Positions 1 to 64,000 of a stretch of DNA of 64,000 nucleotides are shown here, piece by piece; the first letter of the stretch is position 1; the number at the start of each line of letters is the position of its first letter. The notes beneath the pieces were generated by a model. It saw only the letters and a program-made list of their open reading frames with translations. It made no database searches and was not told the DNA's origin. The stretch lies in the NCBI RefSeq assembly GCF_000835495.1, contig NW_015622547.1:2108001-2172000 (forward strand). The letters are read 5' to 3'. Both the position numbers and the translations under genes were made by a program. This DNA comes from Cladophialophora immunda. Lineage: Eukaryota; Ascomycota; Eurotiomycetes; Chaetothyriales; Herpotrichiellaceae.

Positions 1-16
1 TCCAGGCAAATCGGAA

Positions 17-2737
17 ATGGCGCCGTCGCAGCTCAAGCAGTTGAAAGCGTCCCTGCATGAGAGCGGCGTCCTTGGTCCCCAGAAGTCCAAGAAACAGCGA
101 AAACTGACCTCCAAAGATGCGCAGAAGCGGGCACAGCGTAATGCCGCACTCGAGGGCATTCGCGAACGATTCAATCCCTTCGAGGTCAAGGCACCTGCCC
201 GAAAAGCAAAATATGAGTTTGTGAATGGCAAGAATGCCAAACCCCTCATTGGCCGGCCGGGCGTCACCCGCGGCTTGGGCGAAGAACGGCGGCGAGAGAC
301 GTTATTGAAAGAGATGCAAAGCCGCAACAAGGTGGGCGGGCTGCTTGATCGACGGTTCGGGGAGAATGACCCTACGATGACTCCCGAGGAAAGAGCAGCC
401 GAGCGATTTGCCCGTCAGAACGAGCGCAAGATGAAGAAGAGTTCTATGTTCAACCTTGAGGACGATAGCGAGGAGGAGATGACGCTCACGCATGGTGGAA
501 GATCACTTGACTTTGGGGACGTTGTCGAAGATGATTTCGATGAGCCCGATGCGAATGGCTCGGATAGTGTAGACGGAGATTTTGACCAGGATGACAGGCC
601 TCGGAAAAAGCTGCGCCTCGCCGAGACCGACGACGTCGATCCCGAAGACGAGGATGACCAAGATCTTCCCCAGAGGAAAAAGACGAAGAATGAGGTCATG
701 AAAGAGATCATTGCAAAGTCAAAAATGTACAAAGCCGAGCGTCAAGCTGCAAAGGCAGACGACGACGATCTTCGGGCGGAGCTGGACAAAGGCATGGCCG
801 AGTTCTACGAGGCGGTTCGAGGGCAAAAGGTGCCGGAGAAGGAAATTCTACCTACGTCAACTTCAAATGCTGAGCCGCACATGGATCCTTCTCGCGCTGC
901 AATGCTGGCAGGGAAGAGCAGAGAAGAGGCAGAAAAGGAATACGAGTCCAATCTTCGACAATTGAAATTGGAGGCTCGTTCGAAACCCAGTGTACGGACC
1001 AAAACTGACGAAGAGAGAGCTGCTGAGGAGGCTGCTAGACTCGAAGAGCTTGAGCGCAAGAGGATTCGCAGGATGAAGGGCGAAGCAGAAAGCTCAGAAG
1101 ATGAAGAGGAAGAGGAAGAGGAGCTAGGGCCGGATGACGATGCCGATGCCGATGTTGATGACGCAGAAGTATTTGGTCTGAGTGCTCCTGAGTTCGATAC
1201 CCTGCCGAGGAAAGAACTCGATGTTGAAGACGAAGACGAATTCCTTCTTGATGACGACCTAATTGCTTCGGAGTCAGACCCTGAGATGGCAAGCGAACAA
1301 GACTCCGAGGAATCCGAGTCCGAAAACGACGTCGAGGACGATGGTGATGACGATTTCATCAACGGGCTGGTCTTGCCACGAGAGTCTTTGAGTACACCGA
1401 AAACAGTCACAAAGACTCCAGCCAGCAACAACCTAGCTTACACTTTTCCGTGCCCTCAGACGCATGAGGCTTTTCTGGAAGTGGTTAAGGACTCTGAAGT
1501 CGCCGACTTGCCCACGATCGTGCAAAGAATACGCGCACTCTACCACAAAGGTCTCGCCGAGGGCAATCAGCAAAAGCTTGACACGTTCGCTGACGTGCTG
1601 ACCCTACACATTGCGTTCCTTGGGGACACAGACAGCAACGTCCCATTTTCCGTTCTCGAGAGCCTCCTTCGACACCTACATTCAATGGCAAAATCGTCGC
1701 CGGAATCTGTTGGCGCCGCTTTCCGCAGACATCTCCAAAACATTGCGGACGAGAGACCGCTCCAGCTGTCTCCTGGGGATCTTGTTATTCTCACGGGTGT
1801 CTCGACCATCTTCCCAACTTCAGATCATTTCCACTCTGTAGTAACGCCTGCCACTCTCACCATTGGACGGTACCTCGGGCAAAGCTCGATACAATCTCTA
1901 AAGGACCTCAGTATAGGGGCTTACTGTTGTTCGCTTGCCCTTCGATACCAGCGGCTCGCAAAACGATATGTTCCGGAAGTCGTCACTTATATTACCAACG
2001 CTTTGGCCACCCTTTCACCAGTACCACTACCGGAACAAGATAAGGATGGTAATTCGTTGAATGTCCCCATCAGATTGCCCGCGACCCCGCTGCGGGTGAG
2101 ATCGACTCCTGCGACTGCTTCGGTCAAGCTATCGTTCAAAGATTTCATCTTGAATCGAAGCCAGCAGGATGAGCCTTCACAAAGCGCTTCTCTTCTGGAT
2201 GCCTTTATCCGCCTAACCACGCAAGCTGCCTCACTCTGGAGCCACAAGTCCGCATTCCCTGAACTTGTTCAGCCTTTCGTCTACGCACTTACACACTTGT
2301 CCCATCAACGCAAAACGTTACCTCCACAAAGCCTCACGCTAAACAACACCAGTCTCTCCGCCCTTCTCGCCCTTCAGTCGGCGTCGGTCAAATCACGACG
2401 TCCCCTTCTCCTACACAACCATCGCCCACTCGCCATAAAAGCCTCCCTGCCTTCGTTTATCGAGAATTACAACCCCGACCGTCACTATGACCCAGACCGC
2501 CAACGCGCTGAGCTCTCCAAATTGAAAGCTGAGCATAAGAAGGAGAGGAAGGGAGCAATGAGAGAACTTCGGAAGGACGCCAACTTCATCGCAAGACAAC
2601 AGTTGCAGGAGAAGAAGAGGAGAGATGAAGAGTACGAAAGGAAGTACAAAAGGTTGGTGGCAGAGATTCAAGGGGAGGAAGGACATGAAGCAAAAGCTTA
2701 TGAGAGGGAGAGGAGGAAGAGAAAGGGGAAATTCTAG
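17..2737 (+). CDS. NOP14: Nucleolar protein Nop14, 40S ribosome biogenesis
   Basis: Single uninterrupted exon of 906 aa starting at the first ATG of the window. Nop14 is a component of the small-subunit processome, needed for 18S rRNA maturation and nuclear export of pre-40S particles. The N-terminus is basic (LKQLKASLHESGVLGPQ, then a lysine-rich stretch) and carries the family-typical segment NPFEVK and the GRPGVTRG region near residues 80-86. A long acidic central part (about residues 150-215 and 360-460, runs of D/E) separates it from a helical C-terminal half ending in a strongly basic Lys/Arg tail, as expected for a nucleolar protein. Length fits fungal Nop14 (about 850-950 aa). Recognition is by sequence character and family memory, not by search. 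The long antisense open frames across it are shadows. Confidence 0.93.
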   Translation: MAPSQLKQLKASLHESGVLGPQKSKKQRKLTSKDAQKRAQRNAALEGIRERFNPFEVKAPARKAKYEFVNGKNAKPLIGRPGVTRGLGEERRRETLLKEMQSRNKVGGLLDRRFGENDPTMTPEERAAERFARQNERKMKKSSMFNLEDDSEEEMTLTHGGRSLDFGDVVEDDFDEPDANGSDSVDGDFDQDDRPRKKLRLAETDDVDPEDEDDQDLPQRKKTKNEVMKEIIAKSKMYKAERQAAKADDDDLRAELDKGMAEFYEAVRGQKVPEKEILPTSTSNAEPHMDPSRAAMLAGKSREEAEKEYESNLRQLKLEARSKPSVRTKTDEERAAEEAARLEELERKRIRRMKGEAESSEDEEEEEEELGPDDDADADVDDAEVFGLSAPEFDTLPRKELDVEDEDEFLLDDDLIASESDPEMASEQDSEESESENDVEDDGDDDFINGLVLPRESLSTPKTVTKTPASNNLAYTFPCPQTHEAFLEVVKDSEVADLPTIVQRIRALYHKGLAEGNQQKLDTFADVLTLHIAFLGDTDSNVPFSVLESLLRHLHSMAKSSPESVGAAFRRHLQNIADERPLQLSPGDLVILTGVSTIFPTSDHFHSVVTPATLTIGRYLGQSSIQSLKDLSIGAYCCSLALRYQRLAKRYVPEVVTYITNALATLSPVPLPEQDKDGNSLNVPIRLPATPLRVRSTPATASVKLSFKDFILNRSQQDEPSQSASLLDAFIRLTTQAASLWSHKSAFPELVQPFVYALTHLSHQRKTLPPQSLTLNNTSLSALLALQSASVKSRRPLLLHNHRPLAIKASLPSFIENYNPDRHYDPDRQRAELSKLKAEHKKERKGAMRELRKDANFIARQQLQEKKRRDEEYERKYKRLVAEIQGEEGHEAKAYERERRKRKGKF

Positions 2738-3566
2738 GGAGCCCGGAGATGGCAAATCAGTGTCTTTTCTCTATATTGCTCGGCGATTCGCAAGGAAAAG
2801 CGCGATAGCTTGATAAGCCCGTTTGCCTTTCGTCGGCTGTGTTTGAAGACACCACAATTAGCTCGCAAACAGTCTTTAGCCTACAATACCGGTAAGCTTT
2901 CGATTGGAACCTGGATTGGCTTGATATCAACCTTGTCGTGAAGCCTACCGGTAGTCATTGATAATAGTCGCCTCCTCCACCCATTGGCCGAAAAAGAAGA
3001 CCTTTTCGACGCCATGCCAACCCGAATATATGAACGTCTTCCAGTCAATCTCTGAATGTCGCAAATCATGATATGTTTGTATCGCCGACATCCGGTTTCA
3101 GATGCACGAGTCCGTGCTGTCTCGGCGGACTACAAAAGGGGTGCGTCCACGCTGCCATTGCGCACTCGATTAACACGCCAACACCAGATGCTTTATGGTA
3201 AATATTCATCGACAGGTATGGATCGTCATGCCAAGCGGGACGCAAGGAGCCGCTTCGAGGGAATTATACTCTCGGCAGCATCTCATCGTGATAATGGATT
3301 GATGCACGGAATTGAGGGCCACTCCCTTTCCTATTAATGGCGTGAAATATGCCAGGAAAAGACAACAACAAAACCGCGAACTTGAGCTACGGACTTTCCT
3401 TGAGATGAACCAGGGCTTGGAGGAATCAATGGCGGTGTGGACATTCCACCTTCAAGATGACTGAGGATGGCTCTTTCCTCATATCACTGGCTTACCTCTC
3501 CCCGATGGTCGATATGATCAGCAGCTCGCCTCTTGAGTTCTACGTGTCCATTGCATTCAGGGAGCC
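2738..3566. other. Intergenic, no gene seen (829 bp)
   Basis: Lies between the NOP14 stop and the SNG1-like gene. Only short open frames without codon bias or recognisable protein are present. It must hold the NOP14 3' end and the promoter of the next gene; I see no clear motif. Confidence 0.5.
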
Positions 3567-5331
3567 ATGAAGGGTACAATGCGACAGGACACTGGACAGC
3601 AGAGAAAAGAGCTGGATCTATTTCCACAATCAAACCCGGGAGACGGTGACAGTGCCTCAGAGCAAAAGCAGGCATCCGACGATGCTCCAGCTGACCACAA
3701 TGTGCGCTGTCCAGATGGCACTGTTCATTGCTCTGCCTCCATCACGCGATTTCCTAGTCTCAACAAGAGCATTGACAGGAGCGACCAGTCCAGCAGCACT
3801 CTGGCAGAAAAGGACGAAGAACATGGCCAACCTTCAAAAGACCCCGAGGAGATCTATAGTCTTCGCCCTACGTCGACGGCCGGCTTCTTTGACCCTTGCC
3901 TTTCGCAGACCCGGAGAGCTGTTTTTCTGAAGTATTCGTGGACCCGTGTGTTTCTCCGACATTCATGTTAACTGCCGTTCGCTAACTTTGATCAGTCACC
4001 CTGCTTTGCGGCTTCGTCCTTGGAGTCCTCTCAATATACTGGGGAGTCCTTTTCAGGGTGCGCGAGAACCTTCGCTCTGCCACTATCGCTGTGGTTGACT
4101 TTGACGCAACGTCGCCTCCTTACGAGACCGTCGAGCCAATTGTCGGACGTTTCGTTCAAGCCGCAATCGTACACGAACGTGTCTCACAGAGATATCCGTT
4201 GGGCTACGAGTTCCTGGATCCTCGAACATTCGGGTACGATCCTGTTGCAGTACGCCTAGCAGTCCACGAAGAGAAATACTGGGGAGCGATCATCGTCAAC
4301 AACAATGCTACCGCGCTGTTGAGACTAGCTGTTGAGAACGGAAACACATCCTACGACCCGTTTGGTGCCGGAGCGGTTGTCGTCAACCAGGCCCGAGATA
4401 TCGAATCCTATAACCAATATATCACACCGGTGTTGACTCGTCTTGCCTCGGATATCAGCTTTGCTTTCGGCCGCAACTGGACGCAGTCTGTGCTCAAAAA
4501 CGACACGCTCGCAAAAGGCATATACTGTAATGCTCCTCAAGCTTTATCTCCCGGCGTTGGCTTCAGTATATTCAACTTGCGACCATCTGGTGAGCCCACA
4601 TTTCTTCTGAAGCCCATCATTCATTACAGCCATTGACATCCTCTTTAGATCCTCCAACAGCGATTCCTGCAGTTAGCATTGGCCTCATTTACCTCATAAT
4701 CATTGCCTTCTCTTTCGGATTTTTGGTCTCAACACACATGAAATTTGTCCTCGAGCAACCCTCGAACATCCATCCACCGTTGAATTTCATATACCTGGTC
4801 ATCTGGCGCTACCTCTCGACGGTCACAGCCTACTTCTTCCTTTCCTTCTGCTACAGTCTCGTGAGCCTGGCATTCCAAATACCTTTCTCAGAGAGGCCGC
4901 CGCCTGGCCAGAGCAGCTGGCTCCAGACCAATGTAGCCAACAACGCCAATCATTTCGGCCGCGCTACCTTTGTCGTCTATTGGATGCTGAATTGGCTAGG
5001 CATGACTGCTTTAGGTCTTGCGTGCGAGAACGTGGCAATGGTAGTTGGCCAACCTTGGACGGCACTGTGGCTCATCTTCTGGGTCATCACTAACGTATCA
5101 ACTGGGTTTTACGCACTAGAATTGGCGCCTGGGTTCTTCAAGTGGGGATACGCATGGCCATTGAGGCAGGTCGTCTATGCAAGCCGGACGCTGTTGTTCG
5201 ACACCCATGATCAACTTGGGTTGAATTTTGGCATTCTGGGCGCTTGGATCGGCCTTGCGACAGTTCTTTTCCCATGCTGTTGCTGGATTATGAGGTGGAA
5301 GGGGATGAAAACAAAAGGGAGTCTGTGTTGA
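3567..5331 (+). CDS. SNG1-like (DUF3533) multipass membrane protein
   Basis: Three exons, 3567-3945, 3996-4589 and 4649-5331, giving 551 aa with all phases consistent. Intron 1 has donor GTGTGT and a CTAAC branch site 14 nt before the acceptor. The family includes yeast SNG1, linked to resistance to nitrosoguanidine and other drugs and to plasma-membrane lipid asymmetry. Visible architecture: hydrophilic Ser/Asp-rich N-terminus, first membrane segment (LLCGFVLGVLSIYWGVLF), a long extracytoplasmic domain starting VRENLRSATIAVVDFDA, then about five membrane helices in the last exon. This one-helix, soluble-domain, helix-bundle layout resembles bacterial YhgE/Pip and ABC-2 permeases. The first exon is the least certain: the reading frame before the first helix is weakly conserved in this family, so the start could differ. 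Confidence 0.8.
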
Positions 5332-5472
5332 CGGGCTTGGAACTTCTGGGTAGTGGTAGTGGGTTGGCATAACATCAAATCCTGGTAGAAATATAAATAT
5401 TTTTCGGGAGTCCACGACTGCATTGTGGCAGATTACCCCATGAGAATATCTGAACAATCTGCAAAAAGAGAG

Positions 5473-5586
5473 TGATCCTGGCGAGACTTGAACTCGCGAC
5501 TTTCGCATTCCTCGAAAGAAGTCATAATGGATGCTACAGGAGCATACAATATAAGAACGACACGCTAACCACTGCGTCACAGGCTT
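5473..5586 (-). tRNA. tRNA-Ile (anticodon UAU) with intron
   Basis: On the minus strand the cloverleaf reads: D-arm ACGC-AGTGGTTA-GCGT, anticodon arm TCGTT-CTTATA, an intron of about 40 nt after position 37 containing an ATGCT/AGCAT hairpin, T-arm GCGAG-TTCAAGT-CTCGC, then acceptor strand CAGGATC and discriminator A. A TTTTT tract follows 7 nt downstream, as for RNA polymerase III termination. The anticodon TAT and the intron match the fungal tRNA-Ile(UAU) type. The acceptor stem is imperfect: the 5' strand AAGCCTG leaves positions 1-72 (A-C) and 3-70 (G-A) unpaired, and 31-39 is U-U. It may therefore be a decayed copy. Boundaries at the 5' end are correspondingly uncertain by a base or two. 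Confidence 0.7.
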
Positions 5587-6071
5587 GAGAATAGTTAGCG
5601 TTGAGCGCCAACTCTGCAACTGGTGGTGGTCAAAACTCACATCATTGATAAAAGCGTCCAGAGAGTGAGGCCATTTTCGGGACAATTTCAAGACCAAATT
5701 TGGAGGGGTTTGGAATATAAACTAAGGGTTTTGTGCACGTGATTATGACGTCTAACCTCCATTCTCGCATTGCCTGCGACAACAGCAGATCCTCTCCATA
5801 CCCTGCAGCTGTGCAGGCAGTTTCTCCCAACTTGCGCAGTTGAGCCTTGAATGATTCAGGATCCCGACGGTAAGAAGCATTCGGACAGCGGCATTTTTAT
5901 TTTTACCTATCTCTATTTCCTCTCCCGGTAGGGTTCTCGCGCCTTCTGCATCCACAGCTCAAGGGATTCGTTACAGCAGATCAATTTTCGCGTAGGATAT
6001 TGACCGTGCGCAGATCTGCTTCGCCGCCTCACTGCGTCGAAATCGCACAATTTGCTATCCCAGATCTCAAG
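5587..6071. other. Intergenic, no gene seen (485 bp)
   Basis: Between the tRNA and the G-patch gene. Minus-strand open frames here have no recognisable protein. It serves as promoter region for the G-patch gene on the plus strand and upstream region for the tRNA on the minus strand. Confidence 0.5.
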
Positions 6072-7046
6072 ATGGGCTCACCGCCCGTCCCCGAGGCCAC
6101 GAGCGATGACGAGGACGACTACATGAACATGACCTTCGAAGACACGGCGTCCTCCCAGAAGAACGAAACCCTGACACAGCGGAAAAAGCGTCTCGCCCGC
6201 GAGGCCGAGATCAAAGGCCGACCCAAGTCCAAGGCTGAACTCGCGCAGGAAGAACGGAAGAAGCGGGACTCGGCGCTGAGCACGACCACACTGGATACAA
6301 GCAACAAGGGATTCAAGATGATGGCAGCGCTCGGCTACAAGCCCGGGAACGCCCTGGGCGCATCCCGGCCCACTACCGATGGGGGGAAAGATGACCGTCT
6401 GCTCGAGCCGATCGGCCTGGAAATGCGAGACTCCCGGTCCGGGATCGGGGCCGACGCGGAAAAGAAGCGCAAGTTTAGAGAGGAGGTGGAGGCGCAGCAA
6501 GAAGCAGACAAGAAGCGCAAGGTCGAGGCCGGCGAATTCCGGGAAAGGCAGCAGAAAGAGCGCGAGGAGAAGAAAATGGAAGGTCAAATCTGGGCGGCGA
6601 TGAAGGTTTGCGAGAGGCTGGACGAGGAGGACGAGGCAGAGCAGTCCGCCGATACCGCAGAACCACGGAGGTCGAAGCCGCTGAAGAGCGTGGATGTCTT
6701 GTGGCGCACTCTCGTCAAACAGAGGGCCATAAATGAACGTGATCGAAGGATGAGGTATGACCTCTATCAGTCGCTGTCGAGGCGGCCTGATTACATTGAT
6801 CCGGATGAAGAAAAAGAGGATCAAATGGCAATGGGGAGGAAAGCGGAAGTGGAAGAGGTCGACGTCGATCTCGACGAGGAAGACGAAGAGCTCAATGAGT
6901 TCGAGGCCCTCGAGGTGCCGGAGAAGCTGGCAAAGCTCGTGGCATATCTTCGAGAGAGGTGGAACTATTGCTTCTGGTGCAAATACAGATACCCAGACGA
7001 AAAGATGGAAGGCTGCCCGGGCACGACGGAGATAGATCATGACTGA
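6072..7046 (+). CDS. G-patch domain protein, GPATCH11-like
   Basis: Single exon; the first ATG in frame is at 6072 (the open frame extends upstream only through a non-ATG codon), giving 324 aa. An acidic N-terminus (SDDEDDYMNM) is followed by a basic coiled segment and a G-patch core near residues 100-140 (KGFKMMAALGYKPGNALG), then a long charged coiled coil. The C-terminus carries the DUF4187 signature with paired cysteines, NYCFWCKYRYPDE followed by EGCPG. That G-patch plus DUF4187 combination is diagnostic of GPATCH11/CENP-Y. G-patch proteins usually bind and activate DEAH-box RNA helicases, so a role in splicing or RNA processing in the nucleus is likely, but is inferred. The Gly pattern of the G-patch is intact. 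Confidence 0.85.
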   Translation: MGSPPVPEATSDDEDDYMNMTFEDTASSQKNETLTQRKKRLAREAEIKGRPKSKAELAQEERKKRDSALSTTTLDTSNKGFKMMAALGYKPGNALGASRPTTDGGKDDRLLEPIGLEMRDSRSGIGADAEKKRKFREEVEAQQEADKKRKVEAGEFRERQQKEREEKKMEGQIWAAMKVCERLDEEDEAEQSADTAEPRRSKPLKSVDVLWRTLVKQRAINERDRRMRYDLYQSLSRRPDYIDPDEEKEDQMAMGRKAEVEEVDVDLDEEDEELNEFEALEVPEKLAKLVAYLRERWNYCFWCKYRYPDEKMEGCPGTTEIDHD

Positions 7047-7274
7047 GCATAGGTGGCCCAGTGCTCATGACAGATGTATAACCAATTAATATCACTTCGT
7101 CGGCCGCTTACTCTGTGTTATTCTGCTGTAACATGACCCGTGTATCATGCCCTTGTCCATTTTGCTGGCTGGATAATTCGCCGAACATGAGCCGGGCGAG
7201 GGACTTCAGCCTTGCCTCGACACGTTCGGAGGTTCCTCGTTCATCCTTGAATCTTCCTCAATGTATCACCAGCC

Positions 7275-8927
7275 ATGTCGTTCTTCAGCTCGAATCGCTT
7301 CTTGTTAACCGTCCTGGTTGTAGGCTTGGGAACAGCCTGCGTGACGGTCCCCGTTCTTCTCAAAAGAGTCAAAGACGCAGCGAGGGCGCCACCGCCCGAT
7401 CCACCACCCCCAGCCAAGCGCCTCCAAAAGGATTCCGAAAACTCGCTCAAGCTCGAGACGTTGCGCACCCTCGCAGACGGGTATAGCTATGATCTGCGCA
7501 CCTCCGCCATCAAGATCGTCGCCAGCCGCACCGTGAGAACCCGGACCAGGGACCTCTTGTTGCGCGATCTGGCCAGCGAGGACGACAGCCGGCGCGAGAA
7601 TGCCATTAATGCTCTACACATGCTCCTCACCCACTCGGCCCTCAGCGAGACCATCTGCGGCCACTTCCGAGACCCCAAGGCCGTCAAGGCCATTGTTCAT
7701 GGTCTGATCAACGTGCTGCCCCAGCATGAAGTCAATGTCAAGCAAGCGAGCAACGGCGAGTCGCCCTTCCAGACTAGAGAGAAGAAACCGCCGCTGCCAC
7801 CATCGCCTATCCGCCCTGCTCGCCGCCCCTCGCAAGAAGCGCAGTTGCTCGAGATCTTCACCATTGTGGTGCACGGCCTCTCGCGGCGTGACATTAAGTA
7901 TCCGTCCATCATGGACGCCGCCTTGGACGCCGGGTTGGTCAGCAAATGGCTGACGAATTACCCCTTCCCCTGTGGGGAGCCGGAGAACTACATGTTCAAT
8001 TTCCATCGAGAAGATGTGGCGAGGTTGTTTGACCGTATGGCTTGGCTTTCGGATGATCCTGTCATGGGGGACGTTATCCTGGCGGTGATGCAGTATCCCC
8101 GTGCGAGAAGACAGATGCGTGAATGGGGCTTGAGCGCAAGCAGTTACAAAGAGAATATGTTTACAGGTCGCAGCGATCAGGGATCGTGGAACCAGGGCTG
8201 GGGATATCCCGGCTGGCAGGACGAGGACGAAGATGCCGACGAAGACAACGATGTGAGAATGGTCAATGGCGAGTCCACGGCAGGGGTGATTCTCGGAGAC
8301 CCTGCCCTTGCTGGAGACAACATGACCCTTTGGGACGAGCCTGCACGATCGACGACTACGCGGGCCGCCGCAAGACTCAGGTCGGCTGAGAGAAGTCAGG
8401 AAGAAGAGCATTTGAGACGGCGGCATCGGGAAGCCATCGTCGTTGCTGAGCGAGGTACGCCGCTGAGCAGGGAAAACATCTTGCAGAGGGCTAATAGCGA
8501 GATTCTGCAACCCATGAACGGGGTCAGCGAGGTCGAAGGGGAGTTGAACGGTCTGCTGAACCTGTCCGAGTCCTCCGCGGAAGCCCAGCACGAGGAAGAG
8601 GCTTCCGATCACCCTTCGTGTACCGACACGGCCGACGACGTCCCAGACTCGGATTCTGCCTCCGAGGGTCAGGCGTCAAAGGACGAGACGCCGGTGGAAC
8701 AAGAAGAACAGGAGGACGAGGAGGAAACGAGTCGCGCTCACAAGAGGCACCGTGAGATCGAACAATTAATCGAGGAAGACCCGGAGATACAGGGCACGAA
8801 CGAGGTGAGATCTCAGTCCACTGCTTCGAGCGAGGAACTCGTGGTCGCGATCCCACCCGCTGCCAGCTCTACGATGGAGGATGATGCGAAAGAGCAGGAA
8901 GACTCGTCATCACTGACTGAAGAATGA
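7275..8927 (+). CDS. Conserved fungal protein, N-terminal membrane anchor
   Basis: Single exon, 550 aa. Residues about 8-30 (FLLTVLVVGLGTACVTVPVLL) form one hydrophobic helix at the very N-terminus, consistent with a signal anchor or organelle-targeting helix. A helical segment follows (about 55-130) reading like armadillo/HEAT-type repeats (LRTSAIKIVASRTV, LLRDLASEDDSRRENAINALHMLLTH). Residues about 190-290 hold another helical region with a conserved-looking YPSIMDAALDAG. The last 200 residues are low-complexity and acidic, rich in Glu/Asp/Ser, probably disordered. I recall similar proteins in filamentous ascomycetes without assigned function, and do not assign one here. Codon usage is strongly coding throughout, and the long minus-strand frame opposite it is a mirror effect. 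Confidence 0.75.
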   Translation: MSFFSSNRFLLTVLVVGLGTACVTVPVLLKRVKDAARAPPPDPPPPAKRLQKDSENSLKLETLRTLADGYSYDLRTSAIKIVASRTVRTRTRDLLLRDLASEDDSRRENAINALHMLLTHSALSETICGHFRDPKAVKAIVHGLINVLPQHEVNVKQASNGESPFQTREKKPPLPPSPIRPARRPSQEAQLLEIFTIVVHGLSRRDIKYPSIMDAALDAGLVSKWLTNYPFPCGEPENYMFNFHREDVARLFDRMAWLSDDPVMGDVILAVMQYPRARRQMREWGLSASSYKENMFTGRSDQGSWNQGWGYPGWQDEDEDADEDNDVRMVNGESTAGVILGDPALAGDNMTLWDEPARSTTTRAAARLRSAERSQEEEHLRRRHREAIVVAERGTPLSRENILQRANSEILQPMNGVSEVEGELNGLLNLSESSAEAQHEEEASDHPSCTDTADDVPDSDSASEGQASKDETPVEQEEQEDEEETSRAHKRHREIEQLIEEDPEIQGTNEVRSQSTASSEELVVAIPPAASSTMEDDAKEQEDSSSLTEE

Positions 8928-9343
8928 GGGGTCGGCAAAGACCAGATTGTACCACTATTGACACAGTAATGTATCTGCTTGATATTCACATAGCGAGGCG
9001 TTAAAAGAGGGCATTCTTGCTGGGCAAAATGATGACACAGTTGCGAGGGTGCACATCTAAATCTTGTTCAAATACGGCGTCACCTCCACTCTGGAGGGTT
9101 CATGTCAGGAGCCGTCGTTTCATTTTTGCCGCTTTCGACTATTGGGTCATGCAAAAGATGCCTCGAACCATTCGATCCTCGCAATCCCCTTTTCTTTCAT
9201 CAGCACCCTGTCTACCGTGATCCCATGCAATCCGGGTGACGAAAATCCATCGCTGACTCCCCAGCATTTCAGGCGTGCGAAAACATCTCCCACGTAGCAA
9301 TGGCTTTCCCCCAATACCCTCTTCTCTCCCCAAGGTCCAGCAC
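8928..9343. other. Convergent 3' region, no gene seen
   Basis: 416 bp between the stops of the membrane-anchored protein (+) and ribosomal protein S15 (-). It should hold both 3' UTRs. No coding signal or repeat seen. Confidence 0.5.
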
Positions 9344-9768
9344 CTACTTCAACGGAATGAACCGCGAAGAGTGCGTGGCACCGATACCGGGTCGACCGTG
9401 CTTGACGGGCTTGTAACTGATCGAGAACTCGCCCAAGTAGTGGCCGACCATCTCGGGCTTGATTTCCACCTGGTTGAACTCCTTGCCGCTGTAGATGCCG
9501 ATGACGCTGCCAATCATCTCGGGCACGATGATCATGTCCCGCAGATGGGTCTTGACCAGGTCGGGCTTCTCGTTGGGTTTGGCGTTCTGCTTGGCCTTGC
9601 GCAGCTTCTTGATCAGGCCCATCGGGCGGCGCTTCAGGCCGCGGTTGAATCGGCGGCGGGCGCGGGCGTGGAGGATTGTGAGCAGCTCGTTGGAGGGGAT
9701 GTCGAGCAGTCTGCAAAAAGAGAGTAATGTCCGTTAGCCCCCTTCTCATTCTGCCTTTGTTCACTCTG

Positions 9769-9806
<38 letters not shown>

Positions 9807-10006
9807 AATGATGGGCGGATGATGTCTCCAGGAGGAAAACGTACTGGTCGAGATCAATGCCTCTGTAGGAAAACTTTCTGAACGTTCTCTTCTTCTTGAG
9901 CTCGGCGGCCTCCTCGGCATTCTGTCCAACAAGATCAATTAGCAACCCATCATCCAAGTGATTATTGGCAGGTCGTTGTAGAACGTACGTATTCGGTGTC
10001 GGCCAT
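9344..10006 (-). CDS. RPS15: 40S ribosomal protein S15 (uS19)
   Basis: Three exons on the minus strand: 9989-10006 (only MADTEY), 9845-9921 and 9344-9710, giving 153 aa. uS19 sits in the head of the small subunit near the decoding site. Exon 2 encodes [21 protein letters not shown] and exon 3 the conserved core including [17 protein letters not shown] and the C-terminal [11 protein letters not shown], all highly characteristic. Donors GTACGT and GTACGT, acceptors GACAG and TGCAG. The very short first exon is typical of fungal ribosomal protein genes, where the promoter-proximal intron often boosts expression. Intron 2 carries a long CT microsatellite. Confidence is high because family, length and splice phases all agree. 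Confidence 0.96.
9773..9805. repeat. (TC)n microsatellite in RPS15 intron 2
   Basis: About 16 perfect TC units on the plus strand (GA on the transcribed strand), wholly inside the second intron of RPS15. On the mRNA-sense strand it is a purine GA tract, so it is not the polypyrimidine tract of the acceptor. Confidence 0.95.
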
Positions 10007-10578
10007 GATTGCGGTCGAAGGGGGTACTGCGCGTTCGCTTTTCGATGGAGACTGTCGAAAAGCGAGGAGTTGTTGCAGTTGGCAATGATAATTGTAGAGA
10101 CGATTGCAGCCAAGAGCCCGGGTGCGAAGTGGAGGGTCGCCGCGAAAATTTAGGGCAAAGTGTTCCACGTGACCGAAACTCTTGGCATCAATTATACCGC
10201 ATGGGCTAGGGCTTGCATCTCTCGACGGTTCAGTCTTGGGGTCTACTGTACTACCACAATTTAATGATATAAGGGTTTAAAGAGCATCAAAGGGTATTTT
10301 GGGTGATGTCGGATCAATTGGATGTATTGAAAGTTGCCTCGTTCTACACCTGGACGGAAAACAGGTCAAAGTCCTGAGGTAGCCATGTCCCATTTTCGCA
10401 TTGCTCGCCGCGGTGGCATTGGTCGACTTGGCTTTGCGCATGTAGATCGTGCGCCCGCAGATGGTTCAACAGCGCTGTATGTAAGCGCGACCGTCATCCT
10501 CCAGCGACCACGCATCCCCCGTGGTTTGGTCGTAGATTGTGCGTAGTCAATTCCCATTGCATTTTTACGATTTGCCGC
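10007..10578. other. Promoter of RPS15 and 3' region of P2 gene
   Basis: 572 bp. The half next to 10007 is the RPS15 promoter and 5' UTR; the other end holds the 3' UTR of the P2 gene. A minus-strand AT-rich block near 10260-10275 is the only compositional feature. No gene seen. Confidence 0.5.
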
Positions 10579-10975
10579 TTAGTCGAACAGACCAAAGCCC
10601 ATGTCTTCGTCAGACTCTTCCTTCTCCTCTTCTTTCTCGGCAGGCTTCTCTTCCTCAGCGGCAGCAGCGCCGCCAGCCGCCGCACCACCGGCAGCAGGAG
10701 CAGCAGCGCCACCAGCACCGCCAGTTGGGACAGAGGCAAGTTTCGTTGAGCCTTCGGCGATCAGCTATAACAGTGTCAGTGTCTCTGCAGGTTCATTAGG
10801 AACAATCCCAGGTTACCTCATTGATGTCCTTGCCCTTCAACTCTTCGAGCAACTTGGAGAGACGTTCCTCATCGGCATCGATACCGACAGAAGAGAGAAC
10901 ACTCTTGATGTCGTCTTCGGAGGGGTCGGTGTTGCCGGCGAGGCCAAGGAGGAGGTAAGCTGCAAGGTGCTTCAT
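10579..10975 (-). CDS. RPP2: 60S acidic ribosomal protein P2
   Basis: Two exons on the minus strand: 10817-10975 and 10579-10764, giving 114 aa. P2 pairs with P1 on uL10 to form the ribosomal stalk that recruits and stimulates translational GTPases. Exon 1 starts [15 protein letters not shown] and contains [15 protein letters not shown], the classic P2 N-terminal dimerisation helices. Exon 2 has the Ala/Gly-rich hinge and the acidic C-terminal tail ending [12 protein letters not shown], the universal stalk tip. The start is chosen at MKHLAAY rather than the in-frame codons upstream because the family begins there. A spliced boundary at NE/LIAEG agrees with family alignment. Confidence 0.96.
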
Positions 10976-11555
10976 TTTGAATTTATTTCTTCCCACAAAA
11001 TGTTAGTCCTCGACAGGGATGGAGACCTGGAGCAACTCACGGAGAATGGAGGATTGGCGAACAGGAGAGACAATCGATTTAACCGCTGAATTGAGCGGAG
11101 ACTGGCACTTCGAGTTCTGGTATTTGTTCGTTCGTGGAAAGTCGCAGGGAAATCGACCACGGCCTGGTGGTTGTGCGACCGGCGAAATTCATGACGAAAA
11201 TCGCATTAGGAAAGTTAGCCGGGTCCGGATGCGGACCAGTCGCGTGTCTCGACGGGGTCAAAGAATCGGCAACTGGGAAGTGGCCACCTGGAGGCGGGGA
11301 CCTGGACCGACTTCACCTATTTCTTTCCATCTCTCACCTCTGCTTTTTTTCCCTTCTCTGAGTCACTCATCGACTACATCTTTTTGAGAACTTTGCATCT
11401 GTTGTTGTCTTTTCATCTGTATGGACCATATTGCACGGTGATTGCGGCCGGCCGGCAGCGGGCAAAGACGAGAATCATGCATAAAAACCCGACCTCGAAT
11501 CTTCTGACTTGACTACCTTCAGAATCCTCTCACTCGCCCGCTCTGCATTTCCAAA
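10976..11555. promoter_or_regulatory. Divergent promoter between P2 and SPT2 genes
   Basis: 580 bp separating two start codons on opposite strands. Near 11310-11380 on the plus strand there is a strongly pyrimidine-rich stretch (CT-rich with a T7 run), a common feature just upstream of transcription starts in filamentous fungi. A CATAAAAAC element lies at about 11480, roughly 75 bp before the SPT2 ATG. No further gene seen. Confidence 0.5.
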
Positions 11556-12602
11556 ATGAGCCTCTTCAGCGATATCGTCAATTCGATCGGTAGCGACAAA
11601 TCTCCCGCACCACCAAAGCCGCCAGCAAGGCCACTCAGCGCAAATGCGCACCGACCGAACCTCGACGTCAGCAAGCCAGGTCCCCGGGCCGGATTGCCGG
11701 TAGCCCCTTCGCCTTTGAATGGCACAAAGCGGAAGGCCGACGATAGTTCAGCAAGACCACCTGAGAAGCTCATCAAACCGAATCCTACGCCTGGCTTGAC
11801 CAGCACGATCCCGAAACGCCTTGTTGCCCCTCCTCTCAACGCTCCCAAACCGTCCAATGGAAACGATGGAAAAACTCTTCCTATGCCCAGACCGAAACTC
11901 GATGCTCAGGTGACTTCCCCAAAACCTAGCTCTGCGCCAACCACTCCGACCACCGCAACAGCCAAAGGTCCCGCGAAGGGTTCCTATGCGGATTTGATAG
12001 CTCGAGCAAAACAAGCGCAGGTGGAGAGAACGCAACAAAGTCAAGTTGGCTTAATCAAGCATCAGGCAACCAATCGAGAGAAGCCTTCCAGGTTAGCTGA
12101 GAGGAGACGTCAAGAAGAGGAAAAGGCAAAGGGTGTGAAGGAGAAATCCAGTGGCGGCCGACTGGCAAATAGTGGTAAACAGCAGGATAAGTCTCGAAGC
12201 GCTAGCCCCGCGAAGAAGACGGATCATCCCAAAGGACCCAAAGCCTCACGACCGCCATTACATGCCCCCTCTTCGTCCGCCTATAAAGGAACCATGGGCA
12301 CTGCCTCTGGTCGATCGAAACTTTCAGCCAAGCGTGGCCGCAAATATGATGAATACCTCGGCACCGACGAAGAAGACGGGTCAGATGACATGGGGGGATA
12401 TGGAGAGGACGAAGAAGATTATGGATCTGATGTTTCGTCTGATATGGAAGCAGGGGCGTTTGATGTGTACGAAGAAGAGCAGAAGGCTCTCAGGGCTGCG
12501 CGGGAAGAAGATGCTCGAGAGATGGCTTTGGAAAATCAATTGAAGCGAGAGAAAGAGGAACGACGTCGGAGGCTTATGAGTCTTGCAGGGAAGAAGAAGT
12601 GA
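11556..12602 (+). CDS. SPT2: SPT2 chromatin protein
   Basis: Single exon, 348 aa. SPT2 is a histone H3-H4 chaperone linked to transcription elongation and nucleosome recycling. The N-terminal two thirds are low complexity, Pro/Ser/Lys-rich, with a short repeated SYADLIARAKQAQ element and a RLAERRRQEEE basic coil. The C-terminal SPT2 domain (about 270-348) is recognisable: an acidic patch (GTDEEDGSDDMGGYGEDEEDY), then DMEAGAFDVYEEEQKALRAA and a basic ending RRRRLMSLAGKKK. This C-terminal histone-binding block is the part conserved from yeast to man. The start at 11556 (MSLFSDIV) matches the usual fungal N-terminus. A plus-strand TATA-like CATAAAAA lies upstream. Confidence 0.85.
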   Translation: MSLFSDIVNSIGSDKSPAPPKPPARPLSANAHRPNLDVSKPGPRAGLPVAPSPLNGTKRKADDSSARPPEKLIKPNPTPGLTSTIPKRLVAPPLNAPKPSNGNDGKTLPMPRPKLDAQVTSPKPSSAPTTPTTATAKGPAKGSYADLIARAKQAQVERTQQSQVGLIKHQATNREKPSRLAERRRQEEEKAKGVKEKSSGGRLANSGKQQDKSRSASPAKKTDHPKGPKASRPPLHAPSSSAYKGTMGTASGRSKLSAKRGRKYDEYLGTDEEDGSDDMGGYGEDEEDYGSDVSSDMEAGAFDVYEEEQKALRAAREEDAREMALENQLKREKEERRRRLMSLAGKKK

Positions 12603-13029
12603 GTTGGAGACAAGCAAACCCATGTGATATCTGACTTGTGACATGACATTGGAACTCATCTAGCCTTATTGATAAGTTAGCATTGGTGTTGGCGGAGTTT
12701 TGCATTACAGGAAGACACACGCGTGGCCCGCTGCATACTGTACTTGATGGATTTTATCTGCTTCTTTGGTCATCAAGGTATCAACTGCGACAATTGTCGC
12801 CAGCAGCTCCTGTGGAGTGCCCATTGTACTTTATCTCGGGACGGACGCAAGGCTGATAATAGTCTTCAGCCTGACCCTGTGAGCCAAAGACAGGAACTTG
12901 GGTCAAGCAATACTGCTTAATGACATCCACTAATGACCAGCAAATGATCAGATACACCTATTCCAGTTTACTATAGTGCGGTACAACGTTCAGCAATATC
13001 CGTCTACATATCCAAGGACGGCTGCACAT
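12603..13029. other. Convergent 3' region, no gene seen
   Basis: 427 bp between the stops of SPT2 (+) and gentisate dioxygenase (-). It marks the boundary between the housekeeping block and the first accessory block. No coding signal seen. Confidence 0.5.
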
Positions 13030-14243
13030 TTAATCAGATACCAAACTCTCCACATCGACCCCTTCTACACGATAAAACCCAAGTGACTTCAACATGGGCT
13101 TGTCGTGAAACCTGTACAGGTAGACTGGCTCTGATCCTTCGGCCGCGGTGTGCTGGTACTTGTTCCAGGCGGGCACGCAGAAGGTGTCGCCCTGCTTCCA
13201 GTGGAATTTTTGCCCGTTGATGTCGCTGTATCCCTGGCCCTGGACCACGTGGTAGACGGACGACGCCGTCTCTCTCACGGCGGGCGATGTGCAGCCTGCA
13301 TTCAGACGTTCCGCAGCACCGCCGAGGATCTTTGAGACTGTGGTCGGCCCCGAACGAATGTCAGTTGCTATGATGGTCTTCTGCGTACTGGAGGTGAAGA
13401 GAGAAGAGAGAGAGAAGGACATGATTTCTTACCTGGCCTTCCGTCCTCCTTCAGATAATCCTCCTCGGCCCAGTCGCCCTTCTTCTCGTCGAGCTTCTTC
13501 TGCATCGCCTTCCATGGGAACACGATCGGGCTCGTGTTCGAGTCCACGTCCTCGGCCGGGTATCGCGGCTGGTTGAAGTGCTCGACGAAATGCACGGGGA
13601 AGTGGATGAAGTTGGGCAGATCCAGGCCGTCGAGCCAGATCATGGGTCCCGAACCGTCCTTGCCATGGTCGTGCCAGTTCCATGTGGGTGTGAGGATGAC
13701 GTCGCCGCGCTGCATGGTGATGCGCTTGCCGTGTACCGCCGTGAAGCCGCCCTGGCCCTCGATGATGAAGCGCATGGCGAAGGCCGTGTGGCGGTGCGCG
13801 CGGGCTGTCTCGTTGGGCATGACCAGCTGCAGTCCCGCGTACAAGGTGTCTGTGGTGTAAGGGGCATCTGTGACAGGCGGGGGAAAGTTAGCATAAGCAT
13901 TCCATCGTGTCGTCCTCTTTTCTGGACGAAAAGTATGCCTGCTTTCACGGGGGCAAAGGACCATACCTCTGGCGGGATTGACCAACATCAGCACCCGTCT
14001 CTCAGCTTGCTGCTCTGTGACTATTTCTCCCGCCCTGAGGAGACTCGGCCTGACCTCGTCGTACCGCCAAATGAACGGCACACACTTAGGATTGGGCTCT
14101 GGAGGGTTCAACCGTGCCATCTGCGTCCAGAGAGGCTTGGTGTTGACCTTGAGAGCATTCTCGACCAACTCCTCGGCCGGGTCTGCCTTCTGTCCCCATA
14201 TCGGAGGGAGAGTCTCGGTCACTGTTCCGGTTGTGGTGGCCAT
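13030..14243 (-). CDS. Gentisate 1,2-dioxygenase (bicupin)
   Basis: Three exons on the minus strand: 13967-14243, 13433-13867 and 13030-13367, giving 349 aa, the usual length of the family. The enzyme opens the ring of gentisate (2,5-dihydroxybenzoate) with O2 to maleylpyruvate using a cupin-bound Fe(II). The N-terminal cupin carries the ligand motif H117-R-H119 in NETARAHRHTAFAMRF and a downstream WNWHDHG. The second cupin is in the last exon (YHVVQGQGYSDI and WNKYQHTA). The second intron is placed with acceptor ATCATAG because only that choice keeps the frame and gives the family-like ATDIRSGPTTVSKILGG. It is divergent from the FAD hydroxylase at 14873, which supports a gentisate route. Identification as gentisate rather than salicylate or 1-hydroxy-2-naphthoate dioxygenase rests on overall resemblance and context. 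Confidence 0.88.
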
Positions 14244-14872
14244 TTTGAAGTTTATGAGAGTATTTGTATAGTTATATCGGTATAGGTATATCTTGTGGTG
14301 GTCGTTGGGTTATTGGCAATGCTTTGGACAACAAGACTTACTTGCGACGTTGGTCAAGATATAGGCTAACCCACTACTTAATAAAGGGTAAGCATCCAGA
14401 ATGCCGAGACCGAATCAACTACGCGTCAGTCGGTTAGCTGGGAGAGTCGTTGACCGACCGAACATGGCAATGCTGAGGGGAGGTGTCGATGGACGCTGGT
14501 GGAGATGCTCGTACAAAGGAAGCCACCATCCAGGCCTTTTCCGATACACACCCGGACGGAATCCCTCCGTCAGCCTGTCCTCTGCTCACCATCACGGATG
14601 TTGACTTAAGCTTCCCGCCCGCTGCGGTACGATCACGGTGGGTTAACATCGGTAGGTGGCTCAGGTGTTGTCTCAGTCGAGTCCGATCAGCTCGGCACGG
14701 CTCAAGGCAGTGGGACGCGATTTGTACAAAGTCCCAAGTGTCTTTTGGCCCAACTTCTTCCCGTTCACTAAAAGCAACGTGGACTGGGCTCCCCGGGGAT
14801 CAGATCAACAAAGACAAGTCCTTTTCTATCCCATTTCTTCTACTCACGCCAGCCAAACCAGATCCTCTCAAA
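14244..14872. promoter_or_regulatory. Divergent promoter of gentisate dioxygenase and hydroxylase
   Basis: 629 bp between two start codons. AT-rich TATATC/GGTATAGG repeats at 14262-14295 lie just upstream of the dioxygenase ATG. A perfect inverted repeat GACGGA-N5-TCCGTC sits at 14555-14571, roughly midway. It contains CGG and CCG triplets of the sort bound by Zn2Cys6 dimers. A looser GTCGGTTA / TGACCGAC pair is at 14429-14458. No gene seen. Confidence 0.6.
14555..14571. promoter_or_regulatory. Inverted repeat, candidate Zn2Cys6 binding site
   Basis: GACGGA ATCCC TCCGTC, a perfect 6-bp inverted repeat with a 5-bp centre, in which CGG and CCG half-sites are 7 bp apart. It is about 310 bp from each flanking start codon. 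Its function as an operator is an inference. Confidence 0.4.
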
Positions 14873-16508
14873 ATGGTCGAGATACATTCCGGTGTCATGG
14901 TGAATGGCGAGACCAGACCAGTCAATGGGGCTACACCACTGAAAGAAGACTTCATCAAGATTCCAGACGTAAGTAAACTATTCATTCCGAGTATACGGCG
15001 TCTCATGCTTTGAAACAGGTGGCCTCATATCCGACTGGAAGTCTTGACTTTCTCCTCAAGCTGCAAAAAGAAGAGCAGAAGCGGCACAAGGCAATGAGGA
15101 CTTCGAATTTGCTCAACCAGGACGACTTCTCCCGAGTCCGGCTGAACACCATCATTGTTGGTGCCGGACTTGGTGGGTTGGCTGCTGCCATCAGTCTGGC
15201 TAGAAAGGGCCACAAGGTCACCGTCTTTGAACAGGCTCCGGAACTTGGTGAGGTACGATTGCATCTTCGACGGAAACTTTGCTGTGATGTGAGACTGAAC
15301 GATCGCTCTAGGTCGGTGCTGGCATTCAGATCCCCTCCAACTCAAGTCGGTTGCTCCTGAAATGGGGTCTACAACCATTTTTGGCGTCCAAGATCGTGGA
15401 GCCAGAGGACATCAAGTTCCGACGATGGGAGAACGGCGCCGTCATTGGACTCACTAAGCTGGTCCCCGAGTTTCAGGACAATTTTGATGCTCCGTACTAC
15501 GTCGTGCACCGTGCACACTTCCACGATGCCATGTATCAATTGGCGCTGCAACTGGGCGTCGAGGTCCGGATAAACTCCAAGGTCATCGACTATGACGAAG
15601 ATGCTCCTTCAATAACCACCGAACATGGGGAGTCATTCACGGCGGACCTTGTCATCTGTTCAGACGGCGTCAAGTCAATTGGCCGAACCAAAGTGCTGGG
15701 TGGTGTGGACCAGCCGCCGTTGAGAACCGGATTCGCGGCTTATCGAGCGACGGTGGATGTGGAGGAGATGAAAGCCCATCCGGAGCTTGTTGAGCTGCTG
15801 GCAAAGCCGGGCCTGAATTTGTGGATTGGAGATATGAGACACGTCATGACCTACACAATTGCGGGAGGCAAATCCTTCAACATGGTCCTGTCGCATCCCG
15901 ACCGCACAGACCCAGCCACCTGGAACCAGCAAAGCCCCGACAAGGTCATGTCCGATATGCGAGCTCACTTTGACGGCTGGGACCCTCGACTGACCAAGAT
16001 CATCAACATGATTCGGTCAACCCTGAAGTGGCCACTCGTCAGCGGGTCGGCGCTCAGTCGCTGGGTTGCGCCGTCCAGCAAGCTCACGATCATGGGCGAC
16101 GCCGCCCACGCCATGGTCCCCTACATGTCTGAGGGAGCCGCCATGGCCGTCGAAGACGCTGCAGCCCTTGCCGAGGCAATTGACCTCGTCGGCAGCACCA
16201 AGGAACTACCGGAAGCTTTGGAAGTGTGGGAAGCCGTGCGCATCAAACGGTCAAGCCAAATGCAGGAGGCCAGTCTGATCAACGGCAAGCTGTGGCACTT
16301 TGCCGACGGTCCGCTGCAGAGGGCCCGAGACGAGGCGATGCGGCCCGAAGTCGAAGGCAAACAGTTCGTATCAAGCCCGAATCAGTGGAGCGATCCGACC
16401 ACGCAGCGATGGTGCTATGGCTACGACGCCGAATGGGAAGTCCGGAAGGCTTGGGAAAACAGGACCCCTAAAGCCAAGCTGGTAAATGGGGATGTGAAGG
16501 CACTTTAG
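14873..16508 (+). CDS. FAD monooxygenase, 3-hydroxybenzoate 6-hydroxylase-like
   Basis: Three exons, 14873-14968, 15019-15252 and 15312-16508, giving 508 aa. It belongs to the PHBH/salicylate hydroxylase family of single-component flavoprotein aromatic hydroxylases. Exon 2 has the dinucleotide-binding fingerprint GAGLGG at residues 80-85 followed by a K-V-T-V-F-E-Q-A strand; exon 3 begins with VGAGIQIPSNSSR and contains the second FAD motif GDAAHAMVPYMSEGAAMAVEDA near residue 372. About 75 residues precede the Rossmann fold, longer than in bacterial homologues. Because the neighbouring divergent gene encodes gentisate dioxygenase, the likely reaction is 3-hydroxybenzoate, or possibly salicylate, to gentisate. 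Substrate is inferred from context; salicylate 1-hydroxylase (to catechol) cannot be excluded by sequence alone. Confidence 0.85.
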
Positions 16509-17025
16509 ACAGAGGGGATTACCAGGAATTTTTCTTCTGACTGGGGGGCGGAGTCAGGGTTTGCCATGCTATTAATCATTGGGACAGATGTTTTCTCTTC
16601 CGATGCTTCTAGACCTTTGCGGCGACATCGGCACCTGGCCGTGGCGCCATGGAGTTTTGGTGAAGATGCATGCCTAAAATACGAGCACCACGGCCCAGGG
16701 GACAAACCCTCCCCTTGCGTGCGGTTAGCGAGATTGTCTTGTGTAACTAATGCTCAGGGGTCAAAGCTGAGTCCGTTGTATTTGGCCCTGCCGCTTCGGC
16801 GCATGTGATTGGTCCGCGAGATGTCAGCCTCATTGCGGTCAAGGCTGGATCGAGCGCTTCCTAGACGAACGAGCCCCTGAGCGAGACCCGTCCAGTTGCA
16901 GTGCACGACTTGGCAGCTGTTAGCCCGAAAAGTATGTTCGTGAGCGTTCAGTATTGCCACGACGGCAGTACAAAAGCCTCGTTGCCAGTTGTTATGCTGA
17001 TTCTGTGTTCTCTTCGTCTCTATCC
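16509..17025. other. Intergenic, promoter of patatin-like gene
   Basis: 517 bp between two co-directional genes. No coding signal. It should hold the hydroxylase 3' UTR and the patatin-gene promoter. Confidence 0.45.
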
Positions 17026-19021
17026 ATGGCGCTAGCATCTCACCCAGCCTCCGAGGTTGCCGGCATTGAGGAGACCAGGGACCTCGACACAACCGGTCTC
17101 TGCCTCTTGTCTCTTGATGGCGGGGGGGTCCGAGGGCTTTCGAGCCTGTACATCCTCAAAGGCCTCATGACGAGGCTGAACTTTGAGCGACAAGCCGTTG
17201 GACTCGCCAGAGTGAAACCTTGCGACATATTTGACCTGATCGGCGGTACGAGCACGGGAGGGTGAGGATGTTTGAACCAAGATCGAGAGGCGTCGGACCC
17301 CAATCAGACTAACTCGATGTTCCAGAATCATTGCCATCATGTTAGGTCGACTGGAGATGGACGTGGACGAATGCATCAAGGAGTACAAAGTCATGATGAA
17401 AAAGGTCTTCAAGAACAAGAGGAATGCATTTTTCGTGTCCATCACCGGCAACGTCAAGGCCCGGTTCTCGTCCAAGACGCTGGAGACGGCCGTCAAGGAA
17501 GTTCTGAGGAGCAAAGGGTTCAAGGAAGACGACCTTCTTCTGGACGAAGAAAACCCCGAAGCTGCCGGAAAGTGCAAAGTGTGAGCATGCGACAATTTCC
17601 CTCCACCTTTTCCTGCCCGAGTACTAATTTCTTTGCGGCCAGTTTCGTCTGTGCTAAATCCCAGGAGGGGAACCACATCAGACGGCTGAAGAGCTACAAC
17701 GTGCAAGGGAGACAGGATGAAGACAACCCCAGGATCTGGGAAGCGGCTCTGGCCACCTCGGCGGCGCCGTCATTCTTCGACCCCGTGCAGATCGGAGCGT
17801 GCAGCTACGTCGACGGGGCCATCGGGGCCAACAACCCGGTCAACCAGGTGGAGGAGGAGGCGGCGGACATCTGGTGCGAAGACACGGGCCGCCTGCAGCC
17901 GATTGTGAAATGCTTCATTTCGGTCGGGACGGGCCATGCGGACTTCACGACGATCAAGAACAGCTCGTTGAGGTCGGTGGCGCACAGCATCGAGAAGGTC
18001 GCCACGGAAACCAAGGCCACGGACAACGAATTCACCGGCCGATGGCGGGAGCACCTCGACACCCGCTATTTCCGGTTCAACGTCGAGGAGGGCCTGCACA
18101 GCGTCCGCCTGGCCGAGTACAAGCAAGAGGCCGTCATCGACGCCGGCACCCGCCTCTACCTGGACGGTCATGGCGTGAAGCGCAAGGTCAGGGCGTGCGT
18201 GCAGAACCTGAGACAGAAACGATGTATGTGAGTGGGAGAATTTCGGGGTTCTCAATTCGCCCGCAGAGAGCTGATCTCTCTACCACCTTAGATGAGCCCG
18301 ATCGGGCCTTTTGCCTGGAGCAGACGAAGCTCCAGGAGTTGCGAGAGAAGAGCGAGCAGCGGGACCGCGACCGCCCCAAGATGCTGGGCACCACGAGCGA
18401 AATATGTCCGTGATAAGGCGCCCCCCCCGCCCCCCCTCTACCACCAAACTCCAACAGGTATTTTCGAGTCGAGACTGACCATTATGTGCAGCCGAACTGG
18501 TCGAGAGGGGCGACGCCAACCGACGAAAGGCCCCCAGCATGGTCAACAAGGAGGACCTCCTCAGCGCGCAGGAGGACTTCACGCGCGCGCTCCGGGGGAT
18601 GAATTCGCAGACCCCGCCGCCCAAGGCCAAGGAGTTTGCCCGCGTCTACCAGAAGCTGATGTCCACGTCGCTGCGCCTCAGCCACCTCCTCGCCTTCACT
18701 GAGACGGAGCGCCTGGCGTACGTGCGCGAGGCCGAGAAGCACGGCACCTTCGCCATGGAGCACGCCCTCCGCTCGCAGAACGACCAGCGCGTCACCCAGA
18801 TGCGGTTCTACATGGCGTGCGTGCACGCGCGGGAGGTCTGCCTGATGGCCGAGACGGGCAGTCTGCAGGGCGAGGCGCTGGGCTCGAGGCGCGACCGGGC
18901 GTCCGAGGATCTCTCGGTCGCGTTGAGCGAGCTCCAGAGCTTCGAGGACATGGACTTGGCCGTCTACGAAGTCATGGCGCGGGAGTACAGCCAGGCGTTA
19001 TCGCGTGGAGCGCGGGCGTGA
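17026..19021 (+). CDS. Patatin-like phospholipase
   Basis: Five exons, 17026-17261, 17326-17580, 17643-18223, 18292-18405 and 18492-19021, giving 571 aa. Patatin-fold enzymes are Ser-Asp dyad acyl hydrolases acting on membrane lipids. The oxyanion-hole loop DGGGVRG is at residues 31-37, the nucleophile elbow GTSTGG at 74-79 (Ser76; the first intron interrupts the last Gly codon) and the catalytic Asp in VDGAIG at 221-223. The intron between 18405 and 18492 uses a weak donor (GTCCGT) and contains long C runs; it was chosen by phase only. The C-terminal 200 residues form a helical, TPR-like or coiled segment (KAKEFARVYQKL, SLRLSHLLAFTETERL) of unknown role. Fungal patatin proteins of this kind often carry helical repeats and appear in stress or incompatibility responses. 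Confidence 0.82.
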
Positions 19022-19487
19022 GGTATGGGCATCACGGGAAGATGTTGATCGATTCTTTCGGCGGGAAGGGGATTCATGTTTTTACTTGGGCCGAATATTT
19101 GTACTCATGATGATCAATAGCATGTATGTATGTATGTCAATGATTGCCCACACCGGAAGGGGCAGGTTATCCAACTACCAACCAAACCCTCCATTCTGCG
19201 CCTCCCCTTTTTGTTTTGCCAACAAGCCGTGAACTCCATACATATCTCGTACATATCCAACGACCATCGCTTTCCCGAGCTTTGTCACACCTTGCCCTAT
19301 TGAAAACTCCGCGTGGCCTGCTCTTGCACACCTCATCCATTCCTGCCTGCCCGTCGAGACCTCGCAGGACAAAAAAAAATCCCCTTTTGCGCAAACAAGA
19401 AAACCAAAATATTCATCTCGTGTCCATCATTTCCTCGTGCTGCCAAACCAACCCCAACGTATTCTTTTTCTTTCTTTCTTTTGGTCC
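19022..19487. other. Convergent 3' region, no gene seen
   Basis: 466 bp between the stops of the patatin-like gene (+) and the CFEM-like gene (-). A short ATGTATGT repeat is at 19121-19136. No coding signal. Confidence 0.45.
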
Positions 19488-20414
19488 TCAACGCATCTGG
19501 GTCGAGACAAGGCTCGGCTCCAGCGGGTGCGGGTACGCGGGGGCCACGTGGATGGTCGACACCGAGTCGTCCGGGTAGATGTCGTCCTGGCGGTAGAAGG
19601 GGTGGGAGGAGACCTCGGAGCCCAGCGGGCGCAGGGGCTGGCCCATGCCGCCGCTGCCCCCGCCGCCATTGTAGCCGTAGTGCATGGGCGCGCCGGCGCC
19701 GGCGCCGTAGCGGAACTGCGGCTGCGTGCGCTTCAGCTCTCGGTACTTCTTGAACCACAGCGCCGCGAGCGCCAGGAGGATGAGCGCGACGCTGCCCACC
19801 ACGCCGAGCACGATGTACGTCGTGGTATTCGAGGAAGAGGAGGAGGAGGAGGTGCCTCCGGAGGAGGACGATGAGGAACCGCCGCTGCCGTCGCTCGTGG
19901 GGCTGGTGGCGAAGATGTCCGTGGTCGAGCCCGTCGACGACGCAGCCCCGTTGTTGTTGTTGTTCGTCGTGGGGTTGCTGTTGGGCGCCGTCGTCTCGGC
20001 CACGTTGTTGGCCGGGAGGGCCGTGTAGCCGAGCGAAGTGCAGTAGCCGCCGTAGATGGACACGGCGGCGGCGACGTTGACCGACGTGTCGCCCACGGTG
20101 CACGACTCCTGGATGCACGACGTCAGGAAGCTCTCGGCCGCGAGCTGCAGATCACCGCGGCAGTAGCAGCTGTCCAGGGCGCCGAAACCGGTCGACGTGA
20201 AGTCGCACGCGTCGATCGAGCAGCCGATCGCCTGGCCCACCAGGTCGGTCGTGCAGCCGTACCCGTACGTAAAGCAGGACTGCACGCATATCTGCTGCTC
20301 TTGGAAGGCCGTGAGCGTGTAGATTTCCTGCGGCTTGGGGTTGCTCGTTTGCGCCGCGCCCGGTTGGAAAAGCAGAGAGCACCACCACGCGAGGGAGAGT
20401 AGAGATAGATCCAT
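19488..20414 (-). CDS. Secreted CFEM-like, membrane-anchored surface protein
   Basis: Single exon. I choose the ATG at 20414, because the protein then starts MDLSLLSLAWWCSLLFQPGAAQ, a clean signal peptide with an Ala-x-Ala cleavage site; the open frame upstream of it is hydrophilic and basic. The result is 308 aa. Residues about 35-125 form a cysteine-rich domain (ICVQSCFTYGYGC, IGCSIDACDF, DSCYCRG, TSCIQESC, GGYC) resembling CFEM or related fungal extracellular Cys modules. A Ser/Thr/Asn/Gly-rich stalk follows, likely O-glycosylated, then one transmembrane helix (TYIVLGVVGSVALILLALAALWF) and a basic stop-transfer plus Gly/Pro/Tyr-rich cytoplasmic tail. The layout suggests a cell-surface sensor or wall-associated receptor rather than an enzyme. 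Confidence 0.78.
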   Translation of the reverse strand: MDLSLLSLAWWCSLLFQPGAAQTSNPKPQEIYTLTAFQEQQICVQSCFTYGYGCTTDLVGQAIGCSIDACDFTSTGFGALDSCYCRGDLQLAAESFLTSCIQESCTVGDTSVNVAAAVSIYGGYCTSLGYTALPANNVAETTAPNSNPTTNNNNNGAASSTGSTTDIFATSPTSDGSGGSSSSSSGGTSSSSSSSNTTTYIVLGVVGSVALILLALAALWFKKYRELKRTQPQFRYGAGAGAPMHYGYNGGGGSGGMGQPLRPLGSEVSSHPFYRQDDIYPDDSVSTIHVAPAYPHPLEPSLVSTQMR

Positions 20415-21752
20415 CGAAGGAAAAAAGGCCAACCAAAAGTCCAGAGCAGCTGCTTTGTGTTTTTTTTTGGTGTTCTTTTTGGCAGGGTACAAAGTCAGCT
20501 TCTCGCGGCCGTGCGACTTACAACTGAGGCATTGAATGGAGGATGAGAAGATGACCGGCGCAGTCCAGCCGGGCTGGAGGACTCATCCCTCTCAAAGGGC
20601 TGCTGGGCTGGGGGAGGCTCAACAGCGTCCAGCACCGACGGCCTTGCTAGGCCGGTTCTGGACCCCTCTCGTTCTGGACCACGATGCATGCAGAATCAGG
20701 GGGCTCCATGGGTGCGGTTTGAAGCGAGGGCGCCATGTGCCAGACGGCCATCTGCCAGCGAAACACCTGGGCTCGAAGCTCGTATAGCGCAGAGGCTGTT
20801 ACAAGGGGAGCCCCGGGAGACCCAGGAGACCCATGATAAAGCTTGGCTGACACATGGGCCAACATGGTCGACTAGACGTTGGTAGACGAGATCAAAAGAT
20901 TGAATGCTGTGTCCAGGGGCAGAATCCGAATCGGGACGGGGCTAGGCCAGAAGAGGAAAGACAAAGGCTGGCAGCTCAACAAGGGGGCTTCGTATTGCTG
21001 CTTTGCACGACAACGCGCCCGGCCTTGTGTCTCGAGTGGTGTTTGTTCTGCCAGAAAGTGCAAAGTCAAAGTGCAATCTGTCTGCTCATTCGAGCATCGC
21101 CAAACTGCTAGCGTGTGACCATGAGGCGCCCGACCTTCTTGATATTGATTTCCAAGCCTTGGCGCGCTCGGCTATCCCGAATCTCAGCCTTGCGGCTGAC
21201 TTGCCCAGAACAGCTGGGGATATGACAGTTGGGGGAGTGAAGGGCGCCAGATCCCACAATCCTCTGACGAATATCGCGGAAGGGAGCAAAAAAAAAGACA
21301 CCCGAGGAAATTGCACAAAAACGCAAAAACTTATCACAAAGCAGCTCAACCCACGGAACGCTGGTTTGCGATAAGAGAAACTCGCCCTTGCGGGTTGGTT
21401 TTTCTCGGCCGGTTATACTACAAATTCTTTAAGGTTGTATCGGTTCGGATCGAGGTCCTGCTGCTGCTAACCGAGTGTTAGTTTACCCTGACAAGACCTG
21501 GATTTGCTGACATCGAAGGAGGAGGAGGAGGAGGAGGAGGAGGAGGAGGAGGAGGAGGAGGGAGGAGGTTCGAATCAGAAGGAATCGGTCTTCGCCCTTG
21601 TCGAGCTAAGGGGGTCTTTGTGTGACAGAAATTGGGGAAAGAAAAGTAATATATGAGTAAATTTCTTTCTACCAGACCTCTTCAACGGCCCCATCTGAGT
21701 CGAGGATCATGTGCTTTGAGTGTTCACAAAGAGGACTCCTTGGTGGTTTGCT
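20415..21752. other. Long intergenic region with AGG microsatellite
   Basis: 1,338 bp between the CFEM-like gene start and the alcohol dehydrogenase stop (both minus strand). Several short open frames lack codon bias. A purine AGG-repeat tract is at 21517-21568. Nothing else supported. Confidence 0.5.
21517..21568. repeat. (AGG)n microsatellite
   Basis: Roughly 16 tandem AGG units ending in GGGAGGAGG. Intergenic and all-purine on the plus strand, so it could form triplex or G-rich structures. Confidence 0.95.
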
Positions 21753-23348
21753 TCACTCAGGGAGCCTCAGGACGACCCTCCCTCCGATCTCGAACCTCGC
21801 AAGCTTCTCCATAATATTGTTGATCTCGTTGAATTCGAACACGGAGATCTCGGGCTTCACGTCTCCTTTGACAGCCATCTCGAGCAGCTCATCCATCTCC
21901 TGCGCAGTGCCAACGGAGGAGCCCACTATGGTAAGACCTGGGCCGTGAGTCAGAACACATGTGTTGAGCGACAAAGGGTTTGGATTTGGGGGTGGCGGTC
22001 GGGAACTCACTTCTAACACACATCATGAACGGGGAGATTGGCAAGCCCAGGCCCGACTTGGGCAGTCCGATACACACCAGGGTTCCAAGATTTCGGAGCA
22101 GCTTCAATGCCTGCTCATACGCAGCGTCGCTTCCAACTGTGACGATGGTGGCGTGCGCTCCGAAGCCGTTGGTGAGACGCTTTACCTCCTCTTCAATCTG
22201 TCCATGTGATGAGTACAATGCTCCAGGACTCATGGAGAAGGATACTCACAGGATCCTTCGTGAAATCGAGGAATACAGCTGCTCCGAGTTTCATACACGT
22301 TTCCCTCTTTGACTCTCCTGCGTCGATGGCGATCACTTTATACCCGCGTTTGGCAGCGATCTGGACGCCACTGCAGGAGGTTACCGGCGGCGCCCGGATC
22401 AGGTTATGCGACAAGCAAGGACTTACAGATGTCCCAATCCACCTCCTGCACCCGGTATCACGACCCAGTCCCCCGGCCGCAGCCTTGCTTTTGCGAGGGC
22501 AGAATACATGGTCAAACCGGCTGGTTCATTGCAAGTCAGACAAGGTCCACAGAAAGAGCTGTCGAAACCTACCGCAAAGCAACGGAGCAGCAATTTCAGA
22601 CTTCAAGCCCGGCGGGATCCTGGTGGCATGCTTCACAGGAGTAACGATATACTCTTTCCCCAGTTAGTCCTGGGACCTCTTCCTAGGCTTAGAAGGCGCC
22701 TTACGTTGGAAAGTGCCTCTTGTGTTCTAGCACCAGATCAAATCAGCATTAGCGGTCCAATCAAGGTACACTCCTGTTTCAGTGAAAGGCTTACCCGTCC
22801 CGAGTTGATCTGAGTCGGACACGCCGTGGGATTGACGGCACATATTTCGCAGGCGTCGCATGTGCTGTACTGCCACCTTTGCAGGGACGATGTCCCGTTG
22901 TCAGCTTGCATCTTGCCGCCTTGAAACGTACACAAAGACAGGGATGCACTGACTTGATTCCCAGCCTGGCATTCATCATCTCTCCTGGAACGTTGGGTCC
23001 AACTATATAAGGTCAACATCGATACCCACACGCGCAGGGGGCGCTTACGCTCAACCACACGGCCTACGCCTTCGTGGCCAGCGATGTCAGTGCTCATCGG
23101 CGTTTCGCCGTATATGCTGTGCACATCTGAATGACTTTGCAAAAGTAAGAGTCCGTCGCAATGCAGCCCGGTGTCAAAGGGCGACAAAGGGATGCTGCTC
23201 ACCAGAAGCCCGTATATTCCAGCTTCACGAGCACTTCGCCTTCCTTGGGGGATGGAACCTCGATATCATTCCTGATCTGGAGCCGCGCACCAGGCTGGGC
23301 CTTTTCGAGCCATGCGGCAGTCTGCGTCTTGGGTATTGTCGATGCCAT
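21753..23348 (-). CDS. Zinc-dependent alcohol dehydrogenase (ADH1-like MDR)
   Basis: Ten exons on the minus strand: 23203-23348, 23049-23134, 22954-23002, 22795-22876, 22705-22726, 22573-22653, 22427-22520, 22250-22370, 22011-22197 and 21753-21937. All phases close to give 350 aa, the standard length. Enzymes of this family interconvert alcohols and aldehydes with NAD(P). The catalytic zinc ligands are visible as GFCHSDVHS (Cys at an exon junction) and GHEGVGRVVE; structural zinc cysteines as TCDACEICAVNPTAC; the Rossmann motif as GAGGGLGHLG. Exon 5 is only 22 nt. Nine introns is extreme for a fungal ADH. Within this neighbourhood it could oxidise a hydroxybenzyl alcohol to the aldehyde on the way to hydroxybenzoate, but substrate is inferred. 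Confidence 0.85.
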
Positions 23349-24277
23349 TTTAGGTCCCACAATGTCCTCCTCTTTCTCTCAGTCTCCTCTGTCAGCGTGT
23401 GTTCGGTTTGACTTGGAGTGCAAACGCAAGAATAGGACGAGCGCTATGCACTGGAGGCGTACACTGAATTATAACATTCAGCCCGGACCGTCGACCCTCG
23501 TATCATCAGCAGGCGTTGACGAGACCCACCAATACGACTTGCCGAAATGCTTCCTGCTGTCCCTCAGCCTTGCCTCTTTTGCCAAGAATAGATCTCGTTG
23601 TGCGGGCACCGTTGTGGGCAGCTTTTGTGGGCTTGTGGGGGAGGATGGAAAATGGTGGGCAGCGATAACGGCGGCCTCAACGCTCTCCGACGCTTACCCG
23701 CCACCTCTGTCCCCTTCCCTGTCTCCACCGCTACCCGATATTTTATCTCCAGGAGTTCGGGCGGACTCTGGGGCGTTACGGGGAAGTTGGCTACTTAATT
23801 TGGGCTCGGAGGTATGGCGCGTTCGGAGAAAGACATTCCTGAATCGGGCTGCGCAAGACGTAGGAATGATGGAGGACAGAATGTGGCCATTGCTTGGAGT
23901 AGGCAGTTGTCGATGGGTCAATGTTGCCCGGAAGCTGCTGGAAGAAGATGGTTGTCATTTGAAATTCATTTCTACGAGATCTGGCGGATTCGGAGCCCCA
24001 TCTTAGGCTCTACATGTGCCATTTGAATCGTCTGACAATGCCCCTGCCCACCCTACCCACTTTCCCCATGCGAGGCACCTAAACTGGGCCCCCGAATGGG
24101 CCTCACAAGGCTGGCCTCCTGAACATGCCCTTGTAGGTCGCAGCCTGACAAGGTCCCGGAGAAGGATACATATGGGGGATTCCTGTCAAATACTGACAAG
24201 TAAAGCTCTCTCGCAAAATTCTTTCTCTCATGTCGGTGCTCGCTAGACCTGTAAATGTATGGTATCGCCCTCTTCGT
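23349..24277. other. Intergenic, promoter of alcohol dehydrogenase
   Basis: 929 bp. The plus-strand open frame that crosses it also crosses ADH exon 1 in antisense and shows no protein character. It holds the ADH promoter and the 3' end of the MFS gene. Confidence 0.5.
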
Positions 24278-26012
24278 TTAGAACGCATCTCCATGATGCG
24301 TTGTCCTCGCCGACTCAAAATGCTGCGCACTCCACCTCCTCATCGCCTCACCCTTGAAGTACACCACAGCCATGAACAGATGCGCCACAAGGAGTATCAC
24401 GGCCATGACAACAAATGGAATTGTATAGCCAGCACTTGTATTCCAAGGGACAATCGCGTAGCTGATGCCGAACGCGGCCAGGTTTTTCATCCCATTGTCG
24501 ATGACCATGACAGTATCCATTTTCGCCTCGTATACGTCCAGTAGATATGCGAACGAGATGCTGAGGGAGGAGATGAAGCAGAAGCTTACTGAAAGAGAAC
24601 ACTTGTCAGCGTTCAAGTTCCCATGAGTGTTGTTTGGAGGTCAGGGCAACGTCAGCGTACATACCGAAGCATGACCCAAATAGAGGCGCAATCCAGTGGC
24701 ATTTCTCCTGAGTACAAATGCCGAACAGGAGGGAGCCGCCAATTCCAACCACACCGGTCACTATAAGCAGAGGTAGCCGCCGCTCCGGCTTTGGCTTTCG
24801 TCCTTCTCTCTTGGTCAACCGAAGGAACATTCGATCTGCCAGCACACCGCAGAACAGCATCGCCATCCAGGTACCGATCAAGGGCGCAATGAAGGTCAAG
24901 CCGGAGTTCCCAATTGAGAATGGATAGACGGTCAGATAAGTGATGGATTGTGTGGTCTATACGCCGTCAGCGGCGCGGGGCATGGTTGAAGGGAGAAGAC
25001 AATACCAATGTGTAGCTAGTGACCAGCAGCGTCAGAGAAAAGAAGGCAGTATTGAGAATGATGACCGGATGTCCAAAATATGGAAGTATGGTCGCAAGTC
25101 CGTGGAGAAAACTGTGGTGGACGTTAGCCAACAATTTCACTGCTTCAAGCCCTGCATTCCGCCAGACCTGTGATCTTTTGGTCTCCCTCCGCCGCTGACG
25201 GGCCAGAACCGCAAGTCATCTTTCCATGACCTTGTCAGGGCTGTTGTTTCCACACTGTGCCTCGTGTACTGGGTCTCCGGCAGGAGAAGGATCATCAAAA
25301 CTGCAGCACCGAATGTGATAATGGCTAGGATCCATTCGATCCATCGCCAGCCAAGGGCTCTGTCACTTTGGTTCAGCATCTATCCACCGGGATGAAGCAA
25401 GTGCACTGACGGATTTTGAATGATGAAGGCTCCGATCAGAGGCCCGCCAGAAAAGCCACTAGCCTGCAAGATGCCTATCCATGTCATGGCCTTCGCTCTG
25501 TCCTTGAACTGGAAGACATCGCCAACCAGCTGAGGGGCTAGTGTTTCTGGGGGTGCATAGAACATCGAAGCGAGGGTCCTAGCAGCCACAAGACTCCCGA
25601 ACGAAGTCGCCTTGGCGGCCCAACAATCCATGCAGGCTGCAGCCAGAGAACCGAGGACGAAGACGAGTCTGATCCCGTATCTGTTACCCAGGGGCACCCA
25701 GAGAAATGAAGAAATGCCGTAAGCCAAAAGTGGGCCGCCGACGAGGTAAGTCGAAGTGTTGAAGGACGAATGAAACTCCACTGGGATGGTCTGGAGGGCC
25801 GGAGCAATGATGATCATGTTCGAGGTTCCCAACAAGATCCAGAGGCCGACAACGAGGAGAATGGTAAGCTTCCGCGAGGTACTCCAGGATAGAGGATCGT
25901 GGGGGTCGTGAGCATCGATCAAGTTATCTTGACCTAACTCCTGGTTCTTGTTTTCGACCTCCGCGATCGTGTTCTCGATATGCATGTCGACGGATTTGCT
26001 GACAGCGAGCAT
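24278..26012 (-). CDS. MFS transporter, DHA1-like
   Basis: Five exons on the minus strand: 25411-26012, 25168-25365, 25006-25111, 24665-24956 and 24278-24588, giving 502 aa. The 45-nt intron between exons 1 and 2 is near the lower limit for fungi. The third exon is short and encodes a membrane helix (HPVIILNTAFFSLTLLVTSYTL), restoring the 12-helix count. Family marks: N-terminal DPHDPLSWS before helix 1, a helix 2-3 loop region GPLLAYGISSFLWVPLGNRYG, and GWRWIEWILAI preceding helix 6, all typical of DHA1 proton antiporters and solute carriers. It probably moves an aromatic substrate or exports an intermediate; substrate is not determinable here. It is co-directional with the amidohydrolase upstream (492-bp gap). 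Confidence 0.85.
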
Positions 26013-26502
26013 TATGAATGATCAGAAGATACCTTTCACTGGAGGCTTCGCGCGTTTCAAACAGCTCGGGGAGCCCCTTTATACCAGGCGGTCCTGAATG
26101 GCAAGGATGTCGTTATTGTCGAGCGGAGCACTGGCTGCGAAGGGGATATAACCATGACTCGCGAAAGATGCTTTTTCCAACTCTGGGGAAATTTCGGACC
26201 TGTTGGTATACACACATAGTTGCCCCGGCTTTGGTCTCGACCATCCCAGGTCGGGCGGAGATAGGGGCTCGGCACACAAGGCTGGACTTATACGAGGCGG
26301 TCTCGATTTTGGTGCGGCCGCTTGCCCGCAAAACAGCGTGCGCGACCCGGTGATTAATCCCCGACGTTATGCGAGGGCTGGTTGCTGCCCACTTAGAACT
26401 CGCACCCAGGAACCCATTGAAGAGACGGAAACACAATCTGGAGTTGCGCGTGGACTGGACCCAGAACCATATCACTCATTGTCTGCGGAGTTGTGCTATC
26501 TT
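26013..26502. other. Intergenic, no gene seen (490 bp)
   Basis: Promoter of the MFS gene and 3' region of the amidohydrolase. No coding signal found on either strand. Confidence 0.45.
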
Positions 26503-27527
26503 TTAGATTTTCAGGAGTCTTTTTGCGTTGCCCGAGTAGATCTCACGGACCACCCTCTCATCGAACAAATTGTTCAGCTCCTCGTCCATTCGCGTCGACA
26601 TTCCTGTCAACGCTGAAGCTGGTGTGTAGGGATAATCACTGCCATACAGCAACCTGGAAGCATCTGCCGTGCGCAGGAGCCCGTGGATCTGGTCCGGAAA
26701 CGGAAACCCAGCCAAGTCGAAATAGAACCTCGACTTGAACAGTTCCTTCACCTGCGATGAATCTATAGCCTCATTGCCTCCTAAAACTCTTGTTGCAAAC
26801 GACGAGAATCTCTCAACCAAGGGCGGCAGGGCGCCGCCACAATGTGAGACCAGATAAGTGATATTGGGGTAACGCGCCACAGTGCCAGACAAAATCAAAT
26901 TGACAACTGCTCGTGTAGTGTCGAAGAAGAATTCGAGCATCGGTGCTGGATACTGTGAGAGTGGTCTTTCGGCTTCCGGTAGCTTCTGCGAGTGGCATGA
27001 GGTCGGATGCATGAATACCGTTGCTTTCCTCTCATTCAGCTTCGCAAAGACCTTCTCAAGATGGGCATCGCCCAAATAGTATCCGTGTGCATTGGTCATA
27101 AGAGCAAATCCCACCGCCCCCAAGCTATCTAGAGCACGATCAATTTCCTCAACGGAGCCGGTGACATCTGGGAGTGGTAAGGATGCGAAAAAAGCGAACT
27201 TGTTGGGATGTAATCGACAGATCCGGGCTATTTCATCATTCGATTCCCGAGTGATAGTTCGACCTAATTCGTCGTCATGTGGCCTCAGATGTGTCCCAGG
27301 AGATGTAATGCTGAGTATGGATTTGGAGATGCCCAATTTGTCCATAAGGTCAATGTGCGCCTCTGGTGTCCAAGCCTTGAACATGAATCAGCTTAGGCAT
27401 GTTGTATGGAGAGTAGCGTACCTACAGGGATGGCAGGCATACCGTCCGGCCTGTCGAACCCATACTGGCAACAAAACTTGCGCCACACCTCAGGCACAAC
27501 GTGAGAGTGCGTATCGATTCGCTCCAT
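26503..27527 (-). CDS. ACMSD-family amidohydrolase (aromatic acid decarboxylase-like)
   Basis: Two exons on the minus strand, 27426-27527 and 26503-27375, giving 324 aa. The family includes 2-amino-3-carboxymuconate-6-semialdehyde decarboxylase, gamma-resorcylate and 2,3-dihydroxybenzoate decarboxylases and fungal 6-methylsalicylate decarboxylase; these are metal-dependent TIM barrels. Metal-site motifs are intact: D-x-H-x-H as DTHSH at residues 5-9, FMHPTS, VSHCGG with the catalytic His, and YGSDYPY. The donor GTAGGT is chosen because it leaves IPAWTPEAHIDLMDKLGI, the family-like continuation. Non-oxidative decarboxylation of a hydroxylated aromatic acid is the most likely activity. It is divergent from the lactonase-like gene 390 bp away, so the two are probably co-regulated. 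Confidence 0.83.
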
Positions 27528-27917
27528 GCAGTGCGTGGTGTGTGAGAGTAGTAGAGGTCGAGATATGGGAGTGGATCAAAGCGGACTCGGTCGGTGTCCA
27601 AGGGGGTATCGAGAATCTGGTGAAGTCTTGACCTAGAGGATATTAAGAATCTCCAAACCATTGACGCTTTGCTAATATCAACAAATGCACACCCTTTGCA
27701 AGAGAAAGAGGGTGTGCATCGGAAGCGGAGAATTGAGGAGTCCTAAAGCCGAAGGGAAGCCGGATTGGCAAGGTTACCCTCGGACTTGAGTTTGCCCATC
27801 CTGGACATCAAACTTCCCCACGGCGGTCGTGAATAGATATGAGAGAGCCCCTCAAATGTCCACTTCATGGGGACCAAGAGCAGACATTGTCACAGGTCGA
27901 TAACCTGACCCCTTGAA
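27528..27917. promoter_or_regulatory. Divergent promoter, amidohydrolase / lactonase-like gene
   Basis: 390 bp between two start codons. It holds a perfect 11-bp inverted repeat at 27685-27719 described separately. This is the most structured promoter of the window. Confidence 0.6.
27685..27719. promoter_or_regulatory. 11-bp perfect inverted repeat
   Basis: ATGCACACCCT, a 13-nt spacer, then AGGGTGTGCAT. It lies about 160 bp from the amidohydrolase ATG and 200 bp from the lactonase-like ATG. Such a long perfect palindrome by chance in 390 bp is unlikely, so a protein-binding site or RNA/DNA hairpin is plausible. CACACCC also resembles C2H2-type zinc-finger targets. Confidence 0.55.
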
Positions 27918-28931
27918 ATGGCTGTGCCTCAGACAGTGGACGTATATGTCCTTCCAACTGGATACCTCTGGCTCCCAGACCGCTGGATCTTTGCGGACGG
28001 AGACTTGAAAGTCCGCCATCTGTCTCCAGACTATAGTTTTCTCATTCAACATCCTTCAGGCCAGAATGTGTTGTTTGATCTCGGCATGCGCAAGGTCAGT
28101 CCTTTTCCAGAATTCCGCGGTTAGAGTCCTTCTGTAAACATGCTAAATCGGCATTCGCAGGATCTTGACAACAATCCCAGGGTGATCAGGGAGGACTATA
28201 GTGCAATTGAGCCCTACGTCCCAAAAGATGCACACGACTTGCTTTCGGATGGGCCAGTAAAGCCAGAGCTCATCGACATGGTGGTGTTGAGTCATATGCA
28301 TTTCGACCACAGTGGGGATGTTGGGCGCTTCCCTCGATCTAAGATAGTCGTCGGACCAGGAACGCGAGACTGCATCCATCCGGGTTACCCAGCCATCGAT
28401 GGCTCGCCCTTTGATGGCTCAGTGCTTGCTCATCAGGGATTCACTGAGCTGCAGAGATCGCAATACAGCCGACTTAGTGAAGGCACCGTGCCAACTTCAT
28501 TCACCTTCGACGAAGGGGTAGATATCTTCGGTGATGGGTCTTTCTTTGTACTTGATGCGCCGGGTCATATGCCTGGACATCAGATGGCCCTAGCACGAAC
28601 TGGTGAGGATGAATGGGTTGCTATGGGGGGCGATTGCTGTCACCATAGGGGTCTGCTCGAACATCCGTCTCGCGATATCAGTGTCGATGTGGGACCAAAT
28701 GGACAGCCTGGGTTTCACAAAGATCCGGTCAGCGCAAGGAAAACAATCCACAAAACCCAGGCGTTGCACTCAAACCCGAGTGTATTTGTGGTACTCGCCC
28801 ATGACGCTCAGGTCGATGGGATCGTTCCAGTGTATCCACAGAAGCTGAATGGATGGCGACAAAGGGGCTTGAAAACAGAGGTGCGGAAGCAAATATTGAC
28901 ACTTGAGGAGGTCAAAACGAGATACAAGTAG
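27918..28931 (+). CDS. Metallo-beta-lactamase fold hydrolase, lactonase-like
   Basis: Two exons, 27918-28094 and 28161-28931, giving 315 aa. The zinc-binding signature HxHxDH is intact as H104-M-H-F-D-H109 (SHMHFDHSGD), followed by APGHMPGHQMAL and a GDCCHHRG segment, which provide further metal ligands, and LAHDAQ near the C-terminus. This arrangement is close to AHL lactonase-type (AiiA/AttM) enzymes and to fungal homologues that hydrolyse lactones. No signal peptide, so probably cytosolic. Divergent from the amidohydrolase, it may open a lactone to give a hydroxy acid that the decarboxylase then uses; that link is inference. Glyoxalase II is an alternative family but its longer C-terminal domain is absent. 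Confidence 0.82.
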
Positions 28932-29733
28932 ATCTCTAGCGCAATGTATCAGGTTGCTACCATCAGAGCTGCCTCTGATGATAATCGGTGTCATCATCAG
29001 AGAATTGCGCACTTGGCCAAATTATCCACGGCGTTCATTGTCTGCAGAAAAGGAGTGCCATTGCCACCGGGCGTTGTTTTGGTGTCCAGGGTACCTTCCT
29101 CTCAGGATTAAAGGGCTCGCTCATAGACATCATAGACGATTGGTAGGGCACAGAAGAACGTGGCACGCACAGCATACGCCGATCATTGGAAGACGGTGTC
29201 AGCGAGGGACGTAGAGAGCGACGAGGAAATGAGGAGGGGATGGTGGAGGAAGGCTTGAAACTCGGATGTCAGACAAGCGATAAATGGATCACTAGGGGCT
29301 TTTGGCCAGCAATTCATGCTGTCAGACAAAAGCTATTGATGTCCCCTCAGCGCCGGGTATGCATCGGACACGCAGCCTTGGCATCAATGAAGCTGTCGAA
29401 AGCTCCTAATCCCCGGAGTCGCAGAGAGCGGGAGACGGCGGTTATTCAATCAACGCTCGAGAATGGTTCTTCGAATATTCAGCTGCCTCTATTGAAAGGA
29501 TGCCGTGCTGTATACGGTACCTGTGGGTAGCGAAAATTCAGGTGTAAGCAGTCGTGCACAGCCTTGCCATCAAATCTCCACAAACATACAAAAAGCCAGC
29601 TTCTTCCCCGATATACCCCTTCTGTTTGCACTCCTGCACCCCAGATATGCCTTGCCTCTGGTGACGGTCCTGAAGCACACGTGACGAATCATACCACATT
29701 GCCTGGACAAGGGAAGCCCAAGGAGGGGACGCC
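28932..29733. other. Intergenic with 3' hairpin, promoter of regulator gene
   Basis: 802 bp. Just 29 bp after the lactonase-like stop is the hairpin CATCAGAG-CTGC-CTCTGATG (28961-28980), with a third CATCAGAG at 28995-29002. The remainder is the promoter of the Zn2Cys6 regulator. No gene seen. Confidence 0.5.
28961..28980. repeat. 3' UTR hairpin with extra half-copy
   Basis: Perfect 8-bp inverted repeat CATCAGAG / CTCTGATG with a 4-nt loop, directly downstream of the lactonase-like gene. Possibly affects 3'-end formation or mRNA stability; no eukaryotic rule makes this certain. Confidence 0.5.
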
Positions 29734-32392
29734 ATGTCGGATGCCCAAGTCCGGAAGAGCTCCCAAAGCGAATTACAGGATGCGGACCAAACGACACCAC
29801 CGCCTTCATACAAACGGCGGCGTATAGCGCTAGCTTGCACATCCTGCAGGAATCGCAAATCACGCTGCAATGGCGCTAGACCTTCTTGCAGTCTCTGCGT
29901 CGAACTCGGCTTCGAGTGCATATATCAACAACCTGCCGCGGGTAATGTCAGACCGCCACAGTTACAGCCAGGCTATGATGAGAGGCTGCGGGCTATCGAA
30001 GATACGCTCAGGTTGCTTGTAAATCGAAACCACCCCTCGTCGGAGGGTTCCGAGCAGTTGAACCCACCGAGCCACGAGCAACACAGGCCGAGTCAAGAAG
30101 CAAGTACCACCATTCAGGAGCCACGACAGGTGCCGAACGACGATGAAGACGTTGCCATTCTCGACGAGGATGACTCCCTGCAACAGAATGCCGAGGACTC
30201 TGTTGATGGCATGGCCGCCATCACCGACCCGGAAGAGACGGAATCGAGGTTTTTTGGTCCATCTTCGAACATAGCATTGCTCCGCCATATATCGGACGCG
30301 ACTTCAGCTACCTTGAAGTCAATAGGGCAGTCTCGACATTCGGAAAGTGGGATTAATCAGCCCATCGTCTCCAGAGTAGCCTCACCTGTTACTACGACTC
30401 TCTCAGAGACCAGCCCTATCGCTCGACACCACATCAATATCCGGTCGCTCCCCCCGGAATCGCGCGCTCTGCACCTCATCAGGCTCTTCTTTTCTGATAC
30501 AGGAATGCTGTTCCCCTACATTCGCGAGCAAGATATCCTCCGTACATACTCTGCTGCCCGGCGAAACCGCTTCAGCGCAGTGAGCCGCTCTTGGCTATGC
30601 CTCGTAAACGCCATCTTTGCGTTTGCAACCTATATCAGCGCCAAACCTGATCAGTCGGCCGAAAAGAATGCGGCCGAGTCAGAAATATTCATAGAAAGGG
30701 CACAGGCCCTGTCGGCCGAGATTGAGATGAAATCAGCTAGCTTAGAGACGGGTGAGTATATGTTGAGACAATTTCTTCTGCATCTCTCGAGTCGATTGCA
30801 GCCAAAAAAAAAATACATTTGCGAGACACCCCTGCCGGATAATACCACTAACTGGCAGCAGTCCAATGCTTGCTTTTGATGGCACAGTATCGTCAAGGCA
30901 CGCAACGATCTGATCAGGCCTGGAACCTACATGGCCTCGCAGTCCGCGCGGCGATCCAATTGGGCTTACACTCGCAGACGGCTTCTTCAGGACTGAACTT
31001 GGTGGAAGCCGAGATACGCAAGCGGACATGGTTTGGGTGTATGATCTTGGACAGGTGAGCTTCCACGCATCAAACAGCACCAGGAACAAACATCTCACTG
31101 GCTCCAGGACACTAAGCATGACCTTTGGCCGCCCCTGTATGATGCCCAACTCTATAGTAAAATTGGATCTCCCGATGAACCAGAATTTGGAGCGACTGTC
31201 AATGCTGGGAAACTCAGCGACTTCGATGAGCAGCTTGGATCCGCCAGACACAGTTTGCCTTTTCACTGCTACAATGTGAGCTTTGCCTGCGCCTTTTAAT
31301 GCACTGTTGATTGACTGCTGGCAGACAACTATACTATATCTTAGGAGACATAATTTCCGAGCTCTATGGCGGTAATGTGGACATTGATCCTGGACTGACC
31401 GTCCCCACAATGCTGGAAAGGACCGTCGTTCTCGAACAGAAACTGGCAGCCTGGAAACACAACTTGTTCCCTCAGCTGCAGCGGCGGCCATGGGATACTC
31501 TTGATCCTGATACAATCTCACTCTCCGCTTGGGATCCTGTCTTCGACAGGTTGAGCGTTATCATCACGCTCAGATATCTCAATACGCGGATTTTACTGCA
31601 TAGACCCATCTTAAGTGCCTTTCTACGTCAGAGAGCTCGGGTGAAAGTACCTGGCGAACAAATCGAGCAGGAAGATCCATTTTTCAACGACCTCGGAGAG
31701 CGAAGCGTCAAAATCTGCCAGCAAGCCGCGATGGAAATCGTCGAGATTGTCCACAAGACGAGCAAACCACCCGCCTTGCTCGGGGCATGGTGGTTCACTT
31801 CCTATTACAGTAAGAACCGTGTTTTGATCACCGACTCAGGTTCAATGCTGATCATATCTCTGAAGCTTTCAATGCGGCCCTCGTGATATTCAGTTGCATC
31901 TTGCTAGAAATTACCCCCTTGAACGCGCGGACTGCAAATAGTCCACCGATGGCCTCCACCGACTCCTTGGACTCGGCCAAAATTGTCGAAATGATTACAC
32001 GACTCCGGCGGGCGATGGAGACCCTCAAGCGGTTCGGCGAGGGCACCAAATCCGCGAAGAGAATCAGGAAGACTCTCTTGAAGCTCGTGCAGATATGCAT
32101 GACACTCGTACAGTTCAATCCCGAACATGGCCCGGCTATCTTGTCAGCTTTGTCCTCTGGTCAGCAGAGCGATGCGACCCAGATAAGTAGCCAGAACAGC
32201 CTCTCTTTGCAGTCTCAAGGCGCCCTGGATGGGAGCATCACAACGAACGGCCTCCTGCCGCCTCTGGGTCAAGACGATCCTTTCGCAGCTTTTGACATGA
32301 GCATGCACCAGTATTGGACGGACAACAGTCTCGACCTATTTGCCGATCTCGTCGGGGTTGAGCCAGGTTTGACTGCTATGATGGCTGGCTGA
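29734..32392 (+). CDS. Zn2Cys6 fungal transcription factor
   Basis: Five exons, 29734-30751, 30862-31054, 31108-31275, 31325-31809 and 31866-32392, giving 796 aa. The binuclear cluster is C35-x2-C38-x6-C45-x6-C52-x2-C55-x6-C62 (CTSCRNRKSRC then CSLCVELGFEC), preceded by a basic KRRR. A linker with low-complexity acidic segments follows. The fungal-specific transcription factor domain (PF04082 type) spans about 245-560, with the signature RTLSMTFGRP after the third splice site and a helical LLMAQYRQGTQRSDQAWNLHGLAVRAAIQLGLH. Its place between the lactonase-like gene and the FAH hydrolase, all on the plus strand, makes it the natural candidate pathway regulator of the accessory block. The final splice acceptor (CTGAAG) is atypical and least certain. 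Confidence 0.87.
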
Positions 32393-32743
32393 GAGACACA
32401 CCCTCAGCCTGTAGACCGGGAACATAGGAAGTAGCACTAGACTGAACAATGAACCACCTCTCTCGATGAAACCTCGAGTTCCTTTGACCGCTTGCAGTTC
32501 TCCAGCAAGCGTCGCATCTTTGGCCGAGAAGCTCCGTCTCATTATCGTCCATTGTGCTGGGAAGAGTCAGCTTGGGCACGCCATTCCGTTCTTTCCCCGT
32601 ACTTCCCTCCACTTCCCTCCGTCCAACATACCCCACATGGCTGTCTCGTTGGCAATATCAACGGCCATGAAACTCGACCCCATCTTGCCCGTGAACCAGA
32701 CCAACCACTTCGACGGTATCCTCCCAAGGCAAGCTGTTCTAAG
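32393..32743. other. Intergenic, promoter of FAH-family gene
   Basis: 351 bp between co-directional genes. An open frame extends upstream of the FAH ATG without protein character. No motif identified. Confidence 0.45.
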
Positions 32744-33919
32744 ATGAAGTTACCCTGGACTAGACTCATCCGGTTCGTCGCTACCGACGGCCGAGTTCTG
32801 CGCGGCGAGCCAGTCTTGCCCAGCGAGGATTTCGACCTGGGCAATGTCACCGAGTCCGACCAGTTGAAGGCCAAAGTCATCGTGGGAGACGACATTTTCG
32901 ATACGACTGGCAAGACCAAAGTGACGGATGAGATTGTCACGGTGAAGAAACTCCTTGGTCCATTGGCTCGAGAGGAGGTGCCGATTCTGCGATGTGTCGG
33001 GCTGAATTATGCAAAGCACAGTACGTTTTGATGTCTCCAACCACCCGACTCTCGATCGGCTCTTGAACGCTCCGCCACGGGGATTCATGCAAGCATTAGT
33101 GACTCTGGAGTGCATGCTGACGGCGTGGTCGCTATAGTCAAGGAAGCCGGTCGACAACCTCCACCATTTCCTTTCATTTTCTTCAAGCCGAACACCACAG
33201 TCCAGGATCATGATGCTCCGGTGGTAATACCGAAGCTCGCCCAGGACGACCAGGCCGATTACGAGGGAGAACTGGTAAGATCGCTCCGCACTGGCGTTAT
33301 CGACGGGGCCTCTGTTAACCGTGCTCTCCCCCTTCAGTGTATCGTCATTGGCCGCGATGCCAAAGACGTCCCCGTCGAGCAAGCCTTGGACTACGTAGGT
33401 GCCTATACAGCCGGCAACGATGTCTCGTCGCGGAAACTCCAACGAGACCCGGAGCTGGCGGGCAGGGTGCCTCAATGGGGCTTTTCCAAGGGCTTCGACA
33501 CCTTTGCGCCCCTGGGCCCGTGTCTCGTGGCTCCCGACCTGGTCGGGAACCCCGCGGAGCTGCACTTGAAGACCATCGTCGACGGCGAAACACGACAGAG
33601 CGAAAGCGTGTCCGACCTGCTCTTCGATTGCCCCTACATCATCTCCTATCTGAGTCAGGGAACGACCCTGCAGAAGGGGAGCGTCATCATGACGGGAACG
33701 CCAGGAGGTCAGTCTCGCGCACGCTGATGCACAGCGGTTTTCCCATCCTCTGCCCGCTCCTCCACAATGCATTCGTTCTGGATCTGCTGACCTAGTCCAC
33801 GTGGCTGCGCAGGCGTCGGTTCGGGCATGAAGCCTCCGAGATATCTCACCCCGGGCACCAAGATGGAGGTGCAGATATCGAAGATCGGGACACTGCGTAA
33901 TACCGTAGAGTTCGCCTGA
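32744..33919 (+). CDS. Fumarylacetoacetase-family hydrolase I (fumarylpyruvate hydrolase-like)
   Basis: Four exons, 32744-33020, 33138-33274, 33338-33707 and 33813-33919, giving 296 aa. The first intron acceptor is set at CTATAG so that the protein reads CVGLNYAKHIKEAGRQPPPFP, matching the family; other acceptors break phase. The catalytic core is complete: metal-binding Glu/Asp in DYEGEL and AGNDVSSRKLQ, the FSKGFDTFAPLGP segment, and MTGTPGGVGSGMKPPRYL spanning the last junction. Family members cleave C-C bonds of 3,5-diketo acids or act as decarboxylases. In the gentisate route the expected step is fumarylpyruvate (or maleylpyruvate) to fumarate (or maleate) plus pyruvate. A role here is inferred from the gentisate dioxygenase at 13-14 kb. 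Confidence 0.86.
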
Positions 33920-34337
33920 GGGCCACTGTCATGGCGAGTTTGCCTGTATGGAGCAAAAGCCGTTCCACAGAGGCGAGGAAAGCGTACGCTATTAGAACTG
34001 CATGCATTAGATATAAGGTCTGACTTGTTGGACGAGCATTGAAATCCGAATATTATAGCTAAGCTGCCTCCATGACGATCGTCTCCCTTTGTACCCCATC
34101 CGCACTTACTGTATCTGGGGGCGAAGAACGCCCCTTGTGACGGCCTTTTGTCAAAATATCAACGTTGAGAAAGATGTCCACGATTTTCGCGACGTAGCAT
34201 ATCCCCCATGGCAAAGACCCAGAGCTGGAGGACACGCACTAAGAGGTCCAATCAATAGATAAAGCGCTTCCTCACGCGAGTGGCAAGTAAAGCCCAAGCT
34301 CAACCCCTATCGAGCTGTCCTCCTTTGCGAGAACTCG
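33920..34337. other. Convergent 3' region, no gene seen
   Basis: 418 bp between the stops of the FAH-family gene (+) and the following unknown gene (-). No coding signal. Confidence 0.45.
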
Positions 34338-35029
34338 CTACGAGTACTGCGGCGGGCCTGAAGCCTCCTGATGACCTGCATCCTGCATCGTCGGCCTCTG
34401 ACTAGGGCTCATGCTTTTCCTCATCTTCACACTCTCCAGCCGGATTCTCAACTCCTTCTTCGTCTCTTCGCTGACCCCCTCGACACCCATCGCGGTCTCG
34501 ATCTCGGCCTGCTCCTGCTCCAACAATCTCCATCGGATGGCTTCTTCCTCCCAGAAAAAGAGCATACCGATCACTTTGCGCTGGGCCGCGACGCTTATGA
34601 AAGCCAGCTGATGTGCGAATTTCGGAGTGATTCTTGTGGTGTCGATGCCGAGGGGGGCGTTGGAGTTAATGATGCCGTTCTTGACCAGTTCCTTGTGAAT
34701 GCGCGCGGATATTTTACCGCTTGCTGATTTGATGGTTTCCGTTAGTACGTGAAGATTCCCTTGTATACCTTCTCCTCCTTGGGTTGCTCTGGTTGATATA
34801 GGTGAGCCTTACGAGTTATGCCTGCATTCAATGCGCTTTCGGTGTCCAATGTCATGGGTGACCTTTGCGCGGCCTCTGCCCCTGAAATTTGATGTGTCCA
34901 CAAGATATCTTTCTCGTTCATGGTGAGATCGGCATCTCGCTCAGGATTGTCGTTTGCGAAGTTGGGGAAGGCATTGGTCATGAATCGATTGAAGGAGAAA
35001 CCCATCCCGCCTGATGCTTTGCGATACAT
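34338..35029 (-). CDS. Unknown fungal protein, two exons
   Basis: Exons 34813-35029 and 34338-34723 on the minus strand join to 200 aa. The intron has donor GTAAGG, a perfect TACTAAC branch site and acceptor ATCAG, which gives strong support to the gene even though I do not recognise the protein. Residues 1-75 are polar (GFSFNRFMTNAFPNFANDNPE); the second exon encodes SGKISARIHKELVKNG, then a hydrophobic patch (KFAHQLAFISVAAQRKVIGMLFFW) that may be a membrane or buried helix, and a charged coiled coil (EEEAIRWRLLEQEQAEIETAM). The C-terminus is Pro/Ser-rich. No function is assigned. It is convergent with the FAH-family gene and lies inside the accessory block. Confidence 0.65.
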
Positions 35030-36108
35030 GGAAAGCCTCGATTGCGCCGCGAGGGATTGCGGCTAGAAATTTGGTTTGGGGGGGGGGGGGGGCAGTTGGC
35101 AATCGATACAATTGTGAGGGTGGAAGATAACGTTTGCGCCATCCTTCTTAAGCATTCTAGACCAACGCGCTCATTGTATACAAGGGCCTGGGGATCATGT
35201 GGTTCGATTGCTGCGCCACGACGGTAGCGAGCATAGCCCTTTTCTGGGCGTGAACACACAACCATGGGTTCGCTTGTAGAGAGGTACGAGTGGTCGCAAT
35301 CGGAAGCGAGTCCTGGGAAACTGGTCATTTGCGGTGGGGATTGGATATTGAGGCATGCAGGTGGTTTGTGTACAAGTAGTTGGGTCTCAGGATGGAATTG
35401 GAAACCCGAAAGAAGTCAAGGCTGTAGGGCTGCCGTTTCTCAGTAACGTGATCCAACTTCCACTCTGCATCTTTCTTTCACCTTCACGTGCCAGTCTCTT
35501 GCCCTTCCATTGCGGCGACGGACGCCCCCGGCATTTATCCCAGTGACCCAATCCTCCAATGCACTCGAACAACTCGACCGTCCTGATGTACCGCGACGAC
35601 ACGAGGAGTCAGCGTTATCTGTTCAATGCCAGAATGTCAAAGATCATCAGATGGCGCTCTTTAAGATGCTTCCACCGTGATGTCAGCTTCCCAATGGAAA
35701 AGGAGGAACGCGAGAAAACGAAGAGAAAAAGAAAAGCGAGAGGATGCCGGACCACGCCCGGGCTTCCAAACTCCAATCAGTCTCATCCATCCTGCTGCTC
35801 CTCTGCTCTACCTCCACTCAATCCGCGGTAATTTGACGTCACATGCAAGATTCTTGGTCTGAAGATCCCCGTATTCGGCGAGGACAGTCTCAGCGTCGCT
35901 TGGCCAAAATGTACAAAGAGGGAAACACCTCACGCGACACCCCACTGCAAAATATCACAGCACAAATCTCCGGCAGTGAGCCAAATATTTCCCTGCACAT
36001 GCATTCATTGACAATATAGATGTGACTTCTATCTTCTATCCTTTGTATTGACTATTATGTGGACTGACATGCCAGACCTATGACATACCTCACCAGCGAC
36101 GGCGATCA
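35030..36108. other. Divergent intergenic region with G15 run
   Basis: 1,079 bp between the starts of the unknown gene (-) and the MFS gene (+). A run of 15 G is at 35078-35092, about 50 bp upstream of the unknown gene. Short open frames look non-coding. Confidence 0.5.
35078..35092. repeat. Homopolymer run of 15 G
   Basis: Uninterrupted G tract in the promoter-proximal region of the unknown minus-strand gene. Length is likely to vary between isolates and is also error-prone in sequencing. Confidence 0.9.
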
Positions 36109-37780
36109 ATGTGGTCCCTAGTGCAATACCAACGGATCGGAAAGCAGGTCGAGCACGAATGGAAAGAGAAGGGACATAAGCAAGATCATGACAGAAAGAG
36201 TGCTTTCCGAGATGTTGAGGCTGCCTCTGAACGGAGAATTTTAAGGGGATCCAATGGCGCCCTTGAAGAGGAGTCTTCTGAGGAACGGCCGGGGTCAGAG
36301 GGCGGCAGCACCAGCGGCAATGGCAAGATCGTGGTCGATATCACGGGAGACGATGACCCTATCGACCCTCACAACTGGCCGCTCTTCGCACGGTGTAAGA
36401 ATATCGCTGTCCTGTGTCTCCTTATATTCTCCCAAGGATGGGCAAGCGCTGCAGACTCCATGGCAAACTCGCGGATGAGTCAAGAGTACGGTGTGAGCAA
36501 GGTGGCAGCGAATCTCTCTCAAGCCCTGTACCTGCTGGGGATTGGATCCGGATGCCTCTTCTGCGGCCCTCTTTCCGAGACCGTCGGAAGAAACCCGACA
36601 TACCTGGGAGCGACCGTTTGTTATCTATGCTTTGTGCTGGGTACAGCGTTGACTTCGAACCTGGGTGGACGGATTGTTTGCCGATACTTCGTGGGCGTCT
36701 TCGCCAGTGCCACCCTAGGCATCAATGGCGCCAGTGTGAGTGATCAGTTCCGCCCGGTCAAGCGAGCCTTCGCTTTCCCTGTTATTGCATGGGCCAACGT
36801 TGCTGGTAGGGAATCCTTCCTGTTCATATGTCTCTTGACTTGTCTGCTAACTCAGATGCAAAGCTCCTATGCTTGCACCAGTCGCGGGTGGATGGCTGGT
36901 TCAAGATCGCAACCTCAGTTGGCATTGGACTGACTGGGTCACACTCATCATTTCCGGCTTCGCCTTCATTATTGCTTTCCTCTTCCTTCCCGAGACATAC
37001 CTACCGGTTCTGCTGGACTGGAAAGCCAGACATCTTCGCCGTGTGTCCGGATCTTCCAGGTACGTGTCTGGACATGCTGAAAAAGCATCGCTTCTCAAAC
37101 GTTTACGCGAGACTCTCCCAATGCCGGTTGTCTATTTCTCGAGCGAGCCCGTGGTTGCGGTCCTGGGTGGTTACCTAATACTCGTCTATATTCTCATGTT
37201 CACTTTCTTATCTGGATTCGACTACATATTCAAAAAGACATACGACCTATCCGATGGGCTGACAGGCTCGTGCTTCGCATCCATCGCTGCCGGATCCACA
37301 TGCTTTACCCTGTTTGCGCCAGCACTCTTCCACCTCTCACGAGTCCACACAAACTATGTGAGGCAAGCTTGGATCAAGCCTGAGTACAGGCTGTGGCCAG
37401 CGATTGTCACGGCACCATTGATGCCCATCTCCTTGTTCTGGCTGGGTTGGACCAATTACTCTAGCATTTCACTGTGGTCGGGGCTTGCGGCTTGTTTTTG
37501 CTTTGGCATTGTGGCGACCGCCGTCTATGTGAGCAGCTACGAGTACATTGTCGACAGCTACACAAAACACAGTGCTGTAGCACTTGCCAGCATCACGATG
37601 GCGCGGTATCTCATTGCAGGAACGATGGTCATGGCCGCCAGGCCCATGTACACAGGCATAGGGGTGCACTGGACGATGACTCTCCTGGGGTGCATCGGAC
37701 TGCTCCTGGCACCTGCACCTTTGTTTTTCAGGTGGTATGGGAAGAAGTTGAGGGCAAAAAGCGCCTACGCAGAATCATGA
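36109..37780 (+). CDS. MFS transporter, DHA1 (TPO/FLU1-like)
   Basis: Two exons, 36109-36805 and 36864-37780, giving 537 aa; the intron has a GCTAAC branch site. About 90 polar residues precede DPIDPHNWPLFARCKN, the usual entry to helix 1 in this drug/polyamine antiporter group. Further marks: GCLFCGPLSETVGRNPTYLG (helix 2-3 loop with the conserved G-R pattern), APMLAPVAGGWLVQ at the exon junction (antiporter-type motif C region), and PETYLPVLLDWKARHLRR after helix 6. The N-terminus SLVQYQRIGKQVE closely resembles YLQYRRIGRTIQ of the transporter at 62041, so the two are paralogues. Substrate unknown; position suggests a role in the accessory block. Confidence 0.87.
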
Positions 37781-38275
37781 GTCTTCATCTTCAATTTGCT
37801 ATGCTTAGGAGATGCCGTTATTATGTGATTTTTGGGTGGATATATACGCCAGGTTTGAAGACTTCTGGCTTACAGAGCCGACAATCAAGCGATCTATGAT
37901 CACTGCCAGTCACAAATTTACGGCGCTACCAAGGATCTATGCAGACGTCAAGTCAGTTGACGCAACAGGGGTTTATAATCAAATTCAGAGTTGTTGTACA
38001 TTGTTACAAACCAGCACTATCTGATCGATGAGTTTTAGTCGTTGAGTCTTGACTCCATATTAGCACATCGTGATTCTTTCGAGCTGGTGTGTCCCAATCC
38101 ACGGCCCGTCCTTTGCGTGCATAACCGTTGTAACCTCACACTGTTGGAGTACCTAGTCGTTCCCCCGAGGATTGTGTTGTTACAGAAGTACAGGCTTCTC
38201 CGTCCGCCACCGCTGCGACCGACTCCGAGCCCTAACCCGCCTCGCCTCGCCGTTTATCCGCGAGCGCTGTAGAAT
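37781..38275. other. Convergent 3' region, no gene seen
   Basis: 495 bp between the MFS stop (+) and the KGG-protein stop (-). No coding signal. Confidence 0.45.
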
Positions 38276-38649
38276 CTAGGACGAGCCAGTGGCCGATCCG
38301 CCCTTGCGACCAGCCTCCGCGGCGCGCTCGCTGCCCTTCTCAAAGGAGCCGCCGGACGCTTGACCACCCTGGGAGGCGATGTCTCGCTGCGAGAAAAGGC
38401 GCCAGACGCCACGGTTAGCGGAGGATTGTCTCCCAAAAATCGAGTAAAACTGCATATGTGGCTGTGCCACGGCTTGGACGGCCGCGGATGATAAGGGAAG
38501 AGAGGTAAATAACCTAATCTTACCTGCTCGTCGGGATCCATGCCGGCGAAGCCGCTGTTGTGGCTGGCTTGACCGCCCTTGGAGGCGATCTCCTGGACCT
38601 CTTCCTTGGGGCGGTTGGCGAAGTTTCCGGGGTTTTGGTTGTCAGTCAT
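38276..38649 (-). CDS. Con-10-like KGG stress protein
   Basis: Two exons on the minus strand, 38524-38649 and 38276-38386, giving 78 aa. The protein is small, hydrophilic and built of Gly-Gly-rich repeats: ASKGGQASHNSGFAG, ASQGGQASGGSFEKG and AGRKGGSATG, the KGG (stress-induced bacterial acidophilic repeat) motif found in Neurospora conidiation protein 10 and bacterial GsiB. Such proteins accumulate in conidia and under desiccation or stress and are probably disordered protectants. The start MTDNQNPGNFANRP matches the usual fungal N-terminus. It is divergent from the HhH protein gene across a long intergenic region. Confidence 0.88.
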
Positions 38650-39824
38650 CCCTTTTTTGTTGGAGTATTATTGGGGTTTCTTGAGACAGTTCCAAGTATT
38701 GGTAAAGGGGGGTCCTTCTGGAGTCTGGCTTTTTGTGGGTGATGGATGCTTGCGAGAATTTTCAAGATGCTCGGGGAGAAGAAGTCGGTCTGCTTTATAG
38801 ACTTGCTTCATCTGCTGGTTCTCAATCCTGACGTCATGACTTTGGTCTCTTTTCCGTCACTGCTCTATAATGGTCCCTTCGCCCTGATATTGGTGAGGTC
38901 TTTGGGGGATCGGGGAGAAGTGACCGTTCTCAACATCATGGTGGAGCTGCGGAGCGCAATTCCGAACCATCGAGAGCATTATGCAGGAGAAGCAGTACTT
39001 GTTTTCTCGAGATGGAATATGCCGGCGGGCTCCACGCCCTCCTGTGAAGCCAACATGGAATCCCCTGACGAGTGTTGACGTCAAGAATTCTGCAAGATAT
39101 CGAAACGAAGGGAAATGGGGTGTCGAAAAGGCTGTGGGAATCGTCGACGTGCCAGATCTCGCTGTCAGTCTTTCCGCTTCTGGTCCAGTCGTCCAATCGG
39201 AGAGTTTTTGAACTTGGCAGATGACAATACAGCCAATCACACAAGCCGTTACCCCTGGCACTCCCCAGCCTGGCGCAGGTAAAGGTACCGTGTCCAGGAT
39301 GTTCCCCCGGACCAGCCCTGTCCGCTGCACCGTGTACCCCTACATACCGACGTATGTCGGATAGGGCAATACTGGGGACTGATGGTGTAAGTCAAACGGT
39401 CCTCTAATTAGCGTCTTGAAGTGTCTGTCGGTAAATCTTAGGACGGGACTGAACGAAGCCCCACGAAACACCCTTCCGGATTGTCTCTCCGGCTGAGATC
39501 AACTTCATGCTGAGACGCAACTGGACGCCTTGTCCTCTTTGACACCTTGGAACCCAATTCCACCTGGGGAAGAAGTGGACGTGTGAGACCTTCCGCTTCC
39601 CCGCATCCATGATCCGGTGTCTGATCGCATAGGTGGCGTGTTCGAAACAGGTACATCCGTGTCTTTACAATACTTGTAGGAAATAGAAGGCGGATGATGA
39701 TCAGACACCCTGTGACATCATCCCTGCTCCAATTTCACCAGTACGTCAACGACTTCTTCACATGCACCCGGACCTCGCACCGCGACGACCTCGACATAAG
39801 TCAGATCGCGTCAGCCAGAGCACG
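38650..39824. promoter_or_regulatory. Long divergent intergenic region
   Basis: 1,175 bp between the KGG stress-protein gene (-) and the HhH-protein gene (+). A small inverted repeat CCGAC-GTAT-GTCGG is at 39347-39360. Short open frames do not look coding. Long upstream regions are common for conidiation/stress genes. Confidence 0.45.
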
Positions 39825-40867
39825 ATGGTGACCACTCGGGCGAAGGGTAAGGCGCAAGGCCAAGAGACTGCAGTGGCCGACGGAAAAAAGACGGGTACCA
39901 AAAGATCCCGCGACGAGGCTCCCAGGGCGAACCCCACCGAGCCTCAAACAAAACAGCGAAAGACCGGCCAAGTTGGAAAAGGAGACGCAGCTACCGCGAA
40001 GGGCGCACTCGCGGACGGTGGGAAAGACCACAAAAAGTCGACCCGGAAATCCAGGGGAGAGCAGAAGAAGCGCACCGGGGCCCACGGCCAGAAAATCGAG
40101 AAACTTCTCCAGCACTTTGGCGGGCTTCCTCTTTCCGACACGGACCTGGAACACCCGGACAAGGCAACTCCCGATACCATATTGGCACTGCTTTTGAATG
40201 CTATACTCTCTTCGACTCGAGTCTCACATCGCATTGCAGCGAAAACCACCGCTCTCGTCATCAAGGCAGGGTATCACAACCTGGATGTCTTGAAGAAAAG
40301 TAGCTGGGAGGAGAGGACCGAGGTGCTCACCGAGGGCGGATACACACATTATCGGTAAGTTGGTACAATCGTCGCTCAGCCTTTTGCATTGACTCGGAAA
40401 ATCCAATCTGAATGGTCGCGAGCAGAGAGAAGACAGCGACTTTCATGGGACAGCTGGCCGAGTTAGTGGAGGAGAAGTACGGTAAGCTTGAGGCATCATA
40501 AACCCCGTTCAGACTCCCTGTGTACAACCTTTGTGCTGTCCTGACTGATGCTCACGCAGAGGGCGATCTCAACACAATCTTGAAAACCACGTCCGAAGAC
40601 CGGAGCAAGATCCGAGCAGAGCTCCAGAAGATCAAGGGGATCGGGGATGTCGGGATCGACATCTTCTTCACCACTGCGCAGCATGTGTGGACTTGCCTCG
40701 CTCCCTGGGTCGACCCGAGGAGTCTGAAGACAGCCGAGCACATTGGTCTCGGCAACGATGTGCAGGCCCTATGGGAGGAGGTGGACCAGAAGCCCGAGCT
40801 GATGTGTCGGGTGGCATGTGCTCTGATGGATGTGAGGCTGGAGAAGAAGGAGTCGGAATGGACCTGA
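39825..40867 (+). CDS. Endonuclease III-fold (HhH-GPD) protein, probably catalytically changed
   Basis: Three exons, 39825-40354, 40426-40481 and 40560-40867, giving 297 aa (318 aa if the ATG at 39762 is used). The first about 95 residues are basic, Lys/Thr/Ala-rich and disordered, with a likely nuclear signal (KRSRDE, KQRKTG). The rest is all-helical and resembles fungal HhH-GPD proteins: DTILALLLNAILSSTRVS, then a helix-hairpin-helix KIKGIGDVGIDIFF. In active Nth/MutY-type glycosylases the hairpin is LPGVGxKTA with a catalytic Lys and is followed by a catalytic Asp (VDTH). Here the Lys position holds Val/Gly and no VDTH-like Asp is evident, and no Cys4 iron-sulphur motif is seen. DNA binding is plausible; base excision is doubtful. 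Confidence 0.75.
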
Positions 40868-41467
40868 GGTTGAGGGAGAGCGCAAATGCCTGTCAGGCTG
40901 GCGTAGTAAGTCTCAAGATATCTCGACCGAGCCCTCCACTCCTCACCAACGCAAGTTCGCCCATAGTGTCTCGGTGTATGTTCTAGGATATGTAACTTCG
41001 GTAGTCCAAGAGAATTGACGTATCATGCCCATTGTCGTCCGGAACGAGGCGTCGCGCCGCTTCGGCGCTCTTTGCGTCCCTCGTAAGGATATTCTATGGA
41101 ATCCTATGCAACCCAGCATGGTGGAACTTGCCGTGTTCTGGTCGTGACCATTGGCTTTTTGCTCCATCGTCGTAGCAGCAATCACGGTGCCATGCATCCC
41201 GTCGTCGGTCGATCCATTGTACGAGTTGATGGCGCGAACGGGGTGATAAGGTACCGAGTCTGGCGCTGAGGCTCGGCTTGCGGGCGGGTCTGGGGAGGGA
41301 TTAGGTACCTAGGTATGTACGAAAGTCCTTTGCTTGCCCAACGTTACACTGTCGACAGGTGGGACTCGCATAGATAATCTCTCACTCAACCGTTGGCTTT
41401 GCACAGCTCAAAAGGCCTAATCGAGAGAAACGGGCGGCTTGAGGTGGTCAAGCCAGTGCCAGGAATC
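40868..41467. other. Intergenic, no gene seen (600 bp)
   Basis: Between two plus-strand genes. A TAGGTACCTA palindrome is at 41302-41311, a motif common in intergenic DNA of many ascomycetes. No coding signal. Confidence 0.45.
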
Positions 41468-42247
41468 ATGGGCGACAAGACTTTCCACTATGAGCAGCGA
41501 CAGCTGGAGAATGATCTCGTCGCTCTCGTGCCATTCGAGGTATGTACGCACATCTACGCTACGGAAAAGCAATATCAAAGCCATTTGCTTGAACGGGGGA
41601 GCCTGACTCGGCAGCAGCCCAGTGTCCATACAACACCTTTCGTTGAGATGATCAAGACCTACCCGGAAATGTTTACGTACATTCCCTTCCCAGTCATAAA
41701 CAACGAGGAGGACTTCATGAGAGAGGCCTACGAGGCTATACGCTCCTCGCCGGCAGACTGTCTGTTCGCAGTCATGGACAAGGCCGCCACTCCTGGAGCG
41801 GGGGATACGAGCGCGAAGTTCGCCGGCGTGGTGTCCTTGTTTGCCACGAACCCGGTCAATGCGGTCACTGAAGTCGGCGTCATGATCTTCCCAGCCTTCC
41901 AGCGCACCCACGTGGCGACGAACGCGATAGGCCTCCTCCTCTTTTGGACGCTCGATCCGCCCTCCGCCGGCGGTCTGGGCCTGCGACGCGTTGTATGGCA
42001 AACCCACGCGGGGAACGCGGTATCTCGAAAGACTGCTTCGCGGATCGGGTTCGAGTTCGAAGGCATCGCGAGGTGGGATCGTGTGTTCCCGCACGGCAAA
42101 GTTGCACTCTCCGCGGAAGCTCTTCGAACAAGAAATGGTACGCAAGAGGAACAGCCGGGAAGGCACACCGCTGTCTATTCAATCGTATGGGATGAGTGGG
42201 AGGACAAGAGACCTAAAATCGCAGCGCTGATGGAACGGAAACAGTGA
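41468..42247 (+). CDS. GNAT-family N-acetyltransferase
   Basis: Two exons, 41468-41539 and 41615-42247, giving 234 aa. Splicing out 41540-41614 joins LVALVPFE to QPSVHTTPFVEMIKTYPEMFTYIPF, the usual N-terminal pattern of fungal RimJ/RimL-like GNAT proteins (substrate side of the fold). Core strands follow: FAGVVSLFATNPVNAVTEVGVMIFPAFQRTHVATNAIGLLLFW (strand 4 and the acetyl-CoA-binding region, here QRTHVAT rather than the canonical Q/RxxGxG/A) and RVVWQTHAGNAVSRKTASRIGFEFEG, which matches the conserved ending of this subfamily. It would acetylate a small molecule or protein N-terminus; the substrate is unknown. The first exon is less certain, as an upstream open stretch has no ATG. Confidence 0.8.
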   Translation: MGDKTFHYEQRQLENDLVALVPFEVCTHIYATEKQYQSHLLERGSLTRQQPSVHTTPFVEMIKTYPEMFTYIPFPVINNEEDFMREAYEAIRSSPADCLFAVMDKAATPGAGDTSAKFAGVVSLFATNPVNAVTEVGVMIFPAFQRTHVATNAIGLLLFWTLDPPSAGGLGLRRVVWQTHAGNAVSRKTASRIGFEFEGIARWDRVFPHGKVALSAEALRTRNGTQEEQPGRHTAVYSIVWDEWEDKRPKIAALMERKQ

Positions 42248-43338
42248 GGTTCAGATAGATTGCCTCGAGTGCGGTCATGTAGGTCAAATCCTCGAGGGCA
42301 CTCTCGAAGTCCACAAATGCCCTAGAATGAGACGACTCGAACCGCCCTTCAGCTTCGAATCTTGACCTCGTCGTCGCAGATGGGGGGCAGCCAGGTGCGG
42401 CAGGTGGGCCGAATTCTTAACATCAATGCTTGGCCAGCCCAAACCAAACTGCTCATCAATGTATCAACTTCCCCAGGCATAAGACGAACATCTCCCTCTG
42501 AATTCCTGATCTGATCGGAAGGCCTTCAAAACGTCCAGATTCCTGGTTATACACCCGCTCCGTGCTCAACAGCACGTTCATCTAAGCATTTGACGGCTTC
42601 CAATCGTCCGATACATAACTCTGCCAGGTCTGCGCCTTAGCTATAGGGGTGTCCGTTTAGTTTGTGTCTACGTTTGTCTATCTCTTCTAGAAATGTTTAT
42701 AGAGAACGCAGTTTAACCGCCTCGTTGGCTTTGGCAAGGAGCTCCGAAGATGAACAAGCAGGTTACGAGTACTGCAAGCGCAGTCCAGCATGAGGGTCTG
42801 AGACAAATTGACAAATTTTGCCGATTCTCATCCAGGCTGCACTCTTCAGCTCCCACCCAGTTTGCATCCTGACCAGTTTTCTCTGACAAGGATCGCGGTC
42901 GACCGGGCATTTCTCGCTAACCTGCCTTAGCCCTACCAGGCCTGGCGCCCTTATCCAAGGCATTGCGGCATCTGCCATTTATTGTCCAATCTTGGAGAAA
43001 TACTATTCGGACCGCTTGAAAATTTTCAATTGCACCGTACGATCTGTGAAACCGAGCCTGACCTATGTTGAAGTTGTGACTCCGAATCATGGGGACTCTT
43101 GGTCGGCAAAGATACCTTTATCAAGTTCACAGCATCGGTAGCCTGCGTCCGGTTCAGCCTCACCTACAAAGGAGATTTATGTACAGGCTGACCTCCACCG
43201 TTATTTCACTATGCGGACGTGTTGATGCATTGTACCTGTCTCACACCTGCATCGCCTTGCTGTGCAACCTGGGTCCGGAACCGCATTTGAGGCTGGGACT
43301 TTCATGGAGGATCGTCCCAGCCTGGTGAGCGAAGAAGA
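42248..43338. other. Intergenic region upstream of the GTPase-patatin gene
   Basis: 1,091 bp. No convincing coding stretch, though short upstream exons of the next gene between 43090 and 43338 cannot be excluded, because the N-terminus of that protein is not fixed by homology. Confidence 0.45.
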
Positions 43339-46300
43339 ATGCCTCCGTCTACTTACTCTATGCTCTCTCCTAGATCAGCGACTGATATCTCGTGCATACA
43401 TTGCTTCTGTCAATTATTTCCCTGGCGCACGTCGTATTCTCCTGCTGCAGCGACGAAAAAAATCTGCATGAGGCCGGCTATACCTCCCTCTTACTTTACG
43501 TGCGTAGAATGTGAAGCGAAATTCGAAGCAGCTGGCATCGTCTTCTGTGCTGGGTGCAATTATTATCAATGTCTGACTTGTTGGGACAAGCTTACCGCCC
43601 ACAAGAAAGGCATCCTGAGTCCTTCTGGCTTCCCACATGACAAAACCGACCCGTCAATGGTAGCCGCTCTCCAAGCGTGCCTGCGCGAGCCAGAAAACGA
43701 GGAGGAGCAGAATTTGAAACATGTTGAGGACGAGGAGACAACTTGGTTCGGTCTCGACAGAGAGGATACGGATGACTCGATCTTGGCCGAATACGGGAGA
43801 TATGCAACGATAATGTTGGAGACTGCACAACTGGCTGGGCAACAACGGTTCCCTCAGCTGGTGTCATTCATGGGCGTGACAAGTTGTTCATCCACTCGCT
43901 GCGATCCTATGCTGTGCTAACAAGCGTTAGATGCCGGAAAGAGCACGTTGATTAAATTACTTCTGGATCTCAAATCCTCAGACAATTCAGGGGAAGGCGC
44001 AGAGGTTGCCTCACCCATCATCGGTCGGAGCGAGTCTGACACTCCAACGTCAGCAGATGTTCACCTGTACGCAGATTCTGAGCTGTGTACCAGTGAGCGG
44101 CCTCTTCTGTATGCCGACTGCGAAGGCTTCGATGGTGGAGAGGCACTTCCAATCGCCCAGCTCGCCGTAGATGAAGGAGGCCGGCGCCTGGAAGGAACTT
44201 CGACAGGTCCCAGGACCAGCGGTCATGTACATCGCCTGACGAAGAAACTGACAGCAAGTTTCAAAAGAAGGCTTAAATGGGCTGTCAAAGATACATCTGG
44301 TGAGGGACATCGAGATCCCACCAGCCGCCGCGGTTTTGCTGTCTCGGAAATGTATCCCAAGATCTTGTATGCGTTTTCCGATGTCATTGTTTTTGTGCTT
44401 AACAATCCGAAGTGAGTTCCCTCTGGGGCCTGAAGGGGTGAAATGCTTACTCGAAGGACAGAACGCTGGAGGCAGTGGTTGAGCAAATGTTGACCTGGGC
44501 ACATGGGTTATACGAAGGGACAATCAATCGTCCCAGTCAACCTCGCATGATAATAGCCCTCAATAAATCCGACAACTCGACCCCTGCCGACCAATGGAGT
44601 CCTGAAAATGCCACAGCGAAGCTACTGAATTCCGCGCAAGCACAAATTGGGAAGAACGCTACATTTCAACGTTACCTGAAGTATTGGAATGCTAGGGACG
44701 AGTACTATCACATTGCTACGATGCAGGATTTATTGAGACGCTACTATGCGAGCGTGGATGTGATCCGATTGCCGCACAAGGGACGATACGAGCTACTCAA
44801 CAAGCAGCGCATACTCCTGCAGGAGCTGATCACAAGAGCCTGTCAAGCATCGTACGATGATAAATTGAGGCGTCAAATGCTGCTGAACGCTGATGAACTC
44901 GGCCTTTACCTCGACCTTGCCCTGACGCATTTCTCAGAGAGCCTGGAGGAACCCTTTGACTTTGTGAAGGCTTCGCTCAAACATCGCCCGACTCCAGCAA
45001 CTTTGTCGGAATATATTACGACGCTTGCGATTGAAGTAGAAGAACAATGCAAATACCACGACCAGCCGAAGCCTCTCTTCGAGAAGCTCACACCATTCAT
45101 CGCTTCATGCTTAATGCTCGACGCTGCACGTCAAGGACGTATTGGTGGGTCTGCATACCAGGTGCTGAACGTTACAAGTTACTAATGTCTTGTCTTTCAG
45201 GCCTTCCGAACGTGTGGTTCGGCAAGATCACGGATCAGGAGCCTCGCCACAAGGACACCAAATCATACGCGCAGGCCTGTCACGATGCGATCGAAGAATA
45301 CTGCGACCTGCGGCTTCCGTGTCACGCCGAATACCCTTTACCCTCTCGAGATCGTTCATGCGTCTTGTCGAGAAAGAGCCATGCGGGCTACCACCGTCGC
45401 AAGGGTAAAGCAGCAGCGATGCAACAAAACGATTGGCAGGGTGTCTGGGAGAATAAGTTTGATTGCAAGGATTTTAAATGGGACCAACAAGTCTTGAAGA
45501 GACTGGAGAATTCAGACAATTCTTCAAGACCCGAAACCTTTTTAAGTGAGGTGATCAAGAAACATACAAAGGCTCTTCCGATGTTTTACGACCAAGTAGG
45601 AGGATCGGAAAGATACATCATCCGTTCCATTTGCTTGGGGTGTCTGAGCCATGCACCCGAATTCGTCCTGAAGTGTGACCATGTGTTGTGTCGGAACTGT
45701 GTCAGGGATTTCGGGAGTGTTCAAAAGGACAGACATGTCTCTCTGCGCAGTTGTCCCCTAGGCCATGAGTTTGAAAAGGGAGAAGAACAGCGGCTCCCAG
45801 AACTGAGTCCACCTTTCAGTGGGATGAGTGTCTTGGTCCTCGATGGGTGCGCATTTCTCATCATCTTATTCCTCGTTTTCTTACTGACCAATGTCGCAGG
45901 GGTGGAGTACGCGGGATAGTCGAGTGTGCGATCCTAGAAGCAATCGAGGAATTGATCGGAGTACCTGCCTTTTACTTCTTCGACCTCGTGGTCGGTACAA
46001 GGTAGGTTTTATCTTGTCCTGGAGTTCTGCTCTAATCTTTGCCAAGTACGGGAGGCATCATGGCGCTTGCCCTTGGGCACAATATGTGGAGTGCTAGAAA
46101 GTGCACCGAGAACTTCCTAAAGTTTGTGAAGAAGGCTTTCACACCCCGCCCAGGTCACGACGTGAAATACTTCAAATACTTGCAGCTCGCTTGGTCCCAC
46201 AGCATATACAGGACCGGAGGTCTGGAAACGGCGCTGAAAGAATCGTTCGGCCCAGAGAACATTCTGTTTGACCAGCGAGAACAATGTCAACTCCAGCACA

Positions 46301-47449
46301 TGCCTAAAGTGGCTGTTGTTTCGAAAATGAAATCCAGCGGAACATATCTTTTTGCAAACTACAATGCACGACCACATCCAGACAAGAAATACCAGAGGTG
46401 GCGACCTCAATCCAAAGATGACGAGTGTCTCACCTGGGAAGCGTAGGTCGAACACGATTTATGCCTATAAAGATTTCATGCTAACTCCTGTGAGCGCGAG
46501 ATGTACGTCGGCGGCACCAGGTTACTTCAAGCCTTATGCTTTCAGTGGCAGGCCACGAGAACTGTGGCTCGACGGTTGTCTATTTCACAATAACCCCGTC
46601 GAAATAGCTCTTGAAGAATGGAAACTGCTGGCGGAGCATTGTGGAGACAAGCCGCTCATAGACTCGATGTTGTCCCTCGGAACCGGCCGCGTGAGAGACG
46701 ACTGCATACCGCAAGAAGAAGATGGCGCTCAAAAAGACGAATCTTTCCTCAAGTTCCTCTACAACACAGTAGAGAACCAAGTGAAACTAAGTTTGGGAAC
46801 CGATACGCGATGGGATCAGACGAAGTCGCAACAAACGGTTGGCCTACGACCGCGAATGCATCGAATCAATCCGGACCTAGGGTTTGCACCGCCAAAGATG
46901 GACGACGTGGCTCGTGTGGACGAGATGTACAATGCAGTAAAACGCCACAGCACCCAAGGTCCAATGCGCGATCAGATCGTCGAGGTCGCATGCATTCTAG
47001 TCGCACACATGTTCTTCTTCCAGAAGACGAAAGACGCTTCACGCCCTCCAGGGTCCCATCTCACCGCCTTGTCAGGCACCATTGCCTGCCGGATCAGGGA
47101 CACGGATCCGAAGTTGGACGATCTGGGAAACTTCATCAAAAAATACTCACATGACCCCGAAGCCGCGGTCTTTCGCGTGCGCATATTCCACGAGTCGACC
47201 GATGCACCGCGCGGGAAGTCTACTGACTCGATAGTGCGCATACCATTTGCCACTTCCGTGCCGGCCAGCCAACATGAACGCTGGGGCTTTCAATTCCCTG
47301 AGCAAACAATCATGGTGGAGAATGATAGTACTCTGATCAATATTGAACTCAACCTCGAAAACGCTCGTTGGGAGTCGGCCTGGTGCAGCATCAGCGGATT
47401 CCCCAGGCAGTTGATGAAGGCTGACTACGGAAATTCAGTGAGGGTGTGA
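43339..47449 (+). CDS. Zinc finger - GTPase - RING - patatin multidomain protein
   Basis: Seven exons, 43339-43882, 43931-44411, 44462-45144, 45201-45846, 45900-46001, 46047-46442 and 46495-47449, join in frame to 1,268 aa (1,225 if the ATG at 43468 is used). Domains: a B-box/ZZ-like finger (C55, C58, C70, C73, C78, C81, H88); a P-loop GTPase with G1 GVTNAGKST (179-187), G3 DCEG (244-247) and G4 NKSD (376-379); a helical middle; a RING-like finger (C714, C717, C728, H730, C733, C736, C754, H758); and a C-terminal patatin lipase with DGGGVRG (784-790), GTSTGG (Ser819) and WLDG (Asp977). All three enzyme-type centres look intact. The G1 junction uses a weak donor (GTTGTT), chosen by phase and because it restores the P-loop. 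Fungi have similar long lysophospholipase-like proteins of unknown role. I infer a nucleotide-gated lipase, perhaps in defence or incompatibility. Confidence 0.85.
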
Positions 47450-48143
47450 GGAAAGGAGCGGCGGTCAGTCAGTCGACTGAAAGGATTTGCAGATCTGAAC
47501 CTGTGCTACAGGCTTGTTGGCCGGCGAACAAAAAAGATGAGTTCATGAGGATGAGGGAGTTGCTTTGGAGTTTCCGGTTAATGATTATGCTCCTTCATTT
47601 CATACATCGTCATAGAAATGGATAATCCATGGCACAGTATGCTAGCACTTTCTCTTTCGTACGACATCGTTTTCAAATAATCATTGTTTCCGCCACAGAC
47701 GACAAGATTGCGACCCGAGCACTTCCCGCCGACTAGCTGGTCGCCATCTTTGATCTCGAAACCAGGTGTCTTTTTCTTTTCGCACAGGGCAAATACGAGA
47801 CACCCACAACGACACCATTCGTCGAACAACCATGGATGGTGAATAGAGTCTAAAAGCGGCGAATGTAGGGTGAGGGTCGAGGTGCGCTCGAGTGCTATAT
47901 ATCTGATTTATAGACCGTGAGGTTCCGCCACTCTTAATGCCTCTCAATACCGCTAGTCCTGATTAGGCTGCCTGTCATTTCAACAACGATTTGCCTGGCT
48001 TTTGGACGCCAAGACGAGGGCCCCCACTCTCTTCCACTTCTGGCTTCCACTGCAGACTTTGAACGTTCTATTCGTACTTGGTTCCCGGGAGGTCACAGTG
48101 CCGGGTGTGTCCAGAACACAGACAGTCTGGCAGATGAACGTCC
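47450..48143. other. Intergenic, possible gene remnant
   Basis: 694 bp between two plus-strand genes. On the minus strand 47578-47890 is open and reads protein-like (for example HPWLFDEWCRCGCLVFALCEKKK), with a TATAAATC box further upstream at about 47905, but no ATG fits the frame and no intron rescues it. It could be a gene remnant or last exon; I do not call a gene. Confidence 0.35.
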
Positions 48144-49528
48144 ATGTCTTTCTCCTTCGGCTTCAGCGGTGATGATATCGAGGACGACGGAGAGTCCCAA
48201 GAGCACGAGGCCCTCGCCAGCAAGATCTCCGAGTATACGTTATCCGAGCCAGGAAAGTCTCCTCCGCATGCTACCATCCAGCCACAGAGCCATTCGCTGG
48301 CAGAATTGGTAAGTTCTCTCTGGTCTGCGAGATGTGGATTCTAGTATGGCCTCCCTTTGCCAAAAAAAAAGGACCAAGCTGCCTTTCTCCATGAACAAGA
48401 CCAAGACAAAGTCTCATGACCATCGAATCTTCCCAGTTAGCATCATTGCCATCCCAGATATCGTACAGCAAGCTGCATATACCCCAGTCGACGGACCATG
48501 GCTTCCACGACACCAAAACCAACGACAACGGCGCCGAGACCACGCTCTTCCGGCGCTCGGTGTTTGACATCCGCGCCCAGCTCATGACCGAAGCGAACCC
48601 CTCCGCCGAAGAAGAGGATGTCGCCAAAACGCTCCTCTCGGGCCTGGAAAGCGGCGACCTCTCGTCAGGCATCTACGAAGGAGGCTTCAAGACGTGGGAA
48701 TGCGCGCTTGACCTAGCCTCCCTCGTCGGCTCGGACCCAGACCTCTTCGATCGCGACCGCACCCCCTCGGCTCTGGAGGAGGATTGGGAGGTCGTCGAAC
48801 TCGGCGCGGGAAGCGCCGTGCCAAGTTTGGCGCTCATGCAAAAGTTCCTCGAGCGGAGGAAAAGTCACCACCCGGCGCGCGGTGGCGGGAGCCTGAGGTT
48901 GACGTTGTGCGACTACAACGCCGACGTGCTCCGACTGGCCACCGCGCCCAACGCGCTCCTCAACTACCTCTTTGCTTCGGGGAAACTGGCCCCGTCTCTC
49001 GACGAGGGTGGCCGGGACGGAGACCTCGACCTCGAAGAACTGGGAGGCGAGCCCTTTGTGAACCGCACCATCCAGGACATGGCCTCCGATCGCATATCGA
49101 TCGATTTCATATCGGGGGGATGGGGCCCGGAATTCCTCGACCTCATCAACCCATCGTCACCGCGAGGATCAGGAGGGACAGGCCAGCAACACCGGCCCGC
49201 AACGAACCTGCTGATCCTCGCTTCCGAAACAATCTACTCGCCATCCTCGATCAGGGCATTCTCGGAAACCGTCCGCGCCCTCTTGTCTCCCCACTCCCGT
49301 CGTCCCGAGACCCGAACGGGGCTGGCGAAGGCACTCCCGCCCAAAGCCTGGGTCGCTGCAAAGAGAGTCTACTTCGGCGTTGGGGGCGGAGTGGACGAGT
49401 TCGTCAGGGAGATGGACGCGCTTGGTGGGAGCACGCGGGTTGTCATGGAAATCAAGGATGCGGGAGTGGGAAGGGTCGTGTTGGAGGTCACACCCCCAGC
49501 TCCTCCAGATACTACTTCTGTTTCATAG
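48144..49528 (+). CDS. HPM1: Protein-histidine N-methyltransferase HPM1-like
   Basis: Two exons, 48144-48308 and 48437-49528, giving 418 aa. Yeast Hpm1 (human METTL18) methylates a histidine of ribosomal protein uL3 with S-adenosylmethionine, tuning ribosome assembly and elongation. Visible marks: SGIYEGGFKTWECALDLASLV, the family signature just before the SAM site; motif I as VVELGAGSAVPSLALM; the acidic LCDYNADVLRLAT at the end of strand 2, which binds the SAM ribose; and ILASETIYSP near the active site. Inserted low-complexity segments (GGRDGDLDLEELGG, GSGGTGQQ) lengthen it relative to yeast. It is convergent with eIF3a, another translation gene. Confidence 0.88.
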
Positions 49529-49860
49529 GGGGAGAAGCAATAGCAAGCAAATGGAAGGCCGAGAGTGGACAGCGAACAATAATACCACATCAATGGAAAA
49601 GGCAGTTAAGAGGCCTGTCGAGCCAGAATGAACACACCCCTAGTTGCTATGGGAATTGGCCTTGCGCCTCCGTCTTGATTGCGCCGCTAATACAACTATG
49701 TGGCCGTCTCAATTTGGATGCAAACGACTGACTAACTCAATGCCGGGAGACTTAAATTACAGGTACCTAACTTTTAGGCAAGAATGAACAACCGCCACCA
49801 TCTCCGCGACCTCATTCTTCCCTAGCTGCCTCCACCAAGCTCGGTCCAACCCTTGGCCCT
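49529..49860. other. Convergent 3' region, no gene seen
   Basis: 332 bp between the HPM1 stop (+) and the eIF3a stop (-). Contains an AGGTACCTAA element at about 49760. No coding signal. Confidence 0.45.
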
Positions 49861-52800
49861 TCACTGCTGGCGACTGCGCATACTTGGAGGCACGTACCTT
49901 CCTGGCCCCCCCGACGCAGGCTTTCTCTGTGCTGCTTCGTCACCACTGCCCTGTGCTGGAGAACCCGCCCCTTCTCTTGACAAGCTGCGGCCTCCATCCC
50001 TCATGTGCATCGGCACATAACGTCCGCCTTGTGCGCCGTTAGCGGGAGACGCGGACGCATTGCGCGCAGGTGGATGATGGTCGCGAGCAGGCGGGTGGTG
50101 ATAGTCACGAGCAGGTGGATGATCTGGCCCAGATCGAGCAGATCCGCTTTCACGAAGATGTGGAGGAACATATCCACCTTGGCGACGGGCTGGTGGTTCT
50201 TGAACTGAAGGCGCAGCCTGAGACGGAGCGGAAGCCTCTGCAGGAACCGGTCCAGGACCACCAGGGATGGAAGCTTCTTTTGCGGCTTGTCGTTCGCGCC
50301 AGCCGCCGCCGGCTTTACCGGCCAGTTGAAGACGAGGTGCGGTTCGTGGGCCTTCTTGGGACTCGGTCCGGGCTTCCATGGGAGGGGCTTCTCTCGGTCC
50401 TCCGCGAGAGAACGGCGCCGGCGCCGGCACCGGCGCTCCTTGTTCGGCTTTTCGAGCCGCTCTCCTCGCTGCAGCTTCTTCCTCACGTTGCATCTGTTTT
50501 CTCGCGGCTTCTTCGCGTTCGAGTCGAGCGGCCTCCGCCTGAGCTCGTCGCTCGGCGGCAACTCGTTTCTTTTCTTCCTCGGCCTTCGCTTTCTCCTCGT
50601 CCTCGCGCTGTCTACGCTCTTCCTCCTCGCGAATGCGACGCTCTTCGGCTTCTTGGGCTGCACGCTGTCTGGCCTTCTCCTCGTGGTAAGCCTTGATCCG
50701 TTTGCGCTTCTCTTCCTCAAACTCCCGCTCGGCTCGCTTACGAAGCCTCTCAAACTCAGCAGCACGACGCTCCGTGATTTGGCCCTTGAAGGTGTCATAC
50801 TCTTTGACGAGTCTGCTGAGACGATGCTTCAGAGCCAGACCTTCCTTATGCTTTTCCTGTGCTTCCTTCAGCATGAGCTCTTTGTTTTGCTCGTAGATCT
50901 TCATGTCTTCCTCCCGCTGCTTTTCATAATCCGACTGTTGGTACTTGAGCTCCTCCCGGCGGAATGCACGCTCGAGATGATCGAGACGCTTGGCCGTGAT
51001 GCGGATGCGTTCGTCCTTTTCTTTCTTGTCTTTCTCGAGTTGTGACAACTTGAGATAACGGATTTGGTTCGAATCCAGTTCGTCAATGTTCACGTCTTGG
51101 AGATCGATCTTCATGCCACTTTGCAGTTCGGCTAGCTGTTTTTCTATTTCCTGACGTCGAATGCGGGCTTGCTCATCCTTCACACGCTTGAGCTCACGAG
51201 CTCTTGTCTCATCGCGCAGGCGCTGAGATTCAGCCTCTGCCTGCTGTTGAGCACGAATGCGACGACGAGTTTCTTCCTCTCTCTGTCTCTTCTGGAAAGC
51301 CTCTGAAGCCGCTTCCTTTTTCTTCTCGATGACGACACGCCTCTCGAGAGTCTCCTGGTGCTCTTGTTCGGCTCCAGCCTCAGCGCGAGCAAGAGCGGTT
51401 TCTCTCGCCGCCAAACGAGCCTGGTTGTACGATGGGTCGACATACATGCATGTCACATGCAAAGTCTTTGCCAGTCTTGTAAGCTGCGATCGAGCAATCT
51501 CGGCTGGAGTATTCTGAAGTCTTTGGACTGAACCAACTTCGCTCTCTGCCGATCCTGCCGCGCTGCCCGGATGGAGAGCCTTCGCAGAGGAGAAGACATC
51601 GGAGTCGAAGGCCAAGATACCAGAAATATGGTCAAGTCTGATGGACAGATCGCCCTTTTTGCAACCATTCATGATGAACTTCTCGATCATTGCGGGAGTC
51701 ACCTCAAATGGCGCAGGGAACTGAGCGAGCCGCGTCACAAAACTCAACTCCACTGATTCGTAGACTTGTGAGAGTTGCTGGAAGAGGCGGGTAAGGATGA
51801 CTTGCTGGAGAGGAAGAACATATTTCTCCATTTCGGGATCAGCTCCGATCTGAGCCAGAATAGGCGAGATCTTCTTGCAAATCGAGAGAGGATGGAAATC
51901 GACCTCAAGGATATTGTAGAGGTCCCGAATCTCCGGTCGAACACGCTTGAGCAAGCCCTTGCTGAGTGCGTCCTTGAAGAGTCCTGCCCTTGTTGGCGCA
52001 AATGGCATGCTGAGAAGGTTGGTCAAGCGATTGTTCTTGTTCTTCCGTGCCTCATCCACATCGACCAACGCACCTCGCGAACGAGACGTGCTGATAACGG
52101 GAATAGCCAACGCAGAAAGCAGTACAAAGGAGGCGGCCTTGGTCAAAGAATCCTCCGTGACAGCTGGGTTATCGCGCTTTGGAGACTGGCCAGATGCGAT
52201 GGCAGCTGCGGACTGTCGGAGTAGGTTGTAGTACTTGTTCCACGCTGCTGCATGGAACAAAAAGTTGTCACTGACAAGAAAGATCTTGGTGAGCTTCTCG
52301 TAATAATTGGCCATCATGACATTCTTCGCCGGTCGCTTGGAAAGTGTAAGAAGCATATGGATATCTTCGACGCTGCGGAAAGCCTCCTGCCATAATTCAA
52401 GCTCATCTGCCACATTCAACTGTCGAAAACGTGTTTCGAGATGACGCTGTAGAGTGTCGGGTTCATTTAAATTGATGGCGTGCATTTGGGAGGAGTATTT
52501 GGCAGCATTCTGCACATGGTTTCGTAGGAGTTCACACAGCCGACGGAATTCAGTCTTTCGCGTATACTTGAGACAGAAATCGAAGGCTTGATGAGCAGTG
52601 CTCTGATACATAACCTCCAGACGAGCATTGTTCTTCAGGATCTCCAAGACTGTGCGATACGTCTCCCAGAGGAACTTGAGCCATGGCGTAACAATTGCTC
52701 GATCCGTTCGATCTTTGGATTGTTCACCGGAGACAGTAGCGAGGAGGATGGTTTCCGGAGTTTCGGTGGCCTCGAGGTCTTCGACATTGAGGGCTGTGGC

Positions 52801-53283
52801 ACTCGCCGCCGACTCAAGCGACGATTGAACCTGGTCAGCCTTGGCTTGAGCCTCCTGAACTTTTTGTTCGGCGAGCTCAATGAATTTTTTCAAGACCAAC
52901 TGCGACCCGTCAGCACGTGTTAACAGAAAGCGCTGTGTGTCTAAACTATCATACCTCGATCGTTCCCACGTTCGTGTTTTGTGCAATGTTCTTGTACTGG
53001 TACAGTCCATCTTTTGCGGATTTGCCCTTTCTTAGATCGACACACAACTCGACGAAAAGGAGCATAACCGGCTCCAAGGAGGAGATGGGGCTATTCCGGG
53101 AACGTTTGGAGGTGACATGTTCATGGAGGACGTTGAGAGCCGCTTGGGTTTGGTCGACGGCAATGAGCTCTTGCGCTCGCTGAAAGCGTCTGTCAGTCAT
53201 TTGTGCGCGGCAGGATGGACGTGAAGGGATTTTCGCCTTACTCTGAGCACATTCTCAGGCCTGATATGGGGTGGTGGAGGCAT
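49861..53283 (-). CDS. TIF32: Translation initiation factor eIF3 subunit a
   Basis: Three exons on the minus strand, 53242-53283 ([14 protein letters not shown]), 52955-53179 and 49861-52899, giving 1,101 aa. eIF3a is the scaffold subunit of eIF3 and bridges the 40S subunit, mRNA and other factors during scanning. N-terminus [22 protein letters not shown] and KGLYQYKN-type segments are those of the family; the PCI domain lies around residues 300-520. From about 560 to 840 there is a long Arg/Glu/Lys-rich coiled coil typical of eIF3a, followed by a Pro/Ala/Gly/Arg low-complexity tail with repeated GGRYVP and [10 protein letters not shown] motifs. The exon 2/3 junction is set at [16 protein letters not shown] by comparison with the family. 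Confidence 0.95.
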
Positions 53284-53651
53284 CTTGAGGGTCGGCTGCT
53301 TGAGTCACAAGAGAGATGGGAAGAGATGACCAAATGAATGATATCTCTCAAGACTCTCTCCAGATGGCCGATGAGTCTGTCCTAGAGATGAACTTGTGAC
53401 TGTGACTGATTGCCGACAGGATCCTTAGTGACGATGGGCAAAAGTGTTCGAAATCACACTGCCCTGTGTTGTGCAGCTTGGCACTGAATCTGCCGGACCA
53501 ATGTTTCTCCGGCGACACGTGCCAGGGTATAAAATGCACTCCAATGCGTCACCGTATTTTCTCCATCACGTGAACCCAAACCTCCAAACAAACGCACTTC
53601 GCAAACTGCACATTTGCATCACCGAACTTATCACGCTTACCCCAAAACAAG
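53284..53651. promoter_or_regulatory. Divergent promoter, eIF3a / small unknown gene
   Basis: 368 bp between two start codons on opposite strands. No striking motif; no gene seen. Confidence 0.5.
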
Positions 53652-54237
53652 ATGGCTCCTCTTCTTTCGGAAGGTAGTAGTTTGAGTTCCCCCCTGCTAA
53701 TCAATCCCTATTAATTCCACCCTATTTGCAGAGCACAAAGAAGTTATCCATCGAGGCCTTCATCCTACCCAGCTTCGCCTCGATCGCGCAAGCACCGAAT
53801 CTAGCCACTTGCAATTCAAAGAGATCCGTGCCATCGACAACTTGCAGGCACAGTGGGAAGAACACTACGACAAAGTCTACGCCCCCCAAGAAGCAAAGGA
53901 GAAGCAAGTCGCAGAGGAGAAGGTAGCAGAGCCAGAAGCCCCACGCCCAACCGTCCGTCGCGCAACTCCCATTCCCGCCCTTCGTCGAGTCACTCAAAAT
54001 CTCCCTGTCAAGAACCACACCGCAATCCCTGCCGGCTATTTCGACCGCCCTGCACTTGCCAACGAGTTCGACGTCACCTGCGTCCTCGACTACCACGCCT
54101 TCCTCTTCGACCGCTACGAATACTTTTCTTGCAAGAATCCAATATGCCAGCTGCATATGCGGTGCGGGATGGGGGTGATGCCAAGTCCAAAAAACAAAGC
54201 ATGGCAGATCTTAAACTTAGGCGGCTTCAAGAACTGA
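53652..54237 (+). CDS. Small unknown protein overlapping the G-gamma start
   Basis: Two exons, 53652-53673 (MAPLLSE) and 53732-54237, giving 175 aa if unspliced after that. Codon use in 53740-54128 is strongly coding (mostly C-ending codons), with NLQAQWEEHYDKVYAPQEAK, a Glu/Lys/Ala-rich segment, and YFDRPALANEFDVTCVLDYHAFLFDRYEY. After 54129 the frame loses coding character and runs over the first about 94 nt of the G-protein gamma gene in a different frame. Either the true 3' end differs (a missed intron), or this is an independent gene or long upstream frame on the same transcript as the gamma subunit. No family recognised. Confidence 0.5.
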
Positions 54238-54495
54238 ACTCGCGTCTCAAGGAAGATCTCGACAGACCTCGTGTCAAGGTCGCTGAAGCATCTATGAGGT
54301 ACGTTGCACAAGCAGCTCTGCGTGGTTCAAACAACGCGATCTGTCCACTGACCATCTTTACCACGCAGCCTGATCAACTACTGCAACCAAACACGAGACT
54401 ACATGGTGCCTTCAGTCTGGGGACAGGTGGACAGGAAAGAAGATCCATACAATCCACAGAGTGGAGGTAGTGAAGGTTGTTGTATCGTCATGTAA
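54144..54495 (+). CDS. G protein gamma subunit
   Basis: Two exons, 54144-54298 and 54369-54495, giving 93 aa; too short to appear as an intact open frame. The gamma subunit forms an obligate dimer with G beta and anchors it to the plasma membrane, acting in pheromone, nutrient and conidiation signalling. Recognisable features: [24 protein letters not shown] (coiled coil that pairs with G beta), [11 protein letters not shown], then after the splice [20 protein letters not shown] and the tail GCCIVM, a CaaX box with an adjacent palmitoylatable cysteine. The donor is GTACGT. The start at MPAAYAV is the first ATG in frame. Equivalent to Aspergillus GpgA and yeast Ste18. Confidence 0.93.
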
Positions 54496-55903
54496 TCAAA
54501 GTTCTGTTGAAGCTGTTCGGATTGGGTCACAAAAGGACACAATGGAGCACTCAAAGAGGGGTGTGGTATGATATTGATCGAGTCAAAAAGCATTCGGCGC
54601 AGAAAGGCGTTCACACAATTGTCAGAGTCACGCAACATTGCAACAGGTTTTCATGCCAACCATCAATCAACGGGAGAGGTAGCAGGGGGTATTGATGTAC
54701 GTTGCGCTCCGCCTTGTACTTGGTCACCTATTCAGCTTCTCTTCATCCTGTCGAGACTTCGGCAATGATTTCTCTTGTGAGGATATGTAGGAGGCTACCT
54801 GAATGCATTCCAATTCCAATTGATTTCCCATAACCACGTTTGGGCCATAGTGTCTATCCTCGGTACCGCACCTCCAAGAGCCTGTTTCTTGCCCGTTGAA
54901 TCGACCACGCTCAATCCGTCCCTCAGTCACTTTCCAACTCCCCGTGACTGATATTTCGGGCGACCATGGCTTCCTGCAGCACGGCTCAATGCTCACGTCC
55001 ATGGAAACCCGTGGCCATCCAAGCCCAATGTGGGTGTGCAAGATTGGGAAATTTCCCGCCTACACTGGGATCCCTTGCCCCTAGCAGCAGGGCACACCGC
55101 CGCGCCCAAACAACGTGCGCAAGGATAACCCCTTACTTCGGAGGTACAGGCGACCTTCCCTTTTCTTCTTCGCTTAGAGACCACGTCCCGATAACGAGTC
55201 AGTAAGAGCCAACAACACGCATGTCCCGCAGGCACTAGGGTCGGAGGCCTTTTTGACTAAAAAGGGCCGCGCACCTTGCAACCGAGTTACTGGGAATTGG
55301 GTGCGTATCGGGTGAAAGGGCGAGGGGTGTTCCGGTTGGGCTTAGATGCCTAGGTACCTAGGCAGTAGGTCAGCAAGCATTCGAGGGCACTGAAAGCCTG
55401 CGGCCCTGAACGGTGCCCCCCTGACGGCCCCTTGTTGGCCCCTAATTGTACGTGACAAACGGAGCCACCCTCGGTACTCCGTCAACAGTTGCTGGGGAAT
55501 TCCCCGAACAATACGGGGTATCTACGAGAGGTACGTTAGGCAGGTAAGCAGGCAATGATGATCCTCTTCTGCTCCATACATTGACTGCCATCAGTGTCAG
55601 CTCCGCCTATTACGTCGCTCAGTGGGTTTTCCTCTGGATGTCAAACGTCCTGCCATCTCAACGAAGCCGGCATCAACCATCCCCGTACTGCGACTTTTCT
55701 TTGCACACGAGCTACCCACCATTTATACTCCGACCTCGTACTTCGCCCAGTTTCCTGCAGGTGGCTTTGAAACTACTCTCAAATTCCTATCTCCTGCAGA
55801 AACCTGACCTCTGGCCCCTGATCTCTGCATAGACTCCATCCGCTTGAAACACGGTCAAGAATCCCGCTGCAGGTCCCGCTACGCTTCCCACCACCAAGAA
55901 AAC
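54496..55903. other. Long intergenic region with 18-bp palindrome
   Basis: 1,408 bp. Contains the perfect palindrome at 55347-55364 and a GC-rich, repeat-poor stretch around 55250-55550. Open frames on both strands have no codon bias or recognisable protein. Nothing else supported. Confidence 0.5.
55347..55364. repeat. 18-bp perfect palindrome
   Basis: TGCCTAGGTACCTAGGCA, self-complementary over all 18 bases. Shorter relatives (TAGGTACCTA at 41302-41311, AGGTACCTAA near 49760) occur elsewhere in the window; CCTAGGTACC words are frequent in intergenic DNA of many filamentous ascomycetes. Confidence 0.85.
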
Positions 55904-56520
55904 ATGGCAAGCGAGACTTCCTCAGTGGTGAAAGTGCCCCGTATCGCGATCGCATTCTGCACGCAGTGTAAATGGAACTTGAGGGCTGCTTATGTGAGTG
56001 TATCAACGTTGGCTTGGTGATGTAACTCTCGACGTGCCGTTGAAATGGGACTTTCTACAACAAGACTTTTCTAAGCTTTGCTTCATGCGTACTGACAGTT
56101 TTCACGTAGTATGCTCAAGAGTTGCTCCAGACGTTCGGCACTAGCATCGGGGAAATTGCTTTGATTCCATCCACTGGGGGACTGTTCACAGTCACAGTCA
56201 CAACAACCCATGCCGACAAAACTTCTTTGAATGGAACTACTGCATCGGCAGGGTCAACGGAGCCATTAATGCAAGCGACCGAGACAGTGGTGTGGGACCG
56301 CAAGACCGAAGGCGGCTTTCCAGAGACCAAAGAACTGAAGAACCGAGTTCGAAATATTATCGAGCCCGGTAGAGATCTGGGCCATATTGATCGGAGCTTG
56401 AAAAAAGGGAGCTCCCAGCAAGCCCAAGCAGCAGAGGCCGGCAAACTTGAGCCTAAGCCAGACGCCAATGTCAACCCGGACCAACAAGGGACGAAGGAAG
56501 AATGTGAAGACTGCAAGTAA
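55904..56520 (+). CDS. SelW/Rdx-family thioredoxin-like protein
   Basis: Two exons, 55904-55993 and 56110-56520, giving 166 aa. The N-terminal 80 residues are the Rdx fold: a first strand ending in the redox motif C-T-Q-C (FCTQCKWNLRAAYYAQELLQTF), where animal selenoprotein W has CxxU; then EIALIPSTGGLFTV and, after a variable loop, VWDRKTEGGFPETKELKNRVRN, the conserved C-terminal half. Cysteine homologues are normal in fungi, which lack selenocysteine. The last about 50 residues (KKGSSQQAQAAEAGK, DQQGTKEECEDCK) are hydrophilic and end in two more cysteines. The family is thought to act in redox control of partner proteins; the partner here is unknown. Confidence 0.87.
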
Positions 56521-57585
56521 TATACCAGGCATGAGGGCCTCGAGGCGCATCGCACGCGGTTGCAAGCTCCTGCCTCTTCAGAAGCCTGACTTCATGGATT
56601 CGTCTATCGCCGTCAAACCTTCGACTGGGCACCTTTCGAATTTCAAAGACCTTGAACCAGTGGCTAAAACGCATGAGCTGATCCACCCAGGACGCATAAT
56701 GAGGTAGTTCAGACACTACTCTTTCTATTTGCGTTGTGGATCTAAATGGATGTGCTTGGAAAATCAGTGCATTGCTGCAACACTACCGCTCCGCCGACTG
56801 GCAAGATAGCCCCTGGCCCCTTTCCCTTTCATGTGGGTTGTCCTCCTTTTCAGATCGATATGTCCCAAAGCGAAGTTAAGCGACTTGCCTGGCAGACAGG
56901 CAACTTCAGCTGGTCTTTCGAATAGCGGTGAGAAATATTTTATGTGATGTACTGGAACATTGGGAATTCCGCTGTTCGCAATCTGTGTGACAGACTACAT
57001 CGGGAATGGGACAAAGAATGGTAAAGGGAAAGAGACGCTCATTCGAGCGGTACAATCACTGACTGATTGGAGCCTTATAGTTCTGTTTCTCCTAACCGCT
57101 GTTGAGCTGCACCAGACAGTTGAATCATATTGTCCAGGGCGGAGACGGATTCCTTCGCCAGCCGATGGCCTGTGAAGGGCAAAATTGAGGCTATCGCGAC
57201 TCGAGGACTACGGCGACGAAAATGTTCTCTGCATTCACCCGCCACTCACTCATCAACCAGATTCACAGTCCTCTGGGCACATGGAGGTGTCTTGTCCACG
57301 TAGGATTCTTCTTCTCTGAGAATCGGCAGGTCGATACTGATGTCAGTTACGGGTGCGTTGTGCTCCAGCCGTTTTGATGCTGCGGCAGTTTCTCTTCGTT
57401 TACTGAAGCACGGCTCTTTAGTACGAGAAGACAATTTACGAAGTTACGGTCATCAATCCGTGTTATGATGTGTTTTGTTGTTCATTCATACTATTTTTGC
57501 ACTTGTACCGATCCACAGTTTATTACCTGACTTCCAGAAAATATCAACGCGCACAGAAACGAAACACATTCCCCCTTCTTTACCA
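56521..57585. other. Convergent 3' region, no gene seen
   Basis: 1,065 bp between the SelW-like stop (+) and the dioxygenase stop (-). Long for a convergent gap, but no coding signal or repeat was found. Confidence 0.45.
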
Positions 57586-58677
57586 TCAAGACGGCGGCAA
57601 CTTCGTCCCATCCTCGCCAAAGTCCTTGGGAAACTCTGGGCCCCAGACGGACACTGGGCCAGCAACCTCCCTCCTGGTGGGAGAATCTTCATTGATGACA
57701 TCGCCGTCGGCGTAGTGCTCGATCTTGAACCCGCTGGTGTCCTGCCAGTAGTCGAAGATCTGGCTGCCCAGGATGTGCCGGCCGACGCCCCAGACGTTCT
57801 TCCACTTGTTCTTAGCCAGCCACTGGTGGCCGAGCAGCTGGGTGTCGAAGTCCGACACCTCGTACGAGCTGTGGTGGATGTACGTCTCCTTGACCTCGGG
57901 GGGCGCGCGCTGCATGAACATGATGTGGTGGTCGACCCATTCCGGTCCGAGGTCGAGGTGCATGAAGGTCAGCACGTCGATGTTGGAGAACTGCGGGTGC
58001 CACAGGATGTCGCTGTGCACGAAGTTGAAGTTGGCCGTGTAGAAGTCGAGTTCCTGGTCGAACTCCTTGCACACGTAGCCAAAGTGGCCCAGCTTGTGGA
58101 CGAGGGCCGGCCCCTCGTGGTACCGCTGGAACTGGCCGAGCCGCTTCTTCTCGAACGGCGTGTTGAACGGGCCCTGCGAGTCGTGCGTCGCCGTGGGTTC
58201 GCCCTGGTTTGCGTCGAGGGCGCGCTCCTGCTGGCCGTACACGACGTGCATGAACGTGCCGTTCGGCCGCGCGATGGTGACAAGCCGGCCGCCACCGGGG
58301 GCGCCGTCAAGAGTCTTGACCGTCGCCCCGGGCAGTTTTACGGCCTTGTCAAACTCGGTCTCGTCCCGGGCGACAAACGCCGGGCCCATGAACTTGGGTT
58401 GCCCCGACTTGGACTTGGTCGCCACATAGATGTACGGGTCTCGGCCATAGCCACGGAAGTAAATGGTATCCCTGTCCCTCTTCTCCTCGACGAACCCAAA
58501 GTCCTTTGCGAACTTGGCGAACTTGGTCAGGTCCGGGTGCTCAAAGTAGACGTGGCCCAGGCGGACCAGTTGGACCTTGGACGGGTCGTTCTTCACCTCG
58601 GCGATGGGCATGTTTGGGGTGACGCGCTCACGGAGGAATTGAGGAAGGTAGGACAGTACGTCAAGGGCGTTGACCAT
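57586..58677 (-). CDS. VOC-type extradiol ring-cleavage dioxygenase
   Basis: Single exon, 363 aa, minus strand. It belongs to the glyoxalase/bleomycin-resistance (VOC) superfamily with two-domain catechol 2,3-dioxygenase architecture. The N-terminal repeat (LVRLGHVYFEHPDLTKFAKFAKDFGFVEEKR) is non-catalytic; the C-terminal repeat holds the expected 2-His-1-Glu iron site: His in LGHFGYVCKEFDQELDFY, His in YIHHSSYEVSDFD and Glu in FKIEHYADGD. Such enzymes open catecholic or hydroxylated rings next to the hydroxyl pair. High GC at third codon positions creates an almost perfect plus-strand shadow frame (57475-58737). It is followed on the same strand by an FAH-family hydrolase (59590-60797), an enzyme type that could process its product. 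Substrate unknown. Confidence 0.86.
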   Translation of the reverse strand: MVNALDVLSYLPQFLRERVTPNMPIAEVKNDPSKVQLVRLGHVYFEHPDLTKFAKFAKDFGFVEEKRDRDTIYFRGYGRDPYIYVATKSKSGQPKFMGPAFVARDETEFDKAVKLPGATVKTLDGAPGGGRLVTIARPNGTFMHVVYGQQERALDANQGEPTATHDSQGPFNTPFEKKRLGQFQRYHEGPALVHKLGHFGYVCKEFDQELDFYTANFNFVHSDILWHPQFSNIDVLTFMHLDLGPEWVDHHIMFMQRAPPEVKETYIHHSSYEVSDFDTQLLGHQWLAKNKWKNVWGVGRHILGSQIFDYWQDTSGFKIEHYADGDVINEDSPTRREVAGPVSVWGPEFPKDFGEDGTKLPPS

Positions 58678-59589
58678 TCTTTTGCCTTGGGCTGGTTTGA
58701 GAGGTCTGTTTTACCAGGAGAGGTGTGGAAAGCGTAGGGCGTGTGGACTGATGAGTGCCTCAAAAGGCTTCTTCGCCCTCAATATCTATCATTCTTTCTC
58801 GCCATATATGCCATGGTTTCGCCCTCCCCAGCTGACGTATCTGCTCACATTGCTCGGCATCATGGTTAGGCGGTCGGGCGAGAGGACAATGCCGTGCCCT
58901 GGGCCCCGATGTGCCTCTTGGTGCGTCGGTACGGCAGATTCTGGAAAGACGGGGAGGCAAGTTGTGTGTCGGTCCCGCCTCAGCCCCGCATTGGGATTCG
59001 TTTTGACTTGGACGGTGGAATAAGCCTCCCCAGAGACTGCCGGAGAGGAATTCTAGCGAACGACGACAGCTCTCATCGTCGAAGTCGGAGTGATATTCAA
59101 CCGCGACAACAAGTGGTTGATCGCGTGAACGACCATTGCCCAACAGCCTCGGCAGAAGCCATCATATCACATTGCAACACTCCAAGTTCCCTCCGCAAGG
59201 CTGACAAAATACGGGGCATCTCGACCACACCTACACACATACACTGCAGCGAAGCTTGCGAGATGTGACACTTCCAGAGTCTGAACAACACCAAAATACG
59301 TCTTGTCTATGTTGTAGGCATACATTCAGCTAACTCGTGGATCTCATCTATCTCGAATTTCCACTCTGAGTGCCTCAATCCCGGCAAATCCAAACCAGCA
59401 TGTCTCTATACCATCGGGCTTCCTTCTCACAAGAACCTGCTCAGCGAATGATAGATCATCGAGAACAGAACGCGTATGAATGTCAGCCTGCAGACACACC
59501 AAGCAGGGGGGCCGGCTGATCAGCAATCCGTCTCGACAAGCAGCTGCAACCTCGGAGGGCGGGAGTTTCGTGGTTCATCTCACATTGAC
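58678..59589. other. Intergenic, promoter of the dioxygenase
   Basis: 912 bp between the dioxygenase start and the FAH-family stop, both minus strand. No coding signal found. Confidence 0.45.
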
Positions 59590-60797
59590 TCACAATACGG
59601 CTTGCTTTCCCTCTGGGAAGAGGATCTTGTTCCTCAGCACTCCGATTCCGGTGATTTGGATGTCTACCACGTCGTCGTGGCTCAAGAACCGTCTCGGGGC
59701 TTTGAACGCACCGACACCCGCGGGGGTTCCGGTCATGACTGCTGTGTATGCTGGAATGGTGGTACCTGCAGTTCGGAGGTGGTTAGTTCGCTGCGCTGTA
59801 TATTTCTCGGAAGGGATAGTGTTGGTTCGAAACAGATACGGATTTCGCTTCCTTCCCGATGGCTGGGTGGACACTCACTCTGGCTCATGAAGCTCAAAAC
59901 CTGTGCAGGCGAGAACACCATGTCCTTCTTGACATCCGCGTCCTGCATGACCTCGCCATTGACCTTGGTGACAATCTTCACCTCCGGACTCTGCTGGAAG
60001 ATGTCGGGACTGATGAGAACGGGACCGATGGGCGCAAACTTGTCAAACGCCTTTGCGTAGAAAAATTGCCCTCCGTTCTGCGCGGGCAGTTGAAACACCC
60101 GGCACGAGAGATCGTTGCCAATGGTGTAGCCGAGAATGTAGGATTCTGCTTCTTTGGGAGACACGTCGCGGCATTCTTTGGACGTGACGAAGACCAATTC
60201 TCCCTAACGAGGGCAGAAAGCCCTCGGTCAGCCACCCCGTTCGGCATCAACACCTTTGATTCATAAGACTGGGGGCTTACCTCCCAGTCGGGGAAATTGG
60301 AAGCGGAGTATCTGCTCATGTGGATGTCCTCATCCGGAGCTGCGAGCGCTGCTGCAGGCTTTGTCCATAACGGTGGGTTGGCAGGAATGTTGAGCTGCAA
60401 TATAGACGCCGGGGTCAGCCACTGCGCTTTCGAGCTCAAGAATCTGGGGTCATCTGTACTTTTGCTTCCTTCGCATGGCTTCTGTAGTTCAATCCCACAG
60501 AGTATATAGGCTGGTCTTTCCGCGGAAGTGGAGGGAGAAGCTGATATATCGTCCAGCTGGTCAGCAAGTCACAGGGTGAATGCGATTTCTAGTTCATGAG
60601 ATGGTCGGGAGGCTCATTACCCTGCCCACCGTCGTGGTCACTTTGCCTTTGCCTGCAACAAGATCGTCGAACGAAGAGTAAGCCTGGATGGAAGTTCCTG
60701 GTTCTGGGATCGCTGCAGCTTCAACCCCCAAGTCTGCAAAGTACTTTGCTGTTCCCTGCTCCGCTTCAAAGCAGATCAGTCTCGAAAATGGCGCCAT
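59590..60797 (-). CDS. Fumarylacetoacetase-family hydrolase II
   Basis: Five exons on the minus strand, 60621-60797, 60460-60540, 60281-60394, 59879-60203 and 59590-59765, giving 290 aa. Exon 2 (27 codons) is too short to show as an open frame but supplies the essential YSVGLNYRSHAKEAK; without it the protein would lack the conserved core. Other marks: PANPPLWTKPAAAL, GELVFVTSKECRDV (metal-binding Glu), GYTIGNDLSCRVFQ, AKAFDKFAPIGPVL and MTGTPAGVGAF. It differs clearly from the FAH-family protein at 32744, so the two are old paralogues rather than a recent duplication. Next to the VOC dioxygenase, its likely job is hydrolysis or decarboxylation of the ring-cleavage product; this is inference. 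Confidence 0.87.
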
Positions 60798-62040
60798 GGT
60801 GGTCACCGAGTCTAGTGTTTGAGGAGAGGTGATTCGGGTCGGCCAGCCGCGCGTCTCATACAAGTATCAGTGACCACGGCGCTGAGGATGAAACTCATGC
60901 TCCTGTGCGAGCCACCACCCATCCCACACCGAGGCTTTAGAACACGCAGCCTCAGCTGTGGCCGGCCATCAGATATCGCCGTGCCGCTGATGTGCCCCGT
61001 ATTTCCTCAGCCTTGCCTGCTACTCCCGCCCACTTGCCGCCTCATCCGCCACAAACAAATCCTCTGTAGCCAGCACGCAACTTCAGGGCTAACTCTTCCA
61101 GAAGCATCGTGACACCTCCAACATCATCATGCAATGTGTTCTAAGAGCACCTTGGATGTGAAGCCATGCTTTTTGCGCCTCGGACGAGGAGATCAAAGCA
61201 TGAATCCTCGGCCTTCATGGCGGGCTCGATGCGCTGCCCTGGTCCCGCATTGTCCCACCGTGCCAAGACGAGTAACAACTGCTCGCACTCCCCCAAGGCC
61301 CTTGTGCGCTTCTAAGATGCCTTATATCCTCTACGAGTAAGATGTATTAAACGTCAACGATGCTAATGAATGAACTTGGATGTATTTACCATTGATCTCG
61401 CATCTGCAGTCAAAGGCAGAAAGTCTGGTCATGACTGGAACGACCAACTACCCAGGAAGCCCGGGTACCGGCACACAACCGGCATACTCGCCGTGATCTC
61501 TTGCCCGCCTTCTCGCTCTCAATTACCCTTACTGGGTTGCGGTGATGAAACTCACATATACTTGGAGGCACTGCAGACGTCAACTTGTCTCTCCCCGGAA
61601 CGCGCCACCCATTCCAACCCCATTATCACAGGCAATTATGACCCTCCAGCCCTGCGGCTAAGTACTGAAGTCGCCATATTGGAATCCACCCTTATCAAAT
61701 CCCTTTCTTTGCGGACGCGAGTCCCGGCGGCTGGGAGCATGCAATTTCAAGGGCTACTATCTAAATGACCTCCACTTCCAGATTTTCCGCTCAAGTTTTT
61801 CTCCCTCCAAAAACCATTCCATTGGGACTTACCTTGTGTAGAAACCTTACCGGCTCTGCTTTCGTAATGCATTTCTCAATTCCGCCGGCCTTGAAGTAGC
61901 CGCATATGTCCGTTTTTGGTGCTTCTCCACGACATATGGCGAATTCGAATAAATCCCATGGTTTCAACCAGCTTCTCATGTTTTCGGCCTAAAAGTTTTC
62001 GGTCGCCCTACACTTGCCCAGATTGACATCAAGCCTCGCG
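60798..62040. promoter_or_regulatory. Long divergent region, FAH-family II / MFS
   Basis: 1,243 bp between two start codons on opposite strands. A CCCGGGTACCGG element is at about 61462. Short open frames such as 61370-61768 do not resemble proteins. It probably controls both genes; no convincing operator found. Confidence 0.45.
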
Positions 62041-63702
62041 ATGGAAACCTACCTCCAGTACCGTCGGATAGGGCGCACGATCCAGAGGCAGCTCGAGTCC
62101 GCCGACGGCGTGTCTGCACGCAACCTGCCATGCTTGTCCCGGCAGAAGACCAGAGTTGTCAATGGAGAGTCGATACTCATCGTCGAATGGGACGGGCCAG
62201 ACGACCCGCTGAACCCCCGCAACTGGTCTCTTTTTCGTCGCCTCTCTGCTACATTCATCATCTCCTCGATCGCCTTCATGGTCGGCGCTGCGGCCCCGAT
62301 TGACGCAGCCGTTTTGCCCCAAGCCGCGAGAGACCTGGGCGTGAGCGAAGTCACAGAGACACTGGCCGTTGGCATCTTCCTGATCGGTTTCGGCGCCGGG
62401 GCACTCATCTGCGGCCCGTTCTCCGAGGTCCTGGGCCGGAGCGGCACATATATGGTCTCCCTCATTTTCATGTGCATTTGGCTGATGGCGTCGGCCCTGG
62501 CGCCCAACATCGGCGCCCAGATCGTCTTTCGATTCCTGGCGGGCTTCAGCGGGGCGTCTCCTCTCGTCTGCGCGGGGGGGTCGGTGTCGGACATGTTCAC
62601 CCCCATCGAGAAGACGTACGTGTTTCCTCTCTTCGCCTTCGGAGGGTTTCTCGGTCCGCCGCTCGGTCCTGTCATGGCCGCCTGGGTGCCCGGGTCGCCC
62701 TACCTTCACACGTGGAGGTGGGCTGAGTGGATCGCGTTGTTCACCGCCGCGGTCGTCCTGCTTTCGGCGTTTTTCTTCCAGCCAGAGACCTTTCCGCCGC
62801 TGTTGCTGAGTTGGAAGGCGAGGCACCTGCGCAGGATCACCGGCGACAAGCGCTACTATGCCGAGCACGAGATTGAGCGCATCCCGCTCTCGACGCGGCT
62901 GAGGGTTGCCCTCCCCAGACCGTTTATCATGGCCTTTACCGAGCCGGTGATTTTCTTAATCACGCTGTACATGTCGGTTCTGTACATCATCCTCTTCACG
63001 TTCTTTGACGGATACGACTTTATCTTCCGGGAGACGTACGGCCTTTCCCAGGGGATGTCGAACACGATCTTCCTGGGAATCGCCGTCGGCGTCTGCTTCG
63101 GCGGCGCCTGGCTGCCGTGGATGTACACGATGACCCAACGGGCCCAGGCGGCCGCCGAAGCGCGGGGCCAGAAGCAGTTCGACCCCGAAATCCGCCTGTG
63201 GTTCGCCATGCTCGGCGGCGCCCCCGCGATCCCCGTCTCGCTGCTGTGGATGGGCTGGACGGCGTACCCCAGCGTCTCGATCTGGTCGCCGATCCTCGCC
63301 TCGGTCCTCTCCGGCTACGGCACCATCATGATCTTCATCAGCTGCTACATGTACATCATCGACAGTTACGAGATGTACGCCGCGAGCGCGCTGACGTTCG
63401 CCACGCTGGCTCGATACATCATCGCGGGCGGCATGACGGTCGCGGGAGTGCCTTTCTACAAGAACCTGGGCGTGCATTGGACGTTGACCATTCTGGCGGC
63501 GTTGAGTGCCGTGCTCGCCCCGCTGCCGTACGTGTTCTACAAATATGGCTATGTGATTCGGCGAAAGAGTCGGTTTGCCGTGAGTCGCGCGGCCGAGGAC
63601 GAGATCGTGCCCGTCCAGGACGAGTCTTCCGGTTCGTCTGCCGTGACCATAACGCCGGAGAAGAATCAAGACCTTGTGGACAGGCCGGTGACGATTAAAT
63701 GA
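62041..63702 (+). CDS. MFS transporter, DHA1 (TPO/FLU1-like)
   Basis: Single exon; the first in-frame ATG is at 62041, giving 553 aa. Twelve membrane helices can be followed. Marks: YLQYRRIGRTIQ at the N-terminus, DPLNPRNWSLFRR before helix 1, GALICGPFSEVLGRSGTY (motif A region), GGFLGPPLGPVMAAW (motif C region), PETFPPLLLSWKARHLRR after helix 6 and SYEMYAASALTF near the end. It is a paralogue of the transporter at 36109 and has lost, or never had, the intron that gene carries at the motif C position. High GC at third positions gives long minus-strand mirror frames. Its divergent placement beside the FAH-family hydrolase suggests a carrier for the substrate of this second ring-cleavage module. 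Confidence 0.88.
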   Translation: METYLQYRRIGRTIQRQLESADGVSARNLPCLSRQKTRVVNGESILIVEWDGPDDPLNPRNWSLFRRLSATFIISSIAFMVGAAAPIDAAVLPQAARDLGVSEVTETLAVGIFLIGFGAGALICGPFSEVLGRSGTYMVSLIFMCIWLMASALAPNIGAQIVFRFLAGFSGASPLVCAGGSVSDMFTPIEKTYVFPLFAFGGFLGPPLGPVMAAWVPGSPYLHTWRWAEWIALFTAAVVLLSAFFFQPETFPPLLLSWKARHLRRITGDKRYYAEHEIERIPLSTRLRVALPRPFIMAFTEPVIFLITLYMSVLYIILFTFFDGYDFIFRETYGLSQGMSNTIFLGIAVGVCFGGAWLPWMYTMTQRAQAAAEARGQKQFDPEIRLWFAMLGGAPAIPVSLLWMGWTAYPSVSIWSPILASVLSGYGTIMIFISCYMYIIDSYEMYAASALTFATLARYIIAGGMTVAGVPFYKNLGVHWTLTILAALSAVLAPLPYVFYKYGYVIRRKSRFAVSRAAEDEIVPVQDESSGSSAVTITPEKNQDLVDRPVTIK

Positions 63703-64000
63703 GCCTTTACTGTTGGTTTTGCAGGTGGCTGTTGATCACAGACCATGTCTGGTTTGGCAAGCGCTGTTGCTCGGCCATCGGCCATCGGCATATCTCGAGC
63801 GTTTGGGGAATTATCACGCGAACAATAAACATTTGTCCGACTTCGACAAAGCCGTTGTGCTTCGGATCCATGCCGGCTCCGACGGAAATATGGGACTCAG
63901 ACATCACCAGTGTTTGGACTTATGGAAACGCCCAAGAGGTATTTGATGAGGGAAAGGCCATGGGAATTGTATGTATTACTATGCTACGATGCAGCGCGGG

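Follow-up and report, generated by a model that had tools for sequence, protein, structure and literature searches.

A conserved fungal protein joining a predicted GBP/atlastin-type GTPase, a RING-like finger and a patatin-like phospholipase, with a possible role as a nucleotide-switched lipase effector

Introduction

Reviews of fungal immunity (accessible parts of PMC12881547, PMC10197012 and PMC12258605) centre on NLRs whose switch is a NACHT or NB-ARC domain, and the words GTPase and RING are absent from the main texts of these sources as far as accessible. That a patatin effector and a nucleotide-binding switch can share one fungal protein is illustrated by PLP-1 of Neurospora crassa, which, according to the accessible part of PMC12881547, comprises an N-terminal patatin, an NB-ARC and a TPR region and triggers cell death on non-self recognition, a function that needs both patatin activity and the nucleotide-binding motif. 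Aspergillus fumigatus, which belongs to the same class (Eurotiomycetes) as the fungus studied here, has a patatin-like het gene, hetC, whose patatin-like domain comes without other NLR components (accessible part of PMC11138114; the likeness is by description only). Finally, RNF112 (neurolastin) combines a RING E3 with a GTPase whose class is that of the one described below; the accessible part of PMC12012479 places the RING before the GTPase, describes no lipase, and reports transition-state dimerisation of the G domain, a property shared with other dynamin-superfamily members, and ubiquitination that is independent of the GTPase state.

Here we analyse a gene in a 64,000-nucleotide stretch of the Cladophialophora immunda genome (hereafter the window; contig NW_015622547.1). 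The gene appears to encode one multidomain protein that runs from a ZZ/B-box-like finger and a GBP/atlastin-type GTPase with a helical region, through a candidate CCHH site and a RING-like finger, to a CapV/iPLA2-like patatin followed by a C-terminal beta region. The window protein thus resembles PLP-1 in its overall logic but differs from it by a C-terminal patatin, a GBP-like GTPase, zinc fingers and the absence of Pfam repeats; unlike in RNF112, its RING follows the GTPase. Compared with CapV and CapE of bacterial CBASS, it is fungal and carries a GTPase in cis, and the CD-NTase that adjoins the effector in CBASS has no recognised counterpart in the 10 window ORFs scanned. A literature search, with most subscription papers and all bioRxiv preprints outside its scope, gave no title describing a GTPase–RING–patatin architecture among those listed.

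Results

Gene structure

An earlier note had joined seven exons in frame into one polypeptide with a GTPase, a RING-like finger and a patatin. Computational splicing of the seven reported exons rebuilt this polypeptide, in agreement with its homologues: the 3801 coding bases stay in frame and encode 1266 residues (1268 had been implied), with GT..AG borders at all six introns.

43339-43882, 43931-44411, 44462-45144, 45201-45846, 45900-46001, 46047-46442 and 46501-47449, plus strand: the seven exons (in-frame splice)
43468-47449, plus strand: probable coding region, seven exons, 1223 aa (from the starts of the deposited proteins P0001 and P0002)

The closest deposited protein, P0001 (CLAIMM_12685 of Cladophialophora immunda, 1224 aa), is 99% identical to the window protein over 97% of the latter; six residues are substituted, and RY stands in place of N182 at intron 1. 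Its first residue corresponds to residue 44 of the window protein (ATG 43468). The true start is probably this ATG rather than 43339, the start proposed earlier, because P0001 begins there and the homologue P0002 a few residues downstream; judging from these starts, the 43 residues encoded between 43339 and 43468 are without homologue support. Note that another deposited homologue, P0006, begins after the N-terminal finger.

The weak GTTGTT donor at 43883 yields a P-loop with the G-x4-GKS spacing kept across the family, whereas the deposited P0001 model has one extra residue there (GVTRYAGKST). The earlier choice of this donor is therefore supported, though not proved, by the family spacing, the deposited annotation disagreeing at this point.

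It is highly improbable that splicing has falsely joined pieces of at least two genes or of a decayed one. Such an artefact could be suspected from the near-identical P0001 annotation, which disagrees both on the start and on intron 1. Against it, alignments of 105 of the 120 listed homologues span over 80% of the query, a second sequence contains an intact protein with 99% identity, introns 4 and 5 recur in the paralogue L023 (breaks LDG|GGIRG and VGT|STGG), and in the paralogue L025 the stretch from a Cys-rich N-terminus through the GTPase and the RING to the start of the patatin is a single unbroken frame of 853 aa. A break between 45144 and 45900, which would have separated two genes, is very unlikely on these comparisons, since 118 of the 120 listed homologues contain a patatin and L025 is a single frame. 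We thus discarded wishful splicing on the strength of the in-frame exons, the full-length homologues, L025 and the L023 introns.

Homologue family

In a homologue search, 229 of the 7992 entries scored reached E <= 1e-3; a patatin domain was found in 118 of the best 120, which are those listed. The domain combination thus does not look like chance, and sequence comparison argues for a real, conserved architecture that is broad among fungi. Unless stated otherwise, conservation counts refer to 121 rows (the window protein and the best 120 of the 229 homologues); tree and active-site counts refer to 118 of these, from which P0001, nearly a duplicate of the window protein, and two rows of at least 25% gaps are omitted. 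Profile models were built on 78 of the 120 listed proteins, and 35 family members were scanned one by one against Pfam. The domains, their order and their conservation are directly supported, while the folds come from structures predicted for two relatives, P0021 and P0006, and not for the window protein.

GTPase domain

Three GTPase motifs had been recognised beforehand and all are present in the window protein (G1 at 179, DCEG at 244, NKSD at 376).

43726-44951, plus strand: GBP/atlastin-type large GTPase, residues ~130-505, exons 1-3 (limits transferred from P0021 residues 79-445)
43873-43947, plus strand: G1/P-loop GVTNAGKST, from residue 179, split by intron 1 (43883-43930) (splice, alignment)
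43939-43941, plus strand: codon of P-loop K185 (splice)
44047-44049, plus strand: T221, candidate switch-I (G2) threonine, in PTS-x-DVHLY (invariant, 121/121)
44116-44127, plus strand: G3 DCEG, D244-G247 (splice, alignment)
44562-44573, plus strand: NKSD at the G4 position, residues 376-379 (alignment)

The G-x4-G-K-[ST] P-loop is kept almost throughout the family (G179, G184 and S186 in 121/121 rows, K185 in 120), as are the four G3 columns (D 121, C 116, E 120 and G 121 of 121), and T221 aligns with the first threonine of Sey1 TTRGIWL. The canonical NKxD did not stand as a family trait: among the 121 rows, NKSD is restricted to the window protein and P0001, non-acidic residues come after NK in the nearest rows, and 85 of the 121 read N-[AGS]-[TS]-[DE], the remainder being variable. 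Because G4 deviates in this way across the family, guanine specificity is no more than plausible here.

The earlier expectation that the switch is a GTPase and not a NACHT/NB-ARC domain held and can be refined. The predicted structures of P0021 and P0006 support a GBP/atlastin-type G domain for the P-loop domain, so that the alternative of no GTPase fold around residues 179-380 finds no support in these relatives. An NLR with a hidden NACHT or NB-ARC was rejected on this predicted fold; no NACHT or NB-ARC match was reported by Pfam at E <= 1 in the window protein, and NPHP3_N weakly matched 2 of the 35 members scanned (best 0.031), as other P-loop families did.

The domain was kept out of the GBP/atlastin family proper. 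The Pfam models of GBP (PF02263) and RHD3 (PF05879) are not among the three families reported at E <= 1 for the window protein, nor among the 25 families listed, out of 56, in the 35-member scan, and in the genome search they matched the Sey1 locus on C3 only. Profile alignment (hhalign) with Sey1 over G1-G3 was weak (probability 31 and 21 over 69 and 93 columns), only modestly better than with two control GTPases (14-15 over 22-26 columns). GB1/RHD3 GTPases have an RD motif at G4, and so does the host's own Sey1 (VIRDF), whereas the window protein has NKSD there. GBP and atlastin carry an arginine in the P-loop; the corresponding residue is N182 in the window protein and, over the 121 rows, G in 72, N in 44, S in 4 and R in 1. 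The P-loop of the host Sey1, GSQSTGKS, is also devoid of arginine, so that this residue does not define the GB1/RHD3 class as a whole; RNF112 has it (accessible part of PMC12012479). Compared with GBP, atlastin and Sey1, the window protein thus lacks the RD motif, the matches to PF02263 and PF05879 and, GBP and atlastin being concerned, the P-loop arginine, and it adds zinc fingers and a lipase.

Zinc fingers and a candidate zinc site

Three cysteine/histidine clusters flank the G domain.

43501-43638, plus strand: ZZ/B-box-like zinc finger, C55, C58, C70, C73, C78, C81, H88, H100 (conservation, weak profile matches)
45320-45394, plus strand: candidate zinc site C610-x12-C623-x6-H630-x3-H634, between the G domain and the RING (conservation)
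45632-45766, plus strand: RING-like finger, C714, C717, C728, H730, C733, C736, C754, H758 (splice, alignment)

We call the N-terminal finger ZZ/B-box-like from its sequence: its six cysteines and H88 are found in 96-113 of the 121 rows and H100 in 118, CEBP_ZZ matched 4 of the 35 members scanned (best 7.8e-6) and zf-B_box 15 (best 0.0034), and the matches to solved structures, the MID1 B-box and p300/CBP, are weak. In the candidate CCHH site, C610 and C623 are each conserved in 114 rows and H630 in 115; the fourth ligand is a histidine in 114/121 at column 633, where the window protein has Y633 and its histidine at 634.

The RING-like finger, previously described with a full set of ligands, was recovered at 714-758 with seven ligands in register (C714 to C754, 117-119/121 each), but the eighth, a histidine, is displaced by one residue: the window protein reads CPLGH where 102 of the 121 rows read CPLH or similar, and L025 has CPLC. 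Pfam RING models stay below cut-off for the window protein. This finger may ubiquitinate its own protein or a partner, or act as a structural hinge.

Patatin lipase and C-terminal region

The lipase is recognised by Pfam (PF01734, 81.2 bits vs a curated cut-off of 27.7).

45833-46612, plus strand: patatin-like phospholipase, Pfam span 781-988, exons 4-7 (PF01734, 1.5e-22)
45842-45919, plus strand: oxyanion loop DGGGVRG, residues 784-790, split by intron 4 (splice, alignment)
46000-46047, plus strand: codon of catalytic Ser819, split by intron 5 (46002-46046) (splice; GTSTGG at 817)
46571-46573, plus strand: catalytic Asp975 (WLDG at 973) (splice, alignment)
47390-47407, plus strand: conserved ISGFPR motif, at the end of the mostly beta C-terminal region (conservation, model)

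The patatin signature comprises GTSTG with Ser819, DGGGVRG, and LDGC with Asp975, which is the correct number of the aspartate first given as Asp977; the residue after Asp975-Gly is C in the window protein, where most family members have G or A. The domain is a putative lipid acyl hydrolase. In the predicted structures, the patatin fold match extends to about residue 1126 (47026). Pfam reported no ANK, TPR, WD or HEAT repeat at E <= 1 in the C-terminus, which consists of the patatin and the beta region.

Kinship to bacterial defence lipases, suggested in the earlier note, is borne out by the match of the family profile to CapV (7.4e-31) and of the PADLOC phospholipase effector model to P0001 (8.7e-32). 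With P0001 alone as query, iPLA2beta comes first, above CapV. Solved structures titled as CapV filaments with cGAMP are among the fold matches.

Active-site variation across the family

Ser, Asp and oxyanion loop are all intact in 74 of 115 scored rows, the window protein included, and the lipase site is altered in 38/115. Three of the 118 rows could not be scored for this site, and of 41 sites that appear broken we set aside P0010, P0011 and P0059, which look mis-spliced at the GT|STGG intron. The altered rows form two clades: 25 rows in which Ser is replaced by Gly (GTGTG and variants) and 13 rows with a changed serine, oxyanion loop or aspartate. From the names, some rows being unnamed, we take the first to be largely of Capnodiales/Mycosphaerellales type and the second of Xylariales type. 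Both clades were read off a tree that includes the lipase columns; on the tree from non-lipase columns the fewest lipase-site changes are five, which we infer to come down to two if P0010, P0011 and P0059 are annotation errors. The trees (FastTree) have long branches, including that of the window protein, whose place is unsure.

Because the site is altered in 38/115 rows, lipase activity is, on this alignment, not essential for the family as a whole. The earlier statement that all key residues are intact thus holds for the lipase of the window protein, whereas NKxD is not family-wide, the RING has its eighth ligand out of place, and an intact lipase site is rejected as a family trait.

These counts bear on the possibility that the protein is in the first place a GTPase-controlled ubiquitin ligase or scaffold whose patatin fold binds a lipid or a partner, catalysis being optional. 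GTPase motifs are intact in 117/118 rows and all seven scored RING ligands in 113/118, yet the lipase is altered in 38/115, and RNF112 offers a precedent for a RING E3 with a GTPase of the same class (accessible part of PMC12012479). We nevertheless consider a ligase-first protein quite unlikely: the window protein and 73 other rows of the 115 keep Ser, Asp and the oxyanion loop, the eighth RING ligand is shifted in the window protein, no P-loop was recognised at the host loci L027, L028 and L029, which do have RING and patatin segments, and RNF112 ubiquitinates independently of its GTPase state (same source).

Paralogues and neighbourhood

The 42.2 Mb genome carries GTPase, RING and patatin segments at five loci (the window gene, L023, L024, L025 and L026). 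L024 looks decayed, with in-frame stops in the matched stretches and DCED replacing DCEG. The best listed match of the window gene outside the species, from C. carrionii, is 41% identical, and Xylariales rows come next at 37-39%; P0012 is 46% identical, but over 40% of the query only. No row named Fonsecaea or C. bantiana is present among the best 120 of the 229 homologues, some rows being nameless. The paralogue L025 shares 81-84% identity with proteins of Fonsecaea and 64% with one of C. carrionii, and Sey1 is 93-96% identical in the same genera. Relatives are also listed in Podospora species (P0183 and P0193). Divergence that is steep compared with Sey1, an uneven listing and divergent or decayed copies are what the birth and loss of genes, or their rapid divergence, could produce, as for conflict genes of fungi.

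The same observations weigh against a membrane- or lipid-homeostasis enzyme without conflict role, in which an atlastin/Sey1-like GTPase would recruit or shape ER or lipid-droplet membranes, the iPLA2-like domain would remodel phospholipids and the fingers would set protein turnover. Such an enzyme is unlikely given the steep divergence against Sey1 and the uneven listing among related species, the presence in a single genome of several copies that have diverged or decayed, and the lipase sites altered in two clades, all of which is unlike a housekeeping enzyme.

The genomic neighbours were rejected as a functional clue: no recognisable HET, NLR, SNARE or CD-NTase gene is present in the 10 window ORFs scanned. 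One of these ORFs, 48395-49525, has no Pfam match at 1e-4. An eIF3a gene is among the neighbours.

Discussion

The reading that we favour, with a probability of roughly 0.45, is that of a nucleotide-switched membrane-lipase effector in which a GBP/dynamin-like switch drives a CapV-like phospholipase in conflict or cell death. From RNF112 dimerisation, CapV filaments and PLP-1 cell death, we infer a trigger, oligomerisation and lipase activation along the following lines. The GTPase would be triggered by some sign of non-self or damage that the fingers or a partner perceive; the G domains would then form dimers or oligomers, like those of RNF112, GBP and atlastin; the assembly would cluster and activate the C-terminal lipases in cis, as for CapV in filaments; and hydrolysis of membrane lipids would lead to growth arrest or to the death of the cell or hyphal compartment. 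A role in conflict, such as heterokaryon incompatibility or antiviral death, is consistent with the patchy listing, the copy turnover and the PLP-1 precedent. Weighing against this switch–lipase model are the lipase sites altered in 38/115 rows, the weak kinship with Sey1, the Pfam GBP and RHD3 models that match the Sey1 locus only, the ranking of iPLA2beta above CapV with P0001, and the lack of a recognisable HET, NLR, SNARE or CD-NTase gene in the 10 scanned window ORFs.

A bolder extension, which we regard as doubtful, is that these proteins form a separate class of filamentous-fungal immune-type receptors in which a GBP/dynamin-like GTPase, and not a STAND ATPase, would control a CBASS-type phospholipase in the same chain; the zinc fingers would constitute a sensor or a ubiquitin module, and the altered-lipase clades would be non-lethal sensors, helpers or decoys. 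If true, GBP immunity of animals and the lipases of bacterial CBASS would be brought together in a single fungal family.

A nucleotide switch coupled to a lethal effector is a known kind of device, of which the GTPase–RING–patatin architecture would be a new variation; a GBP/atlastin-type GTPase with a CapV-like lipase would add a second switch class to fungal immunity. It raises a simple question, namely whether GTP-driven assembly turns on the lipase in cis, for which the two altered-lipase clades would provide natural controls. It would also account for many proteins annotated as 'hypothetical' or 'FabD/lysophospholipase-like'. Several direct homologues are labelled 'FabD/lysophospholipase-like' or 'calcium-independent phospholipase A2-gamma', labels that cover the lipase part alone, and most other rows 'hypothetical protein'; many homologues were found with PF28431 already assigned to them.

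Lipase sites and gene models in the family

All members of a 25-row clade of the homologue tree, P0055, P0073, P0078 and P0080 among them, carry Gly at the position of the catalytic Ser of the lipase (GTGTG and variants) and retain the oxyanion loop and the Asp. They are likely pseudo-lipases or altered enzymes. Four deposited models appear to be mis-spliced, either at the P-loop intron (P0001, the 99%-identical C. immunda protein) or at the GT|STGG intron (P0010, P0011 and P0059), the latter interrupting the catalytic motif of the lipase. Automated annotation may often have spoiled key motifs in this family.

Related loci in the host genome

Four related loci stand out, a paralogue with GTPase, RING and patatin segments (L024) and three loci in which GTPase motifs are not recognised:

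C5:530500-536500 (L024), in-frame stops and altered G3
C3:302500-310000 (L027), RING and patatin segments, P-loop not recognised
C2:738000-745000 (L028), as L027
C6:2917000-2924000 (L029), as L027

The matched stretches of L024 contain in-frame stops and DCED at the G3 position; this locus thus looks like a copy undergoing decay. In L027, L028 and L029, the GTPase seems to have been lost or replaced.

Additional domain signals and genomic surroundings

The interval between the GTPase and the RING-like finger of the window gene contains a conserved pattern, possibly an additional zinc site:

45320-45394 (+), C..C..H..H pattern

PF28431, a recent Pfam accession, is precomputed for many homologues of the window protein and of its paralogue L025.

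Neighbouring domains were assigned by a Pfam scan of 10 ORFs in the window:

41378-42244, GNAT acetyltransferase ORF, upstream of the window gene
48395-49525, ORF on the downstream flank, no Pfam match at 1e-4
49864-53031 (−), eIF3a, beyond the latter ORF

Further away, ORFs in 25383-37777 matched MFS transporters, an amidohydrolase, a metallo-beta-lactamase fold and a Zn2Cys6 regulator, possibly forming a small catabolic gene cluster.
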